A stretch of 64,000 nt of DNA from Cellulophaga sp. F20128 (GTDB lineage: Bacteria; Bacteroidota; Bacteroidia; Flavobacteriales; Flavobacteriaceae): NCBI RefSeq assembly GCF_023015805.1, contig NZ_JALKBA010000008.1, forward strand, positions 62,001-126,000, given 5' to 3'. The notes under the pieces were generated by a model. The model was not told the origin of the DNA, searched no databases, and saw only the letters and a program-made list of their open reading frames with translations. Of this stretch, positions 1-64,000 are shown piece by piece. Within the stretch, counting starts at the first letter, position 1; the number at the start of each line of letters is the position of its first letter. A program made the position numbers and the translations under genes.

Positions 1-1573
1 TTAAATTATGAGATACTATATGTGCAAAATTTGTAAGGCTATTGTTTTGTTCTTCCGTGATTTTTAAAACAGCTTTTAACTTATTCTCTGCCTGTTTACG
101 AGAGGTTATATCCACTATTTGAGTAATAAAATGAGCTATACTACCGTCAATTTTAGTAACTTTTGTTACGGATAATATCACATAAACAATATGACCATTT
201 TTATGGTAATAACGTTTTTCTATTTGATAACCATCTCTTTTTTCATCTATCAATTCTTGTAAAAGGGTAAGATCGGTGATCAAATCATCTGGATGCGTAA
301 TATCTTGAAAAGTTAGCTTTATAAGTTCTTTAGAAGAATAACCCAAACTAGAGGATAAACTGTTGTTTATTTTTAACCACTTACCTTCTATACTAACAAG
401 TGCCATACCCACACTAGAATTATCAAAAACACCAGTAAAAGATTCTTTATTTTTAAGTAGTTTTAATTCTGTATTTCTATGGTCTGTAATGTCCCATTTT
501 GCCCCAATTACCTTTGTTAGAACCCCATTTTTATCATGCTGAACCTGAGCAATTGATTTTATGTGTTTTATTTTACCATCTTCGGTTTGTATGCGATATT
601 CTGTATTAAACTCCTTTCCATGATTTAGAGATATTAACATCTCATGAATGACTCTTTCTTTATCTTCTGGATAGATCACAGATTTCCAAGCCTCAAAATC
701 ATTGGAAAAATTCCCTTTTTCCAATTCAAAAAGATAATACATGTTATCATCACAATTCAATTGTTTGCTCACAATATCATAATCCCATACCCCAATACGA
801 GCAGACTTAGCCGCCAAATTAAATCTTTCTAAAGACTCCTTATAGTTAATCTCCGCCTTTTTTTCCGCATCGATATCTTGAAAAGTACCCGTTAATCTCA
901 CTGCTTTCCCATCAACCAACTCTACTTTTCCAATAACCTTTACCCATTTTTCTTTTCCATCAACGGTAAGTATCACAAATTCATCATTCCAAGGTGTTCC
1001 GTTTGAAATTGCTTCACTGACATAGGCAAATATCATTTCCCTATAATACCCCTCTTTATAAAAATTAATACCATCTTCTAAAGTGGGTATAAAATCTTCA
1101 GGAGCATTGTGAATCTCTTTGGTTATTTTAGTCCAATAGACTTCATTGCTAATTAGATTAACCTCCCAGCCACCTATTTTAGCCACTTCCTGAGCTTTTA
1201 ACCTATACTTCTCTTCAATTAGTTTCTTTGTAATATCCTCCCTTACTATAACTAAGCCTCCTATTTCACCACTATCATTTTTCCAAGAGTTAATTTTCCA
1301 GTTCAAACATTGTAAACTCCCATTTGGAAGTGTTAAATGCTCTATCTCAGAAATCTTTAAATTCTTTGTTAAACAGCGATCGTGTATTTCCCTAATTGCA
1401 ACAGAAGTTGTAGGAAAAATATCATAATACGATTTTCCAATTACACCTATTTCATCAGCATTAATAGTTTTGAGCCAGAGTTTAGAACATAGAATGAAAT
1501 TCATTTCCAAATCAAACACTCCTATTTCTATGGGGGAATCTGTAATAAAGCAGTCTGTAAGCAGTGTATTCAA
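1..1573 (-). CDS. Multi-PAS sensor histidine kinase (3' part beyond window)
   Basis: My translation of the minus strand gives an open frame from 1573 to the left edge, about 524 codons. No transmembrane segment is visible, so it should be a cytoplasmic sensor. It contains four consecutive PAS/PAC-like units (roughly residues 1-125, 126-250, 255-380 and 380-505), each closing with a typical PAC tail such as VREDITKK, FQDIDAEKKAE, KWDITDHRN and IVDITSRKQ. The final visible residues are a HisKA-type H box (FAHIVSHNL) with the phosphoacceptor His at about residue 522; the kinase domain lies outside the window. No ATG precedes the first PAS unit and an in-frame TAG lies 12 codons upstream, so TTG at 1571-1573 is the best start, which is uncommon in this group. 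Its signal and response regulator are unknown. Confidence 0.85.
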   Translation of the reverse strand, partial: MNTLLTDCFITDSPIEIGVFDLEMNFILCSKLWLKTINADEIGVIGKSYYDIFPTTSVAIREIHDRCLTKNLKISEIEHLTLPNGSLQCLNWKINSWKNDSGEIGGLVIVREDITKKLIEEKYRLKAQEVAKIGGWEVNLISNEVYWTKITKEIHNAPEDFIPTLEDGINFYKEGYYREMIFAYVSEAISNGTPWNDEFVILTVDGKEKWVKVIGKVELVDGKAVRLTGTFQDIDAEKKAEINYKESLERFNLAAKSARIGVWDYDIVSKQLNCDDNMYYLFELEKGNFSNDFEAWKSVIYPEDKERVIHEMLISLNHGKEFNTEYRIQTEDGKIKHIKSIAQVQHDKNGVLTKVIGAKWDITDHRNTELKLLKNKESFTGVFDNSSVGMALVSIEGKWLKINNSLSSSLGYSSKELIKLTFQDITHPDDLITDLTLLQELIDEKRDGYQIEKRYYHKNGHIVYVILSVTKVTKIDGSIAHFITQIVDITSRKQAENKLKAVLKITEEQNNSLTNFAHIVSHNL

Positions 1574-1870
1574 AATATATATGTTAGTAAAAAAATAAAG
1601 GTAATACTATTTTAAATAAAGTAAGAAAAACCCTCTTTTTATTTGGATTTTTGTTGTGAAAAGTACAATAAACAACATAAAATAAAATTTTGATAGGGAT
1701 ATTAGCATTATAAGCCTACCAATACTAGGAAAGTAGAATTATGGATCTTCTTCCTAAATTCATTTTATTTACTCACTAGCTAAGCCTATAAATTGCGAAC
1801 ATAACAAGAGGTATGTCACAAAAATCTTCCTTAAATTTAGTAATTTTATACCCTTGTTAAAATAGATCCA
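1574..1870. other. Divergent intergenic region (297 bp)
   Basis: AT-rich spacer between the leftward sensor kinase and the rightward nitrilase, so it should carry both promoters. I see near-consensus -7 boxes on each strand (TACCTTTA on the minus strand near 1600; TAAATTTA on the plus strand near 1833) but no convincing -33 partner. No supported small ORF, hairpin terminator or RNA gene was found. Confidence 0.4.
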
Positions 1871-2647
1871 ATGGTAAAACCCGCTCGCCTTACAGTTGCC
1901 GTAGTTCAAACTTCCCTGTTTTGGGAGAGTCCCCAAAAAAACAGAAATTCTCTTGAACAAACAATTGATTCTTTTTCTAAGCAGGTAGATCTTATAGTGC
2001 TTCCAGAAATGTTTACAACTGGTTTTACAATGCATCCCAACAACATTGACCCCCGAGAAGGACAATTAACAATATTATGGATGCAACACCTTGCAAAAGA
2101 AAAAAATGCTGCTATTACCGGGAGTATTCCGTTTGTAGATAACAACAACCATTACAATCGTTTGTTTTTTGTTTTACCCAATGGAGAATATTCTTGCTAT
2201 GACAAAAAACACACCTTTACCCTGGCCGGAGAGGATAAAATATATACTGCAGGAACTAAAAAAATAAGCATTCCATATAAAGGGTTTCTAATATGCCCTT
2301 TAATATGCTACGATCTTAGGTTTCCTGTTTGGGCTAGAAATACGGAAAATTATGATGTATTACTCTATGTTGCCAATTGGCCTAAACAACGGATACACGC
2401 TTGGGACATTCTCCTAAAAGCAAGAGCTATTGAAAATATGGCGTATTGTATTGGTGCCAACAGAATTGGCACAGACAGCCTAGGAAATGAATATACAGGA
2501 CATTCTGCGGTCTATGATTGCCTTGGAAAAGAACTTGCTTTTTCTACTGCAAACGAAGTTATTTTTACGGTTTTAGAAAAATCTCATATTAATGAAACTA
2601 GGGCAAAATTAAAGTTCTTAGAAGATAGAGATCCTTTTACTTTATGA
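1871..2647 (+). CDS. Nitrilase-family amidohydrolase (omega-amidase-like)
   Basis: A 258-residue cytoplasmic carbon-nitrogen hydrolase. The catalytic triad can be placed: Glu46 in LPEMFTTGF, Lys112 in YDKKH and Cys146 in ICYDLRFP. The length, the MFTTGF segment and the ANWP and RAIEN stretches fit the YafV/Nit2 omega-amidase branch, which deaminates alpha-ketoglutaramate and alpha-ketosuccinamate (metabolite repair); the substrate assignment is from family knowledge, not shown here. The ATG follows an A-rich stretch. The gene is convergent with the Ig-like lipoprotein and the two coding ends overlap by 11 bp (2637-2647), so no separate terminator fits between them. Confidence 0.88.
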   Translation: MVKPARLTVAVVQTSLFWESPQKNRNSLEQTIDSFSKQVDLIVLPEMFTTGFTMHPNNIDPREGQLTILWMQHLAKEKNAAITGSIPFVDNNNHYNRLFFVLPNGEYSCYDKKHTFTLAGEDKIYTAGTKKISIPYKGFLICPLICYDLRFPVWARNTENYDVLLYVANWPKQRIHAWDILLKARAIENMAYCIGANRIGTDSLGNEYTGHSAVYDCLGKELAFSTANEVIFTVLEKSHINETRAKLKFLEDRDPFTL

Positions 2648-4253
2648 TTTCAAATTCATATTTTTCTTCCCAATTGGCTCGTATCTCAATGGAATTGGGT
2701 GCATAGTTAACCTTTTCCGGAAACTTCTTTTGAAGGTAGCTCCCTGTATCCCATTTTTTATTACCGTTATGATCTTCTATAACTCTAATTTGATAGTTTG
2801 AAGGCTTTAAATTTTTAAAAACAAACACCTTTTCTGTTGCTGCAAACTCTTCCCTAACAATTTTATCATTAGACTCATTTAAAATTTGAACAATTACTGG
2901 GTAGGTCACAGCCCCTGTTAGTGTCACATTTAAAACACCATGTTCTACAGGATCTACTGGAGACAACCCAAAAACAATGGTATCATTAACATTCCCAAAG
3001 AAATCTGTTATTGCAGAAGGCAACAATCGCACCCGGTATTGATTTTCTGCGGGAACTACTAAATTAAAATTCAACCTATTTTTTACGGAATCTAAGGCAG
3101 TAATTACAGCGACACTAATAGTATCTTTATCTAGTATGGTAATCTTAGAAGTATCTATTTTTTTTATGGGAATGTTGGCAGACACCCAAAAAGGATTTTC
3201 TAAGCTGATACTCTTATTTTGTGTAGCACTGATCCTCAAGGAGTCTAGAGGTAATTTTCTAGATTTTACTGTAAATGTATCTATTGTCCTTTTCACATCA
3301 TTGACCACTCTAAAAATTAGTGAATCTGCCGTAAACGGACTAATCCAATAATTTAAGGTATCCTTTTCCAATTCCTTAGAAACTATGGTTTTTACACTAT
3401 CGGGTAAAGGAGTTAATCGCTCTATCGTAAGATCCGACCCATCCCCTTGGTATCCAAAAATTATTTTATTTTTTGCGGCGTAACTCGGTACTGAGGCTAT
3501 AAACTCAGGAACCTCTTTAAATAAGTCTAATACAAATATTGAATCTGTAGGAATCGTAATGGTATATCCCAAAAAGCCAATTCTATCTATATTTTGATCA
3601 AACTTATAATTGCTTCCTTCGTCTTTTAAAGCAAAAAGCGCATACTTGCCCTTTTTTAGATTTTTTAAACTAAAAATAGCCGTGCTATCCAAGGTATTGG
3701 TGATATATAGCGGTGGTTGTTTGTAAATTGTAGAATCTGTATAAGAGCTATCTACTTCATAGAGCATTACACTAACAAAATTATCTACCTCCTTTTTATA
3801 CGCATCATTGACAACCCCAGTTATAGAAAGTGAATCTAAATAATCTCCGGTTGAAAAAACATAACTTAAAAAACTACTGGGATTACCTTCATTATTATCT
3901 TCTATACTTTGCCCAAAATTAAAGGTATAGGTTGTGTTTTCCCTCAAGGTATCCTTAATTTTTATTTCTATGTATTTGCTTGCAGACCCTTGCGGAGTAA
4001 TTTCTGGTTGGTTTTTTAAAGGCGGAGAAATAATAAGCTGTTTTTGGACGTCTTTCAACTTTATATACTCATCAAAATACAAGCGAATAGTAGGAGATTT
4101 AAAGTTGACTGTTTTATTTGCAGGCTCTGCTTTTAAAAGTACAGGAGGGGTGACATCTTTTTCCCCACCCGAAGGTGTACCCCTTCTAGCACATTGCAAT
4201 AACGCAAACACCATCAACACTAAAAACACAAAGCCTAAAATACGTCTTGCCAT
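2637..4253 (-). CDS. Ig-like (Big_5) domain outer-membrane lipoprotein
   Basis: 538 residues from ATG at 4253. The N-terminus is a lipoprotein signal ending FALLQC, with lipidated Cys21, followed by a spacer and a Big_5-type Ig-like domain that begins near TPPVLL and contains IRLYFDEY. The rest is beta-rich; the C-terminal 80 residues resemble a small carboxypeptidase-regulatory-like fold (DHNGNKKWD). The frame is open for 39 more codons upstream, but that extension would run into comF and would bury the signal peptide, so 4253 is preferred. It lies 47 bp downstream of comF on the same strand and may be cotranscribed. It is probably attached to the outer membrane; the precise role is unknown, as for most members of this Bacteroidota family. 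Confidence 0.8.
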   Translation of the reverse strand: MARRILGFVFLVLMVFALLQCARRGTPSGGEKDVTPPVLLKAEPANKTVNFKSPTIRLYFDEYIKLKDVQKQLIISPPLKNQPEITPQGSASKYIEIKIKDTLRENTTYTFNFGQSIEDNNEGNPSSFLSYVFSTGDYLDSLSITGVVNDAYKKEVDNFVSVMLYEVDSSYTDSTIYKQPPLYITNTLDSTAIFSLKNLKKGKYALFALKDEGSNYKFDQNIDRIGFLGYTITIPTDSIFVLDLFKEVPEFIASVPSYAAKNKIIFGYQGDGSDLTIERLTPLPDSVKTIVSKELEKDTLNYWISPFTADSLIFRVVNDVKRTIDTFTVKSRKLPLDSLRISATQNKSISLENPFWVSANIPIKKIDTSKITILDKDTISVAVITALDSVKNRLNFNLVVPAENQYRVRLLPSAITDFFGNVNDTIVFGLSPVDPVEHGVLNVTLTGAVTYPVIVQILNESNDKIVREEFAATEKVFVFKNLKPSNYQIRVIEDHNGNKKWDTGSYLQKKFPEKVNYAPNSIEIRANWEEKYEFEIIK

Positions 4254-4300
4254 AACCAAAATATTAGCACAAAGAAACAACAATTTGTACAAAGATAAAA

Positions 4301-4981
4301 TTATGGAACTACGGCTATTGTAACTACATAAATGACAACGCCTTTTGCTTTTTTTAAAGCCGTTGCACAAGCTTCAATAGTTGCGCCTGTAGTGATAACA
4401 TCATCAACTAATAAAATGGTTTTATTCTCTATGTATTTTTTCTCTATTAGCTGATACAACTCTTGATTTGCTTTCCACCTAGAAAATCTATTTTTCTTTG
4501 TCAGCGTCTTGGTATTTGCCGTTTTTAGCAAGATATTTTCATTGAATTCTGCCTTAAAATGATTTGCCAATTCTTGGGCGAATAAAGACACCTGGTTGTA
4601 CCCTCTTTTTCTTAATTTTCTCTTGTGTAATGGCACAGGCACAACAATATCTATTTCTAAGCGTTCTTTTATTAATGGCGCGTACCAAAGGCCGAAAAAT
4701 GTTCCTAGCTGTGCCTGATTTTTGTATTTTAAGTGATGAATGATGTTTTTTACAATCCCATTTTGGGTGTAAAACAGAAAGGAATTTGCCTTTTTTATAT
4801 CAATTCTACCATAGAAAATACGATCAATTGGGTTTTCATCGGTGAAATTATACTCGGTGAGTGGCAGCTGATTTCGACAAACGGTACAAATTAATCGTTC
4901 ACCTTTACCCAAAGGTGTATTACAACCAAAACACCCTAGTGGTATTAGTATCTTATTAATATGATTTAGTATATTTGACAA
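4301..4981 (-). CDS. comF: ComF family phosphoribosyltransferase-like protein
   Basis: 226 residues. The N-terminus has a zinc ribbon with CFGC (about residues 17-20) and a second Cys pair (CTVC). The C-terminal half is a type I phosphoribosyltransferase fold, with the PRPP-binding loop LLVDDVITTGATIEA near residue 190 and the PVPLHKRKLRKRGYNQ segment typical of ComF. In transformable bacteria ComF works with DNA uptake and single-strand processing; in Bacteroidota it is near universal and its role is not settled. It begins 45 bp from the divergent coiled-coil gene and precedes the Ig-like lipoprotein gene on the same strand. Confidence 0.9.
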   Translation of the reverse strand: MSNILNHINKILIPLGCFGCNTPLGKGERLICTVCRNQLPLTEYNFTDENPIDRIFYGRIDIKKANSFLFYTQNGIVKNIIHHLKYKNQAQLGTFFGLWYAPLIKERLEIDIVVPVPLHKRKLRKRGYNQVSLFAQELANHFKAEFNENILLKTANTKTLTKKNRFSRWKANQELYQLIEKKYIENKTILLVDDVITTGATIEACATALKKAKGVVIYVVTIAVVP

Positions 4982-5029
4982 CCTATTATCCCAAATTATA
5001 ACCTACTTAAAAAGCATCCTACTTAGTTG

Positions 5030-5926
5030 ATGGACTCACAAGATAACAATTTCAATTACAAAATAATTACGGCAGCTTTGGCAGCGGTCATCATAGGTAT
5101 TCTAATTGCGTTTTATTACAGTAACGCCCAATCTAACAATAAAATCAACTTTATTGAAGGGGAAAAAAAGATTTTGGTAAACAAGCTTACTCTAATGCGT
5201 GCTAATATTGACAACCTGGCATCTGAAAACCAAGTAAACGATATTGACCTAAAAGTAGCAAATGACCGTATCAATAATTTACTAGATTCTATTGGACAGT
5301 TAAATTTTGATATTGACAAGTATACGGAAAGTAAACGTCAATTACGAATGTGGGAAGTTAAATATGACAGCCTTAATCTTAAATACAACTCCCTTAATTA
5401 CAATAATATTGTACTTAGCAGAAGTATTATAGAAGCAAAGGAGAAAGCAGAGGAGTACAAAAACAATGCGAATACTTTAGCAGATAGAGAAGAAGCATTG
5501 CGACTAGCGAATAAAAAATTAAATAACGAACTCAAAAATAAAACCTATCTAAAACTTGACAAAACTGACGCTCTTGGTATAAGAATACGAAACGGGAAGG
5601 TTATATATACCAATAAGGCGTCTATTATTACAAAACTTAATGGGTGTACTACTGTTAAAGGCAATCCCAATGAAAGTAATGCGGCTAAAACCTTGTATTT
5701 TCAATTCTTAGACCCTAACAAACGTGTTATTGCTCATAATGCCAATATTATACAACTTAACGGGAATGAATACAGCAAGCGTTTAGATCTTATTTATACA
5801 GGTATTAATAAAGAAGTTTGTGATGAAATTAATGTTCCTGCTGGCTCTTTACATCCTGGCTTCTATACCTTGAATGTATTTGAAGATGAAAAATTGCTTT
5901 CTTCTAAAGAATTTGAGTTAAAATAA
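5030..5926 (+). CDS. Membrane-anchored coiled-coil protein, function unknown
   Basis: 298 residues from ATG 5030 (a TTG lies one codon earlier). A short cytoplasmic tail is followed by one transmembrane helix (about residues 10-28, IITAALAAVIIGILIAFYY), then a long charged heptad-like coiled coil (about 35-180), then a compact C-terminal beta-rich domain (about 185-298) with two Cys residues (GCTTV and EVCDE) that could form a disulfide outside the membrane. The topology suggests a periplasmic protein anchored in the inner membrane. I do not recognise a named family; similar proteins occur in Flavobacteriia. It sits 36 bp upstream of glyS, which seems to have its own -7 box, so cotranscription is uncertain. 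Confidence 0.75.
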   Translation: MDSQDNNFNYKIITAALAAVIIGILIAFYYSNAQSNNKINFIEGEKKILVNKLTLMRANIDNLASENQVNDIDLKVANDRINNLLDSIGQLNFDIDKYTESKRQLRMWEVKYDSLNLKYNSLNYNNIVLSRSIIEAKEKAEEYKNNANTLADREEALRLANKKLNNELKNKTYLKLDKTDALGIRIRNGKVIYTNKASIITKLNGCTTVKGNPNESNAAKTLYFQFLDPNKRVIAHNANIIQLNGNEYSKRLDLIYTGINKEVCDEINVPAGSLHPGFYTLNVFEDEKLLSSKEFELK

Positions 5927-5950
5927 TTCCATGAATTACCACTAAAGTTC

Positions 5951-5958
5951 TATTTTTG
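5951..5958 (+). promoter_or_regulatory. Candidate -7 promoter box for glyS
   Basis: TATTTTTG matches the Bacteroidota -7 consensus TAnnTTTG exactly, but no TTTG lies at the expected spacing upstream. It ends only four bases before the glyS ATG, so transcription from it would give a leaderless or nearly leaderless mRNA. Confidence 0.4.
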
Positions 5959-5962
5959 CCGA

Positions 5963-7504
5963 ATGGCAAATCAAGAAGACAAATTTAAGAAGGTTATATC
6001 ACACGCAAAGGAATACGGTTATGTATTTCAATCTAGTGAAATTTATGATGGTTTAAGTGCTGTTTACGACTATGCTCAAAATGGGGTAGAGTTAAAAAAC
6101 AACATTAAACAGTATTGGTGGAAAGCAATGGTGCAGTTGCATGAAAACATTGTAGGCCTAGATTCTGCCATCCTTATGCACCCAACAATATGGAAGGCAT
6201 CCGGACACGTTGATGCATTTAACGACCCATTAATAGACAATAAAGATTCTAAAAAAAGATACAGAGCAGATGTCTTAATTGAAGATTACTGCGCTAAAAT
6301 TGAAACCAAGATTGAGAAAGAAGTCACCAAAGCGGCTAAACGTTTTGGGGATGCTTTTAACAAAGCCGAATTTGTTGCTACAAACCCACGGGTTGTTGGC
6401 TATCAAGAAAAAATAAATGCAACCCTCTCCAGAATGGGTCAGTCTTTGGAGAAGGAAGACTTGGTAGATGTTAAAAACCTTATTGAAGAGCTAGACATTG
6501 TTTGCCCTATTTCCGGAACTAAAAACTGGACAGAGGTAAAGCAATTTAACCTTATGTTTGGCACCAAATTGGGTGCTTCTGCTGAAAGTGCTATGGACCT
6601 ATACCTAAGACCCGAAACTGCACAAGGTATTTTTGTAAACTTTTTAAATGTTCAGAAAACTGGGAGAATGAAAATTCCGTTTGGAATTGCCCAAATAGGA
6701 AAAGCATTTAGAAATGAAATTGTTGCGCGACAATTTATTTTTCGTCAGCGCGAATTTGAGCAAATGGAGATGCAATTTTTTGTACGTCCTGGCACCCAAA
6801 AAGAATGGTATGAAGCTTGGAAAGAAAATAGAATTAAATGGCATTTATCACTAGGATTGGGTGAAGACAATTACCGTTTTCACGATCATGATAAACTAGC
6901 ACATTATGCAGATGCAGCCGCCGATATAGAATTTAAATTTCCGTTTGGCTTTAAAGAATTGGAAGGAATACACTCTAGGACAGATTTTGACCTTAGTAGC
7001 CATGAAAAACATTCGGGTAAAAAATTACAATATTTTGACCACGAACTTAACGAAAGCTATGTGCCTTACGTAGTAGAAACCTCTATAGGTGTAGATCGTA
7101 TGTTTTTAGCCGTATTGTCCAACTCCTTAGAAGAAGAGGAATTAGAAAACGGCTCTACACGAACGGTTCTTAAAATTCCTGCAGTATTGGCACCAACCAA
7201 AGCAGCAATTTTACCACTAGTTAAGAAAGATGGTTTGCCAGAAATTGCACATCAAATCATTGACGATTTAAAATGGGATCATAAAGTTATTTATGACGAG
7301 AAAGATGCCGTAGGCCGTCGTTACAGAAGGCAAGATGCCAACGGAACGCCATTTTGTATCACTGTGGATCACCAAACCATAGAAGACCAGACAGTTACCA
7401 TACGCCATAGAGATACTATGGAACAGAAACGTGTAGCCATAGCAGATTTAAAATCCATTATTGATTCTGAGGTAGCTATGAAAGAGTGGTTAAAAAGGAT
7501 TTAA
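5963..7504 (+). CDS. glyS: Glycine--tRNA ligase, single-chain class II type
   Basis: 513 residues, the usual length of the homodimeric (eukaryote/archaeal/Bacteroidota-like) glycyl-tRNA synthetase rather than the two-subunit alpha/beta form. Class II landmarks are visible: YDGLSAVYDY near the N-terminus, motif 2 FRNEIVAR at residues 249-256 followed by FRQREFEQME, and motif 3 in SIGVDRMFLAVL; the C-terminal anticodon-binding domain starts near LAPTKAAILPLV. It charges tRNA-Gly in the cytoplasm. A strong hairpin terminator follows at 7531-7568. Confidence 0.97.
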   Translation: MANQEDKFKKVISHAKEYGYVFQSSEIYDGLSAVYDYAQNGVELKNNIKQYWWKAMVQLHENIVGLDSAILMHPTIWKASGHVDAFNDPLIDNKDSKKRYRADVLIEDYCAKIETKIEKEVTKAAKRFGDAFNKAEFVATNPRVVGYQEKINATLSRMGQSLEKEDLVDVKNLIEELDIVCPISGTKNWTEVKQFNLMFGTKLGASAESAMDLYLRPETAQGIFVNFLNVQKTGRMKIPFGIAQIGKAFRNEIVARQFIFRQREFEQMEMQFFVRPGTQKEWYEAWKENRIKWHLSLGLGEDNYRFHDHDKLAHYADAAADIEFKFPFGFKELEGIHSRTDFDLSSHEKHSGKKLQYFDHELNESYVPYVVETSIGVDRMFLAVLSNSLEEEELENGSTRTVLKIPAVLAPTKAAILPLVKKDGLPEIAHQIIDDLKWDHKVIYDEKDAVGRRYRRQDANGTPFCITVDHQTIEDQTVTIRHRDTMEQKRVAIADLKSIIDSEVAMKEWLKRI

Positions 7505-7530
7505 TCTCCTCAATTTATAGAAATACAATC

Positions 7531-7568
7531 ATAGCTTGTTGCTAGTTAAAAAGACTACAACAAGCTAT
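7531..7568 (+). terminator. Rho-independent terminator after glyS
   Basis: An 11-bp perfect stem (7531-7541 with 7558-7568, left arm ATAGCTTGTTG) encloses a loop in which TAGT and ACTA can also pair. A run of T follows at once (7568-7574). It lies 27 bp after the glyS stop and before the convergent TonB receptor gene. Confidence 0.85.
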
Positions 7569-7600
7569 TTTTTTATATTAATTCAAAGTTTTCAAAAACT

Positions 7601-9679
7601 TTATAGCACATACCTTAACTGTAACCCTCCGTAATAATTTCTATTATTTCCCGGGTAATAATAGCGAGGCTCTGCTCCTCCAAAACCTACCGCATTGATC
7701 AATACGGATTGTGCGTATTTGGCATTAAAAATATTACGAACCCCAATATTAACTGTCGCGCTAAAATGGGCCCCAAAATGTTTCGCAAACCCAATCTTAC
7801 TATTTACAACTGAAAACGCATCGCTGTATAAGGTATTGGCATCGTCCATAGGAATTTCACCAACATATTGCTGCGTTGTGTTCCAAAACAATCCATTAGT
7901 ATGCTTTAATTGTAACCCAACATTAATTTTATTTTTTGGCACACCTGTTAACCAATTGCCAGAATACGTATGCTCTGCATCCAAAAATTCTTTAAACTTA
8001 TGATGGTTATAGGTATACCCTAGAAAAGGAATTGCTTTTACTTTTCTACCCAAAGGTAATTGGTAATTCATTTCTACTTCAACCCCCTTATGTTGTGTGC
8101 TTCCTGCATTTTTTCCAATAAATTCATCGTTCCCAATACGCTGAGCAACCAATAGGTTTTTAATATTCATCTGATAAAAAGCAAGATCTATTTTTAATCT
8201 ATTAGCATCAAAAAACAATACGGATCCCAGCTCATAATTTATCCCGGTTTCTTGGGCAATATCTGGATTTATCACTCCTTCTGGAGTGAGGGTTTCTTCT
8301 ATATTGGGATTGGAAAAACCCCGGCTAATATTCCCGTACATTGCATATTTTTCAGAAAAATCATAGTTTAGGTTTACACTCGGTAGTACAATGGCGCTAA
8401 AGCTTTTTCTTGCATTCTTATTAGCAGCACCACTATTGAATAAATCTCGGTAATTGTATTTTGTATTATTAATTGCCAATCCAAGTTGCGCTGTAAATTT
8501 CTTTGAAAACGGCAAGGTTACCGTGCCAAAGGTGTTTAATTGAGATCTATACTCTTTGTTATTACTTATTCTATCACCTTGAAGACTTCCATTTCCGTCA
8601 GTGTCTTGATACAAATTTTCAAAAGTCTTCCAATTGTATTCATCTTGGTATAATTCTGTACCAATGGTATAATTGCCACTGTATTTTAAAAAACCAAATG
8701 ATCCCATAAAGCGAGTTCTAAAGCCATATCCATTGGTAAACTCATCCAATATATTAAATGGCCTAGGTTCATAATGGTCTAAATACGTATAAAATAAACT
8801 TGTTGTATTTTTTAAGTTGGGCGTAAATTGATGCGTATAGGACACCCCCAACAAACTGTACTTATTGGCCTCATAACCTTGGGCTTCACCCCATGTAAAA
8901 GCAGCTTTTTGAGGAGCTGTATCAAAGTCGGACTTACTAATTGAAGATGCTATTTGGGCTGTATAATCTATATAATTTACCAAGAGCGAAACTTTATTTT
9001 TAGCATCTATAGTATAGGTAGAATTTAGTAAAAAACCATCGCGGTTAAAATCACTATTCTCCCTATAACCATCGGTTTCCGTATGACCATAGGTTATACC
9101 CAAAGTAAAATCTTCCTGAGTATGAGAGAAGGCAACATTATTTTTTATTAAGTTATAAGAACCCACCGTAAAGCTATTCGTTAATAAGGTTCGCTCTTCT
9201 TGGTATTGTTTTGCAGTTAAGAGGATAGCACCACCTAAATTAGCTCCAAATGCAGTCCCTTTAGGCCCTTTAATAACAGTAACTGAGTTTAGGTTTTCTA
9301 AATCGTAAGCCTCGATACTAGAACTACCTGTGCCGTTGGTTATGGGAATCTCATTGTAGTAGAGTCGTAACTTATCTGTTCCGTATAGTGTTCTAGCGCC
9401 AACCCCTCGAATGGTAATCCTATTTGTATTTAAGGCACCCGATAAAATATAAACCCCTGAGATTTGATTTATAGCCGCTACAGCATCTAACGGACTGTAA
9501 TTTTGAAAAACGGCAGCACCTATTACACCAGATGCTACTGTACCTATAGCTTGATTTTTCTGAATGGCATCATCGTAAACCACAACCCCTTTAAGCCTTG
9601 TAATAGTATCTTGCTGGGATTCCTGGCTGTACGTTTGTAGTGTATAAGCCAGTAAAAAGGCAACCATTATAAATCTCAT
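7601..9679 (-). CDS. TonB-dependent outer-membrane receptor
   Basis: 692 residues from ATG 9679, which gives a clean signal peptide (MRFIMVAFLLAYTLQTYSQ). In-frame ATGs at 9709 and further upstream would put a basic extension before the signal. The plug domain (about residues 40-150) includes VTVIKGPKGTAFGANLGGA, and the rest is a beta barrel with many aromatic-terminated strands. It ends in Leu after an aromatic strand (LQLRYVL), not in the usual terminal Phe or Trp. There is no adjacent SusD gene, so this is not a polysaccharide-utilisation pair; the general architecture resembles siderophore or ferric citrate receptors, but the substrate cannot be read from sequence. It is divergent from exonuclease III. 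Confidence 0.9.
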   Translation of the reverse strand: MRFIMVAFLLAYTLQTYSQESQQDTITRLKGVVVYDDAIQKNQAIGTVASGVIGAAVFQNYSPLDAVAAINQISGVYILSGALNTNRITIRGVGARTLYGTDKLRLYYNEIPITNGTGSSSIEAYDLENLNSVTVIKGPKGTAFGANLGGAILLTAKQYQEERTLLTNSFTVGSYNLIKNNVAFSHTQEDFTLGITYGHTETDGYRENSDFNRDGFLLNSTYTIDAKNKVSLLVNYIDYTAQIASSISKSDFDTAPQKAAFTWGEAQGYEANKYSLLGVSYTHQFTPNLKNTTSLFYTYLDHYEPRPFNILDEFTNGYGFRTRFMGSFGFLKYSGNYTIGTELYQDEYNWKTFENLYQDTDGNGSLQGDRISNNKEYRSQLNTFGTVTLPFSKKFTAQLGLAINNTKYNYRDLFNSGAANKNARKSFSAIVLPSVNLNYDFSEKYAMYGNISRGFSNPNIEETLTPEGVINPDIAQETGINYELGSVLFFDANRLKIDLAFYQMNIKNLLVAQRIGNDEFIGKNAGSTQHKGVEVEMNYQLPLGRKVKAIPFLGYTYNHHKFKEFLDAEHTYSGNWLTGVPKNKINVGLQLKHTNGLFWNTTQQYVGEIPMDDANTLYSDAFSVVNSKIGFAKHFGAHFSATVNIGVRNIFNAKYAQSVLINAVGFGGAEPRYYYPGNNRNYYGGLQLRYVL

Positions 9680-9811
9680 ACCAACACCACTTCGTTTAAA
9701 AAAAATCATTTTCAGAAAAACGAAAATACAGCTTTTTTTAATGAATCTATTCCATTTATGTTTCTTAAACACCATTGTTTTTTCTATTTTTAACATTCTT
9801 AAAAATGAAAA

Positions 9812-10573
9812 ATGAAAATTGTATCCTACAATGTAAACGGCATTAGAGCCGCACTAAACAAAAGCTTTATAGAATGGTTAACAGCAACAGACCCAGACGT
9901 CATCTGCCTACAAGAAATTAAAGCCATGGAAGAACAATTAGACTTATCGTTGTTTGAAGCAGCCGGCTACCACTACAATTATTGGTACAGTGCTCAAAAA
10001 AAAGGCTATAGCGGCGTTGCTATATTATCTAAGACGAAACCAGATCATATAGAATACGGTACCGGGATTGAATATATGGATTTTGAAGGCAGAAATCTTA
10101 GAGCAGATTTTGGAGATTTATCCATTATGAGTTTATACCTTCCTTCGGGTACAAATTTAGCTCGTTTAGATTTTAAATTAACTTATATGGCCGATTTTCA
10201 GACCTATGTTAATGAACTAAAACAAGAACGCCCCAATTTGGTTATTTGCGGGGATTTTAACATTTGTCATAAAGCCATAGACATACACGATCCGGTTCGC
10301 AACAAAAACGTCTCTGGGTTTTTACCTGTTGAAAGGGAATGGATTGGGAATTTTATGGATAATGGATTTATAGATAGCTTTAGACATTTCAACAAAGAAC
10401 CTCACAATTATTCCTGGTGGAGTTATAGAGCAAACTCAAGAAACAATAACAAAGGTTGGCGACTAGATTATGGAATGGTAAGCAAGCCCTTAGAAAGTCG
10501 CTTAAAAAGAGCACTTATTTTATCGGAAGCCAAACACAGCGACCATTGCCCTATTTTAGTTCAAATTGATTAA
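9812..10573 (+). CDS. xth: Exodeoxyribonuclease III
   Basis: 253 residues, the standard length of the ExoIII/AP endonuclease family, acting in base excision repair at abasic sites and 3' blocking groups. Visible active-site motifs: NVNGIRAA (residues 7-14), LQEIK with metal-binding Glu35, CGDFNICH, the C-terminal WRLDYGMVS segment and KHSDHCPIL with the catalytic Asp-His. It is followed 10 bp later by the aldose epimerase gene, so the two are probably cotranscribed. Confidence 0.96.
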   Translation: MKIVSYNVNGIRAALNKSFIEWLTATDPDVICLQEIKAMEEQLDLSLFEAAGYHYNYWYSAQKKGYSGVAILSKTKPDHIEYGTGIEYMDFEGRNLRADFGDLSIMSLYLPSGTNLARLDFKLTYMADFQTYVNELKQERPNLVICGDFNICHKAIDIHDPVRNKNVSGFLPVEREWIGNFMDNGFIDSFRHFNKEPHNYSWWSYRANSRNNNKGWRLDYGMVSKPLESRLKRALILSEAKHSDHCPILVQID

Positions 10574-10583
10574 AATATAAACT

Positions 10584-11723
10584 ATGCGATATCTTATTAT
10601 CTTAGTTAGTAGCTTGTGCCTGTTTAGTTGTAAAAACGAAAAAAAATCTATTTCCAAAATGACTCCAAAGTTAATCGCTGCTGCAAATTTTGACACCATC
10701 ATAGAAGGAAAAAAGGTTACCCTATACACCTTAAAAAATAAGTCTGGCGCCCAAACTCAAATCACCAATTATGGAGGAACAGTAGTTTCCTTATGGGTGC
10801 AAGATAAGGAAGGTAATTATGGTGATATGGTGCTTGGTCACAATACTATTGCTGAATATTTAAATAACCCCAAAACCTATTTTGGTTCTTTAATTGGCAG
10901 GTATGGCAATAGAATTGCTAAAGGTAAATTTTCAATTAATAATATTGAATATTCGTTAGCTACCAACAACAATGAAAATCATTTACACGGAGGTACTAAA
11001 GGATATGATGCTGTTGTGTGGGATGCAAAACAAATGGATGCGCAAACGCTTGAACTAAAATACCTATCACCAGATTTGGAAGAAGGGTATCCTGGGAACT
11101 TGTCAATAACCGTTCAATACCAATTAACGGATGCCAATGAACTAAAAGTTGAATATTGGGCAACCACAGATAAAACAACCATTGTAAATTTAACCCATCA
11201 CTCTTATTTTAATTTAAAAGGAGAAGGTAATGGCACTATTAATGATCATTTGGTGCATATTAACGCATCTCGGTTTACACCTGTAGATGCCTCTCTAATA
11301 CCAACTGGGGTGCTCGCTTTGGTTAAAGATACACCTATGGATTTTACAACAACTAAACCTTTGGGCAAAGATATTAATGCAGATTACGAGCAATTAAACA
11401 TTGGCCTAGGGTATGACCACAATTATGTTTTAGAGCAAAACCCTACGGGCATTCACCTAGCTGCAAGGGTAACAGAACCAACTACGGGTAGAATTATGGA
11501 ATTATACACCAGTGAACCCGGTGTTCAATTTTATAGTGGAAATTTTCTTGATGGCGATGTAACCGGAAAAAGTAACAAGCCTTATGAGTATAGGTCCGCA
11601 TTTTGTTTGGAAACACAACATTACCCAGACAGTCCTAACAAACCACAGTTTCCAACTGTGGTATTACATCCTAAAGAAGAATACCACAGCGTAACTTTGT
11701 ATAAATTTAGCATAGTAAAGTAG
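10584..11723 (+). CDS. galM: Aldose 1-epimerase (mutarotase), lipoprotein form
   Basis: 379 residues. A lipoprotein signal (lipobox LFSC, Cys16) precedes a full galactose-mutarotase domain. Family motifs: GRYGNRIAKG, NNENHLHGG, HHSYFNLKG (catalytic His) and, near the C-terminus, FCLETQHYPDSPN (catalytic Glu). It interconverts alpha and beta anomers of aldoses; the lipobox implies it works in the periplasm or on the outer membrane, a common variant in Bacteroidota. It is probably cotranscribed with xth. Its stop codon lies one base from the stop of the convergent SulP gene, leaving no room for a terminator. Confidence 0.94.
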   Translation: MRYLIILVSSLCLFSCKNEKKSISKMTPKLIAAANFDTIIEGKKVTLYTLKNKSGAQTQITNYGGTVVSLWVQDKEGNYGDMVLGHNTIAEYLNNPKTYFGSLIGRYGNRIAKGKFSINNIEYSLATNNNENHLHGGTKGYDAVVWDAKQMDAQTLELKYLSPDLEEGYPGNLSITVQYQLTDANELKVEYWATTDKTTIVNLTHHSYFNLKGEGNGTINDHLVHINASRFTPVDASLIPTGVLALVKDTPMDFTTTKPLGKDINADYEQLNIGLGYDHNYVLEQNPTGIHLAARVTEPTTGRIMELYTSEPGVQFYSGNFLDGDVTGKSNKPYEYRSAFCLETQHYPDSPNKPQFPTVVLHPKEEYHSVTLYKFSIVK

Positions 11724-11724
11724 C

Positions 11725-13293
11725 TTACTTATTGGAGACTACTTTGTATGTAGGGTCTTCTAATACATTAACATCTATTATCTGATCTGCATTATCTAAT
11801 AAAACTAGACAATCTTTACTAAGGTGCTTTAAGTGTACTTTTTTACCCACTTTTTGGTAGCGTTCTGTAAGTTTGTTTAAAGATTCTATGGCAGACATAT
11901 CTGCTACTCTACTTTCTCTAAAATCTATAACTACCTCTTTAGGATCATTTAAAACATCAAATTTTTCTGCAAATGCTGTTGTAGACCCAAAAAACAAAGG
12001 TCCAAAAATCTCGTAATGTTTTACACCATTATCATCTACAAACTTTCTTGCCCGTATACGTTTTGCATTTTCCCAAGCAAATACCAATGCAGAAATTATT
12101 ACCCCTATTAATACAGCCAAGGCCAAGTTGTGCAAAAGCACTGTAATAAGAGTTACCAAAATCATTACAAAAATATCTGGTTTAGGCATTCTTTTTAAAG
12201 CCTTAAAACTTGCCCACTCAAAAGTACCTACAGAAACCATTACCATAACACCTACCAATGCAGCAATAGGTACAAGCTCTATTATTGGCGCACCAAACAA
12301 TATGATTAACAATATTGTTAACGATGCAATTATACCAGACAGTCTTGCCCTTGAACCTGCTGATAGGTTAACCAAAGTTTGCGCAATCATAGGACATCCA
12401 CCCATTCCACCAAAGAAACCATTTAATATATTTGCTCCTCCTTGCGCTACACATTCTCTGTTACTACTCCCTTTTGTATCCGTAATTTCATCTACTAAGT
12501 TCAAAGTAAGTAAGCCTTCAGTTAAACCAACAGCTGCCATTATTAATCCGTAAGGCAAAATAATTTTAAAAGCTTCTAAAGTAAACGGAATAGTGGGTAT
12601 GTGAAAAGAAGGCAATGTCCCACTTAGCGACTTTAGCTTTTCTCCTGGTAACGTATCTTGATTAATGATATCTACTACTTGCTTGGTTTCTATATTTAAA
12701 AAATATACTACTAGAAAAACAACAATAATTCCTATTAATGAAGCAGGAACTGCTTTAGTAAGTTTGGGAACAAAAACAATTATTGCAATTGTAAACAGTA
12801 CCAAGCCCACCATAGTATACAATGTTCCTCCTGTTAACCAAACTGCAGCATCACCCACACCAATTTTAAATTGATCCATTTGTGCCATAAAAATAATAAT
12901 AGCCAAACCGTTAACAAACCCAAACATTACGGGTTGAGGCACTAAGCGAATGAATTTACCAAGCTTTAAAAAACCTATTATCATTTGAATAACTCCAGCC
13001 AAAGCAACTGCTGCAAAAACGTATTCTAAACCATAAGAATCCATTAAAGCCATAAGTACAACTACAGTTGCACCAGCACCACCAGAAATCAAACCCGGTC
13101 TTCCCCCAAAGATTGCTGTAACCAACCCCATAATAAAAGCACCATACAAACCTACTAAGGGCGAAAATCCTGCAAGAATGGCAAACATCAATGATTCTGG
13201 TATCATTGTCATTGCCACCGTTAATCCTGCTAAAATTTCAATTTTATAATCTACCTTCTGTGAAAAATCAAATAAATTTAAATACTTCTTCAT
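11725..13293 (-). CDS. SulP family anion transporter with STAS domain
   Basis: 522 residues. The N-terminal 400 residues are hydrophobic and carry SulP signatures (MIPESLMFAILAGFSPLVGLYGAF near the start; ECVAQGGANILNGFFGGMGGCPMIAQT in the middle). A C-terminal STAS domain (about 415-510) includes VVIDFRESRVADMSA. SulP proteins carry sulfate, bicarbonate or dicarboxylates; the substrate is not determined here. This is one of two SulP genes in the window; unlike the one at 59971 it has no carbonic anhydrase neighbour and lacks the long insertion. Confidence 0.92.
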   Translation of the reverse strand: MKKYLNLFDFSQKVDYKIEILAGLTVAMTMIPESLMFAILAGFSPLVGLYGAFIMGLVTAIFGGRPGLISGGAGATVVVLMALMDSYGLEYVFAAVALAGVIQMIIGFLKLGKFIRLVPQPVMFGFVNGLAIIIFMAQMDQFKIGVGDAAVWLTGGTLYTMVGLVLFTIAIIVFVPKLTKAVPASLIGIIVVFLVVYFLNIETKQVVDIINQDTLPGEKLKSLSGTLPSFHIPTIPFTLEAFKIILPYGLIMAAVGLTEGLLTLNLVDEITDTKGSSNRECVAQGGANILNGFFGGMGGCPMIAQTLVNLSAGSRARLSGIIASLTILLIILFGAPIIELVPIAALVGVMVMVSVGTFEWASFKALKRMPKPDIFVMILVTLITVLLHNLALAVLIGVIISALVFAWENAKRIRARKFVDDNGVKHYEIFGPLFFGSTTAFAEKFDVLNDPKEVVIDFRESRVADMSAIESLNKLTERYQKVGKKVHLKHLSKDCLVLLDNADQIIDVNVLEDPTYKVVSNK

Positions 13294-13313
13294 CTTACCT
13301 TAATTTGAGGGCG

Positions 13314-13321
13314 CAAAAGTA
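13314..13321 (-). promoter_or_regulatory. Candidate -7 promoter box for the SulP gene
   Basis: On the minus strand this reads TACTTTTG, an exact match to TAnnTTTG, and it is followed by GC, which is common in flavobacterial promoters. It ends 20 bases before the SulP start codon. A -33 box is not clear. Confidence 0.5.
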
Positions 13322-13445
13322 GTGCTAATTAGCCTTTTAGAGAAAATAAACACCGTAAAACTGAAAAATGCTATCTTTAAAAGACATAACTCAACGCCTT
13401 ATTAAGCAACAAAACGTTTTATAGGAATGTAAGAAACAGAATCAA

Positions 13446-14930
13446 ATGAACACAAAAACCGACTTTACTTTAATAGGTGCGGGTATAATGAGTGCAACCT
13501 TAGGTGTGCTTTTAAAACAACTTATTCCTACTGCTAAAATCACCATCTACGAAAGACTAGATAAGGTTGGTGCCGAAAGTTCTGATGCTTGGAACAATGC
13601 AGGCACAGGACACTCAGCCTTTTGTGAATTAAACTACACACCAGAGAATGAAGCTGGGCAAGTAGATATTTCGAAGGCCTTAAAAATTAGTGAATCTTTT
13701 GAAATTTCAAAACAATTGTGGGCGTATTTGGTAAAAAATAATCTTATTCCCACAACGACTCCTTTTATAAACGACATTGACCATATGAGTTTTGTTTGGG
13801 GTGATGAAAATATGGAATTTTTAAAAAAAAGACATAAGGCACTGACCAAATATGCCATTTTTGAAGATATGCTGCATTCTGAAGATCACCAAGTAGTTAA
13901 AAACTGGGTACCTTTAATGATGGAAGGCCGAGATAGAAACCAGAAAATTGGCGCCACCCGAATGCCTATTGGTACTGATGTAAATTTTGGAATGGTTACC
14001 AGAAGTATGATTGCCTATTTAGCATCTTGTGATGGGGTAGCAATACATCTAGGTCACCAAGTAGAAGATATAACTGATAAAAAAGATGGTACTTGGCAAT
14101 TGGAAGTTACTGATTTACACTCCAAAGTAGAAAAAACAATGAATACCTCCTTTGTTTTTATTGGAGCCGGTGGTGGCGCATTAAAACTATTAGAAAAATC
14201 TGATATCCCTGAAGCCAACGGTTACGGAGGCTTTCCAGTAAGTGGTCAATTTCTAAAATGCAACAACCCAGCTATTATTTTACAACACGAAGCGAAGGTG
14301 TACGGTATGGCCGAAGTAGGCGCTCCCCCTATGTCTGTTCCTCATTTAGATACTCGAATGCTCAATGGCAAGCGCTCGTTACTTTTTGGTCCTTACGCTG
14401 GTTTTTCTACAAAATTTTTGAAAAATGGATCGTATTTCGATTTACCACTGTCCATAGATGCACACAATATTTTTCCAATGTTAGGCGCAGGATTTCACAA
14501 TATTACTTTAACCAAATACCTCATTGAACAGGTAGTACAATCGCCCAAAGAACGTCTCCAAGCTTTAGAAAAGTATTATCCTACTGCCAAGATTGAAGAT
14601 TGGGAGCTTATTACAGCAGGCCAGCGCGTACAAATTATTAAAAAAGACGCTGAGCAAGGCGGGGTGCTTAAATTTGGAACAGAGATTGTCACCAACAAAA
14701 ACAAAACCCTAGCGGCTTTGCTAGGGGCTTCTCCGGGAGCTTCTACCGCTGTATCTATTATGCTTTCTGTTCTTCAGGAATGCTTTCCGGAAAAACTAAA
14801 ATCTACAACCTGGCAAAAAAAATTAGAAGCAATGATTCCAAGTATAGGCAGGTCGCTCATTACCGATGCTAGCTTATGTAGGCATACACGCCAATACACT
14901 ACGGAAGTATTAAAATTGGAAGATCATTAA
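13446..14930 (+). CDS. mqo: Malate:quinone oxidoreductase
   Basis: 494 residues, typical for the FAD-dependent membrane-associated enzyme that oxidises malate to oxaloacetate and passes electrons to quinone. The N-terminal dinucleotide fold is GAGIMSATLG (about residues 12-21). Further family segments are SSDAWNNAGTGHSAFCELNYTP, GGGALKLL, GFPVSGQFL and the C-terminal TAGQRVQIIKKD and LLGASPGAST. It is monocistronic, with a hairpin terminator downstream at 15024-15059. Confidence 0.97.
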   Translation: MNTKTDFTLIGAGIMSATLGVLLKQLIPTAKITIYERLDKVGAESSDAWNNAGTGHSAFCELNYTPENEAGQVDISKALKISESFEISKQLWAYLVKNNLIPTTTPFINDIDHMSFVWGDENMEFLKKRHKALTKYAIFEDMLHSEDHQVVKNWVPLMMEGRDRNQKIGATRMPIGTDVNFGMVTRSMIAYLASCDGVAIHLGHQVEDITDKKDGTWQLEVTDLHSKVEKTMNTSFVFIGAGGGALKLLEKSDIPEANGYGGFPVSGQFLKCNNPAIILQHEAKVYGMAEVGAPPMSVPHLDTRMLNGKRSLLFGPYAGFSTKFLKNGSYFDLPLSIDAHNIFPMLGAGFHNITLTKYLIEQVVQSPKERLQALEKYYPTAKIEDWELITAGQRVQIIKKDAEQGGVLKFGTEIVTNKNKTLAALLGASPGASTAVSIMLSVLQECFPEKLKSTTWQKKLEAMIPSIGRSLITDASLCRHTRQYTTEVLKLEDH

Positions 14931-15023
14931 AAAATCTGGAGTTTGTAATCGAGAAGTTTACGGTTTGTATGGTTAAAATTTTACAATTTAATAGCCCCTG
15001 AACAAGCATTGTCTAAAATCAAA

Positions 15024-15059
15024 AAACCGCCCTGAACCTTTTAGGGCTCAAGACGGTTT
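15024..15059. terminator. Imperfect bidirectional hairpin between convergent genes
   Basis: An outer stem AAACCG/CGGTTT (15024-15029 with 15054-15059) and an inner stem CCCT/AGGG are separated by a one-sided bulge. It lies midway between the ends of mqo and the convergent lipoprotein gene, with A-rich flanks on the left that would give a U tract for the leftward transcript. Confidence 0.5.
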
Positions 15060-15085
15060 ACAACTAATAACCAACCTAACTTCTT

Positions 15086-16006
15086 TTATTTTACTCTTTG
15101 CCTAGTAACACGCATAACCTTGTTTGTAGACTTTACTCTTTTCTTTTCACTAGTAGATTTTCCAGATTTCAAGTACTGAATATATCCTTTTCCTTTAAAC
15201 TCATAAATTGTGCCAGAATTAGGATGATACAATTCTATAGTGCTATCATTTATCACATACAACTCAAAATAATCGTCTCCCAAATACCCATAATCTAAGG
15301 TCAATGTTTTTAAGGTGGCATCATTTTCTATATCATATACCTGATAATCACCCTCGTAATCCCATACTAGATTAGAAACATGAATATTATTTTCATCTAT
15401 AGAGGATTTAAATACATCATTAGTAGGCGTGGAAAAAAATTGCAAATAATTTTCGGCATCAAAATCGTTGAGAGCACCTTCTTGGCTCGTATAGGTTTTT
15501 TCCCAAGCATCATACTCCTGTAAAAAATATTTTATATTATCGTAGAAAACAGTATCATAATTAAACGTACGTTGATTGTATCCTCTTAAAAAATAAGAAG
15601 TATCTGAAGAGGCATCATACAGTTCTATGGTTTTAGAATTTACAACATAAACCTCCAACGGCCAGCTTCCATCTGCAATATGCCTCACTCGAATACCTCC
15701 GTTTATAATATCAAAATAACCAATTTCTATTCCATAACCACCTCCAGTTTTTCCTATACCCACAATATTATTGTTGGCATATATGCTACCATTATCAAAC
15801 GTAATGGTAAAAGCACGTTGTAAAAAAGGCACTTCACCATTTCCTGTGGTTTCATTAATATCTACATACCAAAGGTCATAGGCGTGTATCGCAGCATCTA
15901 CGGATACTCCTGTCTCTATAAAATCGTCCTCAATAAAGACCTCCGTATAACAAGAGGAAACTAAGGTTCCCATCATTAAAATTCCAAATAGTAGTTTTGT
16001 TTTCAT
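15086..16006 (-). CDS. Hypothetical lipoprotein
   Basis: 306 residues. A signal peptide with a lipobox (LVSSC, Cys19) is followed by an acidic, aromatic, beta-rich mature region containing two similar halves: each has a segment of the type VNSKTIELYDASSDT or INDSTIELYHPNSGT, so it is probably an internal duplication of a lipocalin-like strand pattern. The last 25 residues are strongly basic (KSTSEKKRVKSTNKVMRVTRQRVK, given as pattern: Lys/Arg every second to third residue). I do not recognise the family. It is a single gene with its own promoter at 16010-16043. Confidence 0.75.
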   Translation of the reverse strand: MKTKLLFGILMMGTLVSSCYTEVFIEDDFIETGVSVDAAIHAYDLWYVDINETTGNGEVPFLQRAFTITFDNGSIYANNNIVGIGKTGGGYGIEIGYFDIINGGIRVRHIADGSWPLEVYVVNSKTIELYDASSDTSYFLRGYNQRTFNYDTVFYDNIKYFLQEYDAWEKTYTSQEGALNDFDAENYLQFFSTPTNDVFKSSIDENNIHVSNLVWDYEGDYQVYDIENDATLKTLTLDYGYLGDDYFELYVINDSTIELYHPNSGTIYEFKGKGYIQYLKSGKSTSEKKRVKSTNKVMRVTRQRVK

Positions 16007-16009
16007 AAT

Positions 16010-16043
16010 TAAAAGTATTATGGTTTAATAGGGGTAAAACAAA
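16010..16043 (-). promoter_or_regulatory. Promoter of the 15086 lipoprotein gene
   Basis: On the minus strand TTTG (16040-16043), a 22-base spacer and TACTTTTA (16010-16017) match the Bacteroidota -33/-7 pattern with one change in the last base. The -7 box ends three bases before the ATG, implying little or no 5' leader. Confidence 0.45.
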
Positions 16044-16116
16044 GGCCATGCCATAAATTATAACAGCTTGATTATCAGAAGTGTTTTTCAATTTTTAAAG
16101 AACAGGAAGGCGAATC

Positions 16117-16148
16117 TTTAAGGGTGGCACTTTTTTTAATTACTTTTG
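16117..16148 (+). promoter_or_regulatory. Promoter of gpsA
   Basis: TTTA (16117-16120), a 20-base spacer and TACTTTTG (16141-16148) fit the -33/-7 pattern. The predicted transcription start, about 16153, lies after the alternative TTG at 16150 and so supports the ATG at 16168 as the gpsA start. Confidence 0.5.
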
Positions 16149-16167
16149 ATTGCTATATTTACTAGGT

Positions 16168-17169
16168 ATGAAAAATGATATGAAATTTGCTGTTTTAGGT
16201 GGTGGTAGTTGGGCTACTGCAATTGTAAAAATGCTCACCGAGAATTTAAGTTCGGTACATTGGTACATGCGCAATACAGAGGCCATTGCTTATATAAAAG
16301 AACACCATCACAATCCTAACTATATAAGTGCGGTAGAGTTTGATGTAGAAAAACTAGAATTAAGCGCAGATATTAATGCGACAGTAAACAATGCAGACGT
16401 ATTAATTTTTGCCATCCCTTCCGCGTTTTTGGTAACTGAACTTGCCAAACTCACTGTATCTTTAGAGGATAAAATTATTTTCTCGGCCATTAAAGGTATT
16501 GTTCCAGAAACAGGTTTAATTGTGGGGGAGCATTTTAACGAAACCTATAACATTCCATTTACCAATATTGGGGTAATCACTGGGCCCTGTCATGCGGAAG
16601 AAGTTGCCTTAGAACGTTTGTCTTATTTAACCATTGCCAGTGCAGATGAAGAAAAGGCAAAATTAGTAGCAGATAAGCTAAGTAGTGATTATATCAAAAC
16701 AAAAACCTCAGATGATATCATCGGCACAGAATACGCCGCTGTATTAAAGAATATTTACGCTATTGCAGCGGGTATGGCCCACGGTTTAGGATACGGTGAC
16801 AATTTCCAGAGTGTTCTTATGAGTAACGCCATTAGAGAAATGAAACGTTTTATAAAACGGGTACATCATATGAAACGCAATATAAATAACTCTGCCTATT
16901 TGGGCGATTTATTGGTTACTGGCTATTCTGTTTTTAGTAGAAACAGAATGTTTGGCAACATGATTGGCAAGGGCTATACCGTTAAAAGTGCTATGATGGA
17001 AATGAGTATGGTAGCCGAAGGTTATTACGCTACTAAAAGTGCATATTTATTAAATGAAAAACACACAAAAAAGACTAAAACACCAATTATTGATGCCGTG
17101 TATGCCGTATTATATGAAGGTAAAAATGCTAAAAAGGTGTTTAAAAATTTAACGGAGAAGCTGGATTAA
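16168..17169 (+). CDS. gpsA: Glycerol-3-phosphate dehydrogenase [NAD(P)+]
   Basis: 333 residues from ATG 16168; an in-frame TTG six codons earlier lies before the predicted transcript start. The N-terminal Rossmann motif is GGGSWATA, followed by FAIPSAFL, the conserved SAIKGI segment, GPCHAEEVA and the substrate-binding catalytic region TEYAAVLKNIYAIAAG. The enzyme reduces dihydroxyacetone phosphate to sn-glycerol 3-phosphate for phospholipid synthesis, in the cytoplasm. It appears monocistronic; about 580 bp of sparse sequence follow, holding one small leftward ORF. Confidence 0.95.
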   Translation: MKNDMKFAVLGGGSWATAIVKMLTENLSSVHWYMRNTEAIAYIKEHHHNPNYISAVEFDVEKLELSADINATVNNADVLIFAIPSAFLVTELAKLTVSLEDKIIFSAIKGIVPETGLIVGEHFNETYNIPFTNIGVITGPCHAEEVALERLSYLTIASADEEKAKLVADKLSSDYIKTKTSDDIIGTEYAAVLKNIYAIAAGMAHGLGYGDNFQSVLMSNAIREMKRFIKRVHHMKRNINNSAYLGDLLVTGYSVFSRNRMFGNMIGKGYTVKSAMMEMSMVAEGYYATKSAYLLNEKHTKKTKTPIIDAVYAVLYEGKNAKKVFKNLTEKLD

Positions 17170-17432
17170 TCTGTTCTAACCATAAAAAATTTTAAATAAA
17201 ACATAAGGTGTTCAATTGCTTTTAAAGCTCCCGTGACTATCCTTTTATAGGGTAAAGTGATAATGAATACGGTCTATATACAAGTGAGGAATAATAAGAA
17301 AAGCCTATCTACTAACCTAAAATTCGTTAGATGGACATTTTTAGTCAAGGAGCATAATAAATCACCATCCTGAAATTCTCTGTCCTGCTACTGAAAAAAA
17401 GTACGCACCTTGAATCCAAGAAATTTATCGCC
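17170..17432. other. Non-coding stretch after gpsA
   Basis: No ORF, RNA gene or strong terminator can be supported. The only local structure is a weak 5-bp stem (CTAAC/GTTAG near 17320). Confidence 0.3.
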
Positions 17433-17573
17433 CTAAAACTGATTCCTTGCCTTTTTATTTCTACTACTTCTAAAATTCCTACTGTTTTTTGTCAAGTAAG
17501 CAACTAAAGCCAAGCCAACAGAAACCAGAATAATTGGAATAAGTAATTCGAAAAATTCATTTGGTAAGCTCAT
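17433..17573 (-). CDS. Small single-pass membrane protein (46 aa)
   Basis: A short ORF on the minus strand, ATG 17571-17573 to TAG 17433-17435. It encodes a brief N-terminal segment (MSLPNEFFE), one strong hydrophobic helix (about residues 10-26, LLIPIILVSVGLALVAY) and a strongly basic tail (KNSRNFRSSRNKKARNQF). This N-out/basic-C layout follows the positive-inside rule for a real membrane peptide. Upstream on the same strand, TTG, a 20-base spacer and TATTTTTC form a near-consensus promoter ending 13 bases before the ATG. No family is recognised. Expression is unproven; the composition and promoter argue against a chance ORF. Confidence 0.5.
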   Translation of the reverse strand: MSLPNEFFELLIPIILVSVGLALVAYLTKNSRNFRSSRNKKARNQF

Positions 17574-17749
17574 AATTACAAGATACGAAAAATATTTAAT
17601 TTCTTCAGCATTATCAACGGAATGGAATATTACTAGGCCATAGTAAAAACAGTTGGACTTTTATCCGTAAATTAGGGTTGGTAAACCAAAAACTAGCAAT
17701 CCTTATTTTTTACAACGAGATAACATTAACCTATTCAATTTAAAAAAAA

Positions 17750-18583
17750 ATGAAAAACTACTGGTGGATATTAACCCATTGCCTTATAGCAGTCTTGTTT
17801 GTAGGATGCTCCGAGGAACCTTCGGAAATTGTTGATTCCTACATTTATGTTCAAAAAAATGGCCGGGAGAAAAAGGATTGGAAAATTATCTGGGAAGACA
17901 ATTTTAATGAATCGGAATTAGACACCACAAAATGGACAAAAATCCCACCCAATGGAGCAGACTGGGGCAAGCATATGAGCAGTGACGAACAATGCTATGA
18001 CCTATCTGAAGGAAAACTGTATTTAAGAGGAATTATTAACCCAGATACTCTAAGTGATCCAAGACCATTTTTAACCGGAGGAGTATATTCCAAAGGAAAG
18101 TTTGCCTTTCAGTACGGAAAGATTGAAATACATGCCAAGCTAGAGAGCGCACAAGGTGCTTGGCCCGCAATGTGGATGTTAGCAGAGCAAAAAAAATATG
18201 GAGCCTATCCTAAAAATGGAGAAATCGATATTATGGAACACCTCAATTTTGATGATATTATCTATCAAACGACCCACTCCTACTATACCCTAGAACTACA
18301 TCAAAAAGACAACCCGCCACATTCTGGAACTGCAGAGTTGGATGTTTCTGAGTTTAATACCTATGGCCTAGAGTGGTATCCAGATAAATTAGTTTTTACA
18401 CTAAATGATAAAGTAACTTTTACCTATCCGAGAGTTAAAGGTGTTGACCCTTCACAATGGCCCTATGACCAACCCTTTTATGTTTTAATTGATCAACAAC
18501 TAGGAGGGTCCTGGGTTGGAAAAGTAACATCAGAAGACTTACCTGTACAAATGATTGTTGACTATGTAAAAGTATACCAGTAA
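17750..18583 (+). CDS. GH16 family beta-glucanase (laminarinase-like) lipoprotein
   Basis: 277 residues. The lipobox LFVGC places lipidated Cys20. The GH16 catalytic signature ExDxxE is intact as Glu158-Ile-Asp160-Ile-Met-Glu163 within NGEIDIMEH, with Glu158 the nucleophile and Glu163 the acid/base. GAWPAMWML and the C-terminal PFYVLIDQQLGGSW and VDYVKVYQ are classic for the laminarinase/beta-1,3-glucanase branch (subfamily GH16_3). It should be attached to the outer membrane and cut beta-1,3(1,4)-glucans such as laminarin, an algal storage glucan. No SusCD pair or other carbohydrate enzyme is next to it, so it is a solitary enzyme. A sensor kinase is convergent downstream. Confidence 0.93.
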   Translation: MKNYWWILTHCLIAVLFVGCSEEPSEIVDSYIYVQKNGREKKDWKIIWEDNFNESELDTTKWTKIPPNGADWGKHMSSDEQCYDLSEGKLYLRGIINPDTLSDPRPFLTGGVYSKGKFAFQYGKIEIHAKLESAQGAWPAMWMLAEQKKYGAYPKNGEIDIMEHLNFDDIIYQTTHSYYTLELHQKDNPPHSGTAELDVSEFNTYGLEWYPDKLVFTLNDKVTFTYPRVKGVDPSQWPYDQPFYVLIDQQLGGSWVGKVTSEDLPVQMIVDYVKVYQ

Positions 18584-18631
18584 TTTTTTAGTTAATTCTG
18601 CGAACAAGGGCACTGTTGATTATAGCATCTA

Positions 18632-19723
18632 TTACTTAAACTTTATAGAAAAAGTAGCACCTTCATTCACCTTGCTATCTACGCTAATACTACCCCCAAG
18701 GTTGGCAATATGGCTATAGACTAAATAAAGACCAACACCTTTACTATCTTCATTGTTGTGGAATTTTTGGTTTAAATTAAAAATAAGATGCCCTATTTTA
18801 TCCATATCAAAACCAAGTCCATTATCAGAATAGGTTAACGTTTTCTCCCCATTTTTATGATCGGTCCGAATTGAGATAACAGGCGAAACATGAGGTTGTG
18901 CGTATTTGATGGAATTGGTTATGAAGTTTAAAAATATACTCTCCATATAGGTTGAATTAAAAGACACACTTTCCAAACCTGAAAAATCTACATCAAATTC
19001 TACCTCAGCCTTCTCTATCAAAGCACTTATAGATTTTTGCACCTTTTGAAGAACAGGCTCAAAACTCACTATTTCCAGTTTTTCACTCCGACTATCATTT
19101 TGTTTAAACGCATCTATATAGGAGTTTAAGGAAGACTTTAATCCTTCTGCAGAAAGTCGAATAAAACTAAGAATTTCCAATGTATCCTCGTCATCAATTT
19201 TATTTAAGTCGATTAAATTCACCATAGATATTAAATTATTCACTGGGGAACGTAAATCATGAGAGGTTGTATAATTAAGCTGCTTCAACTTTTCATTAAC
19301 CTGTGAAAGCTCACTCAAATGCGAGATACGATCGTTCTCAAGCTCTTTTTTATGAGTAATATCTTTGGCAATTGCATAAATTAATTCCTCATTTTCCACC
19401 GGAATTGAGGTCCAATGAAGCCAAACTATTGCTCCTGATTTACACACAAATCGGTTTTCAAAATTAATCAGCGACACATTCTTTTTTAGGTTTCTTCTGT
19501 GCGCTGCCGTACGCTCCCTATCTTCTGGGTAAATTAATTCTGAAATTAATATTGACTTTAGCTCCGCTTCAGAATATCCCAATAATTTTACAAAAGCTGG
19601 ATTAATTTTTTCAAAATAACCTTTATAGTTAGCAATACAGAGGCAATCCTCAGAAAGATCAAAAAAAGGTGCTAGCTTAAGACTCATGGGTTGTACTGTT
19701 TTGGGAGGTTTATTCCTCCTCAT
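18632..19723 (-). CDS. Soluble PAS-domain sensor histidine kinase
   Basis: 363 residues from ATG 19723; a TTG six codons upstream (19741) is the alternative. No membrane segment. One PAS/PAC domain (about residues 15-130; LLGYSEAEL and AIAKDITHKKE) leads through a short coiled coil into HisKA with the H box NYTTSHDLRSPVNNLI (His about 155) and a HATPase_c domain with N box NFITNSIKYA, G1 YSDNGLGFDM and G2 SKGVGLYLVYS. It should autophosphorylate on His in response to a cytoplasmic signal. There is no response regulator next to it. It faces the GH16 gene convergently and is divergent from the 19954 gene. Confidence 0.93.
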   Translation of the reverse strand: MRRNKPPKTVQPMSLKLAPFFDLSEDCLCIANYKGYFEKINPAFVKLLGYSEAELKSILISELIYPEDRERTAAHRRNLKKNVSLINFENRFVCKSGAIVWLHWTSIPVENEELIYAIAKDITHKKELENDRISHLSELSQVNEKLKQLNYTTSHDLRSPVNNLISMVNLIDLNKIDDEDTLEILSFIRLSAEGLKSSLNSYIDAFKQNDSRSEKLEIVSFEPVLQKVQKSISALIEKAEVEFDVDFSGLESVSFNSTYMESIFLNFITNSIKYAQPHVSPVISIRTDHKNGEKTLTYSDNGLGFDMDKIGHLIFNLNQKFHNNEDSKGVGLYLVYSHIANLGGSISVDSKVNEGATFSIKFK

Positions 19724-19893
19724 TTCTTGTAGTAGGTTCAATCTTTTCTTATTTTTGAATCAACCCTCTGACTTGGTTAATTTGGTTTTATACAATTGAT
19801 AACGTCTAAATTTAGGTATTTATTTGTTTTATATCTAAGGAATTTTAATACTTTAACAAGCACTAAAGCAATTAAAGTTGTGTAGCCAACCAC

Positions 19894-19926
19894 CAGAATT
19901 CTGTTCCAAATTCAAAAAACAGAATT
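19894..19926. promoter_or_regulatory. Repeat cluster of CAGAATT half-sites before the 19954 gene
   Basis: CAGAATTCTG (19894-19903) is a perfect 10-bp palindrome, and CAGAATT occurs again at 19920-19926. Together AATTCTGTT (19897-19905) and AACAGAATT (19918-19926) form a 9-bp inverted repeat around a 12-base loop, ending 27 bases before the ATG. It could be an operator for a dimeric regulator or an mRNA leader hairpin. Confidence 0.35.
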
Positions 19927-19953
19927 AAGGCTAACCAAAAAACCTAAAATTTT

Positions 19954-20577
19954 ATGAATAAAATAGAACCCTATAAATCTACTATTGAAGCAATTTCTAC
20001 CTTAGATAACGGCGGCCGGTTTTACAATATTCTTACAAAGGCCGATGACGGAATAATATCAAAATCTGAATTGGGAAAAGTTGGTGGAATTTTCTACGAC
20101 AAACAACAAATGATTTTATTTCTTGAGTTGTCAATTTCTAACTTAGATACTGAACAACAAAATAGTATTATTTCAAAATTAGACGAAAATCTGAAAATGG
20201 TTTATACAAAGTACAAACCTATAGAACTGTTGCCCTCTGAGGCCCAAAATAAGGGAATACTAGCATCAAATACCATCCTCACAGGTGTTCCTAAGTTAAC
20301 GGAATCTAAAACTAATTTTATTGGATTTATAATGATTCCTATTGTCTCCGGAAAGGTAACTACATTTTCAATGGTACCCATAATAGATGTATATGATGTG
20401 TATGAAATTAGAGATGAAGCCCATGCCCAAAGTTTCCTAATTGCACATGCAAAAGGGACTACCAAGCTCCCAGAGAAAAAAATAAAGGTGGCAGGGGTGT
20501 TAAAAGAATTAAAATCTGACAAAAAAGAAAAAACAGCCTCTAAAAAATTCCTGGAAGCCCTGTATTACCTAGATTAA
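19954..20577 (+). CDS. Hypothetical protein, family not recognised
   Basis: 207 residues, no signal peptide and no clear membrane helix; a hydrophobic strand-rich centre (NFIGFIMIPIVSGKVTTFSM) is followed by an alternating segment (IIDVYDVYEIRDEAHAQSF) and a Lys-rich C-terminus. Predicted to be a cytoplasmic alpha/beta protein. No known motif was found. The codon use matches its neighbours. The leader has the CAGAATT repeats described separately, and the gene is divergent from a PAS kinase, which could hint at shared regulation, but nothing links their functions. Confidence 0.65.
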   Translation: MNKIEPYKSTIEAISTLDNGGRFYNILTKADDGIISKSELGKVGGIFYDKQQMILFLELSISNLDTEQQNSIISKLDENLKMVYTKYKPIELLPSEAQNKGILASNTILTGVPKLTESKTNFIGFIMIPIVSGKVTTFSMVPIIDVYDVYEIRDEAHAQSFLIAHAKGTTKLPEKKIKVAGVLKELKSDKKEKTASKKFLEALYYLD

Positions 20578-20803
20578 TTTAATTATAAAATTGATTTAGG
20601 TTCGCTTTACACAGCAAAAAAATACGTAAAAAAAGGAGTGTTCCCACAACCTAATTGATTACTTTTTTTATTTCTATCTTATTGACAATTAGTAGTTATA
20701 CTTAAAATATAGTATCCTTTTACACCCTACTTTTAAAGCAAAGACAATTGGCAGTAAAAATTTGGAATGCTAAAGCAAAGGCCTAGTGCTAACAAGTAAT
20801 CAA

Positions 20804-21228
20804 ATGAAAGCACCAACCAAAAGTAGAGTAACCTCCATAGATTTCTTAAGGGGGTTAGTAACGGTTATTATGGTGTTGGATCACGTACGAGATTATTTTC
20901 ATTTTGACGCCTATTTTTTTGATCCTATAGACCTTTTCCAAACCAATACAGGATTATTTTTACCCGATTCATTACCCATTTCTGTGCCCCCTTTTTTGTG
21001 TTTTTGGCGGGCACCTCCGCCTTTTTTGTTTTACAACGAAGCAGTAAAAAAGAATTGAGTCTTTGGCTCCTAAAGCACGGTATATGGCTTATCATTCTAG
21101 AATTACAAGAGTATGGTGTTGTGTATGTGATTTGGATTCTATTGGTCATAGGACTCTATCCTGTTTGCAAATGGTACCGAAAATATAAGAGCAATAACCA
21201 TTATAAATGACGAATGAGCTATCTTTAA
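20804..21228 (+). pseudogene. DUF1624 (HGSNAT-like) membrane acyltransferase pseudogene
   Basis: The reading starts as an ordinary DUF1624 protein (KSRVTSIDFLRGLV, then MVLDHVRDYFHFDAYFFDP) from ATG 20804. Three lesions follow. First, a frameshift at the five-T run 20957-20961: restoring one T gives the family sequence TRFITHFCAPFFVFLAGTSA. Second, after LWLIILEL (about 21106) the sequence jumps to GVVYVIWILLVIGLYPVCKW, which in intact proteins is the last transmembrane segment, so some 250 or more codons (roughly 0.8 kb) are missing. Third, TGA at 21208-21210 replaces the first Trp of the usual terminal WWxSYL, and in-frame SYL plus TAA survives at 217-228 of that block (21217-21228). Intact members are about 350-390 residues with 10 or so helices. 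This one cannot be functional. Confidence 0.85.
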
Positions 21229-21332
21229 TTGCCATACATTTACAAAATAATAACTTAAAAGTAATTAATAATCCAGGGGTATCGTAAAACTTAACACACC
21301 TTGCCCTTCGTGAATTTTTTGTACAACGCCTT

Positions 21333-22193
21333 ATGGAAACAGTTAAACATTTTCTAGAATTAGAGTTGATTAGTGTCGGTGATTTTACAATCCGTGTATA
21401 TACACTAGTGACCATCTTCCTTATTTTATTGATCACCAAACTAATTCTAGTCGTCATTAGAAAAGCACTATTAAGCAATAGGAATAGTAAATTTGACAAA
21501 GGAACTAAATATGCGATACTTCAAATTATTAAATATGTACTATGGATTGTTGCCATAGGCCTCATTTTAGAAACGCTTGGCATACAATTAACGGTTTTAA
21601 TTGCCGGTTCTGCCGCCCTGCTTGTAGGAGTAGGCCTTGGATTACAGCAAACATTTAACGATGTTTTGTCTGGAATAATTCTACTTTCTGAAAAATCTAT
21701 TAAAATTGAAGATGTGTTAGAAATAGACGGTGATATTGTTAAGATACAAAGTATAGGGCTACGCACATCCAAGGCTTTAAACACAGATGATGTTTCCATT
21801 ATCATTCCAAATTCTCTGATTACAAATGATAAAGTAATAAATTGGAGTCACCAGACGATGAAAGCACGCTTTAGAATTGATGTTGGGGTTGCCTATGGCA
21901 GTGATATCGATTTAGTTGTACAAATTTTGGAAGAAAGTGCCTCTGAGCATCCAGCTAATTCTGATGGTGCTAGCACCGAAGCACGTTTGGTAAATTTCGG
22001 TAATTCCTCATTAGATTTTCAAGTTCTATTTTACAGTCAGAATATATTTGGAATAAGTAAAGTGAAAAGTGATATCCGCAGAAGCATTAGTCGCAAATTT
22101 GATAATCATCAGATCTCCATTCCTTTCCCACAAATGGATTTACATATAAAATCTAATCCTACTGAAATACTAAAAAAGAAGCGTGCAGAATGA
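21333..22193 (+). CDS. Small-conductance mechanosensitive channel (MscS family)
   Basis: 286 residues. Three N-terminal transmembrane helices (about 20-45, 65-90, 95-120), the third being the Gly/Ala-rich pore helix (LIAGSAALLVGVGLGLQQTFND), followed by the MscS beta domain (IEDVLEIDGDIVKIQSIGLRTS) and the alpha/beta C-terminal domain (VDIRVGVAYGSD-like segment and FPQMDLHI at the end). It should open under membrane tension in the inner membrane and release solutes during osmotic downshock. Its stop overlaps the next ATG by 4 bp (ATGA), so the VOC/transglutaminase-like gene is translationally coupled. Confidence 0.94.
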   Translation: METVKHFLELELISVGDFTIRVYTLVTIFLILLITKLILVVIRKALLSNRNSKFDKGTKYAILQIIKYVLWIVAIGLILETLGIQLTVLIAGSAALLVGVGLGLQQTFNDVLSGIILLSEKSIKIEDVLEIDGDIVKIQSIGLRTSKALNTDDVSIIIPNSLITNDKVINWSHQTMKARFRIDVGVAYGSDIDLVVQILEESASEHPANSDGASTEARLVNFGNSSLDFQVLFYSQNIFGISKVKSDIRRSISRKFDNHQISIPFPQMDLHIKSNPTEILKKKRAE

Positions 22194-23110
22194 CACTTAG
22201 ATACGCAAGACATACGACCAACTTACAGCAAATTGAACAATTCTACACCGAAATTGTCAGGCTTGAAAAATTAGGTGAATTTCAAAATCACCAAACCTAT
22301 GACGGTATTTTTTTAGGTCACCCTAATTTAAATTGGCATCTTGAATTCACGAGGTCAAACACCAAACCAGATCATAAATTTGACGGAGACGATATCCTTG
22401 TTTTCTATGTCAATTCTGAGGTTGAATTATCTGCCATAAGACAGAAAATCAACAAAAATTGTATTAAAATTGAAGTTCCTAAAAATCCGTATTGGCATAA
22501 AAATGGGATTATGATTTCCGATCCTGATGGCTTTAAAATAATTTTTTCTGTAAAACATATCCCGCTTAGTTCCAATGATCCATTGACAGCTTTGGTCCGT
22601 GAAAAAGGAATAGCTACTTGGAGTGAATTGATTGATTTTACGAAAGACCTGCCCTATGGACGAAATCAAAATAGACACGATTATTCGTTGGTGCTGCACG
22701 AAATGAAAGGAAGTTGTAGTTCAAAACATTCCTTTCTAAAAAAAGTGGCTGCTCTAAATAAAATTGAAAATGTAAAGCTATTTTTAGGCGTGTATAAAAT
22801 GAATCATTTAAATACGCCAAAAATAGAGCAAACCATTGTTAAAAGCGGATTAAAATACATCCCAGAAGCCCATTGTTATTTAAAACTCAACAATGAACGG
22901 ATTGACCTAACAACAGCCAATGCGTCTCTTGAACATATAACAAATGATCTACTAGAAGAAATTGAAATTGAACCAGAACAGGTAAACACTTTTAAAGTTG
23001 AATTTCATAAAGATTATCTAAAAAAGTGGCTACAGGTATCCGCTATTTCCTTAGGCTTTGAAAAAGTTTGGGAAATTAGAGAAGCATGTATAAAAAAACT
23101 TGAAAAATAG
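22190..23110 (+). CDS. VOC-domain / transglutaminase-like fusion protein
   Basis: 306 residues with two parts. Residues 1-125 form a VOC (glyoxalase/dioxygenase superfamily) domain, with His8 and the HLEFT segment (His50/Glu52) as possible metal ligands and MISDPDGFKIIF as the closing strand. Residues 140-285 look like a transglutaminase core: Cys176 in GSCSSKHSFLKKV, His228 in PEAHCYLKL and Asp239 in RIDLTT come in the order and spacing of a Cys-His-Asp triad, and ALNKIENVKLFLG fits the helix after the Cys. No signal peptide, so cytoplasmic. The domain names come from motifs I can see and not from a search. Translationally coupled to the mscS-like gene. Function unknown. Confidence 0.7.
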   Translation: MTLRYARHTTNLQQIEQFYTEIVRLEKLGEFQNHQTYDGIFLGHPNLNWHLEFTRSNTKPDHKFDGDDILVFYVNSEVELSAIRQKINKNCIKIEVPKNPYWHKNGIMISDPDGFKIIFSVKHIPLSSNDPLTALVREKGIATWSELIDFTKDLPYGRNQNRHDYSLVLHEMKGSCSSKHSFLKKVAALNKIENVKLFLGVYKMNHLNTPKIEQTIVKSGLKYIPEAHCYLKLNNERIDLTTANASLEHITNDLLEEIEIEPEQVNTFKVEFHKDYLKKWLQVSAISLGFEKVWEIREACIKKLEK

Positions 23111-23232
23111 CAAGGCAGTAATGCCTAAACAAGGAGTATCAGAGATTGATGCCTAGCTAGTAAGATCTTTCCATCCATAAACTCATTCCCAAAAAAATAG
23201 AAATCAAAACCCAAAAAATTTATGTTTAATCT

Positions 23233-23240
23233 TAAATTTG
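23233..23240 (+). promoter_or_regulatory. Candidate -7 promoter box for the ClC gene
   Basis: TAAATTTG matches TAnnTTTG exactly and ends 18 bases before the GTG start; no -33 box is evident. Confidence 0.4.
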
Positions 23241-23258
23241 TAGCATAAAGGGTATACC

Positions 23259-24524
23259 GTGAAATTAAAGCGAAGAAGAAAATTAGTAACCTATCTAAAC
23301 CTATTAGACCAACCCATACGGTTTAATCCATTCCTTTTTAGTAGAACTTTCTTGCTATGGGCATTACTTGGACTAATTGGTGGAGTAATCGCAGGAGCGT
23401 ATTGGATTGGATTGGAATTTCTAATGCACAAATTAGCATTTTTTAATGGGTGGCAGGTGATTCCTGTTATGGCAAGTTGTGGCCTTTTGGCAGGCCTAGT
23501 TATTCATTTTTTTGGTGACCCAGGAGAAATAAATTTAATCGTAAACAATATCCGGTTTAATAAAGGGAAACTCGATCCTAAAAACAACCCCTCAATGATT
23601 CTTTCCTCCTTGGTATGCGTGGCATCTGGAGGAAGCCTAGGACCAGAGGCTCCTTTGGTGCAAATAACAGGTTCTACTGGGACTTGGATTGGAAAACTAT
23701 TTAGACTTAAGGGAGAGGAATTGAGATCGTTAAGCATTGCCGGAATGGCTTCTGGCTTTACAGCATTGTTTGGAGCTCCGTTAGGCGGAAGCTTATTTGC
23801 ATTAGAAATTCTGCATCACAAACATGCTGCTGAATACTACAAAGCGATTATCCCTGCTCTAGTAGCAAGCTGTTTTAGTTATTTGGTATTTGCAGTAATT
23901 ATTCAATTGGGATTAGGTCCAATTTGGGATTTATCTACCTATGAATATTCTGGAATTTTTGATTTCGGATATGCCGTTTTATTCGCTATTATTGGGGCAG
24001 CATTTGGATGGGGATTTATATTTAGTACCCGGTTTTTTAAATCCATTTTTGAATATAGATCCATTCCTATTTATCTCAAAACATTAACAGGTGGAATTCT
24101 ATTGGGTATTATAGCCTACTACTTTCCATTAACCCGTTATTTTGGTCATCATGAGATTAACGAACTCTTATCCAGTGAATTTTCGTTGGCTTTATTGGTG
24201 GCTATCCTGATTTTTAAAATCATTGCCATTTCAATTACGGTAACATCAGGGTGGAGAGGTGGCTTTATCATTCCCTTATTTTTTGTAGGTGCCACTTTGG
24301 GTCTAATTTTTCATAAATTATTTCCTGCAATTAATCTAACTCTAGCTGTAGTTAGTTGTATGGCTGCCATTAATGCATGTGTAACCCGAACCCCTATGAG
24401 TACCACAATTTTACTTGCAACACTAACCGGTTTTGGGCATTTTATTCCCATCCTATTTGCGAGTCTCACAGGGTACTTCTTGGCGCCAAGAATACCATTT
24501 ATAAGTTCCCAAAAGGAGCAATAA
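23259..24524 (+). CDS. ClC family chloride channel/transporter
   Basis: 421 residues, hydrophobic throughout with about 10 helices. Selectivity-filter-like signatures are present: GGSLGPEAPLVQ (the GxxGPE motif, here GPEAP instead of the more common GPEGP) and, near the C-terminus, ACVTRTPMSTTILLA. SGWRGGFIIPLFFVGATLG is the GGxFxP motif. No C-terminal CBS domains. The gene starts at GTG 23259; no ATG is near the beginning of homology. It should be an inner-membrane chloride channel or H+/Cl- antiporter. The NTF2-like gene follows 10 bp later. Confidence 0.9.
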   Translation: MKLKRRRKLVTYLNLLDQPIRFNPFLFSRTFLLWALLGLIGGVIAGAYWIGLEFLMHKLAFFNGWQVIPVMASCGLLAGLVIHFFGDPGEINLIVNNIRFNKGKLDPKNNPSMILSSLVCVASGGSLGPEAPLVQITGSTGTWIGKLFRLKGEELRSLSIAGMASGFTALFGAPLGGSLFALEILHHKHAAEYYKAIIPALVASCFSYLVFAVIIQLGLGPIWDLSTYEYSGIFDFGYAVLFAIIGAAFGWGFIFSTRFFKSIFEYRSIPIYLKTLTGGILLGIIAYYFPLTRYFGHHEINELLSSEFSLALLVAILIFKIIAISITVTSGWRGGFIIPLFFVGATLGLIFHKLFPAINLTLAVVSCMAAINACVTRTPMSTTILLATLTGFGHFIPILFASLTGYFLAPRIPFISSQKEQ

Positions 24525-24534
24525 TATTAAGAAA

Positions 24535-24912
24535 ATGAATATAGCACAAAACAAGAAAAATGCAATTGCCTTTTATAAAACCGCTTATGAGGGTAATCCA
24601 ACACGGGCTGTGCAATTATATGTAGGTGATACATACACCCAACACAATCCTATGGTAGGCGATGGAAAACAGCCTTTCATTGATTATTTTAATCGCATGC
24701 AACGCGAATTCCCCAATAAATCCATTCAATTTGTTCGCAGTATAGCAGAGGGAAATCTGGTGGCATTGCACACCCACCAAATATGGCCTGGAAATGATGA
24801 ATATATTACGATGGATTTTTTTCGATTTAATAAAGAAGGAAAAATTGTAGAACATTGGGACAGTATACAGCAAATACCCGAGGAATCTATGCATTCCAAT
24901 ACGATGTACTGA
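24535..24912 (+). CDS. NTF2/SnoaL-like protein
   Basis: 125 residues, a single small alpha+beta domain of the SnoaL/NTF2-like superfamily: N-terminal helices (KKNAIAFYKTAYEGNP), YTQHNPMVGDGKQPFIDYF, and the C-terminal strands with FRFNKEGKIVEHWDSIQQIPEE, the last being a very typical segment for predicted SnoaL-like proteins. These fold into a cone-like pocket and may be enzymes or ligand binders; no catalytic role can be assigned. It is 10 bp after the ClC gene and convergent with pbpC (13 bp gap). Confidence 0.85.
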   Translation: MNIAQNKKNAIAFYKTAYEGNPTRAVQLYVGDTYTQHNPMVGDGKQPFIDYFNRMQREFPNKSIQFVRSIAEGNLVALHTHQIWPGNDEYITMDFFRFNKEGKIVEHWDSIQQIPEESMHSNTMY

Positions 24913-24925
24913 AAGAATAAAAAAA

Positions 24926-27298
24926 CTAATCTAATATCGTAATCCAAACTACGGCATCATTCCCTAACTCATCTACTACCGTAATTTTACGATTTCCCGC
25001 CTTAGGCAATACGGCAATTTCGTGAAATTCTGAGGTCTGCGCTACATACACATCATCTATATACCAAAAAACGGTTGTGTTATTTTTGGCGTGTGCCAAT
25101 TGCAACACCAGTTCATTGATGGTGCCTTTAAAATTTTTAGTAAGGGTAATTTTCGCCCCATTTTTAGGGTAAATAAAGTCCATTACTAAAGCATTTTCAC
25201 TCCTACAATCATTTCTAAAATCAGGCAACGATTTATAGCTCGCATTGGTCTTCTTATAGTAAAACTCTTGTATAGGTGGCAGCACAAACCAAGGTTTAGA
25301 CACTATATTTCCTATAGATTCACAGGAGGAATTTACTTGGTATTGCTGCTCCCGATCTAAATGTACCATTTGGTGATACGGACATGCTTTTACATAATTT
25401 TCCTTTGTGGGAATGCTAATTGTTTTCGTTGGGCAAATGTTCGTTGCCAAAAACCCACTATCCACACAAACCTCTATCTCCCTAAACTCATCCAGTGGTT
25501 TTAAAAACCAATCAGATTTTGGCAGCATATCAAAAACATCAAACAAAATGGGAGCCGCACTAGATACGCCAGTTAGGTTTGGCCTACCCTCACCATCTGC
25601 ATTACCCACCCAAACACCCACAACCTGGTCTTTGGTTACCCCTATTGCCCAGGCATCTTTGTTTCCAAAACTAGTTCCTGTTTTCCAAGCAATTTGTTTG
25701 GAAGAGTCGTAAAACTCCCATGATTCTTGACCTTCTGGCCTATTAACCTCTTTCATCGCTTCAAAAGTCAGATAAATACTCGCAGCATCGAAAATGGTTT
25801 TTTGGGTTGATTGTTCTCCAAAGTCAATAGCAGCATCCTTTTTAAAAATAGGGGACGCAAATTCATTTGTAAAATATTCACTAGAACTCCCGTTAAAGTG
25901 ATTTACAGTAGAAGCCATAGCCGCATAGGTTTTACATAAATCCAACAAATTACTTTCGGCTCCCCCCAAAATTAACGTCAGGCCGTAATGATCTGCAGAT
26001 TTTGTAATGCCTTTGAGTTGAAAAAAATCCAACTGATCTCTAAATTTTTGCAATCCATAGGTCTGTAACAATCGTACGGCTGGAATATTTAAAGACCGTG
26101 CCAATGCTTTTTTAGCGGTAACAGCACCACTATAAGCTTCGTTGAAATTCTCTGGAGCATAGCCCGCAATTTGAGTGGGAATATCTGCGACCAACATTGT
26201 AGGGATGAGCTCACCGGCATCTAACATTGCTGCATACAACAACGGTTTTATAGTACTTCCTGTACTGCGATTTGCAAGTACCATATCTACATCTTTTTGA
26301 TGTTCATTATCTGTTTTGGTGTTGCCTACATATGCCAATACCTTACGGCTATGTACGTCTAAAACCAGCACGGCTGCATTATGCACTTGGTTTTGTTTTA
26401 AATGTGAATAATGCTTTTGAACCACCATATTTATATTGGCTTGAAGGTTTGCATTAACACTACTTACTATTCGTTCTCCTTTGTTTGTCTTTGCCACATA
26501 TTCTACAAAATGTGTGGCTGTTTGAGGTAATGGATAGGGTTTTTGCGGCAATTTTTCTAACAAAGCCAAGGTGTAAGTAATACTATCTATTACTTCCTTA
26601 TCTAATAGTTTGCGGAGCAACCTATTTCTTTTAACAACTAATTTCTGTTGATTTTTACCGGGATATATTAAGCTAGGGGCGTTGGGTAAAACCGCTAAAG
26701 TAGCAGATTCTGCCCATGATAATTGGTGTGCTTTTAATCCAAAATAACGCCATGCAGCCACCTCTAAGCCCACAACATTTCCTCCGTAAGGAGCATTACT
26801 TACATACATTTTTAGAATTTCTTGCTTAGAATTCCTAAATTCTAAGCGTGTGGCCCAAATAAGTTCAATTCCCTTTTCAGCATAAGTTCTTTTTTTTCCA
26901 TTCCTTGCTAATCGAATAACTTGTTGCGTAATGGTACTGCCACCACGCACGGTTTTACCCGCCTCAATGTTTTGTAGTATCGCCTTTACAATAGACACGG
27001 GGTTAAATCCAAAATGATTGTAAAAATGGGCATCTTCAAACTGAAGTAAGCACTGCTCAAATTTTTTAGGAATACTATCTACTTTTGGGAATCGCCATTG
27101 GCCATCAGTGGCAATTTTTGCACCTAAAAGTGTTCCATTAGCACTCTCTACGACAGTGGCGGTTGGTGCACTAAAAAGTTGTTTTGGCAAACAAAAGTAA
27201 TAGCCGACCATAAGAACTAGCAGCACACTAGTTTTTATAGGGTTTCTCTTGATAAGCCCCCAGAACCGAAAGGATTGTAGTTTAGGGTGTAAACTCAT
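24926..27298 (-). CDS. pbpC: Penicillin-binding protein 1C
   Basis: 790 residues. One N-terminal membrane anchor (about 22-36), a GT51 glycosyltransferase domain (EDAHFYNHFGF, catalytic Glu88; RGGSTITQQ at 118-126), a class A transpeptidase with SxxK motif STGSTIKP and the KTGTS motif, and a C-terminal BiPBP_C-like Ig domain after about 700. This architecture is that of PBP1C. It polymerises and cross-links peptidoglycan in the periplasm, although PBP1C is generally dispensable. Its start overlaps the upstream monooxygenase-like gene by 17 bp on the same strand. In many bacteria pbpC sits next to an alpha-2-macroglobulin gene; here that gene is 1.9 kb upstream on the same strand. Confidence 0.95.
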   Translation of the reverse strand: MSLHPKLQSFRFWGLIKRNPIKTSVLLVLMVGYYFCLPKQLFSAPTATVVESANGTLLGAKIATDGQWRFPKVDSIPKKFEQCLLQFEDAHFYNHFGFNPVSIVKAILQNIEAGKTVRGGSTITQQVIRLARNGKKRTYAEKGIELIWATRLEFRNSKQEILKMYVSNAPYGGNVVGLEVAAWRYFGLKAHQLSWAESATLAVLPNAPSLIYPGKNQQKLVVKRNRLLRKLLDKEVIDSITYTLALLEKLPQKPYPLPQTATHFVEYVAKTNKGERIVSSVNANLQANINMVVQKHYSHLKQNQVHNAAVLVLDVHSRKVLAYVGNTKTDNEHQKDVDMVLANRSTGSTIKPLLYAAMLDAGELIPTMLVADIPTQIAGYAPENFNEAYSGAVTAKKALARSLNIPAVRLLQTYGLQKFRDQLDFFQLKGITKSADHYGLTLILGGAESNLLDLCKTYAAMASTVNHFNGSSSEYFTNEFASPIFKKDAAIDFGEQSTQKTIFDAASIYLTFEAMKEVNRPEGQESWEFYDSSKQIAWKTGTSFGNKDAWAIGVTKDQVVGVWVGNADGEGRPNLTGVSSAAPILFDVFDMLPKSDWFLKPLDEFREIEVCVDSGFLATNICPTKTISIPTKENYVKACPYHQMVHLDREQQYQVNSSCESIGNIVSKPWFVLPPIQEFYYKKTNASYKSLPDFRNDCRSENALVMDFIYPKNGAKITLTKNFKGTINELVLQLAHAKNNTTVFWYIDDVYVAQTSEFHEIAVLPKAGNRKITVVDELGNDAVVWITILD

Positions 27299-27590
27299 AT
27301 TCTCGTTCTACTTTACAAATTCTCACTTTATACCAAGTATACCAATCTGTACGCCCTTTTTGTTGTGCTATTTTATGGCCTGTATCTCTTTTCCAACTGG
27401 CGATAGCCTCCAAACTTTCCCAATAGCTCACCGTAATCCCTATAGCCTCTCGGGCGCTTTCAATACCCAAGAATCCCGTTTGTTTTTTTGCTAGATCCTC
27501 CATTAAAGTAGCCATAGCTCCATAACCATTATCTCCAATGGTTCGTGTTGATGTAAAAATTACAGCGTAGTATGGTTTGTTATTATTCAT
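27282..27590 (-). CDS. Antibiotic biosynthesis monooxygenase (ABM) domain protein
   Basis: 102 residues, one ferredoxin-like ABM domain: YYAVIFTSTRT, then MATLMEDLAKKQTGFLGIES, the ISYWES-like strand ITVSYWESLEAIASWK and the C-terminal YKVRICKVEREY. Cytoplasmic. These domains act as cofactor-free monooxygenases or as small binding proteins; the actual role here is unknown. Its last 17 bp overlap the start of pbpC, suggesting coupled translation. Confidence 0.85.
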   Translation of the reverse strand: MNNNKPYYAVIFTSTRTIGDNGYGAMATLMEDLAKKQTGFLGIESAREAIGITVSYWESLEAIASWKRDTGHKIAQQKGRTDWYTWYKVRICKVEREYEFTP

Positions 27591-27649
27591 AAGCTATTGC
27601 GACATACATCCTTAAAATTATATAAAGGAATAATTAAATTACCTCATCC

Positions 27650-28006
27650 CTATTCTATATACTTTTTTTCCATAAAATAATGCACCAAAGCTTCTTTCAT
27701 TAAAACGCTTTGTTCTCCAGCTTTTAGGGTTGGTAGTTCTTCTTTAATTATATAATGTGGCCATCCATCGTCATCAAACATCTCAAATTCATAGTAGCCA
27801 TACGGTTCTAGCAATCTACAGATTGCAATATGCATTAAATTTAGTTTTTCGTCTTTCTTATACTTTTTATGAAACTGACCTAACTCTTGTACGCCAACCA
27901 AATATATAATTGCGTCTAACTCTAAAGGATCACCATCGGCAAACTGAGCAGATAATTTCTTTACCAGTACTATCCATCTTTCTTTTAATTCTATATCTCT
28001 TGCCAT
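27650..28006 (-). CDS. Conserved hypothetical protein
   Basis: 118 residues, helical at the N-terminus (KERWIVLVKKLSAQF; LDAIIYLVGVQELGQF) with an acidic central loop (EFEMFDDDGWPHY) and a Lys/Glu-rich C-terminus. No signal or membrane segment. Not assigned to a known family by me; the gene neighbourhood with cvpA and the ABM gene recurs in flavobacteria as far as I recall. Divergent from cvpA, with an opposing -7 box TACCTTTA (minus strand, 28053-28060). Confidence 0.72.
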   Translation of the reverse strand: MARDIELKERWIVLVKKLSAQFADGDPLELDAIIYLVGVQELGQFHKKYKKDEKLNLMHIAICRLLEPYGYYEFEMFDDDGWPHYIIKEELPTLKAGEQSVLMKEALVHYFMEKKYIE

Positions 28007-28049
28007 TACTTTTTAACACTTTGTATCCTGTTTATACCGTTTTTATAGA

Positions 28050-28081
28050 TTGTAAAGGTACAAATCAATACACTATATTTG
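28050..28081 (+). promoter_or_regulatory. Promoter of cvpA
   Basis: TTG (28050-28052), a 21-base spacer and TATATTTG (28074-28081) match the -33/-7 consensus exactly. Predicted start of transcription about 28086, 10 bases before the ATG. A minus-strand -7 box (28053-28060) overlaps its spacer, so the two divergent promoters overlap. Confidence 0.6.
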
Positions 28082-28095
28082 TAAAAACACAGACG

Positions 28096-28611
28096 ATGAA
28101 TTTTTTGGATATTATTTTGGGATTGTTACTCGCTTGGGGGATATACAAGGGGGTTAAAAACGGACTACTTATAGAGCTTGCCTCTTTAGCCGCCTTAATT
28201 CTCGGTATTTATACGGCTCTTCATTTTTCTTATATTATTGGAAATTACATTACTGAACAATGGCTATGGAATGAAAGCACCATAAATATAGCGTCGTTCA
28301 TTCTTACCTTTATTCTAGCGGTGCTTATTATAAATCTTGTGGGAAAGTTACTCACGAAAGTTGCTAAGGCTGCTATGTTAGGCACACTGAATAGATTGGC
28401 TGGAGCTATATTTGGAGCCTTAAAAATGGCTATTATTGTTGGGGCATTATTACTGTTCTTTGATAAGGCTAATACGAGTTTAAACCTCGTAAAAGAAGAA
28501 ACTATGAATACCTCTGTACTCTACAAGCCAGTTAAAGATATTGGCGAGTTTGTTTTTGGCTTAGTGCAGAAAAATGAAACAATTTCTATTGAAATTCCTG
28601 AAATTATTTAA
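28096..28611 (+). CDS. cvpA: CvpA family membrane protein
   Basis: 171 residues from ATG 28096. The frame is open further upstream, but that would overlap the divergent 27650 gene and precede the promoter. Four hydrophobic helices (LDIILGLLLAWGIYKG, ELASLAALILGIYTALHF, SFILTFILAVLIINLVG, IVGALLLFF) and the GRLxGA-like segment NRLAGAIFGALK are typical of CvpA (colicin V production protein). It is an inner-membrane protein linked to envelope homeostasis. Monocistronic; the hairpin at 28620-28646 follows. Confidence 0.92.
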   Translation: MNFLDIILGLLLAWGIYKGVKNGLLIELASLAALILGIYTALHFSYIIGNYITEQWLWNESTINIASFILTFILAVLIINLVGKLLTKVAKAAMLGTLNRLAGAIFGALKMAIIVGALLLFFDKANTSLNLVKEETMNTSVLYKPVKDIGEFVFGLVQKNETISIEIPEII

Positions 28612-28619
28612 CCAAAAAA

Positions 28620-28646
28620 AACCACCTAAGGTTTTCTTAGGTGGTT
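28620..28646. terminator. Terminator between cvpA and lipoprotein gene
   Basis: An 11-bp perfect stem (AACCACCTAAG at 28620-28630 with 28636-28646) and a 5-base loop. On the minus strand it is followed by a seven-T run, so it is mainly the terminator of the leftward lipoprotein gene; the rightward cvpA transcript can use the same hairpin but lacks a U tract. Confidence 0.85.
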
Positions 28647-28665
28647 CTATATCAACAATACAAAA

Positions 28666-29175
28666 TTACATTTTAGTATAAGTATATGTAAAAACTGCAG
28701 CTACTGTTTGACCATTTGAAGGTACATTTACAACATTAGTTACCGTAAATTCTGTTTCAGAACCATTAACTTCAATAGGAATATTAAAAAGAGCACAAGT
28801 ACTCGTTATACTTAAATTAGTACCTGCCAATTGGAACGTACCTTTATTCTCGAATTTTTGAGCACAATCAGTAGCACTATAACCGTTTTTAAAACTGTAT
28901 TTTCTATCTACATTAAAGGAATAAACCGCATCCTTTTGACAATCTGTACTTTGAGCAAAAACATCTGTAGACGGATTATCTTCCCCATCATCTGTTAAAT
29001 CTACATCTATATTAGATGCTGTTGCAGTTAACACCCAATCTCCAACTAAAAATGTTTCCGTCGCCGATACGGCACCTACAAATTCTTCAACGCAACCGTT
29101 AGAATCGTCATCCTTAGGAGAACAATTCATCAATAAAACACTTACCAAACAAGCGCTTAATACTTTAATTTTCAT
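28666..29175 (-). CDS. Lipocalin-like lipoprotein
   Basis: 169 residues from ATG 29175 (a TTG three codons earlier is less likely). Signal peptide with lipobox VLLMNC (Cys18) followed by Asp-rich spacer (SPKDDDSNG). The mature part is beta-rich with WVLTATASNIDVDLTDDGE and FENKGTFQLAGTNLSITS, the pattern of the short lipocalin-like domains common on Bacteroidota lipoproteins (each strand pair measuring 'remaining variance'). It probably binds a hydrophobic ligand or is structural at the outer membrane. It lies 68 bp downstream of the alpha-2-macroglobulin gene on the same strand. Confidence 0.75.
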   Translation of the reverse strand: MKIKVLSACLVSVLLMNCSPKDDDSNGCVEEFVGAVSATETFLVGDWVLTATASNIDVDLTDDGEDNPSTDVFAQSTDCQKDAVYSFNVDRKYSFKNGYSATDCAQKFENKGTFQLAGTNLSITSTCALFNIPIEVNGSETEFTVTNVVNVPSNGQTVAAVFTYTYTKM

Positions 29176-29243
29176 AGTTTTCAATATTTGTTATTCTTTA
29201 TATATAGAGGCTAAAATCTTAAAAGGTTGCGTGAAAATGGAGT

Positions 29244-32200
29244 TTATTTTACAACTTCAACCCAATTTCCTTTTGTACGCACAACATAGCCATTATCATA
29301 CATTGCTTCCGCCTGTATACCTGGCAAATAATAGGTGCCTAAATACGAGGCATTTAACAAAATTCGGAATGTTTTTGTTTCCTTCGCATCTAAATCAAAA
29401 TAAAAGTTTGCCCTATCATCACGTAAATCTGTATGGGTTACATCATTGGCTGCAAAATCTCCGAAATCCGTAAATCGAGTATTTACTATTTCCCACCCAC
29501 TAGGAAAAATTTGAGTTAAGGCAACATCATTCACTTTGTCTGCTGTTGTATTTGTTAAGGTCACCTCTGCCACAAAATCTGAACCTTGACTCATCTCAGA
29601 AACATTAATTACACTTCCATTTCTAGCCTTATATTGTACTTTGGCCTCTATGTTCTTCTGTAGTGTTTTTTCTGTTCCAACGGGCAACTTCCCATTATTT
29701 AGGAGGCTTACATACAAGGTATTTCCTTCTGTGTTTTTTAACAGTAGGGCATTGCTTCCTTTTTGTACACTAAGCCTTCTATTCGCCAAGGTCTTCTCTG
29801 TAGCTACAATTTCTTGCTTTCCGTTAACGGTAAGACTAGCATGAACACCTTTTCCTCCAACCATTTCCGCAAATTTAGTCATTGCCAAAAGGCTGTATGC
29901 TGTACTTTGAGTGCTCATATACTCATTTGTATTTAGCTTTTTTGCCAGTTCTTTTGCTAATTGTTGCGCCTTTACTTTTTCTTCTAACAACACCATTGTT
30001 TCTAAAGCCATTGCCCTGTTCCTAGCTGATGAACCATAGGTTTCATAATGCTTAGTAGCATTAAACTCTAAAACTGCTGTGTTCATTAATTTGTTTGCCA
30101 CAGATTTCTGACCTATATGTGCATAGGTTGCTGCTAATCTTAATTTAGCTTCATTAGATAGGTTTTTAGTTTCTTGTAATCTGTTCATAGATGCCACATC
30201 TGCACTACCTGCCAAGGCTAGGGTATACAAACGATAGGCCTGTGACAAATCGGAATTTCCATTGTTATCCCTATAGTTTTTTGCCGAATTTTGTTGATAG
30301 GTTAACCATTTGGATTTAAATCCAATAGGAAGTACATATCCTCTCTTTTCGGCTTCCAACATAAAGTGTCCAACGTAAGACGTGCTCCAATCATTCGCGT
30401 TATTTTGTCCATACCAGTAAGCCATTCCACCGTTAAATATTTGAAATCCAGCCAAACGATTTATAGCGCCATCTATGTTCCTTTGCACTTCTTGTTTCTG
30501 AAGCAATGAAACATCAAAAATAGCTGCTAAAAATAGCTGTGGAAATGCGGCTGAAGTAATTTGCTCTAAACACCCATGTGGATACCGAATTAGGTATTGC
30601 ATTCTCCCATTAAAATTCATTGGAGGCAAGGTAGATAATTCAATAGAGGCAGAATTTGTTCCGGTTACTCCAAAAGTTTCCAAGGCGATTGATTTTTCAC
30701 TATTTGGTTCTAAAACAAAATCTTGAACTTCCGTCGTCATAGGGTTTGGATTTACAACATCAATAGGAATTTCAAAGGATGCTTTTTCCGTTCCAGAAGT
30801 TGCTTCAACAACCACTTTTCCAATCCCTTTAAAATCTGCAACTTTCAAGGTAAAATATACCATTTTTTCATCTGGCTGTTCAAATGAAATGGATGTTGAA
30901 TTACCTCCTTCAATAGTAAATGCTTTATCATCCTTAATGGTAACCCTTACGTTTTTTACATTTTTTTCCATTGCAAAAACAGTGATAGGCAAGGTTACTT
31001 TTTCTCCAGGTGTAATTTTACGCGGTAAAGAGCCAAGGATCATCAAGGGCTTGCGAACCGGAGTTGTTTTTTCCGTACTTCCATAGGCTCCATTTTCTGC
31101 CTGTGCAGCTACGACCATAGTTCTAACCGATCCCACATATTTTGGAATTTTTATTTTGTGTGCTTTCGTTTCCCCTTCCTTTAATTGAAAAGGACCTAAA
31201 TGCACCACCATTGGTTCAAACCTATTGGCTTTTTTGTTTTTAGCGCCTGCCAGTTCATCATCTCCTCCAATGGCAAACACCTGATTAATTCGGCCACCAA
31301 AAGCTCCAATAACATCATCGTAAATATCCCATGTTTTAACACCCAAAGCTTCGTTTGCATAAAAAGTGTCCCAAGGGTTAGGGGTTTTAAATCGGGTTAA
31401 ATCTAACAAACCTTCATCTACAATGGCAATACTATAAGTCATTGGTTTTTTATTGTGCTCACTTACGGCCACAGTAATGGTCTCTTCTGGACGTAATACC
31501 TCTGGCATTGCAATTTTAGGCGCTAACTTTGTATGTTCATCTGATACTGAAATAGGTATTACCCCATACATTCGTATTGGCAAATCATTTAAAGTAGATG
31601 CATGGGGTTGTAATAAAGAGATATGTATAAATACATTGGGGGTGTATTCTGCCGTCATAGGAACTGTAAATTTAGTTTCCCCTTTTGTAGTTTCTACCCA
31701 TAGCGATTTTAGCACTTCACTTCCATTTTCTACGGTTACCAAAGCTCTTGCACCATCTGAACTAGGGAAGGTAATTGTTGCTGTTTCTCCAGTGTTGTAA
31801 CTCTCCTTATCGGCTGAAAACAATAACATAGTCGCTGCAGACGGATCGTTCTTTTTAGATTTCCCTGCCCATCCTGGCCAATCTATATATATAGTTTCTC
31901 CTGTAGCATGCCCTCCGTATTCGTCTTCAATACGCACTAAATATCTTCCCCAATCTGGATATTTTAATTCGAATTCAAAATTTGCTTTTCCATTGGCATT
32001 TGTGTTGATCGTTTTTTCGAAAATTTTATTTCGATAACCACTGCTTCCATAATGAGACAGGTTATCTTCGGAAGTATCCCACCACCATCTCCATTCTATT
32101 TTATGAACACTTACTTTTAAATTTTTAGTAGCTTTTGGTTTTCCCTTTTCATCTACCGTAACCACCTCAAAATTATGTTTTACATCGGTGAGCAACATTC

Positions 32201-34751
32201 CTTTAGAGGCGTCACCCTTAGGTACATTAAGTCCAACATAGGTGTTGTAAGGCGAGTATGATTTTGTAAATACATCGGTACTAAAATCTCCTCCATTTTC
32301 ATACACCTTAGTAACAAAGGCAGCCTGTAACATCCCCGGAGGGTTACTTCCAAGTTGTGGATTTAAAGAAAATTTTGCTTTTCCTTCAGCATCAACCTTA
32401 CCTGTAAAAACTACTTGTTCTTCTACTGAAAAACTCCTACTAGGATCATCAAAAACATAGGCAGGAAAAGTAGGAAATGCAGTAGTCACAACATTGAACT
32501 TGGCGGCTATATCTGTTTTCAAATTTTTAGCTATTGCTCCATGGAGCCATTTTACTTCCATTGTTCCCTTGATCGGTTCTCCACCAACCAACAGTTCTGC
32601 TTCAAAATCATTTTTAATTTTTAAGCGATTGGGTTTTATAGTTTCTATTTTAATGGTTTTCGAAAATTGTGCACCTCCTACAGAAACTTTTGCAAGCCAA
32701 TTTCCGGTAGGGGCATCTTGGTCTGTTTGAAGTGTAAAATTGTAGAAATTATGTAACCCACTTGTTTTTACCTCCCTATGAACCACTTTATTATAGGGGT
32801 CTATCAATTCTATTTTAACCGGGTGATTTGCTGGTAGTTTATTAGCATTGTCATTTAAAACAAAAGACAAAAACAGGGCATCTCCTGGTCGCCAAACCCC
32901 GCGTTCTCCAAAAATAAACCCTTTAATCCCTTTTTGTAATTTTACACCGGCCACTTTAAACTTACTTACAGATAGGGTATTCCCATCATTGAGCTTTAGG
33001 TATGTTTTTTGGCCCTTGTGTTCGGCTACTGCAAAAAAGGCAACACTTTCTGCATCAAAAAATGACATCCCTTCTGCATTTGTGGTTACAGAACCAATGT
33101 TTTGTTCCTGAAAATTGTAAAAACTAATTTTAGCCCCGGCAATTGGTTTGGTAGTCAACAAATCTGATGTTACCACCAAATAACTATTATTAGCCCCCTT
33201 TTTAACAGTAATACCAATATCTGTTGCCAGCACATTTACACTAGCATTTTTTGTTCTGTAGTATGAGGTATGGCAGGGATTCTCCCTTTCGTTCCAATCA
33301 TAATCATACCCGTAATCATAATAATAGTCCGAATAGTCCCAGTAACTATTTTCTGTTTCATCATCAAAAGAATCTGTTTCCTCCTCTTCTATAGCTTCAA
33401 AGTTGGTGCTTTCACAGGTATACAGACTATACTGTGGTTTAAATGAAAACACGACCCTATAAATTGCTCCTTTTTCTGGTGTAATTAATTCTGTTAAGTC
33501 CAAAGCATGTGCGTTCCACTTCCCATTATTTACCGATAAATTATCTTGCAATTGTAGCTTTTTCCCCGCAATTGGCCGGGCAACTCTGCGCAACTCATTA
33601 CTGCCGTCTAGATTGCTAACTTGTAAAAACTGCAATACATTATCCTCATAAATCCGAAAGATCTTTACGTCTACAGCGCTTAAATTTACGGCTTCAAAGT
33701 TCACCTTTAAGTTTGACGAAGAAGGCAATATAGACCCATTTGATAAAACTCTAACCTGGGGCTTTATCTCTTCAAAGGCTACGCGTTCTTCATATTTATT
33801 TTTTAGCTTATAGCCATCTGCACTTTGAATCCCATCAAAAACTTCTATTAAAATTGTACCTGTATGATTCGTAGAAGGGTAAACACTTAGGGTGGTACTA
33901 TTTACTGAAAACTTAGGATTGGGATCATTGGGCAAAACAATTAGTCCTTTAAAGTTCTGATCTTTTTTTATGGGGTCTGAAAAATTGATTTTAACAACAG
34001 GGCTTTCTGCTTGTGCTACACTAATATTTAAGATTGAAAAATTACTTTTTCCTGGAACTTTTATACTGCTTTTCCCCTCGGTCTCTATATCAAAACTTTT
34101 TCCACTGTATGCGATCTCTAATGCTGAATCTTCGGTAAGACGGGGAATACTATCTATCTTAAATTGAAATTGTGTCCCACTTTCCGGTTGATTACTAAAT
34201 GTAACCGCAATATTTTGTCCATTGTGCGAAACATTTATTAACTTTTTTGCCACTTCTAAAGTAAGTTCATCTGCACTTCTAATCTGTCCTTCTATATATT
34301 GGTACGCCTTAGAATACGCTTGCATAGGACTTGTATTTACACTAAACTCTTGTTTAATTGTATGCACAAAAAATGCAAATTCAGCCAAATCATCCGGGAC
34401 ATCATCGTAAATTTTATCCAAATCTAATTGAACCGTATACTTCGTATGCTGCCGTAAGGCCTCTTCGGGCGTAAAAATTAAGGTTTTGCTATTTACAGCC
34501 TTTAATGTTCCCTTAATTTTTGGGGAAATTTTCAGTAGCGTATGATCTAACTTAGTTTCCTTACTCCATGCAGCAACTGGTTTGGTCAAAACAATTTGAA
34601 TATTGGTCCTGGTCGATATTATCCCATGGGTATATTGAGAAACATATTCGGCATAATCAATTGCAGAAACTGAATCTACCACTGTAGGTCCTTTTTTACA
34701 TCCAATTATTAAACTAATAAGGAAGAAATAGAGCACAAATTTTATTCTCAT
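29244..34751 (-). CDS. Bacterial alpha-2-macroglobulin family lipoprotein
   Basis: 1835 residues. Lipobox LIIGC with lipidated Cys18. Tandem MG domains start about residue 40; an acidic Tyr/Asp-rich insertion lies between two Cys (about residues 445-500); the bait/A2M_N_2 region follows; the core A2M domain carries the typical YVGSVRTMVVAAQ; and the thioester domain has GCLEQ at 1393-1397, with Cys1394 and the Gln spaced for a thioester as in CxEQ. A C-terminal receptor-like domain ends with VEVVK. Members trap or inhibit proteases that reach the periplasm and are paired with PBP1C in repair or defence of the cell wall; pbpC is 1.9 kb downstream on the same strand. Signal, length and thioester are intact. 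Confidence 0.93.
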   Translation of the reverse strand: MRIKFVLYFFLISLIIGCKKGPTVVDSVSAIDYAEYVSQYTHGIISTRTNIQIVLTKPVAAWSKETKLDHTLLKISPKIKGTLKAVNSKTLIFTPEEALRQHTKYTVQLDLDKIYDDVPDDLAEFAFFVHTIKQEFSVNTSPMQAYSKAYQYIEGQIRSADELTLEVAKKLINVSHNGQNIAVTFSNQPESGTQFQFKIDSIPRLTEDSALEIAYSGKSFDIETEGKSSIKVPGKSNFSILNISVAQAESPVVKINFSDPIKKDQNFKGLIVLPNDPNPKFSVNSTTLSVYPSTNHTGTILIEVFDGIQSADGYKLKNKYEERVAFEEIKPQVRVLSNGSILPSSSNLKVNFEAVNLSAVDVKIFRIYEDNVLQFLQVSNLDGSNELRRVARPIAGKKLQLQDNLSVNNGKWNAHALDLTELITPEKGAIYRVVFSFKPQYSLYTCESTNFEAIEEEETDSFDDETENSYWDYSDYYYDYGYDYDWNERENPCHTSYYRTKNASVNVLATDIGITVKKGANNSYLVVTSDLLTTKPIAGAKISFYNFQEQNIGSVTTNAEGMSFFDAESVAFFAVAEHKGQKTYLKLNDGNTLSVSKFKVAGVKLQKGIKGFIFGERGVWRPGDALFLSFVLNDNANKLPANHPVKIELIDPYNKVVHREVKTSGLHNFYNFTLQTDQDAPTGNWLAKVSVGGAQFSKTIKIETIKPNRLKIKNDFEAELLVGGEPIKGTMEVKWLHGAIAKNLKTDIAAKFNVVTTAFPTFPAYVFDDPSRSFSVEEQVVFTGKVDAEGKAKFSLNPQLGSNPPGMLQAAFVTKVYENGGDFSTDVFTKSYSPYNTYVGLNVPKGDASKGMLLTDVKHNFEVVTVDEKGKPKATKNLKVSVHKIEWRWWWDTSEDNLSHYGSSGYRNKIFEKTINTNANGKANFEFELKYPDWGRYLVRIEDEYGGHATGETIYIDWPGWAGKSKKNDPSAATMLLFSADKESYNTGETATITFPSSDGARALVTVENGSEVLKSLWVETTKGETKFTVPMTAEYTPNVFIHISLLQPHASTLNDLPIRMYGVIPISVSDEHTKLAPKIAMPEVLRPEETITVAVSEHNKKPMTYSIAIVDEGLLDLTRFKTPNPWDTFYANEALGVKTWDIYDDVIGAFGGRINQVFAIGGDDELAGAKNKKANRFEPMVVHLGPFQLKEGETKAHKIKIPKYVGSVRTMVVAAQAENGAYGSTEKTTPVRKPLMILGSLPRKITPGEKVTLPITVFAMEKNVKNVRVTIKDDKAFTIEGGNSTSISFEQPDEKMVYFTLKVADFKGIGKVVVEATSGTEKASFEIPIDVVNPNPMTTEVQDFVLEPNSEKSIALETFGVTGTNSASIELSTLPPMNFNGRMQYLIRYPHGCLEQITSAAFPQLFLAAIFDVSLLQKQEVQRNIDGAINRLAGFQIFNGGMAYWYGQNNANDWSTSYVGHFMLEAEKRGYVLPIGFKSKWLTYQQNSAKNYRDNNGNSDLSQAYRLYTLALAGSADVASMNRLQETKNLSNEAKLRLAATYAHIGQKSVANKLMNTAVLEFNATKHYETYGSSARNRAMALETMVLLEEKVKAQQLAKELAKKLNTNEYMSTQSTAYSLLAMTKFAEMVGGKGVHASLTVNGKQEIVATEKTLANRRLSVQKGSNALLLKNTEGNTLYVSLLNNGKLPVGTEKTLQKNIEAKVQYKARNGSVINVSEMSQGSDFVAEVTLTNTTADKVNDVALTQIFPSGWEIVNTRFTDFGDFAANDVTHTDLRDDRANFYFDLDAKETKTFRILLNASYLGTYYLPGIQAEAMYDNGYVVRTKGNWVEVVK

Positions 34752-34928
34752 AGCACAGATTTTACGGTAAAGGTAATATTATTATAGCTTATAAGAATTC
34801 ATCAAAAAGGGTGTTTTATCTAAATAAATTGCACTTCAACTATAAGATTATCCTAAATAGCAATAAATTAATTGTTTCACATATATTATGCGACTATTAA
34901 GAGGGCCATTATTATTTACAATCTTTAT

Positions 34929-35396
34929 ATGTTTCAAAAACTTCGAATTTCATTAGTAATACTTATTGTATTGGTCGCTAGTTGCTCCAAAGATTCTGTT
35001 GAAAATGAAGTTATAGCCACCAGTAATTCCGTTTTTGAAGCTGAGGTATTAAGCCTCATAAACGCACACAGATTGACTTTGGGAAAAAACACATTGGAGC
35101 AAAGTAGTATTGCGCAAAAGTACGCCAGTGAGCACACTCTCTATATGATTGAAAAAGGAGAACTAAACCACAATGACTTTCCCTATAGGGCACAACAAAT
35201 TTCTGAAAAAACAAATGCTAAATATGTTTCAGAAAATGTAGCCAGGAATTATACTTCAGCAAACGAAGCCATAATTAATTGGTTGCTGAGTGATGGTCAC
35301 AAGGAAAATATAGAGGGAGATTACACCCATACAGGCATTAGTGTAATGAAAAAACCAGAAGGCAATTACTACTTTACCCAATTATTTTACAAATAG
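34929..35396 (+). CDS. CAP-domain (SCP/PR1-like) lipoprotein, copy 1
   Basis: 155 residues from ATG 34929; a longer frame starts at 34872 but would spoil the signal peptide. Lipobox LVASC, Cys19. One CAP domain: AEVLSLINAHR, KYASEHTLYMIEKGELNHN (with the His of the tetrad), ENVARNY, INWLLSDGHKENIEGDYTHTGISV (second His, Glu) and YFTQLFYK. CAP proteins are secreted or surface proteins with unclear activities; the bacterial forms may bind lipids or peptidoglycan. Closely related to the gene at 35715 (same orientation), so a tandem duplication. Confidence 0.88.
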   Translation: MFQKLRISLVILIVLVASCSKDSVENEVIATSNSVFEAEVLSLINAHRLTLGKNTLEQSSIAQKYASEHTLYMIEKGELNHNDFPYRAQQISEKTNAKYVSENVARNYTSANEAIINWLLSDGHKENIEGDYTHTGISVMKKPEGNYYFTQLFYK

Positions 35397-35437
35397 TAGT
35401 CTACTATAAAAAAGTGCTTTTCTAATAAGACTACTAT
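35393..35437. repeat. 9-bp inverted repeat after CAP copy 1
   Basis: ATAGTAGTC (35393-35401, spanning the stop codon) and GACTACTAT (35429-35437) flank a 27-base loop that contains a short AAAAG/CTTTT stem. This might be a weak terminator; no U tract follows. Confidence 0.3.
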
Positions 35438-35714
35438 ATTGGTTTATGTTTGTTCACTTCTCTTTTTTTAGCACCTTAAATTACTACACCACAACCTTTT
35501 CAGTCCTATTACCTCTTAATCCGACAAGTTGTTAAAACCCTGTTTAACAGCATTTTTAATCGATTGAAAAAGAATAAAATTGTGTAAAAACCCTATTTTA
35601 TTTATAAATAATACACCTTAACGAAGATACATTTACTTACGTAGTATTTATCCAATATTAGGCTAAGTGAACGGGTACTTTTGCACAAAATTTTTAATTA
35701 GAAATCCCCCCACT
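35397..35714. other. Spacer between the two CAP genes (318 bp)
   Basis: Contains the tail hairpin of copy 1 and the -7 box of copy 2 (35676-35683). The rest is AT-rich with no ORF or RNA gene that I can support. Confidence 0.4.
35676..35683 (+). promoter_or_regulatory. Candidate -7 promoter box for CAP copy 2
   Basis: TACTTTTG followed by GC, an exact match to TAnnTTTG. It lies downstream of a possible GTG start at 35667 and 31 bases before ATG 35715, which supports the latter. Confidence 0.5.
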
Positions 35715-36200
35715 ATGCTACGAATAAAGTTATTGCCAATTATTATGCTAACCTTTTTAATCGCTGCTTGTAATTCTAAAAAGGATAGCGAAGAGTTATT
35801 TGGAGCAACTGTGGCTTCGCAATTAGTTGCTTCCAAAATGGAGGCAGACCTAATTACCTTAATTAACGATTACAGAACTTCTGAGGGCTTAAATAATTTA
35901 CAACTAAGTGATGCCGCTTACAGATACGCCCACCAACATACTATATATATGATTGATTTAGGTGAAATTAACCATGATAATTTTTCAAAAAGAGCTGCTA
36001 ATTTAGCTACTGAAACCAACGCCGAATTAATATCAGAAAACGTTGCCAAGGATTATAATGGAGCACAACAAGCCTTTGATTCATGGATAAGCAGCCCAGG
36101 ACACAAATTAAACATTGTAGGTGATTATACACATACCGGATTAAGTGTTAAGCCAAATAATGCCGGCGATTATTATTTCACTCAAATGTTCTATAAATAA
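35715..36200 (+). CDS. CAP-domain (SCP/PR1-like) lipoprotein, copy 2
   Basis: 161 residues from ATG 35715, chosen over GTG 35667 because it opens the signal peptide (lipobox LIAAC, Cys19) and lies after the -7 box. The CAP domain aligns without large gaps to copy 1: LITLINDYR, RYAHQHTIYMIDLGEINHD, ENVAKDY, SWISSPGHKLNIVGDYTHTGLSV and YFTQMFYK. About half the residues are identical by eye, so the duplication is not recent. Own promoter. Confidence 0.88.
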   Translation: MLRIKLLPIIMLTFLIAACNSKKDSEELFGATVASQLVASKMEADLITLINDYRTSEGLNNLQLSDAAYRYAHQHTIYMIDLGEINHDNFSKRAANLATETNAELISENVAKDYNGAQQAFDSWISSPGHKLNIVGDYTHTGLSVKPNNAGDYYFTQMFYK

Positions 36201-36225
36201 AATAAGCAAACCTATTTTCTTTTCT

Positions 36226-36233
36226 TAAATTTG
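36226..36233 (+). promoter_or_regulatory. Candidate -7 promoter box for 3-hydroxyanthranilate dioxygenase gene
   Basis: TAAATTTG, an exact match to TAnnTTTG, 45 bases before the ATG; no clear -33 box. Confidence 0.4.
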
Positions 36234-36278
36234 GAATACGTTTACTAGTTACTCAACTTTATAATTAAGAAAAGCATT

Positions 36279-36821
36279 ATGTCTATTAAAGCACCCTTTA
36301 ACCTTACCAAGTGGATTAAAGAAAACAGGGATACCTTAAAACCACCTGTTGGCAATAAAAACCTGTACAAAGATGCTGGTGATTACATTGTTATGATTGT
36401 CGCAGGACCCAATGCTAGAAAAGATTATCACTATAATGAAACCGAAGAGCTTTTCTATCAGTTGGAAGGGCATATTGAAATTCATATTCAGGAAAACGGT
36501 GAAAAAAAAACAATGAAACTTGGTCCTGGAGACATGTATTTGCATCCTGCTAAAGTGCCGCACTCCCCGGTTCGCCACAAAGATTCTATAGGACTCGTAA
36601 TTGAAAGAAAGCGATCCGATATGGGTGTTGATGATGGCTTGCTATGGTATTGCGACAATTGCAACCACAAACTATACGAAGCGTATTTTACCTTGAATGA
36701 TATTGAAAAAGATTTTCTTAAACATTTTAAAATATTTTATGGCTCTAAAGAACATCGCAGCTGTGATAACTGCCATACCATAATGCCTACAGACAAAAAA
36801 TTTGTCGCCGATGAAGACTAA
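36279..36821 (+). CDS. nbaC: 3-hydroxyanthranilate 3,4-dioxygenase
   Basis: 180 residues, the length of the bacterial enzyme. Cupin iron ligands His51, Glu57 and His95 are present in DYHYNETEE and KVPHSPVRH; substrate-binding Arg47, Arg99 and Glu110 can be placed. The C-terminus has the rubredoxin-like second metal site of bacterial forms (Cys125/Cys128 and Cys162/Cys165). It opens the ring of 3-hydroxyanthranilate to 2-amino-3-carboxymuconate semialdehyde, in tryptophan breakdown via kynurenine or in quinolinate synthesis for NAD. Other kynurenine-pathway genes are not in the window. An aldehyde dehydrogenase follows, with its own promoter. Confidence 0.95.
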   Translation: MSIKAPFNLTKWIKENRDTLKPPVGNKNLYKDAGDYIVMIVAGPNARKDYHYNETEELFYQLEGHIEIHIQENGEKKTMKLGPGDMYLHPAKVPHSPVRHKDSIGLVIERKRSDMGVDDGLLWYCDNCNHKLYEAYFTLNDIEKDFLKHFKIFYGSKEHRSCDNCHTIMPTDKKFVADED

Positions 36822-36851
36822 ACGAATCTCTAGGACAAGACAATTAGCAGA

Positions 36852-36884
36852 TTGTTAAACGAAAGGCAATTATTTGTAACTTTG
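36852..36884 (+). promoter_or_regulatory. Promoter of the ALDH gene
   Basis: TTG (36852-36854), a 22-base spacer and TAACTTTG (36877-36884), an exact -7 match, 35 bases before the ATG. Confidence 0.55.
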
Positions 36885-36919
36885 ATAAAAATAACAATTT
36901 TTAATATAAAAGTTATAAA

Positions 36920-38473
36920 ATGTCAAAAACTACAGCCTCATTTGGAATAGACAATGCTTTAAAACAATTAGGATTAAAAAATAGTAACGAAGGTACTTCA
37001 ACCGGATCTGTAAATTTCTCTAGTGGAAATTTGATAGAAAGCTATTCTCCTGTAGACGGAAAACTCATTGGTAAAGTAAAAACTACAAGCAAGGAAGATT
37101 ACGAAAAAGTAATGAAATCGGCTACGGCTGCTTTTAAGACTTGGAGAACAATGCCCGCTCCCCAACGTGGTGAGATTGTTCGCCAATTTGGTGAAAAATT
37201 ACGCGAAAAAAAGGAAGCTTTAGGAAAACTTGTTTCCTATGAAATGGGAAAAAGTTACCAAGAAGGCTTAGGCGAAGTTCAAGAAATGATCGATATCTGC
37301 GACTTTGCAGTAGGCTTATCACGCCAACTACACGGTTTAACAATGCACTCTGAAAGACCTGGACACCGAATGTATGAACAGTATCATCCATTAGGCGTTG
37401 TAGGGATTATATCTGCCTTTAATTTTCCGGTTGCTGTTTGGGCCTGGAACACCGCATTAGCATGGATATGTGGTGATGTATGTGTTTGGAAACCTAGTGA
37501 AAAAACACCAATGTGTGGTGTTGCTTGTCAAAATATTGCCGCCGAAGTGTTTGCTGAAAATAATTTACCGGAAGGCATTTGTAACCTTATAAATGGAGAT
37601 TATAAAGTAGGTGAATTTCTAACCAAGGATCCTCGTATTCCGTTAATATCGGCAACAGGTTCTACAAGAATGGGTAAAATTGTAGCTCAAGAAGTTGCAG
37701 GTCGTTTGGGAAAATCACTTTTAGAACTGGGCGGAAACAACGCCATTATAGTTACCCCAGACGCTGATGTTAAAATGACAGTTATAGGCGCTGTTTTTGG
37801 TGCAGTTGGCACTGCAGGCCAACGCTGTACCTCAACCCGTAGATTAATCATCCACGAAAGCATGTATGCCACCGTAAAGAAAGCTCTTGTTGATGCGTAC
37901 AAACAATTGCGTATTGGCAACCCCTTAGATGAAAATAACCATGTTGGGCCGCTGATAGACAAGGCAGCAGTGAGCATGTATGAAAACGCCTTAACACAGG
38001 TTGTGGCTGAGGGAGGTTCTATTTTGGTAGAAGGCGGTGTTCTTTCTGGTGAAGGCTATGAATCTGGTTGTTACGTTAAACCAGCTATTGCCGAAGCAGA
38101 ACCTTTTTATAAAATTGTACAACATGAAACGTTTGCTCCGGTTCTTTATTTGCTGACCTATACGGGTGATGTGGAAAATGCCATAGCTATTCAAAACCAG
38201 GTAGCCCAAGGCCTATCCTCTGCCATCATGACGAACAACTTACGTGAGGCAGAACACTTCTTATCTGTTACCGGATCGGACTGTGGTATTGCCAATGTAA
38301 ACATTGGAACTTCTGGTGCCGAAATAGGCGGTGCCTTTGGAGGCGAAAAAGATACTGGCGGTGGACGAGAATCAGGATCTGATGCTTGGAAAATTTACAT
38401 GCGCAGACAAACCAACACCATTAACTACACAACAGAGTTACCCTTGTCACAGGGAATTAAGTTCGATTTATAA
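36920..38473 (+). CDS. amaB: ALDH7-type aldehyde dehydrogenase (alpha-aminoadipic semialdehyde dehydrogenase-like)
   Basis: 517 residues. Catalytic Cys303 in GQRCTSTRR, general base Glu269 in LELGGNN, NAD-binding GSTRMGKIV. The C-terminal GTSGAEIGGAFGGEKDTGGGRESGSD stretch (given here in outline: SGAEIGG, FGGEK, GGGRESGSD) is the hallmark of ALDH7/antiquitin, which oxidises alpha-aminoadipic semialdehyde (piperideine-6-carboxylate) in lysine catabolism. The ordinary 2-aminomuconate semialdehyde dehydrogenase of the kynurenine route is a different ALDH clade, so adjacency to the dioxygenase does not by itself make this gene part of that pathway. Followed by a strong terminator. Confidence 0.92.
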   Translation: MSKTTASFGIDNALKQLGLKNSNEGTSTGSVNFSSGNLIESYSPVDGKLIGKVKTTSKEDYEKVMKSATAAFKTWRTMPAPQRGEIVRQFGEKLREKKEALGKLVSYEMGKSYQEGLGEVQEMIDICDFAVGLSRQLHGLTMHSERPGHRMYEQYHPLGVVGIISAFNFPVAVWAWNTALAWICGDVCVWKPSEKTPMCGVACQNIAAEVFAENNLPEGICNLINGDYKVGEFLTKDPRIPLISATGSTRMGKIVAQEVAGRLGKSLLELGGNNAIIVTPDADVKMTVIGAVFGAVGTAGQRCTSTRRLIIHESMYATVKKALVDAYKQLRIGNPLDENNHVGPLIDKAAVSMYENALTQVVAEGGSILVEGGVLSGEGYESGCYVKPAIAEAEPFYKIVQHETFAPVLYLLTYTGDVENAIAIQNQVAQGLSSAIMTNNLREAEHFLSVTGSDCGIANVNIGTSGAEIGGAFGGEKDTGGGRESGSDAWKIYMRRQTNTINYTTELPLSQGIKFDL

Positions 38474-38483
38474 GAACATAAAG

Positions 38484-38513
38484 AACCTCTATTTGATTTC
38501 TCAAATAGAGGTT
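38484..38513 (+). terminator. Rho-independent terminator after ALDH
   Basis: 13-bp perfect stem (AACCTCTATTTGA, 38484-38496, with 38501-38513), four-base loop TTTC, then a T run. Confidence 0.88.
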
Positions 38514-38865
38514 TTTACGTTTATCTGATTTTGAAGACTAATCAATTACAGATATACTCTAAACTAACTCATTACCGTTTAAAAAAACCCAAATTCAATG
38601 CCGAACTTTTCGGGAGAATAAGGGCTTTTTTTCCTACTATGATACTGTAAATTTCAAGAAATATTTCTCATTTACAAACACATATTATACCACTGTAACT
38701 CAGAATTGTATAACTGGTTGCTTTTTTGTCATAAATGACTCAAACACAATTTAATAATCCATTAACTACAGTAATTATAGGCAGCATCCTTGTTTTTCTT
38801 AATTTTTTTAACATTTATAGTATTTTTTTAATACATTGTAACTTAGAACATTAAAACAAATAAAG
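38514..38865. other. AT-rich spacer before HhH gene (about 350 bp)
   Basis: Nothing coding is supported. It probably carries the promoter of the 38866 gene; the best -7 candidate, TAACTTAG near 38838, is only a partial match. Confidence 0.35.
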
Positions 38866-39414
38866 ATGGATTTTGAAAATATGAGTATTTGGTGCTGGCT
38901 ACTCCCTATTTTAGTTGGAATAATATGTGGCATACTAGGCTATTTCTTAGGCAAGGGAAAAACGGAGGTTATCGATAATACTTCTTCGGTACAAATATGG
39001 AAGGATAAGAATGCAAAACTTACAGCCGACTTAGATGCGTGTAGAGCACAAGTAGCGACTTCCGCCGTAGTTGCTCCATCAGCACAACCAACTGTAGCCA
39101 CCGCCACTGCTATGGCCTTTAATGCAGGAGCGGCCAAAGCGGTCATCGGAAAAAAAATTAAACAGGACGACTTAAAAGTTGTGGAGGGTATTGGACCCAA
39201 AATAGAAGGCCTATTTCATAGTTTTGACATAAAAACATGGAAAGCACTTTCTGACGTTTCTGTTGCGAAGTGTCAAGAGGTATTAAATTCTGGTGGAGAC
39301 AGATATAGAATCCACGATCCTTCTTCATGGCCAATGCAAGCCAAAATGTGTTATGAAGGAAAATGGGAAGATTTAAAAAAATGGCAAGACAAACACAAAC
39401 ACGGTAAACTTTAG
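38866..39414 (+). CDS. Membrane-anchored helix-hairpin-helix protein
   Basis: 182 residues. One N-terminal membrane helix (about 8-29, IWCWLLPILVGIICGILGYF), a linker rich in Ala, Thr and Val (about 60-92), then a helix-hairpin-helix unit (DLKVVEGIGPKIEGLF, residues 102-117, with the GIGP hairpin) and a C-terminal DPSSWPMQAKMCYEGKWEDL segment. This combination is the H3TH/DUF4332-like domain often misnamed ribosomal protein L21. HhH units normally bind DNA without sequence preference; here it would be tethered to the inner membrane and face the cytoplasm. Function unknown. Single gene with a strong terminator. Confidence 0.82.
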   Translation: MDFENMSIWCWLLPILVGIICGILGYFLGKGKTEVIDNTSSVQIWKDKNAKLTADLDACRAQVATSAVVAPSAQPTVATATAMAFNAGAAKAVIGKKIKQDDLKVVEGIGPKIEGLFHSFDIKTWKALSDVSVAKCQEVLNSGGDRYRIHDPSSWPMQAKMCYEGKWEDLKKWQDKHKHGKL

Positions 39415-39422
39415 TACCCGCC

Positions 39423-39475
39423 GTAACACTAAAAACCCCGATTCATATATAAAGAATCGGGGTTTTTAGTGTTAC
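39423..39475. terminator. 22-bp perfect bidirectional terminator
   Basis: Arms 39423-39444 and 39454-39475 are perfectly complementary over 22 bases around a 9-base loop. The stem has a GC core (CCCCG/CGGGG) between A-rich and T-rich parts so that each direction carries its own U run inside the arm. It sits exactly between two convergent genes, 9 bp after the HhH gene and 12 bp before the end of the desaturase gene. Confidence 0.9.
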
Positions 39476-39486
39476 CATTTATGGCA

Positions 39487-40482
39487 TTAAATCCTTCCGT
39501 TAGCCTCTACCCATTTAAAATGGTATTGGTCCTGATCATACTTCATTCGCTCCGAAATACGTTCTAATCGAGAAGGAAGCTTGGTTAAATAATCCCTTGC
39601 TTTTTCTGCCGAATCATTTAAACCTCTTAAATTTTCAACATCCCAATAATTGTTCAACTTCTTAAGGATTTCTATATAATCTTGCGCCGTATAAACACCC
39701 AATCGTTGAGCACAATTCGAGAAGGTTTCAAATGCCGTTCCAATTTCCCCGCCAGATTCCCGTAAAAAATGTGCTGGCATAACAATTTTTCTTTTCATCA
39801 TATCTGCAAAAGCAAGCAACATACCATTCGGATCTTGGTCCATAATGGTTTTCACAAATTCTCGGTAGGCCAAATGATGGCGCATTTCATCACCAGCAAT
39901 AATGGTACACATTTTACCCAATAAGGTATTTCCTTTTTTCTTCGCCATTTGTCCCACACGTTTGTGAGATATATTTGTTGCTAATTCTTGAAATGAAGTA
40001 TAAATAAAGTTTTTGTATGGATCTCTATCTGTTCCTATATCAAAACCATCTGCAATAAGATGCTGGGTCGTAATTTCTACTTCTCTCATATTTACCCTTC
40101 CAGATAAATACAAATATTTATTGAGCACATCTCCATGTCTGTTTTCTTCAGCAGTCCATTGTCGAACCCATTTTGACCACCCGTTTTCATTACCACTATG
40201 TTGGTCTATACCTTCAACATCCATTAGCCATGATTCATAGGTTGGTAAGGCCTCTTCCGTAATAGTATCTGCCACTAAAGTTACCCAAAAATCATAACCA
40301 AGTTCTTTCGCTTCTTCTCTAATTTGCTCTACTTCATTAAAAAAGTTATCGCTTTGAGAATCGGGTAAAAAATCCGTTGGCTGCCATATTTTTTCAATAG
40401 GAACTAGGTAAGAATCTATAAAACCTTCTACCTTGCCCTCAATGGCCTTCATTACTTCTAATCGTATATTGTGTGCAGACAT
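39487..40482 (-). CDS. Acyl-ACP desaturase (soluble di-iron type)
   Basis: 331 residues. The ferritin-like di-iron motifs EENRHGD and DEMRHH are intact, together with SWLMDVEGID and FIYTSFQELATNISHKR. These are typical of the plant/actinobacterial stearoyl-ACP desaturase family, soluble enzymes that insert a cis double bond into saturated acyl-ACP using ferredoxin and oxygen. It is the last gene of the leftward cluster beginning with the SPFH gene (36 bp after the metallophosphatase) and ends against a 22-bp terminator. Products would tune membrane fluidity, which fits an envelope-related cluster by inference only. Confidence 0.92.
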   Translation of the reverse strand: MSAHNIRLEVMKAIEGKVEGFIDSYLVPIEKIWQPTDFLPDSQSDNFFNEVEQIREEAKELGYDFWVTLVADTITEEALPTYESWLMDVEGIDQHSGNENGWSKWVRQWTAEENRHGDVLNKYLYLSGRVNMREVEITTQHLIADGFDIGTDRDPYKNFIYTSFQELATNISHKRVGQMAKKKGNTLLGKMCTIIAGDEMRHHLAYREFVKTIMDQDPNGMLLAFADMMKRKIVMPAHFLRESGGEIGTAFETFSNCAQRLGVYTAQDYIEILKKLNNYWDVENLRGLNDSAEKARDYLTKLPSRLERISERMKYDQDQYHFKWVEANGRI

Positions 40483-40518
40483 ATTAATGGTTCTTTTTAC
40501 AAAGGTCGTTAATAATTT

Positions 40519-41244
40519 TTAATTCCTACCTTTTTGATTCGGATAAAACGTAAAGACATTGTTACTTTGCCACACTTCTTTTGTACGAATATCCATTACA
40601 GATAATGGTCCTCTAAAAGCTGCTCCTGTATCTATATTATAGACATTGGCTCCATTTTGAGGCGTAGTTTCCCCGATGCGCGTAACCGGAGTATGTCCAA
40701 TATACACTTCTTTGTATTGCAACAGACGTTTTGGGTAGAGCTTGTCTTCTTTCGATAAATTAGGGTCTACAGAAAGTGCTAATTCCCATAAGGTTCTATC
40801 CCAATAGAATAGTTTTTCAAAATATTCAAAGTCCACTCCCTTTAAGTTTGTAAAACCAGCATGTAAAAAAAGTCTATTTTCATCATCCAAATAATAATTT
40901 TCAAGACCATCGAAAAACTGAATGTGTTGCTCTTTTGTATTCGGATCTAGAGAGGCATAAGAATCCATAGTAGCTTGACCGCCATGTAAAACCCAAGTAG
41001 CGTTTTGGTTGCCTGTCTTTAACCAATCTGCACAAAGTTCATCGTGATTTCCCCGAATAAAGGTGCAATTATGTGTGGTTTTTAAATCGATTAAATAATT
41101 GATTGTCGCTACAGCTTCACTCCAACCATCAACATAATCTCCTAAAAAAATAAGGTGATCATTAGGAGTTACAGCCGCATTTTTTAACACTTGTTGCAAT
41201 GCTTTTAGTCCAGAATGAATATCTCCAATTACTAATTTTCTCAT
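40519..41244 (-). CDS. Metallophosphoesterase (Ser/Thr phosphatase-like)
   Basis: 241 residues. PPP-type motifs: GDIHSG (residues 7-12), GDYVDGW, GNHDE, LHAGF and GHTPVT, i.e. a complete two-metal site. It resembles bacterial PrpA/ApaH-like phosphatases; whether the substrate is a phosphoprotein or a dinucleotide polyphosphate cannot be told. Its ATG overlaps the stop of the zinc-ribbon gene by 4 bp, so translation is coupled. Cytoplasmic. Confidence 0.92.
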   Translation of the reverse strand: MRKLVIGDIHSGLKALQQVLKNAAVTPNDHLIFLGDYVDGWSEAVATINYLIDLKTTHNCTFIRGNHDELCADWLKTGNQNATWVLHGGQATMDSYASLDPNTKEQHIQFFDGLENYYLDDENRLFLHAGFTNLKGVDFEYFEKLFYWDRTLWELALSVDPNLSKEDKLYPKRLLQYKEVYIGHTPVTRIGETTPQNGANVYNIDTGAAFRGPLSVMDIRTKEVWQSNNVFTFYPNQKGRN

Positions 41245-42323
41245 TGGGCAAAGAACGCAAATAGCGCAATAATAATCACAATAAATAGGACCAAAAAGAA
41301 TATTTTCCAGAAAGAATAAGGCCTTGAACTGCTTATTTTTCCGGTTTGCCCATTGACATAAAAACGGTATTCTTTGCCATTATACGTATAAGAACTAATA
41401 TATATGGGTAACAAAACATGTTTAAATTTTTCATCTGATAATTTTATATCTGCATGATGTATCTGTTGTGTATCTCCACCAATATCACGTCGAATCCATT
41501 GATACGCAATTTCTTTTGCTTTTTTAAACGATTGATGATGCCCTTCTTTCAGCGAAATCGTATACTTTTCCGTGACAAAGCCCGCTAAATACTTAGAAGT
41601 AAAAGGTTGCAACTCTTTAAGGTTCCAAAAGGAAACACTGGTCGGAATTTCGCGTTGTTTTTTCTCTGAAGCATTGATTAAAATATCATCAACAAAGCCG
41701 TTTACCCGACCAGATGCAGGGTGCCATCTTGTTTTCCGAACCTGTCTTGTTTTGGTGCCATTTTTAGTTTTGTAGGTTTGTGTTACATAATAATACTCAC
41801 CCCTTTGCCCTTGGTAGTCTGCAGTCATATTAGCATCAAATGTCCAATGCGGCACATACAAGCCATGTATACTTTCTGGATCTAAGGCTGCTCTTTTTAG
41901 TTTATTGGGAGCAAACCAAATACCACCTACCCATTTTTTAAAAATACTTCCTGCCTTTTTAGCATCCAATTGAAAAGGCACAACGGCACTAGGCAAAATC
42001 CACCCCTCCTTTTCAATATCTTCACGAATTAAGGGCTCACTACAATACACACATTGGAGCGACTTAAAGTTTTCTTCAATATGCTGATTGGCGCCACAGT
42101 TTTTACAGTGTAACAAATCTATAGTTTCTGTATAGGCATTATCACCAACAGCTTTTAGATAATGCTGTAGTTCTAACTCTTCAAAACTACTTTTGGCTTG
42201 CTCAATAAATTCTTCATAGCCACAATAGCCACACGCCAATTGTTGTGAACCAGGTTTGTATTTTAACTCAGCACCACAATTGGCACAGGGTTTATTTTGT
42301 TCAGATTGTTTTAATTCTTCCAT
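41241..42323 (-). CDS. Zinc-ribbon membrane protein (YdjG-like)
   Basis: 360 residues. Two N-terminal zinc ribbons: Cys13/Cys16 with Cys31/Cys34, and Cys73/Cys76 with Cys91/Cys94 (CANCG...CGYC and CKNCG...CVYC). A middle beta-rich domain with WFAPNKL and the YYVTQTYKTKNGTKTRQV region is followed by a C-terminal transmembrane helix (about 338-358, FFLVLFIVIIIALFAFF). The plan matches the TFIIB-type zinc-ribbon protein that accompanies SPFH proteins in YdjF-YdjI-like envelope stress loci of Firmicutes. Here it stands with an SPFH gene (42625) in the same leftward cluster; PspA is absent. Role inferred, not shown. Confidence 0.75.
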   Translation of the reverse strand: MEELKQSEQNKPCANCGAELKYKPGSQQLACGYCGYEEFIEQAKSSFEELELQHYLKAVGDNAYTETIDLLHCKNCGANQHIEENFKSLQCVYCSEPLIREDIEKEGWILPSAVVPFQLDAKKAGSIFKKWVGGIWFAPNKLKRAALDPESIHGLYVPHWTFDANMTADYQGQRGEYYYVTQTYKTKNGTKTRQVRKTRWHPASGRVNGFVDDILINASEKKQREIPTSVSFWNLKELQPFTSKYLAGFVTEKYTISLKEGHHQSFKKAKEIAYQWIRRDIGGDTQQIHHADIKLSDEKFKHVLLPIYISSYTYNGKEYRFYVNGQTGKISSSRPYSFWKIFFLVLFIVIIIALFAFFAQ

Positions 42324-42385
42324 AAAATTACCTCATAGCAAAGGGTGAAATTCCCTGCACAATCAGTTGTTTCAATGCTACATAG

Positions 42386-42607
42386 CTACAGCACATTAAA
42401 TAAGTTACGCTTTTCATCAAACCAATGTTTCATTGCTACAGGATTCATACTTCGCATTTGCTCCATTGCCTCAAGATGAGCTACATCACCCTCCAGAAAC
42501 ATTTCCCTACCGTGCTTTTTACTTTGTGCTGCTATTTCTTCAAAAGTAGCACCATAAAATTCCATTGCACATGCTCCCCCCAACTGTTTACATGTCATTT
42601 TTTTCAT
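42386..42607 (-). CDS. DUF1059-family small protein
   Basis: 73 residues. The N-terminal MTCKQLGGACAMEF and the FEEIAAQSKKHG segment fit DUF1059, a family of small cytoplasmic proteins of unknown function with conserved Cys and Gly residues that may bind metal. It lies 17 bp after the SPFH gene and 62 bp before the zinc-ribbon gene, in the same direction. Confidence 0.8.
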   Translation of the reverse strand: MKKMTCKQLGGACAMEFYGATFEEIAAQSKKHGREMFLEGDVAHLEAMEQMRSMNPVAMKHWFDEKRNLFNVL

Positions 42608-42624
42608 ACTTCTAAAATTTCATA

Positions 42625-43761
42625 CTATGCTCCAGGTAATGGCGGAGGTGTATTACCCCCTAAAAATACTTTTAACTCTTCTATTTCATTTAGTGCGGCC
42701 CAATTAGCCATTCCTTGTTTCCAAAGTAATGTTTCTTTATTTATCGTCCTGTTGGCAAAAAGTTCCTTTAGTTTCTCAAACCCAACAGGGCCCATTTGTT
42801 GGCCATTTGTAGCATAAAAATACATAGTTTGTACCGGCATTGGAGGAGGCACTGCTGCTCCCTGAGGTACTTGTGCTGCTGCAGGCTGCTGCATCTGAGG
42901 ATTTATCATCCCACCCATTTGTTGGGCCAATACAAAACCCATTCCCATTCCCATACCTGCTCCTGCTGTACCCCCTTCGTTTTTAGCTGCAGCTTCAATG
43001 GCTTTGGCTGTTTTAAATTGGGTTAACTTACCCATATCCAACTTATCGAGCCTACTGTACTCAAAAATTTCCTTTTTAAGTTCTTCCGGCATGGATACAT
43101 TTTCTATATAAAACTTCTCCAACTCTATACCTACCCGACCAAATTCTGGCTGCATAACATCTTGACAAGTTTCAGAGAGTTCAGACGTATTTGCCGCATA
43201 CAACTCTATTGGCAAATTGGCCTCACCTACGGTATCTGTAAAACGTGTAACTATTAAACTTTTTAAATGCTCATTCACTTCATAATTTGTGAAATTACCA
43301 TCAGTTCCTACGACATCTACTACAAATTTACCTGCATCTATGATCCTAAAACTATAGGTCCCGAAAGCCCTTATTTCTGTAAGTCCAAAGCGAGAATCGC
43401 TTAACATTATTGGATTTTTGGTGCCCCACTTTTCATCTGTAAACAATCGAGTGTTTACAAAATAAACCTCGGCCTTAAACGGACTATTAAAACCATATTT
43501 CCAACCTTTTATGGTGGTTAATAGGGGTAAATTCTGAGTGTTTAGCGTGTAGGTTCCTGGTTTAAAAACATCCGCCAATTGACCCTCATTGACAAAAACA
43601 GCCACTTGCCCTTCTCTTACGATAAGCTTGGCGTTGTTTTTAATTTCATTTTGGTAACGTTCAAAACGGTGTACAATGGTATCATTGCTATTGTCTAACC
43701 ATTCTATGATATCTATAAACTCGTGACTTAATTTCTTTTTAATTTCATCAAATATTCCCAT
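42625..43761 (-). CDS. SPFH-domain protein with C-terminal GYF_2 domain (YdjI-like)
   Basis: 378 residues with no N-terminal membrane helix or signal. Residues 25-250 form an SPFH (band 7) domain as in YdjI/virion-core-like proteins: IVREGQVAVFVNEGQLADVFKPGTY and IENVSMPEELKKEIFEY. A Gly/Met/Gln/Pro-rich linker (about 260-310) leads to a GYF_2 (DUF4339) domain near the C-terminus (YFYATNGQQMGPVGF ... LLWKQGMANWA). It is the first gene of the leftward cluster, 17 bp before DUF1059. SPFH proteins build oligomeric rings on membranes. The lone -7 element upstream is not obvious. Confidence 0.85.
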   Translation of the reverse strand: MGIFDEIKKKLSHEFIDIIEWLDNSNDTIVHRFERYQNEIKNNAKLIVREGQVAVFVNEGQLADVFKPGTYTLNTQNLPLLTTIKGWKYGFNSPFKAEVYFVNTRLFTDEKWGTKNPIMLSDSRFGLTEIRAFGTYSFRIIDAGKFVVDVVGTDGNFTNYEVNEHLKSLIVTRFTDTVGEANLPIELYAANTSELSETCQDVMQPEFGRVGIELEKFYIENVSMPEELKKEIFEYSRLDKLDMGKLTQFKTAKAIEAAAKNEGGTAGAGMGMGMGFVLAQQMGGMINPQMQQPAAAQVPQGAAVPPPMPVQTMYFYATNGQQMGPVGFEKLKELFANRTINKETLLWKQGMANWAALNEIEELKVFLGGNTPPPLPGA

Positions 43762-43884
43762 TTGGTTGTGTTTTTATAAATTTCTTAAACAAGGTAGTGA
43801 AATTAGTAAAACTTAAAAAAAGGTTTAATTCTTTTTTTACCTTAAAATTCAAAAACTAGCCTGAAGTTGTATTTTTTCTATCAT

Positions 43885-43915
43885 AAATTATTTTTAAATT
43901 TTTTAAAAATAATTT
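43885..43915. repeat. AT-only 14-bp hairpin upstream of nrdJ
   Basis: Arms 43885-43898 and 43902-43915 pair perfectly over 14 bases made only of A and T, with a three-base loop, then a T run. It could act as a terminator for readthrough or as a DNA-bending site; its position is between divergent genes rather than behind a gene. Confidence 0.45.
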
Positions 43916-44016
43916 TTTTTGAGAACTTTTTTATATAAAAAATAACTTATAATCCTTATTATCAGTTTAATACCGCTTTTTTTTTGAAACTTGTATGATA
44001 ATAATCAGATTAAAAG

Positions 44017-44049
44017 TTTATTTATTCTGCTATTTTCACACTACCTTTG
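44017..44049 (+). promoter_or_regulatory. Promoter of nrdJ
   Basis: TTTA (44017-44020), a 21-base spacer and TACCTTTG (44042-44049), an exact -7 match, giving a predicted leader of about 35 nt before the ATG. Confidence 0.55.
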
Positions 44050-44089
44050 AATTATATTTTTCATAGCATAATTTCAAAAAAAAAGCAAA

Positions 44090-46648
44090 ATGGCAACTCA
44101 AATACTACAAAAAATAAGAAAAACCCACTCCCAAGAAGAGGTACTCAAAGCCACCTCCAATTATTTCAAAGGAGACGATTTAGCAGCACAGGTATGGTTA
44201 AACAAGTATGCGCTAAAGGATTCTGAAGGTAATATTTATGAGTTAACACCAGATGATATGCATCGCCGTATTGCCAAAGAAATTGGGCGCGTAGAACAAC
44301 AATACAAAAACCCTTTAAGTGAAAGTGAAATTTTCGACCTTATTAAAGATTTTAAATACATTGTTCCCCAAGGCAGCCCAATGGCTGGAATAGGCAATCC
44401 TTTTCAAATAGCATCACTTTCTAATTGTTTTGTAATTGGAAATGATGGCAAATCTGATTCTTATGGGGGTATTATGAAAATTGATGAAGAACAGGTGCAA
44501 TTAATGAAAAGACGTGGGGGTGTAGGCCACGACCTTTCTCACATAAGACCCAAGGGTTCTGCCGTAAAAAATTCGGCTTTAACCTCAACGGGCCTTGTTC
44601 CATTTATGGATCGCTATTCTAACTCTACTAGAGAAGTTGCTCAGGATGGCAGAAGAGGCGCATTGATGCTCTCTGTTTCTATTAATCATCCTGACGCAGA
44701 AGATTTTATAGATGCAAAAATGGAACAAGGGAAAGTAACAGGAGCTAACATTTCTGTGCGTATAGACAACGAATTCATGCAATCTGTTGAAAACAATAGC
44801 CCTTATGTACAGAAATTCCCAATTCACAGTCCTTCACCAAAGGTGAGTAAAACCATAAATCCGAATAAACTATGGAATAAAATAGTACACAATGCATGGA
44901 AATCTGCAGAACCTGGTATTTTGTTTTGGGACACTATTATCAAGGAATCTGTTCCTGATTGTTATACCGATTTTGGCTTTAAAACCGTGTCTACAAACCC
45001 TTGTGGTGAAATTCCGCTTTGTCCTTACGATTCGTGTCGCCTTTTAGCCATCAATTTATTTTCATATGTGGACAACCCTTTTACCAATAAGGCCACTTTT
45101 AACCAAGAATTGTTTAAAAAGCATATTGGAGTAGCCCAGCGTATGATGGATGATATTATTGATCTTGAATTAGAAAAGATTGATGCTATTTTAGAAAAAA
45201 TCCACTTAGACCCAGAACTAGAAGAAACAAAAAGTGCAGAGTACAATTTATGGAAAAAAATTAAAGAAAAAGCCATTCAAGGGCGTCGTACCGGAATTGG
45301 CATTACAGCAGAGGGCGATATGCTCGCAGCGTTAGGACTCCAATACGGAAGCAAAGACGCCAATGTGTTTTCTGTTGAAGTTCATAAAACCATCGCATTA
45401 GAAGCCTATAGAGCATCTGTAAATACCGCCAAAGAAAGGGGAGCATTTCAGGTTTTCGATGCAAATCTTGAAAAAAACAATCCGTTTATTTTACGCCTAA
45501 AGGAGGCCGATGAAAAATTGTACGATGATATGTTAAAATATGGTCGCAGAAACATCGCCTTACTAACTATTGCCCCTACAGGCACTACAAGCTTAATGAC
45601 CCAAACTACCTCGGGCATAGAGCCGGTTTTTCTACCTGTGTATAAACGTCGTAGAAAAGTAAACCCTAATGATGTAGGGGTGAATATAAATTTTGTAGAT
45701 GAAGTTGGAGATTCTTGGGAAGAATATGTTGTATTTCACCACAGATTTAAACAGTGGATGTCTGTAAATGGATATGATACTGCTAAAAAATACAGTCAGA
45801 AAGAAATAAATGAATTGGTACAGAAATCCCCATATCACAAAGCCACATCCAATGATGTGGATTGGATGAGCAAAGTTAAACTGCAGGGCGCCGTTCAAAA
45901 ATGGGTAGACCACTCTATAAGTGTTACCATTAATTTACCAAACAACGCCTCAGAAAAACTGGTTGGCGAATTGTACCTTGAAGCTTGGAAAGCAGGTTGT
46001 AAAGGAGTTACAGTTTACAGAGACGGTTCTAGATCTGGAGTCTTGATTTCAAATGACGAAAAAAGTGACGATGATAACGATGCCGAAACCCTAACAAATT
46101 TTCCATCCAAACGACCTGAAACTGTTGAAGCCGACATTGTACGATTTCAAAACAACAAAGAAAAATGGATTGCTTTCATAGGGCTAATTGACGGGAATCC
46201 TTATGAGATATTTACGGGCTTGGAAGATGATGAAGATGGTATTTTAATACCACGCTGGGTCAACAAAGGATTGATCATTAAAAATAGAGACGAAAATGGC
46301 ATTTCTAGGTATGATTTTCAATATAAGAATAAACGAGGTTACAAAACCACCATTGAAGGCTTATCACATAAATTTAATCCTGAATACTGGAATTACGCCA
46401 AATTAATTTCAGGGACCTTACGCCATGGTATGCCTATTGAAAAAGTAGCAGATTTAATCAATAGTTTACAGCTCAACAACGAATCTATAAATACATGGAA
46501 AAATGGAGTGGCACGAGCTTTAAAAAAGTATGTAGTAGACGGAACTAAAGTTAAGGGTCAAAAATGTGAGAATTGCAATTCCACGACCCTTATTTACCAA
46601 GAAGGCTGTCTAACCTGTAAGGATTGTGGATCTTCAAAATGTGGATAA
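44090..46648 (+). CDS. nrdJ: Adenosylcobalamin-dependent (class II) ribonucleotide reductase
   Basis: 852 residues, the length of the class II enzymes of Bacteroidota. It makes deoxyribonucleotides from ribonucleotides using vitamin B12, without oxygen. Active-site landmarks: SNCFVIG, the NPCGEIPLCPYDSCRL region with the radical-transfer Cys, RRGGVGHDLSHIRP, and PTGTTSLMTQTTSG. The C-terminal tail carries a Cys-rich relay (CENC, CLTC, CKDC) for re-reduction. No B12 riboswitch is visible upstream and no class Ia (nrdAB) genes are in the window. It has its own promoter and faces the AlbA_2 gene convergently. Confidence 0.96.
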   Translation: MATQILQKIRKTHSQEEVLKATSNYFKGDDLAAQVWLNKYALKDSEGNIYELTPDDMHRRIAKEIGRVEQQYKNPLSESEIFDLIKDFKYIVPQGSPMAGIGNPFQIASLSNCFVIGNDGKSDSYGGIMKIDEEQVQLMKRRGGVGHDLSHIRPKGSAVKNSALTSTGLVPFMDRYSNSTREVAQDGRRGALMLSVSINHPDAEDFIDAKMEQGKVTGANISVRIDNEFMQSVENNSPYVQKFPIHSPSPKVSKTINPNKLWNKIVHNAWKSAEPGILFWDTIIKESVPDCYTDFGFKTVSTNPCGEIPLCPYDSCRLLAINLFSYVDNPFTNKATFNQELFKKHIGVAQRMMDDIIDLELEKIDAILEKIHLDPELEETKSAEYNLWKKIKEKAIQGRRTGIGITAEGDMLAALGLQYGSKDANVFSVEVHKTIALEAYRASVNTAKERGAFQVFDANLEKNNPFILRLKEADEKLYDDMLKYGRRNIALLTIAPTGTTSLMTQTTSGIEPVFLPVYKRRRKVNPNDVGVNINFVDEVGDSWEEYVVFHHRFKQWMSVNGYDTAKKYSQKEINELVQKSPYHKATSNDVDWMSKVKLQGAVQKWVDHSISVTINLPNNASEKLVGELYLEAWKAGCKGVTVYRDGSRSGVLISNDEKSDDDNDAETLTNFPSKRPETVEADIVRFQNNKEKWIAFIGLIDGNPYEIFTGLEDDEDGILIPRWVNKGLIIKNRDENGISRYDFQYKNKRGYKTTIEGLSHKFNPEYWNYAKLISGTLRHGMPIEKVADLINSLQLNNESINTWKNGVARALKKYVVDGTKVKGQKCENCNSTTLIYQEGCLTCKDCGSSKCG

Positions 46649-46690
46649 AATGAACTAAAAGGCAAAACAATAACATAAGGATTGTACCCT

Positions 46691-47827
46691 CTAATTATAC
46701 CTCACCTTTCTTAAAATTCGGAAAGCTTCTTTTAGAGATTGGTACACTTCTTTGTTGTGTTTTTTTATGATAGGTTTTGCTTTTTCCATTTGCGGCAATG
46801 CCTCTAGAAAATCATTTAGGTAACAAATTAAATACGTATCAGGCAGATGATTAAGGTCTTCCTGTTCCGCGGTTGTTAGTTTTATATTTTTTTCTAATTT
46901 GTCAATCAAAGCAACGTTGGTATTGAAAATGTGATGCAGCGTTTTTTTATCATACTGGGGTGGTTCAAAAATTAAATCGCTCTGAATAAAGTATTTTCCA
47001 TTATGATTAAAGGTAATCACCACTTTTTCAAATGGATAATACTTTTGTTGCTTTCCCAAGCCGAGTTGCACATATTCTGTTGTTGTAAAAGAATCCTCAT
47101 CGAAGGCAATGGTGATTTCATCAAAAATGGAATAAAACAATTTTACCTGTTCATTAATTAACTCTATATCCACTCGAGAATAATACAGCTGTTCCTTTAT
47201 TTTATTCTGATTTCCGGCCCAACAAACCACAAACTGCTCCTTAAAAACTTTGTAGTAACTGGGCAGATCTTTATGCCTATTGTTTATAAAATCGATTACT
47301 CCGTCAAGGGTGAGCTCAATATTGTTTTTAGCGTGTTGTTCTATCGTAGTAACAGCATTAGAATTAATATCCTTTAATTCTATTCCATAAGCCTTAGGCA
47401 TACTAATACTTCCTTCCCTAAAAAAAACAGTGCCGCCATAATATTTCCAAATATTCTTACTTAAGACACATACTTTCCCGTTAGATTTAATGGTAACCAA
47501 ACCTACCACCTTACCTTCAGGAAGATGTGGAAACGGAATATTCTCATAAGATATAGCTGGAGCGTTATTGATATAGGCGTTTACTAAATTTTGAATTTTG
47601 CTATCATCAAAAAAATCAACTCCCACAATAGTATTACCCTCATCTTCTACACCTACAACGATAAAAGAATTGTTTTTGGGATTGCTATTGGCCAAAGCAC
47701 AAACATGTTTTAAAAACTTTGCTTTTCCTTCCTTTTGTCCAATGTCTATAAATCGCTTTTTATCATAAAAACTATTCTCATCATTATGAGCTAACAAGTT
47801 TTTTACTAATAGGCGCTTGTTAATCAT
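46691..47827 (-). CDS. AlbA_2 (Schlafen-like) domain ATP-binding protein
   Basis: 378 residues. The N-terminal 150 residues form an AlbA_2/Schlafen-type domain (KEGKAKFLKHVCALANSNPKNNSFIVVGVEDEGNTIVG in outline: FLKHVCALANS, GVEDEGN, LVNAYINNAPAI), a fold seen in Schlafens and in many prokaryotic regulatory or nucleic-acid-related proteins. The C-terminal part is alpha/beta of unknown type. No signal or membrane segment. Its start overlaps the end of the SDR gene by 8 bp, so it is cotranscribed with SDR and aldo/keto reductase genes; the biological link is unknown. Confidence 0.82.
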   Translation of the reverse strand: MINKRLLVKNLLAHNDENSFYDKKRFIDIGQKEGKAKFLKHVCALANSNPKNNSFIVVGVEDEGNTIVGVDFFDDSKIQNLVNAYINNAPAISYENIPFPHLPEGKVVGLVTIKSNGKVCVLSKNIWKYYGGTVFFREGSISMPKAYGIELKDINSNAVTTIEQHAKNNIELTLDGVIDFINNRHKDLPSYYKVFKEQFVVCWAGNQNKIKEQLYYSRVDIELINEQVKLFYSIFDEITIAFDEDSFTTTEYVQLGLGKQQKYYPFEKVVITFNHNGKYFIQSDLIFEPPQYDKKTLHHIFNTNVALIDKLEKNIKLTTAEQEDLNHLPDTYLICYLNDFLEALPQMEKAKPIIKKHNKEVYQSLKEAFRILRKVRYN

Positions 47828-48587
47828 TACTTTTATTTACAATAGTACTATTCGCTTGGGCCGTACTCATAACCACCAAATCAGCGATATTTACATGGTA
47901 GGGTCTCGTCACTACAAAATGGATAATATCCGCTACATCTTCTGCCTGTAAAGCAGTAAAGCCCTGATATACTTTTGCTGCACGATCTTCATCGCCTTTA
48001 AACCGTACACTACTGAATTCTGTTTCTACCATTCCTGGGTTTATAGAACCAACTCTAATATTGAACGGATTTAAATCGATGCGCATTCCTTGATTTAGCG
48101 CATCCACAGCATGCTTACTGGCACAATACACATTGCCATTTGGGTATACTTCCTTGGCTGCTGTAGATCCAATATTTATGATATGTCCCGCTTTTTTGGC
48201 CACCATCCCCGGAATAATAGCCTTAGAAACATACAAAAGCCCTTTAACATTTATGTCGAGCATAGCATCCCAATCGTCTAGACTACCCTCTTGTATAGGT
48301 TCTAATCCATGTGCATTACCTGCATTATTAATTAAAATATCAATGTCTGTAAATTCCGCTGGCAAGGATTGAAGAGCAGCAAAAACAGCATCCTTATCGC
48401 GCACATCAAAATTTAAAGTATGCACTGAGGTATAATGCATTAATTCCTCTTTAAGCGCCGTTAAACGATCTTGTCTTCTGCCGCAGAGCACAAGGTGTAT
48501 CGCATGCTTAGCAAAAAGCTGTGCTGTTGCCCTCCCAATACCGCTAGTTGCACCAGTTATTACTGCTATTTTCTTTGTAGTACCCAT
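47820..48587 (-). CDS. SDR family oxidoreductase (YdfG-like)
   Basis: 255 residues. Classical short-chain dehydrogenase motifs: TGATSGIGRA (residues about 12-21), NNAGNAHG, the catalytic Ser in INIGSTAA, and YCASK (Tyr, Lys). SINPGMVETEF follows. Length and the PGMVETEFS and QAEDVADIIHFV segments resemble YdfG/3-hydroxy acid dehydrogenases (NADP-dependent serine or 3-hydroxypropionate dehydrogenase-like). The specific substrate is not determined. Middle gene of a three-gene leftward operon. Confidence 0.93.
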   Translation of the reverse strand: MGTTKKIAVITGATSGIGRATAQLFAKHAIHLVLCGRRQDRLTALKEELMHYTSVHTLNFDVRDKDAVFAALQSLPAEFTDIDILINNAGNAHGLEPIQEGSLDDWDAMLDINVKGLLYVSKAIIPGMVAKKAGHIINIGSTAAKEVYPNGNVYCASKHAVDALNQGMRIDLNPFNIRVGSINPGMVETEFSSVRFKGDEDRAAKVYQGFTALQAEDVADIIHFVVTRPYHVNIADLVVMSTAQANSTIVNKSND

Positions 48588-48597
48588 TGTTCTGTTT

Positions 48598-49473
48598 TTA
48601 TGGAACCGAATGTCCTTGGCTTGCTTTTAATAACAAAAACCAATCTTCTAATTCTAAATTAATTTCTTGTGCCTGAACTGCAGCCCGTATTCGCTCTGGC
48701 GTTGTGGTGCCAATTACAGGAGATATAACAGCTGGATGTCGCAAAATCCAAGCCAACAACAATTGATCTTCGGCAACATTATACTTGCTTACAAGTGCTT
48801 TTAAGGTCGCCTTTATTCTTTGGGTTTGTTCGTTTTCTTCTTTAAAATAAACACCCAATGGACTCCATGCCATTACCCTTCTTTTGGCTGTAATACAATC
48901 ATCTAATGTGCCGTCATACATTGCTGTATGTTCCGTTAGCGAAAACTCAATTTGATTGCCACAAACGGGTATTTCCGTTTCCAGCATTTTAATCTGTGAT
49001 GCTGTAAAATTAGAAACCCCAAAATCAATAATTTTACCTTCTTTTTGAAGCACTTCGACGGCTGCTGCTATTTCTTCTGGATGCATTAATGGGCTTGGTC
49101 TGTGCAGCAGTAAAAAATCGATATATTCAGTTTTCAGATTTTTTATAGATGCATAAACGGCATCGATAATATAGGCCTTGTCATATTGATAATGACCAAT
49201 GGTATTATCTCGGTCTTTGCAGACAAACTGAATACCACATTTGGTTATAATCTGTATTTTTTCTCTAGCAATAGTACTGTTGGCAAAAGCCGCACCAAAC
49301 ATAGCTTCATTTGTGTAACCACCGTAAATGTCGGCATGATCAAAAGTGGTAATCCCTACATCTACACAATGGTTCATTAAAGCACCCATTTTTTGTTCTT
49401 GTAAGTTTTTACCCCAACTTCCCCAAGTCATTGTACCCGCTATAATTTTTGAGTATTTTTGTGTTGTTTTCAT
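48598..49473 (-). CDS. Aldo/keto reductase (YdhF-like)
   Basis: 291 residues, a TIM-barrel NADPH-dependent aldo/keto reductase. Active-site residues: Asp-Tyr of FDHADIYGGYTNE, catalytic Lys in IQIITKCGI, His in LLLHRPSPL, and the C-terminal NADPH-binding SPVIGTTTPERIRAAV. The GTMTWG start and ILRHPAVI segments match the YdhF-type oxidoreductases of unknown substrate. First gene of the leftward operon (10 bp to the SDR gene). Confidence 0.93.
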   Translation of the reverse strand: MKTTQKYSKIIAGTMTWGSWGKNLQEQKMGALMNHCVDVGITTFDHADIYGGYTNEAMFGAAFANSTIAREKIQIITKCGIQFVCKDRDNTIGHYQYDKAYIIDAVYASIKNLKTEYIDFLLLHRPSPLMHPEEIAAAVEVLQKEGKIIDFGVSNFTASQIKMLETEIPVCGNQIEFSLTEHTAMYDGTLDDCITAKRRVMAWSPLGVYFKEENEQTQRIKATLKALVSKYNVAEDQLLLAWILRHPAVISPVIGTTTPERIRAAVQAQEINLELEDWFLLLKASQGHSVP

Positions 49474-49633
49474 AATAGTATGTGAAAATAAAAAATAAAA
49501 ACCTTAAATAGTTCATAAAACTTCCGCTATTCCATAATATTTAACCTATTATTAACAGCAGAAACGCAATTTAATTTAGATTTTGCATCTTATTAATAAC
49601 TTTTATATTTTGCACAACAATTTTTAAATATAT

Positions 49634-50635
49634 ATGGAAGAAAATACTACAGTAGATATTAGCGCAGTGAATGAGAAGATTGCCAAAGAAAGTGCTTTTA
49701 TCGATCTACTAATGTTAGAGATGAACAAGGTTATTGTAGGTCAAAGACATATGGTAGAACGCTTGTTAATTGGTTTATTAGGTCAAGGACATATCTTGTT
49801 AGAAGGGGTTCCTGGTTTGGCAAAAACATTAGCAATAAACACTTTGGCCAAGGCAGTTCAAGGCAAATTTAGCAGAATACAGTTTACACCAGATCTTTTG
49901 CCTGCAGATGTGGTAGGTACAATGATTTTTAATATGAAAGAGAATGATTTCTCTATTAAAAAAGGACCAATTTTCGCCAATTTCGTTTTGGCTGATGAGA
50001 TCAATAGGGCGCCAGCAAAGGTTCAATCTGCCTTGTTAGAAGCTATGCAGGAAAAACAAGTGACCATTGGGGATACAACTTTTATTTTAGAAAAGCCTTT
50101 TCTGGTAATGGCCACCCAAAACCCAGTGGAGCAAGAAGGTACTTATCCACTGCCCGAAGCACAAGTTGACCGTTTTATGTTAAAAACAGTAATTGATTAT
50201 CCTAAGTTTAATGAGGAGCAATTAATTATGCGACAAAACTTAAAAGGGGCGTATGACGAGGTGAAACCCGTTGTAAGTGTACAGCAAATCATTGATGCTC
50301 AAAAAGCAGTAAGGGATGTGTATATGGATGAAAAGATTGAGAAATACATCTTGGATTTAATATTTGCCACACGATACCCTGAAAAGTACAACCTAGAAAA
50401 ATTAAAACCACTAATAAGCTTTGGAGCTTCTCCTCGTGGAAGTATTAATCTTGCCACAGCAGCCAAATGTTATGCTTTTATAAAACGAAGAGGATATGTT
50501 ATTCCTGAAGATGTAAGGGCAGTTGTACATGATGTTCTTAGACATAGAATAGGAATTACCTACGAAGCTGAAGCTGAAAACATAACTTCGGAAGACATCA
50601 TTAATAAGATCGTAAACGAAGTTGAAGTGCCTTAA
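49634..50635 (+). CDS. MoxR family AAA+ ATPase (BatR)
   Basis: 333 residues. Walker A GVPGLAKT, Walker B with LADEINRAPAKVQSALLEAM, sensor regions MATQNPVEQEGTYPLPEAQ and the C-terminal lid SFGASPRGSINL. It is the first gene of the bat cluster. MoxR ATPases act as chaperones that, with DUF58/VWA partners, assemble or activate other protein complexes. Cytoplasmic. The gene is 79 bp before the DUF58 gene. Confidence 0.95.
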   Translation: MEENTTVDISAVNEKIAKESAFIDLLMLEMNKVIVGQRHMVERLLIGLLGQGHILLEGVPGLAKTLAINTLAKAVQGKFSRIQFTPDLLPADVVGTMIFNMKENDFSIKKGPIFANFVLADEINRAPAKVQSALLEAMQEKQVTIGDTTFILEKPFLVMATQNPVEQEGTYPLPEAQVDRFMLKTVIDYPKFNEEQLIMRQNLKGAYDEVKPVVSVQQIIDAQKAVRDVYMDEKIEKYILDLIFATRYPEKYNLEKLKPLISFGASPRGSINLATAAKCYAFIKRRGYVIPEDVRAVVHDVLRHRIGITYEAEAENITSEDIINKIVNEVEVP

Positions 50636-50714
50636 ATCAGTCGTTAATAATTAGTCCCAGTTGTCAGTTTACCAAAAAAACTGTGCCTGAATACGTATTA
50701 ATGCAAGCTGAAAA

Positions 50715-51581
50715 ATGGATACCAAGGAATTACTTAAAAAAGTTCGTAAAATTGAGATAAAGACGAGACGTCTTTCCGACCATATATTTGGTGGGGAATA
50801 CCACTCTACCTTTAAAGGAAGGGGTATGACGTTTAGTGAAGTACGTCAATACCAATTTGGTGATGATGTGCGCGCCATAGATTGGAATGTTACAGCCCGC
50901 TACAACGAACCCTATATTAAGGTTTTTGAAGAAGAAAGAGAGCTTACCATGATGCTTATGGTGGATGTGAGTGGCTCCGAACATTTTGGAACTACCAATC
51001 AATTTAAGAACGAAATTATAACTGAGATTTCTGCGACATTAGCATTTTCTGCCTTACAGAATAATGATAAGGTGGGTTTAATTTTATTTTCTGATGAAGT
51101 AGAACTTTTTATTCCACCAAAAAAAGGAAAAAGTCACGCTCTACGTATTATCAGGGAGCTTTTAGAATTTAAACCGAAAAGCACAAAGACCAATTTATCT
51201 GAAGCGTTAAAGTATTTAACAAACGTGATGAAAAAGAAAGCTATTGTTTTTGTGCTTTCAGATTTTATTACAGAAGATTACTTACAAACATTGCGTATCA
51301 CTGGAAAAAAACATGACCTTACAGGCATCCGGGTTTTTGATGAACGTGAAGAAAGCATTCCAAACATAGGAATGGTACAAATGCAAGACGCCGAAACCGG
51401 GGCTTTAAAATTGGTAAATACGCAATCTAAGTCAGTACGTAAGGCCTACAGCAAATACTACCATGAAAAGGTGGCTTATTTTACAGAAACCTTTACCAAA
51501 TCTGGTTGTGGTGTGCTCAGTTGTAGGGTAGATGAAAGCTACGTAAAAAAACTATTAGGTTATTTTAAGCGAAGAGGATAA
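50715..51581 (+). CDS. DUF58 domain-containing protein (Bat cluster)
   Basis: 288 residues. DUF58 signature (FGGEYHSTFKGRGMTFSEVRQYQFGDDVRAIDWNV in outline: GRGMTFSEVRQY, GDDVRAIDWN) and a VWA-like region with VDVSGSEHFG as metal-site motif. No membrane segment. It pairs with the MoxR ATPase in many bacteria. Its TAA stop shares one base with the next ATG (51581), so translation is coupled. Confidence 0.94.
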   Translation: MDTKELLKKVRKIEIKTRRLSDHIFGGEYHSTFKGRGMTFSEVRQYQFGDDVRAIDWNVTARYNEPYIKVFEEERELTMMLMVDVSGSEHFGTTNQFKNEIITEISATLAFSALQNNDKVGLILFSDEVELFIPPKKGKSHALRIIRELLEFKPKSTKTNLSEALKYLTNVMKKKAIVFVLSDFITEDYLQTLRITGKKHDLTGIRVFDEREESIPNIGMVQMQDAETGALKLVNTQSKSVRKAYSKYYHEKVAYFTETFTKSGCGVLSCRVDESYVKKLLGYFKRRG

Positions 51582-53242
51582 TGATCGTAAAATTTAAAAA
51601 ATTACAACGTATAAAAAACCTATCGTTTTACAAACGATACGCTTTCCTATTCTTTATTTTCTGCTCCATTTTTGGTTATTCTCAAACGACACCAAAGGTT
51701 ACAGCGAATATTGATACAACCGCTATCCGAATCGGGGAACAAATAAATTATACTATTCTTGTAGAAGCCGATTCTACCGCACAGGTAATCTTCCCTGAAG
51801 ACCAAACCTTTTCTCCTTTAGAAATGGTAGAAGCCTTAAAAATAGACACTTCTAAATATCAAAATAGAATTACCCTTCAACGCACTTATGCCTTAACTCA
51901 GTTCGATTCTGGGGCCTATACCATTCCACAACAACGCTTGGACATCAACGGATTGGCATTTTTTACAGACTCAATAAAGGTAAATGTAGGAACGGTTGCA
52001 GTAGATACATTTGCCCAAAAAATGTACGATATAAAACCCTTAATTGCTGTAGACAAAAGTACCGATCTACCATGGTTAAAAATAGGGTTAATCTTAGGGG
52101 GAATTCTACTTTTGGCTGGACTCATCTATTGGTTTGTGTTGCGTAAAAAACCATTAACTGAAGAAGAAAAAATTGCACTTTTACCGCCTTATGATCGGGC
52201 ATTATTAGAGTTGAAAAAATTAGAAAATTCCAAATACATCATTCAAGACGAATACAAGGAGTATTATTCCGAATTAACGACCATTGTTCGGTTGTATTTG
52301 GAGGAGGATGCACATGTTTCTGCGCTAGAAAGTACTACAGACCAACTTATCGATAAATTAGAACTGCTCAAAGATGCTGGGGAGTTAAAACTAGATGACG
52401 AAACTATTCTACAGTTTAAAAAGGTTTTACAAACAGCCGATTTAGTAAAATTCGCAAAGAAAAAACCAGAAACATCTGTGGCAGAGCAAGATAGAGCTCT
52501 TATTGAACAAATAGTTGTAAAAACCCATGATGCCCTACCAGAACCTACGGAAGAAGAATTGTTAGAAAATGAAGAATATCTAGAGGCATTGGCACTCAAA
52601 AAAGAAAAGAAAAAATGGATAATAGCCACAGTGATATTTTTTGGCGCAATCCTTATAAGTACAGCTGCAGCCATTGCTTACTATGGTTTAGCAACGGTAA
52701 AGGATACTGTTTTTGGTCATCCTACTAAAGAGTTATTAGAAGAAGAATGGGTTTCTAGCACCTATGGATATCCACCCATTACTTTAGAAACACCTCAAGT
52801 GCTACTCAGGCAGCAAATTACGCTTCCGCCAGAAGCTAAAGAAAGTATTAAGGAGTTGCAAATGTTTGCCTATCGCAGTGGTATGGGTTTATTTACGGTT
52901 AGTGTATCGGCGACCACTTTTGCAAATCCAGAAACAGAACCAGATTTTAATCAGGTCACAGATCAAATGCTAAAAAGTTTTGAAGCCAATGGCGCCAAAA
53001 ACATTACTACAAAACAAGAAGATTTTACAACCCTTACTGGTACTAAGGGGTTAAAAACTTATGGCACAGGAAAGTTTGCTGTTCCAAATTCTAAAGAATT
53101 AGTGAATGGCAAGTATGCTATTATTAGTTTTGGTGGCAAAGGCTTTCAACAACAAGTATTGGTTTCTTGGCTGGCAGAAGATGTATATGCAGAACAAATT
53201 GTAGCCCGTATTTTTAATTCAATTGAAGTTAAAACAGAATAA
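51581..53242 (+). CDS. Bat-cluster membrane protein, BatD-like N-terminus and DUF4381-like core
   Basis: 553 residues. A basic N-terminus and first hydrophobic segment (signal/anchor, about 20-36), an extracytoplasmic BatD-like beta domain (about 38-160), a transmembrane helix (about 167-188, LILGGILLLAGLIYWFVL), a cytoplasmic helical DUF4381-like part (about 195-345; LLPPYDRALLELKKL), a second helix (about 350-370) and a 190-residue extracytoplasmic C-terminal domain. In many Bacteroidota this locus has only the shorter DUF4381-like protein, so the C-terminal extension is a lineage feature. Translationally coupled to the DUF58 gene and one base from batA. Confidence 0.8.
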   Translation: MIVKFKKLQRIKNLSFYKRYAFLFFIFCSIFGYSQTTPKVTANIDTTAIRIGEQINYTILVEADSTAQVIFPEDQTFSPLEMVEALKIDTSKYQNRITLQRTYALTQFDSGAYTIPQQRLDINGLAFFTDSIKVNVGTVAVDTFAQKMYDIKPLIAVDKSTDLPWLKIGLILGGILLLAGLIYWFVLRKKPLTEEEKIALLPPYDRALLELKKLENSKYIIQDEYKEYYSELTTIVRLYLEEDAHVSALESTTDQLIDKLELLKDAGELKLDDETILQFKKVLQTADLVKFAKKKPETSVAEQDRALIEQIVVKTHDALPEPTEEELLENEEYLEALALKKEKKKWIIATVIFFGAILISTAAAIAYYGLATVKDTVFGHPTKELLEEEWVSSTYGYPPITLETPQVLLRQQITLPPEAKESIKELQMFAYRSGMGLFTVSVSATTFANPETEPDFNQVTDQMLKSFEANGAKNITTKQEDFTTLTGTKGLKTYGTGKFAVPNSKELVNGKYAIISFGGKGFQQQVLVSWLAEDVYAEQIVARIFNSIEVKTE

Positions 53243-54241
53243 ATGTTAGAGAATATAACCTTTGCAAATCCTCAGTTTTTTTGGCTTTTGGCGCTTCTGC
53301 CACTGGCTATGCTATGGTATTTCTTTAAAAATAAACAAGAAACGGCAGTTTTAAAAATTTCTAACATTAACGGTTTTACAGCCTCTAGTTTACTACCCAA
53401 GTTAAAACCATTACTATTTGTATTGCGTTTAACGGCCTTGGGTGTTATAATAACAGCAATGGCACGGCCACAAACCAAAGATGTATCAACCAAAACAAAA
53501 ACAACCAAAGGGATAGATATTGTAATGGCCATAGATGTATCTTCTAGTATGTTGGCACGGGATTTAAAACCCGATAGATTGTCTGCGCTAAAGAAAGTTG
53601 CAGCAGATTTTATTAAAAAGAGACCTAATGATAGAATTGGACTAGTAGCTTATGCTGGTGAAAGTTATACCAAAACACCAATTACGAGTGACAAATCTAT
53701 TGTGCTAGCCTCCTTAAGAGATATAACCTACGGACAGTTAACTGATGGTACTGCCATTGGTATGGGTTTAGCAACTGCAGTTAACCGTTTAAAAGAAAGC
53801 ACCTCTAAAAGTAAAATCATCATCTTGTTAACAGACGGTGTAAACAACGCTGGCTTTATAGAACCTAAAACGGCCGCAGATTTAGCTGTAGAATACAATA
53901 TAAAAACCTATACTATTGGTATAGGTACAAATGGCAATGCTTTATCTCCCGTATCCTATAATCCGGATGGCTCTTTTAGATATGGAATGCAAAAGGTAGA
54001 GATTGATGAAAAATTATTAGAAGAAATTGCCGAGGTTTCTGGTGGAAAATATTTTAGAGCCACGGATAATGAAAAGCTTGAAGCAATCTATGATGAAATT
54101 AACAAGCTTGAAAAAACAGAAATAGAGGAGTTTAAATACACCAATTACGAAGAAAAATTTAGACCCTTAATTCTTTTAGCAGGAATATTGTTATTACTAG
54201 AATGGTTGGTTCGCAATACATTATTTAGGAGTTTTATCTAA
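53243..54241 (+). CDS. batA: BatA, VWA-domain membrane protein
   Basis: 332 residues. N-terminal BatA membrane region (about 10-27; 57-73), a VWA domain with MIDAS motif DVSSS (residues 98-102), LTDGTAIG and LTDGVNNAG, then a C-terminal helix (LILLAGILLLLEWLV). The VWA faces the periplasm. In Bacteroides the bat genes are needed for oxygen tolerance. It is followed 15 bp later by batB. Confidence 0.95.
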   Translation: MLENITFANPQFFWLLALLPLAMLWYFFKNKQETAVLKISNINGFTASSLLPKLKPLLFVLRLTALGVIITAMARPQTKDVSTKTKTTKGIDIVMAIDVSSSMLARDLKPDRLSALKKVAADFIKKRPNDRIGLVAYAGESYTKTPITSDKSIVLASLRDITYGQLTDGTAIGMGLATAVNRLKESTSKSKIIILLTDGVNNAGFIEPKTAADLAVEYNIKTYTIGIGTNGNALSPVSYNPDGSFRYGMQKVEIDEKLLEEIAEVSGGKYFRATDNEKLEAIYDEINKLEKTEIEEFKYTNYEEKFRPLILLAGILLLLEWLVRNTLFRSFI

Positions 54242-54256
54242 ATTAAGAAAGACAAA

Positions 54257-55303
54257 ATGATTCAAATAGACGAAAAAATATATTTTTATTTACTATTCAT
54301 CATTCCAGTGATGGTAGTGATTTTTATATTGCTTCAAATTTGGAAAAAAAGTGCACAAAAGAAGTTTGCAGATTTGCCACTGTTGAAGCGTTTAACACCA
54401 ACGAAGTCAATTTTTAAATCGACCTTAAAATTAATTGTAGTTCTTTTAGGTCTTACGCTCTTAATTATAGGCTTGGTCAATCCAAAAATTGGAACAAAAT
54501 TAGAGACTGTAAAAAGAGAAGGTGTAGATATTGTATTTGCCGTAGACGTTTCTAAAAGTATGCTCGCAGAAGATATAGCACCCAACCGATTGGAAAAAGC
54601 AAAGCGTTTGGTTTCTGAAATTATCAACCAACTGGGTAGTGACCGTATCGGAATCATAGCATATGCAGGGCAAGCATACCCACAACTGCCCATTACAACA
54701 GATTACGGTGCTGCAAAAATGTTTTTACAAGGGATGAATACGGAAATGTTGTCTTCTCAAGGAACCGCCATAGACCAGGCAATAGACCTTGCTTCTACCT
54801 ATTATGATGATGATGAACAAACCAACAGAGTGTTGTTCATTATTTCCGATGGGGAAGATCACTCAGAAGGATCCACATCCAATGCCGTAGAGAATGCAGT
54901 AGACCAAGGTATTATCATCTATACCATTGGTGTAGGTAAAGAAAAAGGCGCACCAATACCTATAAAGATAAATGGTGTGGTAGAAAGTCTAAAAAAAGAC
55001 ATACAAGGTGAAGTTGTTATTACCAAGCTCAATCAAAGTGTGCTTGAAAACATTGCGGAGGATGGTAATGGCGAATATATAGATGGCACCAATACGGATG
55101 ATGCTGTATCTTATATTAAGGAGCAATTAAATAAAATGGATAAAACAGAGTTTGAAGCCAAGCAATTTGCAGAATATAAAGACCAATTTCAATGGTTTTT
55201 AGGCGGCGGATTGTTGCTACTGTTTTTAGATATTTTTATTTTAGAAAGGAAAACAAAATGGCTTCAAAAATTGAATTTATTTAACGAGAAAGAAGTAGAA
55301 TAA
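54257..55303 (+). CDS. batB: BatB, VWA-domain membrane protein
   Basis: 348 residues. Same plan as BatA: two N-terminal helices (about 8-29; 58-73), VWA with MIDAS DVSKS (residues 97-101), SSQGTAIDQ, FIISDGEDHSEG, and a C-terminal helix (about 315-330). A paralogue of BatA, expected to form a complex with it. One base separates it from batC. Confidence 0.95.
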   Translation: MIQIDEKIYFYLLFIIPVMVVIFILLQIWKKSAQKKFADLPLLKRLTPTKSIFKSTLKLIVVLLGLTLLIIGLVNPKIGTKLETVKREGVDIVFAVDVSKSMLAEDIAPNRLEKAKRLVSEIINQLGSDRIGIIAYAGQAYPQLPITTDYGAAKMFLQGMNTEMLSSQGTAIDQAIDLASTYYDDDEQTNRVLFIISDGEDHSEGSTSNAVENAVDQGIIIYTIGVGKEKGAPIPIKINGVVESLKKDIQGEVVITKLNQSVLENIAEDGNGEYIDGTNTDDAVSYIKEQLNKMDKTEFEAKQFAEYKDQFQWFLGGGLLLLFLDIFILERKTKWLQKLNLFNEKEVE

Positions 55304-55304
55304 C

Positions 55305-56171
55305 ATGAAAAAACTAATATACTTTGTTTTTTTAATAGGATGCTTTACTAATGCACAAGAGGCAGACGTTAAAGCGCAGAAAAAGGCATTAACAACATCT
55401 AAAAATCTCACTTGGGAAGGGAATAAAGAACTTTCTGAAGACAATTTTGTTCAAGCAGAGGCCAACTACCGTAAGGCCATTGCAAAAAGTGAAGAAAATA
55501 CAGCGGCTCCTTTTAACTTAGGAAATGCCTATTATAACAACGAAACCTATAGTGAGGCATTTGGACGCTTTAAGCAAGCGGGAGAATTAGCCACTAGCAA
55601 GAAAGACAAACACAAAGCATATCACAATATGGGCAATGTGTTTATGAAAAATAAGGAGTATGAAAAAGCTGTGGAGGCATACAAACAAGCATTGCGAAAC
55701 AACCCCTCAGACGAGGAAACAAGGTACAACCTGGCCTTGGCAATGGAGTTGCTAAAAAAACAACAAGACGAGGAAAAAAAGAACGATCAAAACAAGGATC
55801 AAGACAATAAGGAAGACCAAAAAGATCAAAATAAGGATCAAGAAAAAAACGAAGGAGACAATAAAGAAGACGACAAAGGCAAGGACGACGAGAAGAAAGA
55901 CGGGGAAGACAAGAAAGACAAAGGAGACGAAGGGGATCAAAAGAATGAAGATGAAAAAGATGGAAAAGGAGATCAAGAAAAGGATAAAAAAGAACCCAAT
56001 GACCAAGGAGACAAACCAGAAGAACAAAAACAGCCTAGACCCAACCAATTGTCGAAACAACAAATTAAAAATTTGTTAGAGGCTATGCAAAATGAAGAAA
56101 AGAAAGTTCAAGAAAAAATGGATGCCAAAAAAGTGAAAGGCGCCAAAGTAAAGAACGAGAAAGATTGGTAG
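55305..56171 (+). CDS. batC: BatC, TPR protein with charged low-complexity tail
   Basis: 288 residues. Signal peptide (FVFLIGCFTNAQ), three TPR repeats (about 40-150: APFNLGNAYYNNETYSEA; YHNMGNVFMKNKEYEKAVEAY), then about 100 residues almost entirely Lys, Asp, Glu, Gln and Asn (encoded by 55765-56040), ending in a short basic helix with LLEAMQNEEKKV. The signal has a Cys but no typical lipobox. Such tails are common in BatC. The complementary strand of the tail shows a false hydrophobic ORF. Confidence 0.93.
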   Translation: MKKLIYFVFLIGCFTNAQEADVKAQKKALTTSKNLTWEGNKELSEDNFVQAEANYRKAIAKSEENTAAPFNLGNAYYNNETYSEAFGRFKQAGELATSKKDKHKAYHNMGNVFMKNKEYEKAVEAYKQALRNNPSDEETRYNLALAMELLKKQQDEEKKNDQNKDQDNKEDQKDQNKDQEKNEGDNKEDDKGKDDEKKDGEDKKDKGDEGDQKNEDEKDGKGDQEKDKKEPNDQGDKPEEQKQPRPNQLSKQQIKNLLEAMQNEEKKVQEKMDAKKVKGAKVKNEKDW

Positions 56172-56177
56172 TATACA

Positions 56178-57953
56178 ATGAAAACTAAGCAATACATATT
56201 CTATTTTATATCCTTATTTTTTATTCTAGCTGCTTCGGCACAGGATAATGATCAGGTAGAATTTACTGTGAAACTCAGTAAAGATAAACTTGGCCTTAAT
56301 GAAAGGCTGAAGGTAGAATTTAGTGCCAACAAAGATGGTGATAACTTTACGACACCTAATTTTAATGATTTTACCATTTTAATGGGGCCCTCAACATCAA
56401 TAAGCAGGTCTTGGATAAACGGCAAACGTAAATTTTCATTAACCTACACCTATATCTTACAACCTAACAAACAAGGAAAATTAACGATTAACCAAGCAAC
56501 AATTTCCATAGAGGGAAAAGTGTATAAATCCCAAGTTAAAACTGTAGATGTAACGGCTGCTGTTACCAACCCCAATGCCCCACCTTCTGCTAGTGATATT
56601 GCTTCTGAAAACTTGCATCTGGTTGCTGAAGTTTCTAAAGGGAATCCTTATTTAAACGAAGCCGTAACCGTAGTCTACAAATTGTATGTTAGTCCTGATA
56701 TACAAGTTTCTGGTTTTCAGGCCATAGACAATCCAAAATACAATAATTTTTGGAGTCAAGACATGCCAGTTACCAAATACACCACTCAAGAAGGAACGTT
56801 TAATGGCAAATCCTACAGATATGTCATCTTAAAAAGAGTAGTGCTATACCCTCAGAAAACAGGAAGCCTTCCTTTAGAGCCCTTATCTTTAGATGTTCAG
56901 GTACAAGTACCCACACAAAGGCGCGACTTTTTTGGTGGAGCGGTTTATGCACAAACCAATCAAAGAGTTTCTGCAGGTAGTAAATCTATCGTAGTTAAAG
57001 CGCTACCGGAAGAAGGAAAACCCACTAGTTTCACAGGCGCTGTAGGAGATTTTAATTTCTTTGTTACTACAACTAAAACACATCTAAACGCATCAGAATC
57101 CTTACAGGCAAAGGTAGAAGTTAGCGGAAAAGGAAACCTGAAACTTTTTGAGCTTCCTCAACTTAATTTACCGAGTTCTTTAGAGGTATATGAGCCAGAA
57201 CATGATGAGCAAATTAGCACAAACTATTCTGGTATGGAAGGCAAAGTAAGCGACAGTTATACCGTTGTCCCTGCCTATAGAGGAAAATATCCAGTGCCTA
57301 GTATATCCTTTAGTTATTTTAATCCAAAAACAGAAAAATACCATACGTTAAACTCACAAGAAGTTGTGATAAACGTCATAGAAGGCCCATCTAACAATGT
57401 TAGCAATACCGATATTACCGCCACAACAAAAAAAGCAGTAGAAACAAGTGGTAAACAATTTAGTTTTATTAAAACTAAAACCAATTTAACTGCTATAGGT
57501 AGTAATTATTTCTTTAAATCTACGGGGTATTACCTATGGTTACTATTGCCCCTTTTGCTCATTCCAATTGCGATTGTTTTCGGCAAAAAAAGAGAAGCTT
57601 TAGCAAGAGATGTAGTTGGCAATAAAGTTAAAAAAGCAAATCGATTAGCCCGAAAGTACTTATCTGCCGCTAAAAAAACCTTAGGGAAAAAAGAAGCTTT
57701 TTACATCGCTTTAGAAAAGGCGTTGCATAATTATTTAAAAGCGAAACTTAAGATTGAAACTTCAGAATTTAGTAAGGACAAAATTTTAATATTATTACAA
57801 GAAAAAGAAGTTGACACAAATACCGTGGAAGGATTTTTATCCCTCTTAAAGAATTGTGAAATGGCACGTTACAGTCCATTTTCCAATGTGCAAATGCAAC
57901 AAGATTACACTAAGGCTGCTGAAGTAATATCACAAATGGATAAACAATTTTAA
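56178..57953 (+). CDS. batD: BatD protein
   Basis: 591 residues. Signal peptide (FFILAASAQ), repeated BatD beta domains (VKLSKDKLGLNERLKVEF; TYILQPNKQGKLTI; ATISIEGKVY; AVTVVYKLYVSPDI), one transmembrane helix (about 451-470; YYLWLLLPLLLIPIAIVF) and a cytoplasmic helical tail. BatD is a central part of the aerotolerance complex. It is 6 bp after batC and 3 bp before batE. Confidence 0.95.
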   Translation: MKTKQYIFYFISLFFILAASAQDNDQVEFTVKLSKDKLGLNERLKVEFSANKDGDNFTTPNFNDFTILMGPSTSISRSWINGKRKFSLTYTYILQPNKQGKLTINQATISIEGKVYKSQVKTVDVTAAVTNPNAPPSASDIASENLHLVAEVSKGNPYLNEAVTVVYKLYVSPDIQVSGFQAIDNPKYNNFWSQDMPVTKYTTQEGTFNGKSYRYVILKRVVLYPQKTGSLPLEPLSLDVQVQVPTQRRDFFGGAVYAQTNQRVSAGSKSIVVKALPEEGKPTSFTGAVGDFNFFVTTTKTHLNASESLQAKVEVSGKGNLKLFELPQLNLPSSLEVYEPEHDEQISTNYSGMEGKVSDSYTVVPAYRGKYPVPSISFSYFNPKTEKYHTLNSQEVVINVIEGPSNNVSNTDITATTKKAVETSGKQFSFIKTKTNLTAIGSNYFFKSTGYYLWLLLPLLLIPIAIVFGKKREALARDVVGNKVKKANRLARKYLSAAKKTLGKKEAFYIALEKALHNYLKAKLKIETSEFSKDKILILLQEKEVDTNTVEGFLSLLKNCEMARYSPFSNVQMQQDYTKAAEVISQMDKQF

Positions 57954-57956
57954 CAA

Positions 57957-58712
57957 ATGAGAAAAGCCCTATTTATACTTGTTTTGTTGATTTCATCTTT
58001 TGGATTTTCTCAAAACGAACCCTTATTTCAAAAAGCAACTACCGCTTATAATGATGGTAAATTTGATGATGCCATTACAGATTATTTAAAGATAATAGAA
58101 AATGGAAAACATTCTGCTGAGCTTTATTTTAATTTAGGAAATGCCTATTATAAACTAAACAAAGTAGCTCCTAGTATTTATTATTATGAAAAAGCACTCT
58201 TGTTAAATCCTAATGATTCAGAACTTAAGAACAATCTAGCTTATGCCAAAAACATGACGCTAGATGCTATAGAAGATCTTCCAGAAACAAGTTTTAAAAG
58301 TTTATACAAAAAGGTTACTGCCTATTATACTTTTGACCAATGGGCTTATATCAATGTAGCCTTAATGCTCTTATTTGTAATTACATATATCTCATTTCGC
58401 AACTTTCACTCTGCAACCAAAAAAAGAATTGCCTTTATTGTTAGTTTAGGTTGTTTGTTTTTATCCCTACTTGCAATGACAGCTGCTTATTTAAATTATT
58501 CCGATTTTAAACAAGATAAGCCTGCCATTGTTTTTGAAGAAGAATCTGTTGTACAAGCAGAACCCAACAACAGAAGTCAAGAAGTATTTAGACTACATGA
58601 GGGTACAAAAGTGCAAGTATTAGACAGCTTAAATGACCGGTATAAAATTAAATTAGCAGACGGTAAAAGTGGATGGATATCGGCTAATGCCATTAAATTA
58701 ATTAAAAATTAA
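57957..58712 (+). CDS. batE: BatE, TPR and SH3-domain protein
   Basis: 251 residues. Signal peptide (LVLLISSFGFSQ), two TPR repeats (LYFNLGNAYYKLNKVAPSIYYYEKALLLNPN), two transmembrane helices (about 133-149 and 161-180) and a C-terminal bacterial SH3 domain (VQAEPNNRSQEVFRLHEGTKVQVL, KIKLADGKSGWI). It closes the Bat cluster; the next gene has its own promoter. Confidence 0.93.
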   Translation: MRKALFILVLLISSFGFSQNEPLFQKATTAYNDGKFDDAITDYLKIIENGKHSAELYFNLGNAYYKLNKVAPSIYYYEKALLLNPNDSELKNNLAYAKNMTLDAIEDLPETSFKSLYKKVTAYYTFDQWAYINVALMLLFVITYISFRNFHSATKKRIAFIVSLGCLFLSLLAMTAAYLNYSDFKQDKPAIVFEEESVVQAEPNNRSQEVFRLHEGTKVQVLDSLNDRYKIKLADGKSGWISANAIKLIKN

Positions 58713-58747
58713 CTAGCTGGCTGCATTAAATTAATAAGACTATCCAT

Positions 58748-58755
58748 TATATTTG
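58748..58755 (+). promoter_or_regulatory. Candidate -7 promoter box for the 58778 gene
   Basis: TATATTTG, an exact match, 22 bases before the ATG. It separates this gene from the bat operon. Confidence 0.5.
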
Positions 58756-58777
58756 TACAAATTACCCAATTCAAAGA

Positions 58778-59077
58778 ATGAAAATATTTTTTGCACTACT
58801 TTTTACATTAGCTCTTTCTGCTACGTTTACAGTACCTGCCATTGCTCTATTATTAGACGATGAAAAGGTGTTAAACATAGGAAATGTACTAGAGGAAGAA
58901 GAAAAAGAAGTAAAATTAAGAGGTGAGGTGCAAAAGTTTATTTCTAAATACTCTTATTTTTTAACCTATACAGGAATAAAAATAGCAAAGAGTTTTACTT
59001 TTAGTCCAGATATTGCACCCAACAGTATTTATATGGACGTGTTTTTACCTCCTCCTAAACATACCTTGGCTTCTTAA
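58778..59077 (+). CDS. Small exported protein, unknown function
   Basis: 99 residues. A signal-like N-terminus (MKIFFALLFTLALSATFTVPAIALLL) may be cleaved after TVPA or may stay as an anchor; it is followed by an acidic segment (LEEEEKEVKL) and a hydrophilic, aromatic-containing C-terminal region (TFSPDIAPNSIYMDVFLPPPKHT). No family recognised. It follows the bat operon by 65 bp but has its own -7 box, and a terminator follows. Confidence 0.65.
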   Translation: MKIFFALLFTLALSATFTVPAIALLLDDEKVLNIGNVLEEEEKEVKLRGEVQKFISKYSYFLTYTGIKIAKSFTFSPDIAPNSIYMDVFLPPPKHTLAS

Positions 59078-59096
59078 AGCTTAGTTTTCATCATCC

Positions 59097-59121
59097 TTCA
59101 ATTTTAAAATTGAACTTTTTT
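59097..59121 (+). terminator. Terminator after the 58778 gene
   Basis: TTCAATTTTAAAATTGAA (59097-59114) is an 18-bp perfect palindrome that can form a hairpin and is followed by C and six T. It is 20 bp after the stop codon. Confidence 0.65.
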
Positions 59122-59256
59122 ATCAAAAAAATAAATTTAAGTATGTACTTGTATTTTTTGGTGCTCATTTTTGTTGAAATGATGCACATTAACCACCATA
59201 CGTATATACTTAAATAATAGATAAACCCAACAAGCACCGCTTTAAAACAAAATATT

Positions 59257-59883
59257 ATGATCTTAAAAAACGTTTTTAAAAATAATGAAAAGTGGATTCA
59301 AAACAAACTTTCCACCAATGCTAATTTCTTTAAAGAAATGGGTGAAGGTCAAAATCCAGAATTATTATATATTGGTTGCTCAGACAGTCGTGTAACCGCA
59401 GAAGATTTAATGGGACTTGGCCCTGGTGAAGTTTTTGTTCACCGAAACATAGCCAATATGGTTATTGGAACCGATTTAAATGCCATGTCTGTAGTGAATT
59501 ATGCGGTACAGCACCTAAAAGTTAAACATATTGTAGTTTGCGGTCACTATTCTTGTGGCGGTGTAAAAGCTGCGATGCAATCTGCAGATTTAGGAATATT
59601 AAACCCTTGGTTAAGAAATATCCGGGATGTCTATAGAATTCACAATGATGAATTAAATAACATACAGGATGAGAATTCAAAATACGACAGATTGGTTGAA
59701 TTAAATGTTCAAGAACAATGTATTAATTTAATTAAAACAGCCGACGTACAAAAGGCTTTTAGAGACCGTGGACTTAAAGTGCATGGTTGGGTCTTTGACA
59801 TACACACAGGTAAACTGATTGATCTAAAAATAGATTTTGAGGGCATCCTTGATAATATTATGGAAATTTACCATCTAGATTAG
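59257..59883 (+). CDS. can: Beta-class carbonic anhydrase
   Basis: 208 residues. Zinc ligands Cys41, His97 and Cys100 (CSDSRV, CGHYSCGG) with the Asp43-Arg45 dyad intact, so a beta-carbonic anhydrase interconverting CO2 and bicarbonate in the cytoplasm. No signal peptide. It is 87 bp upstream of the SulP gene in the same direction; SulP-carbonic anhydrase pairs are usually involved in bicarbonate uptake or supply for carboxylating enzymes. Confidence 0.96.
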   Translation: MILKNVFKNNEKWIQNKLSTNANFFKEMGEGQNPELLYIGCSDSRVTAEDLMGLGPGEVFVHRNIANMVIGTDLNAMSVVNYAVQHLKVKHIVVCGHYSCGGVKAAMQSADLGILNPWLRNIRDVYRIHNDELNNIQDENSKYDRLVELNVQEQCINLIKTADVQKAFRDRGLKVHGWVFDIHTGKLIDLKIDFEGILDNIMEIYHLD

Positions 59884-59886
59884 GTC

Positions 59887-59928
59887 TTAAGAACCTCTTT
59901 CTAATTTACTTAAAAAAGTAGTTCTTAA
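59887..59928 (+). repeat. Inverted repeat between can and sulP
   Basis: TTAAGAAC (59887-59894) and GTTCTTAA (59921-59928) with an inner ACTT/AAGT stem; a T-rich stretch follows some 10 bp later. A weak terminator or a processing site between the two genes is possible. Confidence 0.35.
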
Positions 59929-59970
59929 TTAACGACTTTATTTTTTTAATCACTTTAAAATTACTTATTT

Positions 59971-61842
59971 ATGAAAAATATTTTTACTAATGTTAAAGGC
60001 GATGTCTTTGGCGGTATTACTGCTGGAATTGTGGCTCTCCCCTTAGCATTAGCTTTTGGAGTTAGTTCTGGCCTAGGTCCTGCTGCAGGGCTTTATGGCG
60101 CTATTTTTATTAGTTTTTTCGCAGCCATTTTCGGGGGAACCAACACACAAATATCTGGCCCTACAGCACCAATGACTGCCGTAAGTATGGTTGTAATAGC
60201 TGGTATTGTTGCTGTTCATGATGGTAATATTGAAAAAGCATTACCTTATATTTTATCCGTTTTTCTTTTGGCCGGAATTATGCAAGTAGGTCTTGGACTT
60301 TTGGGCATGGGAAAGTACATAAAATACATACCTTACCCCGTAGTTTCTGGTTTTATGACAGCCATTGGAGTCATTATTTTGATAACACAAATATTACCAG
60401 CCTTAGGCTATTATCCAAAAGAGGATACGGGGCTCGTAAATCAATTTAAACCCGAAGCAGAAGAAATTATACTTCAAAATATTCTTAAAGAAGAAGCTGG
60501 AGAAGGTATTTTGGTTTTAGAAGATTTTCAAGAAACCATTAAGAGAGCCAATGCCATTTCAGAAGATGATATGATGAAAGAAGCTAAAACTTTAGCTGCT
60601 AAAGAAGCTTCTGGCGTTTTAGGAGCAATTAAAGTTTTGCCAATGGCATTGGAAAACATAAAATGGCTTGAAGTCATTCTGGCTTTTGCAACGATTTTTA
60701 TCATTTATGGGTTTAAACGAATAACCACAGTAGTACCAAGCACCTTAGTAGCACTTCTCGTGGTCTCTGGAGTTGCCTATGGCTTTGGTTTAGATTACAG
60801 ACCTATTGAAGAAATTCCCGGAGGAATTCCTGTTCCTAACCTAGAAATATTTACAAATTTTAGTGTAACTGCAATAACCCCCTACATATTTACTGCACTA
60901 ACATTGGCCCTGCTTGGAGCTATAGATTCTTTGTTAACGTCCGTGGTGGCAGACAATATGACTAAGACCAAACACAACCCTAATAAAGAATTAGTTGGAC
61001 AAGGTATTGGCAATAGTATTGCTGCTTTCTTTGGAGGAATACCAGGAGCTGGTGCAACCATCCGAACTGTGGTAAATATTAACTCTGGCGGAAAAACTAA
61101 ACTATCTGGTATGGTAGCTGGTTTAATGCTACTGGTAGTTCTGTTGGCTCTTGGCCCAATAGCTTCACAAATTCCAGCTGCTGTTTTAGCAGGTATACTA
61201 ATAACTGTTGGTATCGGAGTTATGGATTACAAAGGCTTAAAAGCGATACCTAGTTTACCGCGCGACTTTAAAATTGGACCTTTTAAAATAAGTTCTGAAG
61301 TTGTAATTATGCTCGTAGTTATGGTACTTTCTTCTATTTGGAATCTTGTTTATGCCGTTGGAATTGGACTAATAATTTCGTCTCTTATGTTTATGAAAAA
61401 AATAGGTGACTTAACCGCAGGTCGATCTGATGTTAAATCCTTACTCAAAGAAAAAGCTTGGACAGATGAAGCCAATTTTCCTACAAAATTAAAAGAAGAA
61501 GTTTTTATTAAACACATTAAAGGTCCGTTATTCTTTGGGTCTACAAGTGATTTTCAACAACTTGCAAAACAGATCCCTGATACCGCTTCTACTGTAATTA
61601 TTAGAATGGGAAGAATGCAATACATGGATCAATCCGGTTTGTATGCGATGGAAGATGTTTTGGTAGATCTTAAAAAGAACAATATAAATGTACTTTTTGT
61701 TGGTCTTTTAAAGCAACCTGCTTATATGATGGAACGTATTGATATTATTCCAGATTTAATACCAAAAGAACACATATTTGGTACTTTTGATGCAGCTGTT
61801 GCATGGGTAAAAGAAAATGTAAAAGACGTTAGCGAGTTATAG
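59971..61842 (+). CDS. SulP family anion (likely bicarbonate) transporter with STAS domain
   Basis: 623 residues. SulP signatures: GITAGIVALPLALAFG near the N-terminus, GLGPAAGLYGAIFISFFAAIFGGTNTQISGP in outline, ELVGQGIGNSIAAFFGGIPGAGATIRTVVNI. A hydrophilic insertion of about 75 residues (about 150-225) separates two helices and is missing from the other SulP protein of the window. STAS domain from about 510 (FIKHIKGPLFFGS, MDQSGLYAMEDVL). Downstream of carbonic anhydrase, so bicarbonate is the best guess for substrate; not proven by sequence. Confidence 0.92.
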   Translation: MKNIFTNVKGDVFGGITAGIVALPLALAFGVSSGLGPAAGLYGAIFISFFAAIFGGTNTQISGPTAPMTAVSMVVIAGIVAVHDGNIEKALPYILSVFLLAGIMQVGLGLLGMGKYIKYIPYPVVSGFMTAIGVIILITQILPALGYYPKEDTGLVNQFKPEAEEIILQNILKEEAGEGILVLEDFQETIKRANAISEDDMMKEAKTLAAKEASGVLGAIKVLPMALENIKWLEVILAFATIFIIYGFKRITTVVPSTLVALLVVSGVAYGFGLDYRPIEEIPGGIPVPNLEIFTNFSVTAITPYIFTALTLALLGAIDSLLTSVVADNMTKTKHNPNKELVGQGIGNSIAAFFGGIPGAGATIRTVVNINSGGKTKLSGMVAGLMLLVVLLALGPIASQIPAAVLAGILITVGIGVMDYKGLKAIPSLPRDFKIGPFKISSEVVIMLVVMVLSSIWNLVYAVGIGLIISSLMFMKKIGDLTAGRSDVKSLLKEKAWTDEANFPTKLKEEVFIKHIKGPLFFGSTSDFQQLAKQIPDTASTVIIRMGRMQYMDQSGLYAMEDVLVDLKKNNINVLFVGLLKQPAYMMERIDIIPDLIPKEHIFGTFDAAVAWVKENVKDVSEL

Positions 61843-61869
61843 TAGTCGCAGTAAAAGATTAATTAATAC

Positions 61870-61914
61870 AATCCAATACGGGGAATAATTGCTAAATTTG
61901 CCCCGTATTGGATT
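61870..61914 (+). terminator. 14-bp palindromic hairpin with pheS -7 box in the loop
   Basis: Arms AATCCAATACGGGG (61870-61883) and 61901-61914 are perfectly complementary; loop 17 bases, followed by four more T (61915-61918). It works as terminator for the SulP gene on structure. The loop ends in TAAATTTG (61893-61900), an exact -7 promoter box for pheS, so terminator and promoter overlap. Confidence 0.75.
61893..61900 (+). promoter_or_regulatory. Candidate -7 promoter box for pheS
   Basis: TAAATTTG followed by GC; exact match to TAnnTTTG, 25 bases before ATG 61926, with transcription predicted to start in the right arm of the hairpin. No -33 box is clear. Confidence 0.5.
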
Positions 61915-61925
61915 TTTTGTATGTT

Positions 61926-62945
61926 ATGATAGACGAAATAAAAAAACAGATTGCCGAAGTTGCTGAGTTTACAGCTACCGATATTGAAGCAATAGAAAGT
62001 TTTAGAATTAAATATTTAGGTAAAAAAGGATTATTAAATGATTTTTTTACTGAATTTAAAAATGTTCCTAATGAACAAAAAAAGGAATTTGGACAATCCA
62101 TAAATCAGCTAAAACAAGCGGCAACAGACAAAGTGAATACCTTAAAAGGTTCTTTGGGTAGTGCAACTGCCAGTGATTCTATTTACGGTGATTTAACGCG
62201 TCCAGGCCAATCGTTATCCTTAGGAGCTAGACATCCCATATCCATTGTAAAAAATCAAATTATAGATATATTTTCACGCATCGGTTTTAATGTATCCGAA
62301 GGCCCAGAAATTGAAGATGATTGGCATAATTTTACAGCTTTAAATTTACCAGAGCACCACCCTGCCAGAGATATGCAAGACACCTTTTTTGTACAAACAA
62401 ATCCGGACGTTTTATTGCGAACCCATACCTCTTCTGTTCAGGTGCGCTATATGGAAAACAATAAGCCGCCTATACGCACCATTTCTCCAGGTCGTGTTTA
62501 TAGAAACGAGGCAATATCTGCTCGTTCACATTGCTTTTTTCATCAAATTGAAGGATTGTATATAGACAAAGACGTTTCTTTTGCTGATTTAAAGCAAACC
62601 CTTCAATTCTTTACAACTGAATTGTTCGGGAAATCTAAAATTCGCTTACGCCCTTCTTACTTTCCGTTTACGGAACCTAGTGCCGAAGTAGATGTTTATT
62701 GGGGTTTAGAAACAGAATCTGATTATAAAATCACCAAAGGTACCGGTTGGTTAGAAATTGGTGGTTGTGGAATGGTAGATCCTAATGTACTTACAAATTG
62801 TGGTATTGACCCAGAAATATATTCCGGGTTTGCCTTTGGTGTTGGTATAGACCGTATTGCTATGTTATTGCATCAGATCACCGATATTCGTTTGTTAAGT
62901 GAAAATGATGTTCGTTTTTTAGAACAATTTAAAAGTGCTTTTTAA
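61926..62945 (+). CDS. pheS: Phenylalanine--tRNA ligase alpha subunit
   Basis: 339 residues from ATG 61926; an in-frame TTG six codons earlier lies too close to the promoter. N-terminal coiled coil (about 1-85), then the class II catalytic core: HPISIVKNQIIDIFSRIGF, GPEIEDDWHNFTALNLPEHHPARDMQDTF (in outline: FTALNLPEHHPARDMQDTFF), motif 2 GRVYRNEAISARSHCFFHQIEGL in outline, and motif 3 GVGIDRIAMLLHQI. It forms the alpha2beta2 enzyme with PheT, which is not adjacent here. Confidence 0.97.
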   Translation: MIDEIKKQIAEVAEFTATDIEAIESFRIKYLGKKGLLNDFFTEFKNVPNEQKKEFGQSINQLKQAATDKVNTLKGSLGSATASDSIYGDLTRPGQSLSLGARHPISIVKNQIIDIFSRIGFNVSEGPEIEDDWHNFTALNLPEHHPARDMQDTFFVQTNPDVLLRTHTSSVQVRYMENNKPPIRTISPGRVYRNEAISARSHCFFHQIEGLYIDKDVSFADLKQTLQFFTTELFGKSKIRLRPSYFPFTEPSAEVDVYWGLETESDYKITKGTGWLEIGGCGMVDPNVLTNCGIDPEIYSGFAFGVGIDRIAMLLHQITDIRLLSENDVRFLEQFKSAF

Positions 62946-62971
62946 AAGAAGCCAAAGTAGGCTGTAACCCC

Positions 62972-63367
62972 ATGAAGAAAGATATTGAAATCCCGATTGT
63001 AAAGGACGTAGCCATAGCTCTGGCACAGGAATGGGATGAAACATTTTCAGGAAAGGACTGGAACGCTTATATTATAAATCATAAAACTACCGCCATAGAT
63101 ATGGTCCTTGTTGTATCTAAAGGCTATGATGACGACAGAAAAACGTCTACTATGCGGCACAGTCTTGGTACATTAGCGGCTAAATCATGTGCTAAAATAG
63201 AATTGGTTCCAGATGATGTACTGCAGTTAAACAATGTATTTTATGTGACCTTTTTTGCAGGCGACAAACTCTATGAGAAAAATTATATTTTTAAAAAGAA
63301 CAGCGTTTTAGAAAATAACATGACTTTCATTCCTATACTAGAGAAAGAAGGCATTTTAGTGGAATAA
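62972..63367 (+). CDS. Conserved hypothetical protein
   Basis: 131 residues, no signal or membrane helix. Begins with MKKDIEIPIVKDVAIALAQEW, followed by WNAYIINHKTTAIDMVLVVSKGY and a regular alpha+beta pattern to ILEKEGILVE. I recognise it only as a small conserved protein frequent in Bacteroidota; no function can be given. It lies 26 bp after pheS and could be cotranscribed. Confidence 0.72.
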   Translation: MKKDIEIPIVKDVAIALAQEWDETFSGKDWNAYIINHKTTAIDMVLVVSKGYDDDRKTSTMRHSLGTLAAKSCAKIELVPDDVLQLNNVFYVTFFAGDKLYEKNYIFKKNSVLENNMTFIPILEKEGILVE

Positions 63368-63513
63368 ATCAAGTATCTTAGGACAAATCAACGGGTATTA
63401 ATTACCTATAATTTTTAAATTATTAGACAAAGGTTTGGGGAAATAAGCCCTCCATGTGAGAATCCTTAATCTTTTTTATACATTCGCATTTTTTAAATTG
63501 ATGTTTACCACTT

Positions 63514-64000
63514 ATGAGCAAGACTACAACACCTAAGGAATTAAAAATTATTGGAGGAGAAGAATGGTGCGTTTTTGAAGAATTGGGAATCCCAGCCATA
63601 AAAGCCAGAGTAGATTCTGGTGCCAAAACATCATCAATACAAGCAAACAATGCCAAAGTATATAACAAAGGGGGCGAAGAGTGGGTTGCTTTTGAAGTAA
63701 ATCCATTGCAGGACAATCGCAATGTTACCATTGTATGTGAAGCCAAATTAATTGACCGCAGAACGGTAAAGAGTTCCTTGGGTATTTCGGAAGAACGATT
63801 GGTTGTTAGTACGACCATGACATTAGGGAACGACAAATATAAGGTTGAGCTAACCCTAGCCAATAGGGATACTATGGAATTTCGCATGTTGTTAGGGCGC
63901 GAGGCTTTAAACAAACGTTATATCGTGAACCCTGCAGAAAGTTACATCATTAAAAATTTTTCGGACCTAGAAATAAATAAAAAATACGCAACACAGTTGG
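63514..64000 (+). CDS. RimK-associated retropepsin-like zinc protease domain protein (5' part)
   Basis: 162 residues visible from ATG 63514, then the window ends without a stop. The N-terminal domain matches the RimK-type (PF05618-like) aspartic/zinc protease family: VDSGAKTSS with Asp34, ANRDTMEFRMLLGREAL and RYIVNPAESYIIK. In Bacteroidota this domain is often fused to, or next to, an ATP-grasp RimK that adds glutamates to ribosomal protein S6 or other substrates; that part would lie outside. An ORF on the other strand over the same bases is a shadow. Confidence 0.82.
   Translation, partial: MSKTTTPKELKIIGGEEWCVFEELGIPAIKARVDSGAKTSSIQANNAKVYNKGGEEWVAFEVNPLQDNRNVTIVCEAKLIDRRTVKSSLGISEERLVVSTTMTLGNDKYKVELTLANRDTMEFRMLLGREALNKRYIVNPAESYIIKNFSDLEINKKYATQL

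Follow-up and report, generated by a model that had tools for sequence, protein, structure and literature searches.

The described systems closest to the genes examined here include pspA-ydjGHI of Bacillus subtilis, in which an SPFH protein (YdjI) and a zinc-ribbon partner (YdjG) are encoded together with PspA and the TPM protein YdjH (PMC8581546, PMC11237479). YdjI has no membrane anchor and its placement at the membrane needs both YdjG and YdjH; the contact reported for it in two-hybrid work is YdjH, not YdjG, and cells without YdjI have a more rigid, less fluid membrane (PMC8581546). As published, YdjG consists of two zinc ribbons, a further domain that is YpeB-related and NTF2-like, and a transmembrane (TM) segment (PMC11237479), with the ribbon described as being of a DNA-binding type (PMC9239133). 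The flotillin/NfeD and HflK/C systems share the SPFH fold and a predicted ring assembly, but these proteins carry membrane anchors themselves and work with NfeD or FtsH, whereas the partner at the locus described below is a zinc-ribbon protein, termed ZnR herein.

We analyzed a 64,000-nucleotide stretch of the Cellulophaga sp. F20128 genome (the window, to which all coordinates refer). A run of five leftward genes with small gaps or overlaps, which a preliminary description had reported, was confirmed on the minus strand at 39487-43761, with intergenic distances of 17, 62, -4, and 36 bp in the order SPFH, DUF1059-like, ZnR, phosphatase, desaturase:

42625..43761, minus strand: SPFH (Band_7_1) protein with a C-terminal GYF_2 domain, YdjI-like (Pfam PF13421, 334 bits against a cut-off of 24; PF14237, 67.6 bits)
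42386..42607, minus strand: DUF1059-like small gene, a lineage-specific insertion outside the core
41241..42323, minus strand: ZnR, YdjG-like, with two zinc ribbons, a conserved beta-rich domain, and a TM helix at the C-terminus
40519..41244, minus strand: PPP-type metallophosphatase (Metallophos, 62.5 bits)
39487..40482, minus strand: soluble acyl-ACP desaturase with intact diiron motifs, a neighbor by synteny (FA_desaturase_2, 471 bits)
39431..39467, no strand assigned: terminator-like inverted repeat, bidirectional, read from the sequence, between the desaturase and a convergent gene

The cluster ends, as had been claimed, in a soluble desaturase, whose EENRHGD and DEMRHH (DExRH) diiron motifs align with those of the castor enzyme (1afr). 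The phosphatase ATG overlaps the ZnR stop codon (ATGA). For the small gene, the earlier assignment to DUF1059 survives as a likeness only: the match to PF06348 covers the N-terminal half and falls short of the family cut-off (18.7 vs. 21.1 bits), making it DUF1059-like at best. The Pfam search placed ZnR in no family above its cut-off. The order SPFH-ZnR-phosphatase-desaturase was kept in 18/18 same-genus genomes, so the arrangement is not due to chance, and it also occurs in Maribacter and Zobellia. Elsewhere in the window, a ribonucleotide reductase gene (44090-46648, plus strand) forms a divergent insertion separating DUF5929 and SPFH, which is seen in some Maribacter loci as well (L054-L056, L060) and is missing at that position in most relatives, and an alpha-2-macroglobulin-like bacterial protein of 1835 aa is encoded at 29244-34751 on the minus strand.

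The SPFH protein carries, besides its SPFH domain, a C-terminal GYF_2 domain that the preliminary description had missed and that lies between two proline motifs:

43045..43674, minus strand: SPFH domain, residues 30-239 (Pfam)
42835..42849, minus strand: PPPMP, residues 305-309, on the N-terminal side of GYF_2; PPPxP in 93/99 homologues
42673..42822, minus strand: GYF_2 domain, residues 314-363 (Pfam)
42634..42648, minus strand: PPPLP, residues 372-376, at the C-terminus

In a fold search, the structure model of this protein matched stomatin, HflK/C, prohibitin, and flotillin. A hydropathy scan for a membrane anchor gave no window above 1.6, unlike in flotillins. A C-terminal PPP was present in 96/96 GYF_2-tailed homologues and in 0/3 with other tails, namely, SHOCT (G053), HTH_17 (Comamonas), and a double zinc ribbon (Enterococcus). 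A handful of the GYF_2 tails in this count were identified with Pfam and the rest were assigned by alignment to these; the 96 homologues are not independent, since most are close relatives, although they span Bacteroidota, Alpha- and Gammaproteobacteria, and Actinomycetota. Proline-rich peptides are ligands of GYF domains. Because the GYF_2 domain would bind prolines and is the sole one in the genome by profile search, its simplest ligand would be the protein's own tail, on a neighboring subunit. AlphaFold confidence is low in the tail and a GYF-tail contact is not visible in the model, for which reason we infer this contact rather than read it from the structure.

By sequence, the GYF_2 domain also resembles the GYF domain of a Myxococcus gliding protein (PDB 7z3c, E = 1.3e-5), which has a different architecture, and no relation to gliding is implied. 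A Gly/Met-rich segment (GAGMGMGMGF, residues 266-282, window about 42916-42966) is conserved among homologues and recurs as a similar GMGMGM stretch in the Enterococcus SPFH protein despite its different tail; it may be an oligomer cap or a membrane-contact strand. A phage origin of the SPFH gene was considered and rejected, as nothing was found beyond weak partial matches to unannotated human-gut phage records.

ZnR has four CxxC motifs and a single TM-like stretch, at its C-terminus:

42222..42287, minus strand: first zinc ribbon (C13, C16, C31, C34), cysteines invariant in 24 sequences
42042..42107, minus strand: second zinc ribbon (C73, C76, C91, C94), cysteines invariant in 24 sequences
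41247..41312, minus strand: C-terminal TM helix, residues 338-359 (hydropathy 3.39; helical in the model)

This layout of paired zinc ribbons, middle domain, and TM segment fits the architecture published for YdjG. In Enterococcus gallinarum, genes for an SPFH protein, a ZnR, and a TPM protein are consecutive (L132), which is the ydjGHI gene set, and the ZnR encoded between the other two aligns with ours over its full length (26% identity, E = 1e-36). This homology justifies the label YdjG-like, with B. subtilis YdjG itself matched by its published description only, and it bears out the earlier identification of a YdjI-like SPFH protein paired with a YdjG-like zinc-ribbon protein. PF13421 has matches in B. 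subtilis too. The ZnR model had a pLDDT of 82; a fold search with it against the PDB returned only long-strand pore proteins with TM-scores of <0.2, which we deemed meaningless, and gave no convincing match for the middle domain.

The locus thus resembles pspA-ydjGHI in its anchorless PF13421 protein and in the architecture and proximity of the zinc-ribbon partner. It differs in that neither PspA nor TPM (YdjH) is encoded among the five genes, the SPFH tail is GYF_2 where that of B. subtilis is a zinc ribbon, and the gene order is SPFH-ZnR. The absence of PspA remarked on in the preliminary description extends beyond the locus, with no PF04012 match by profile search in the whole 99.98%-complete genome. 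Three TPM matches were found elsewhere in the genome (contigs C18 and C44), and a PspC-domain protein is encoded on another contig. Across Bacteroidota, PspA showed no association with the pair (4/8 vs. 55/140, p = 0.71). A possible linkage of PspA in a distant genus (g73) was set aside as inconsistent, lying 7 kb from ZnR in one genome (G092) and 19 kb from SPFH in another (G188). The E. gallinarum operon likewise has a homologous ZnR directly after SPFH and no adjacent PspA, but it differs in having TPM as its third gene and a double zinc ribbon as its SPFH tail.

ZnR was present in 25/60 relatives, and the SPFH gene adjoined it at every locus retrieved. Among 148 genomes across Bacteroidota, strong Band_7_1 matches occurred in 11, including 8/8 of those with a strong ZnR (Fisher p = 3.5e-11); the two genes were adjacent in five of these eight, and the remaining three belong to one genus. 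Plasmid records containing ZnR had the SPFH gene next to it in 12/12 cases. Outside Bacteroidota, adjacent pairs were found in Rhodobacterales, Delongbacteria, Vibrio, Paracoccus, Pseudorhodobacter, Comamonas, Tsukamurella, and Enterococcus. This adjacency within and beyond Bacteroidota identifies the pair as the conserved unit, and SPFH-ZnR is a deeply conserved two-gene unit of Bacteroidota, Pseudomonadota, Actinomycetota, and Bacillota. At one Paracoccus locus (L136, 1554-4984), a toxic-anion-resistance (TelA-type) gene and a DUF2927 gene precede the pair, hinting at an envelope-stress context.

The other three genes of the run behaved differently. Downstream of the pair, the desaturase was found in 31/81 loci (at least 3 changes on the tree) and the phosphatase in 41/86 (at least 2 changes), with only the change counts taken from this quickly built tree, which drew long-branch warnings (L043 and others). 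In most lineages neither gene directly follows the pair (Allomuricauda, Aquimarina, Leeuwenhoekiella, Bacteroidales, Rhodobacterales, Vibrio, Tsukamurella). The flavobacterial synteny block reads SDR, DUF5929, (SPFH, ZnR), phosphatase, (desaturase), aldehyde dehydrogenase, 3-hydroxyanthranilate dioxygenase. In two genomes the block lacks the pair: in G024 the order is SDR-DUF5929-phosphatase-desaturase, and in G035 a sugar-kinase-like gene separates DUF5929 from phosphatase-desaturase. Where a phosphatase is present in Aquimarina and Leeuwenhoekiella it adjoins DUF5929, with the pair further on, and Allomuricauda has the pair without these neighbors. Between SPFH and ZnR, an intact DUF1059-like gene is found in G000, G003, G006/C. 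fucicola, and Cellulophaga sp. 20_2_10; it is broken by two stops at the same position in G008 (G008:C8:52045-52269) and unlinked to the pair in other genomes. Only a few Cellulophaga have this local insertion. The phosphatase, desaturase, and DUF1059-like gene are, for the most part, bystanders.

In the window, DUF5929, the steadiest neighbor of the phosphatase across Flavobacteriaceae, is encoded at 46691-47827 on the minus strand and has an N-terminal Schlafen/AlbA_2 domain. MoxR-like ATPase, DUF58-like, and BatA/BatB-like genes (49634-58712, plus strand) form an aerotolerance-type cluster, judged from sequence starts, and such genes also adjoin the SDR-DUF5929 block in G024 and G035.

Of the alternatives to a two-gene unit, the one that fares best adds the PPP-type phosphatase as a third member, with dephosphorylation switching an SPFH-ZnR scaffold. 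The ATGA overlap with ZnR is found in 43/45 phosphatase-linked loci from two separate clades, a pattern compatible with translational coupling and the strongest argument for a third member, and in those clades the phosphatase could be a real third component. However, it is missing downstream of the pair in 45/86 loci, including all non-flavobacterial ones, and its coupling partner in G024, Leeuwenhoekiella, and others is DUF5929, indicating that the phosphatase travels with whichever gene precedes it. We regard a three-gene unit as improbable.

A single operon of pair, phosphatase, and desaturase, sensing membrane damage and adjusting lipid unsaturation, appears more improbable still. The gene order kept within the genus and in Maribacter and Zobellia is what such an operon would predict, as are the 4-bp overlap of ZnR and phosphatase and the recurrence of the same order in a second clade (UBA3179, Aequorivita); moreover, the lower fluidity caused by YdjI loss in B. 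subtilis (PMC8581546) is in the direction expected of desaturase loss. Against these stand the minority of loci in which the desaturase follows the pair and the phosphatase-desaturase arrangements of G024 and G035, which lack the pair. Outside the genus, 16/42 relatives have the desaturase, and its presence was not associated with that of ZnR (p = 0.40). The desaturase also has a promoter-like element of its own directly upstream, and SPFH has one as well:

43790..43796, minus strand: promoter-like element before SPFH, TACCTTG here, of the TAYCTTT type
40500..40515, minus strand: promoter-like element TTATTAACGACCTTTG directly before the desaturase, of the conserved GAnCTTTG type

TAYCTTT was complete in 28/88 SPFH upstream regions (2.5 expected), with near-matches clustering 31-40 nt upstream of the start; in many regions the element lay 31-36 nt ahead of SPFH. 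The GAnCTTTG-type (TTATTnnCGAnCTTTG type) element lay 21-28 nt upstream of the desaturase start in 28/37 regions. Scans of the upstream regions for the canonical Bacteroidota promoter (TTG-N16-22-TAnnTTTG) gave no enrichment. The two elements look like separate promoters, neither being a full textbook match. The desaturase element also comes close to an inverted repeat (TTACGAA-C-TTTGTAA in relatives), and for this reason may instead be where a regulator binds.

The preliminary description had proposed a membrane-maintenance module that included the desaturase, phosphatase, and DUF1059 gene, and had named as evidence against it neighborhoods in related genomes with the desaturase and phosphatase unlinked from the SPFH pair. 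Such neighborhoods are largely what the survey returned, given the patchy linkage of the desaturase, its own promoter-like element, the inserted DUF1059-like gene, and the gene orders of G024 and G035. Separation from the pair is seen for the desaturase and the DUF1059-like gene, and in part for the phosphatase; the enlarged module, with neighbors separable from the pair across loci, is unsupported.

The remaining alternative, a regulatory device in which ZnR would contact nucleic acid at the membrane through its zinc ribbons, with the SPFH protein as its chaperone, is highly improbable, because the TFIIB-like zinc ribbons of the Enterococcus homologue and the HTH tail of the Comamonas SPFH homologue are set against an SPFH fold and a C-terminal ZnR helix that indicate the membrane, and the HTH tail is a single case.

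The reading we favor, and consider probable, is that the SPFH-ZnR pair is the functional unit, a PspA-independent relative of YdjI-YdjG working as a ZnR-anchored SPFH/GYF scaffold, with the desaturase and DUF1059-like gene as neighbors. The C-terminal helix would place ZnR in the inner membrane with the zinc ribbons facing the cytoplasm, and ZnR would recruit the anchorless SPFH protein. This anchoring role is suggested by topology and the Bacillus precedent, in which YdjG and YdjH are both needed and YdjH is the two-hybrid contact. From their fold, SPFH subunits are predicted to build a ring or cage on the membrane, as for HflK/C, flotillin, and stomatin. GYF_2 heads may then bind the PPPxP tails of adjacent subunits or rings, and the cross-linked rings would form a patch that organizes and fluidizes the membrane under envelope stress, the stress role being proposed by kinship with the Bacillus system. 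In some clades the phosphatase would be co-translated with ZnR.

A broader proposal, which we hold only tentatively and consider doubtful, is that these loci represent a PspA-free YdjI/YdjG branch with an interchangeable SPFH head (GYF_2, SHOCT, HTH, or zinc ribbon), in which each subunit of the GYF_2 form would combine a proline-binding domain with its own ligand, so that rings zip to one another as a self-assembling membrane patch and do the work that PspA does elsewhere. We did not find self-cross-linking through a GYF_2 domain and its own proline ligand described in the literature searched.

These results separate the real conserved unit, SPFH plus ZnR, from mere neighbors. Both this flavobacterium and other sampled Bacteroidota have the pair in the absence of PspA, which suggests that the pair may have a PspA-independent core function. 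GYF_2 with its flanking proline ligand offers a concrete, testable route by which an SPFH scaffold may cross-link itself.
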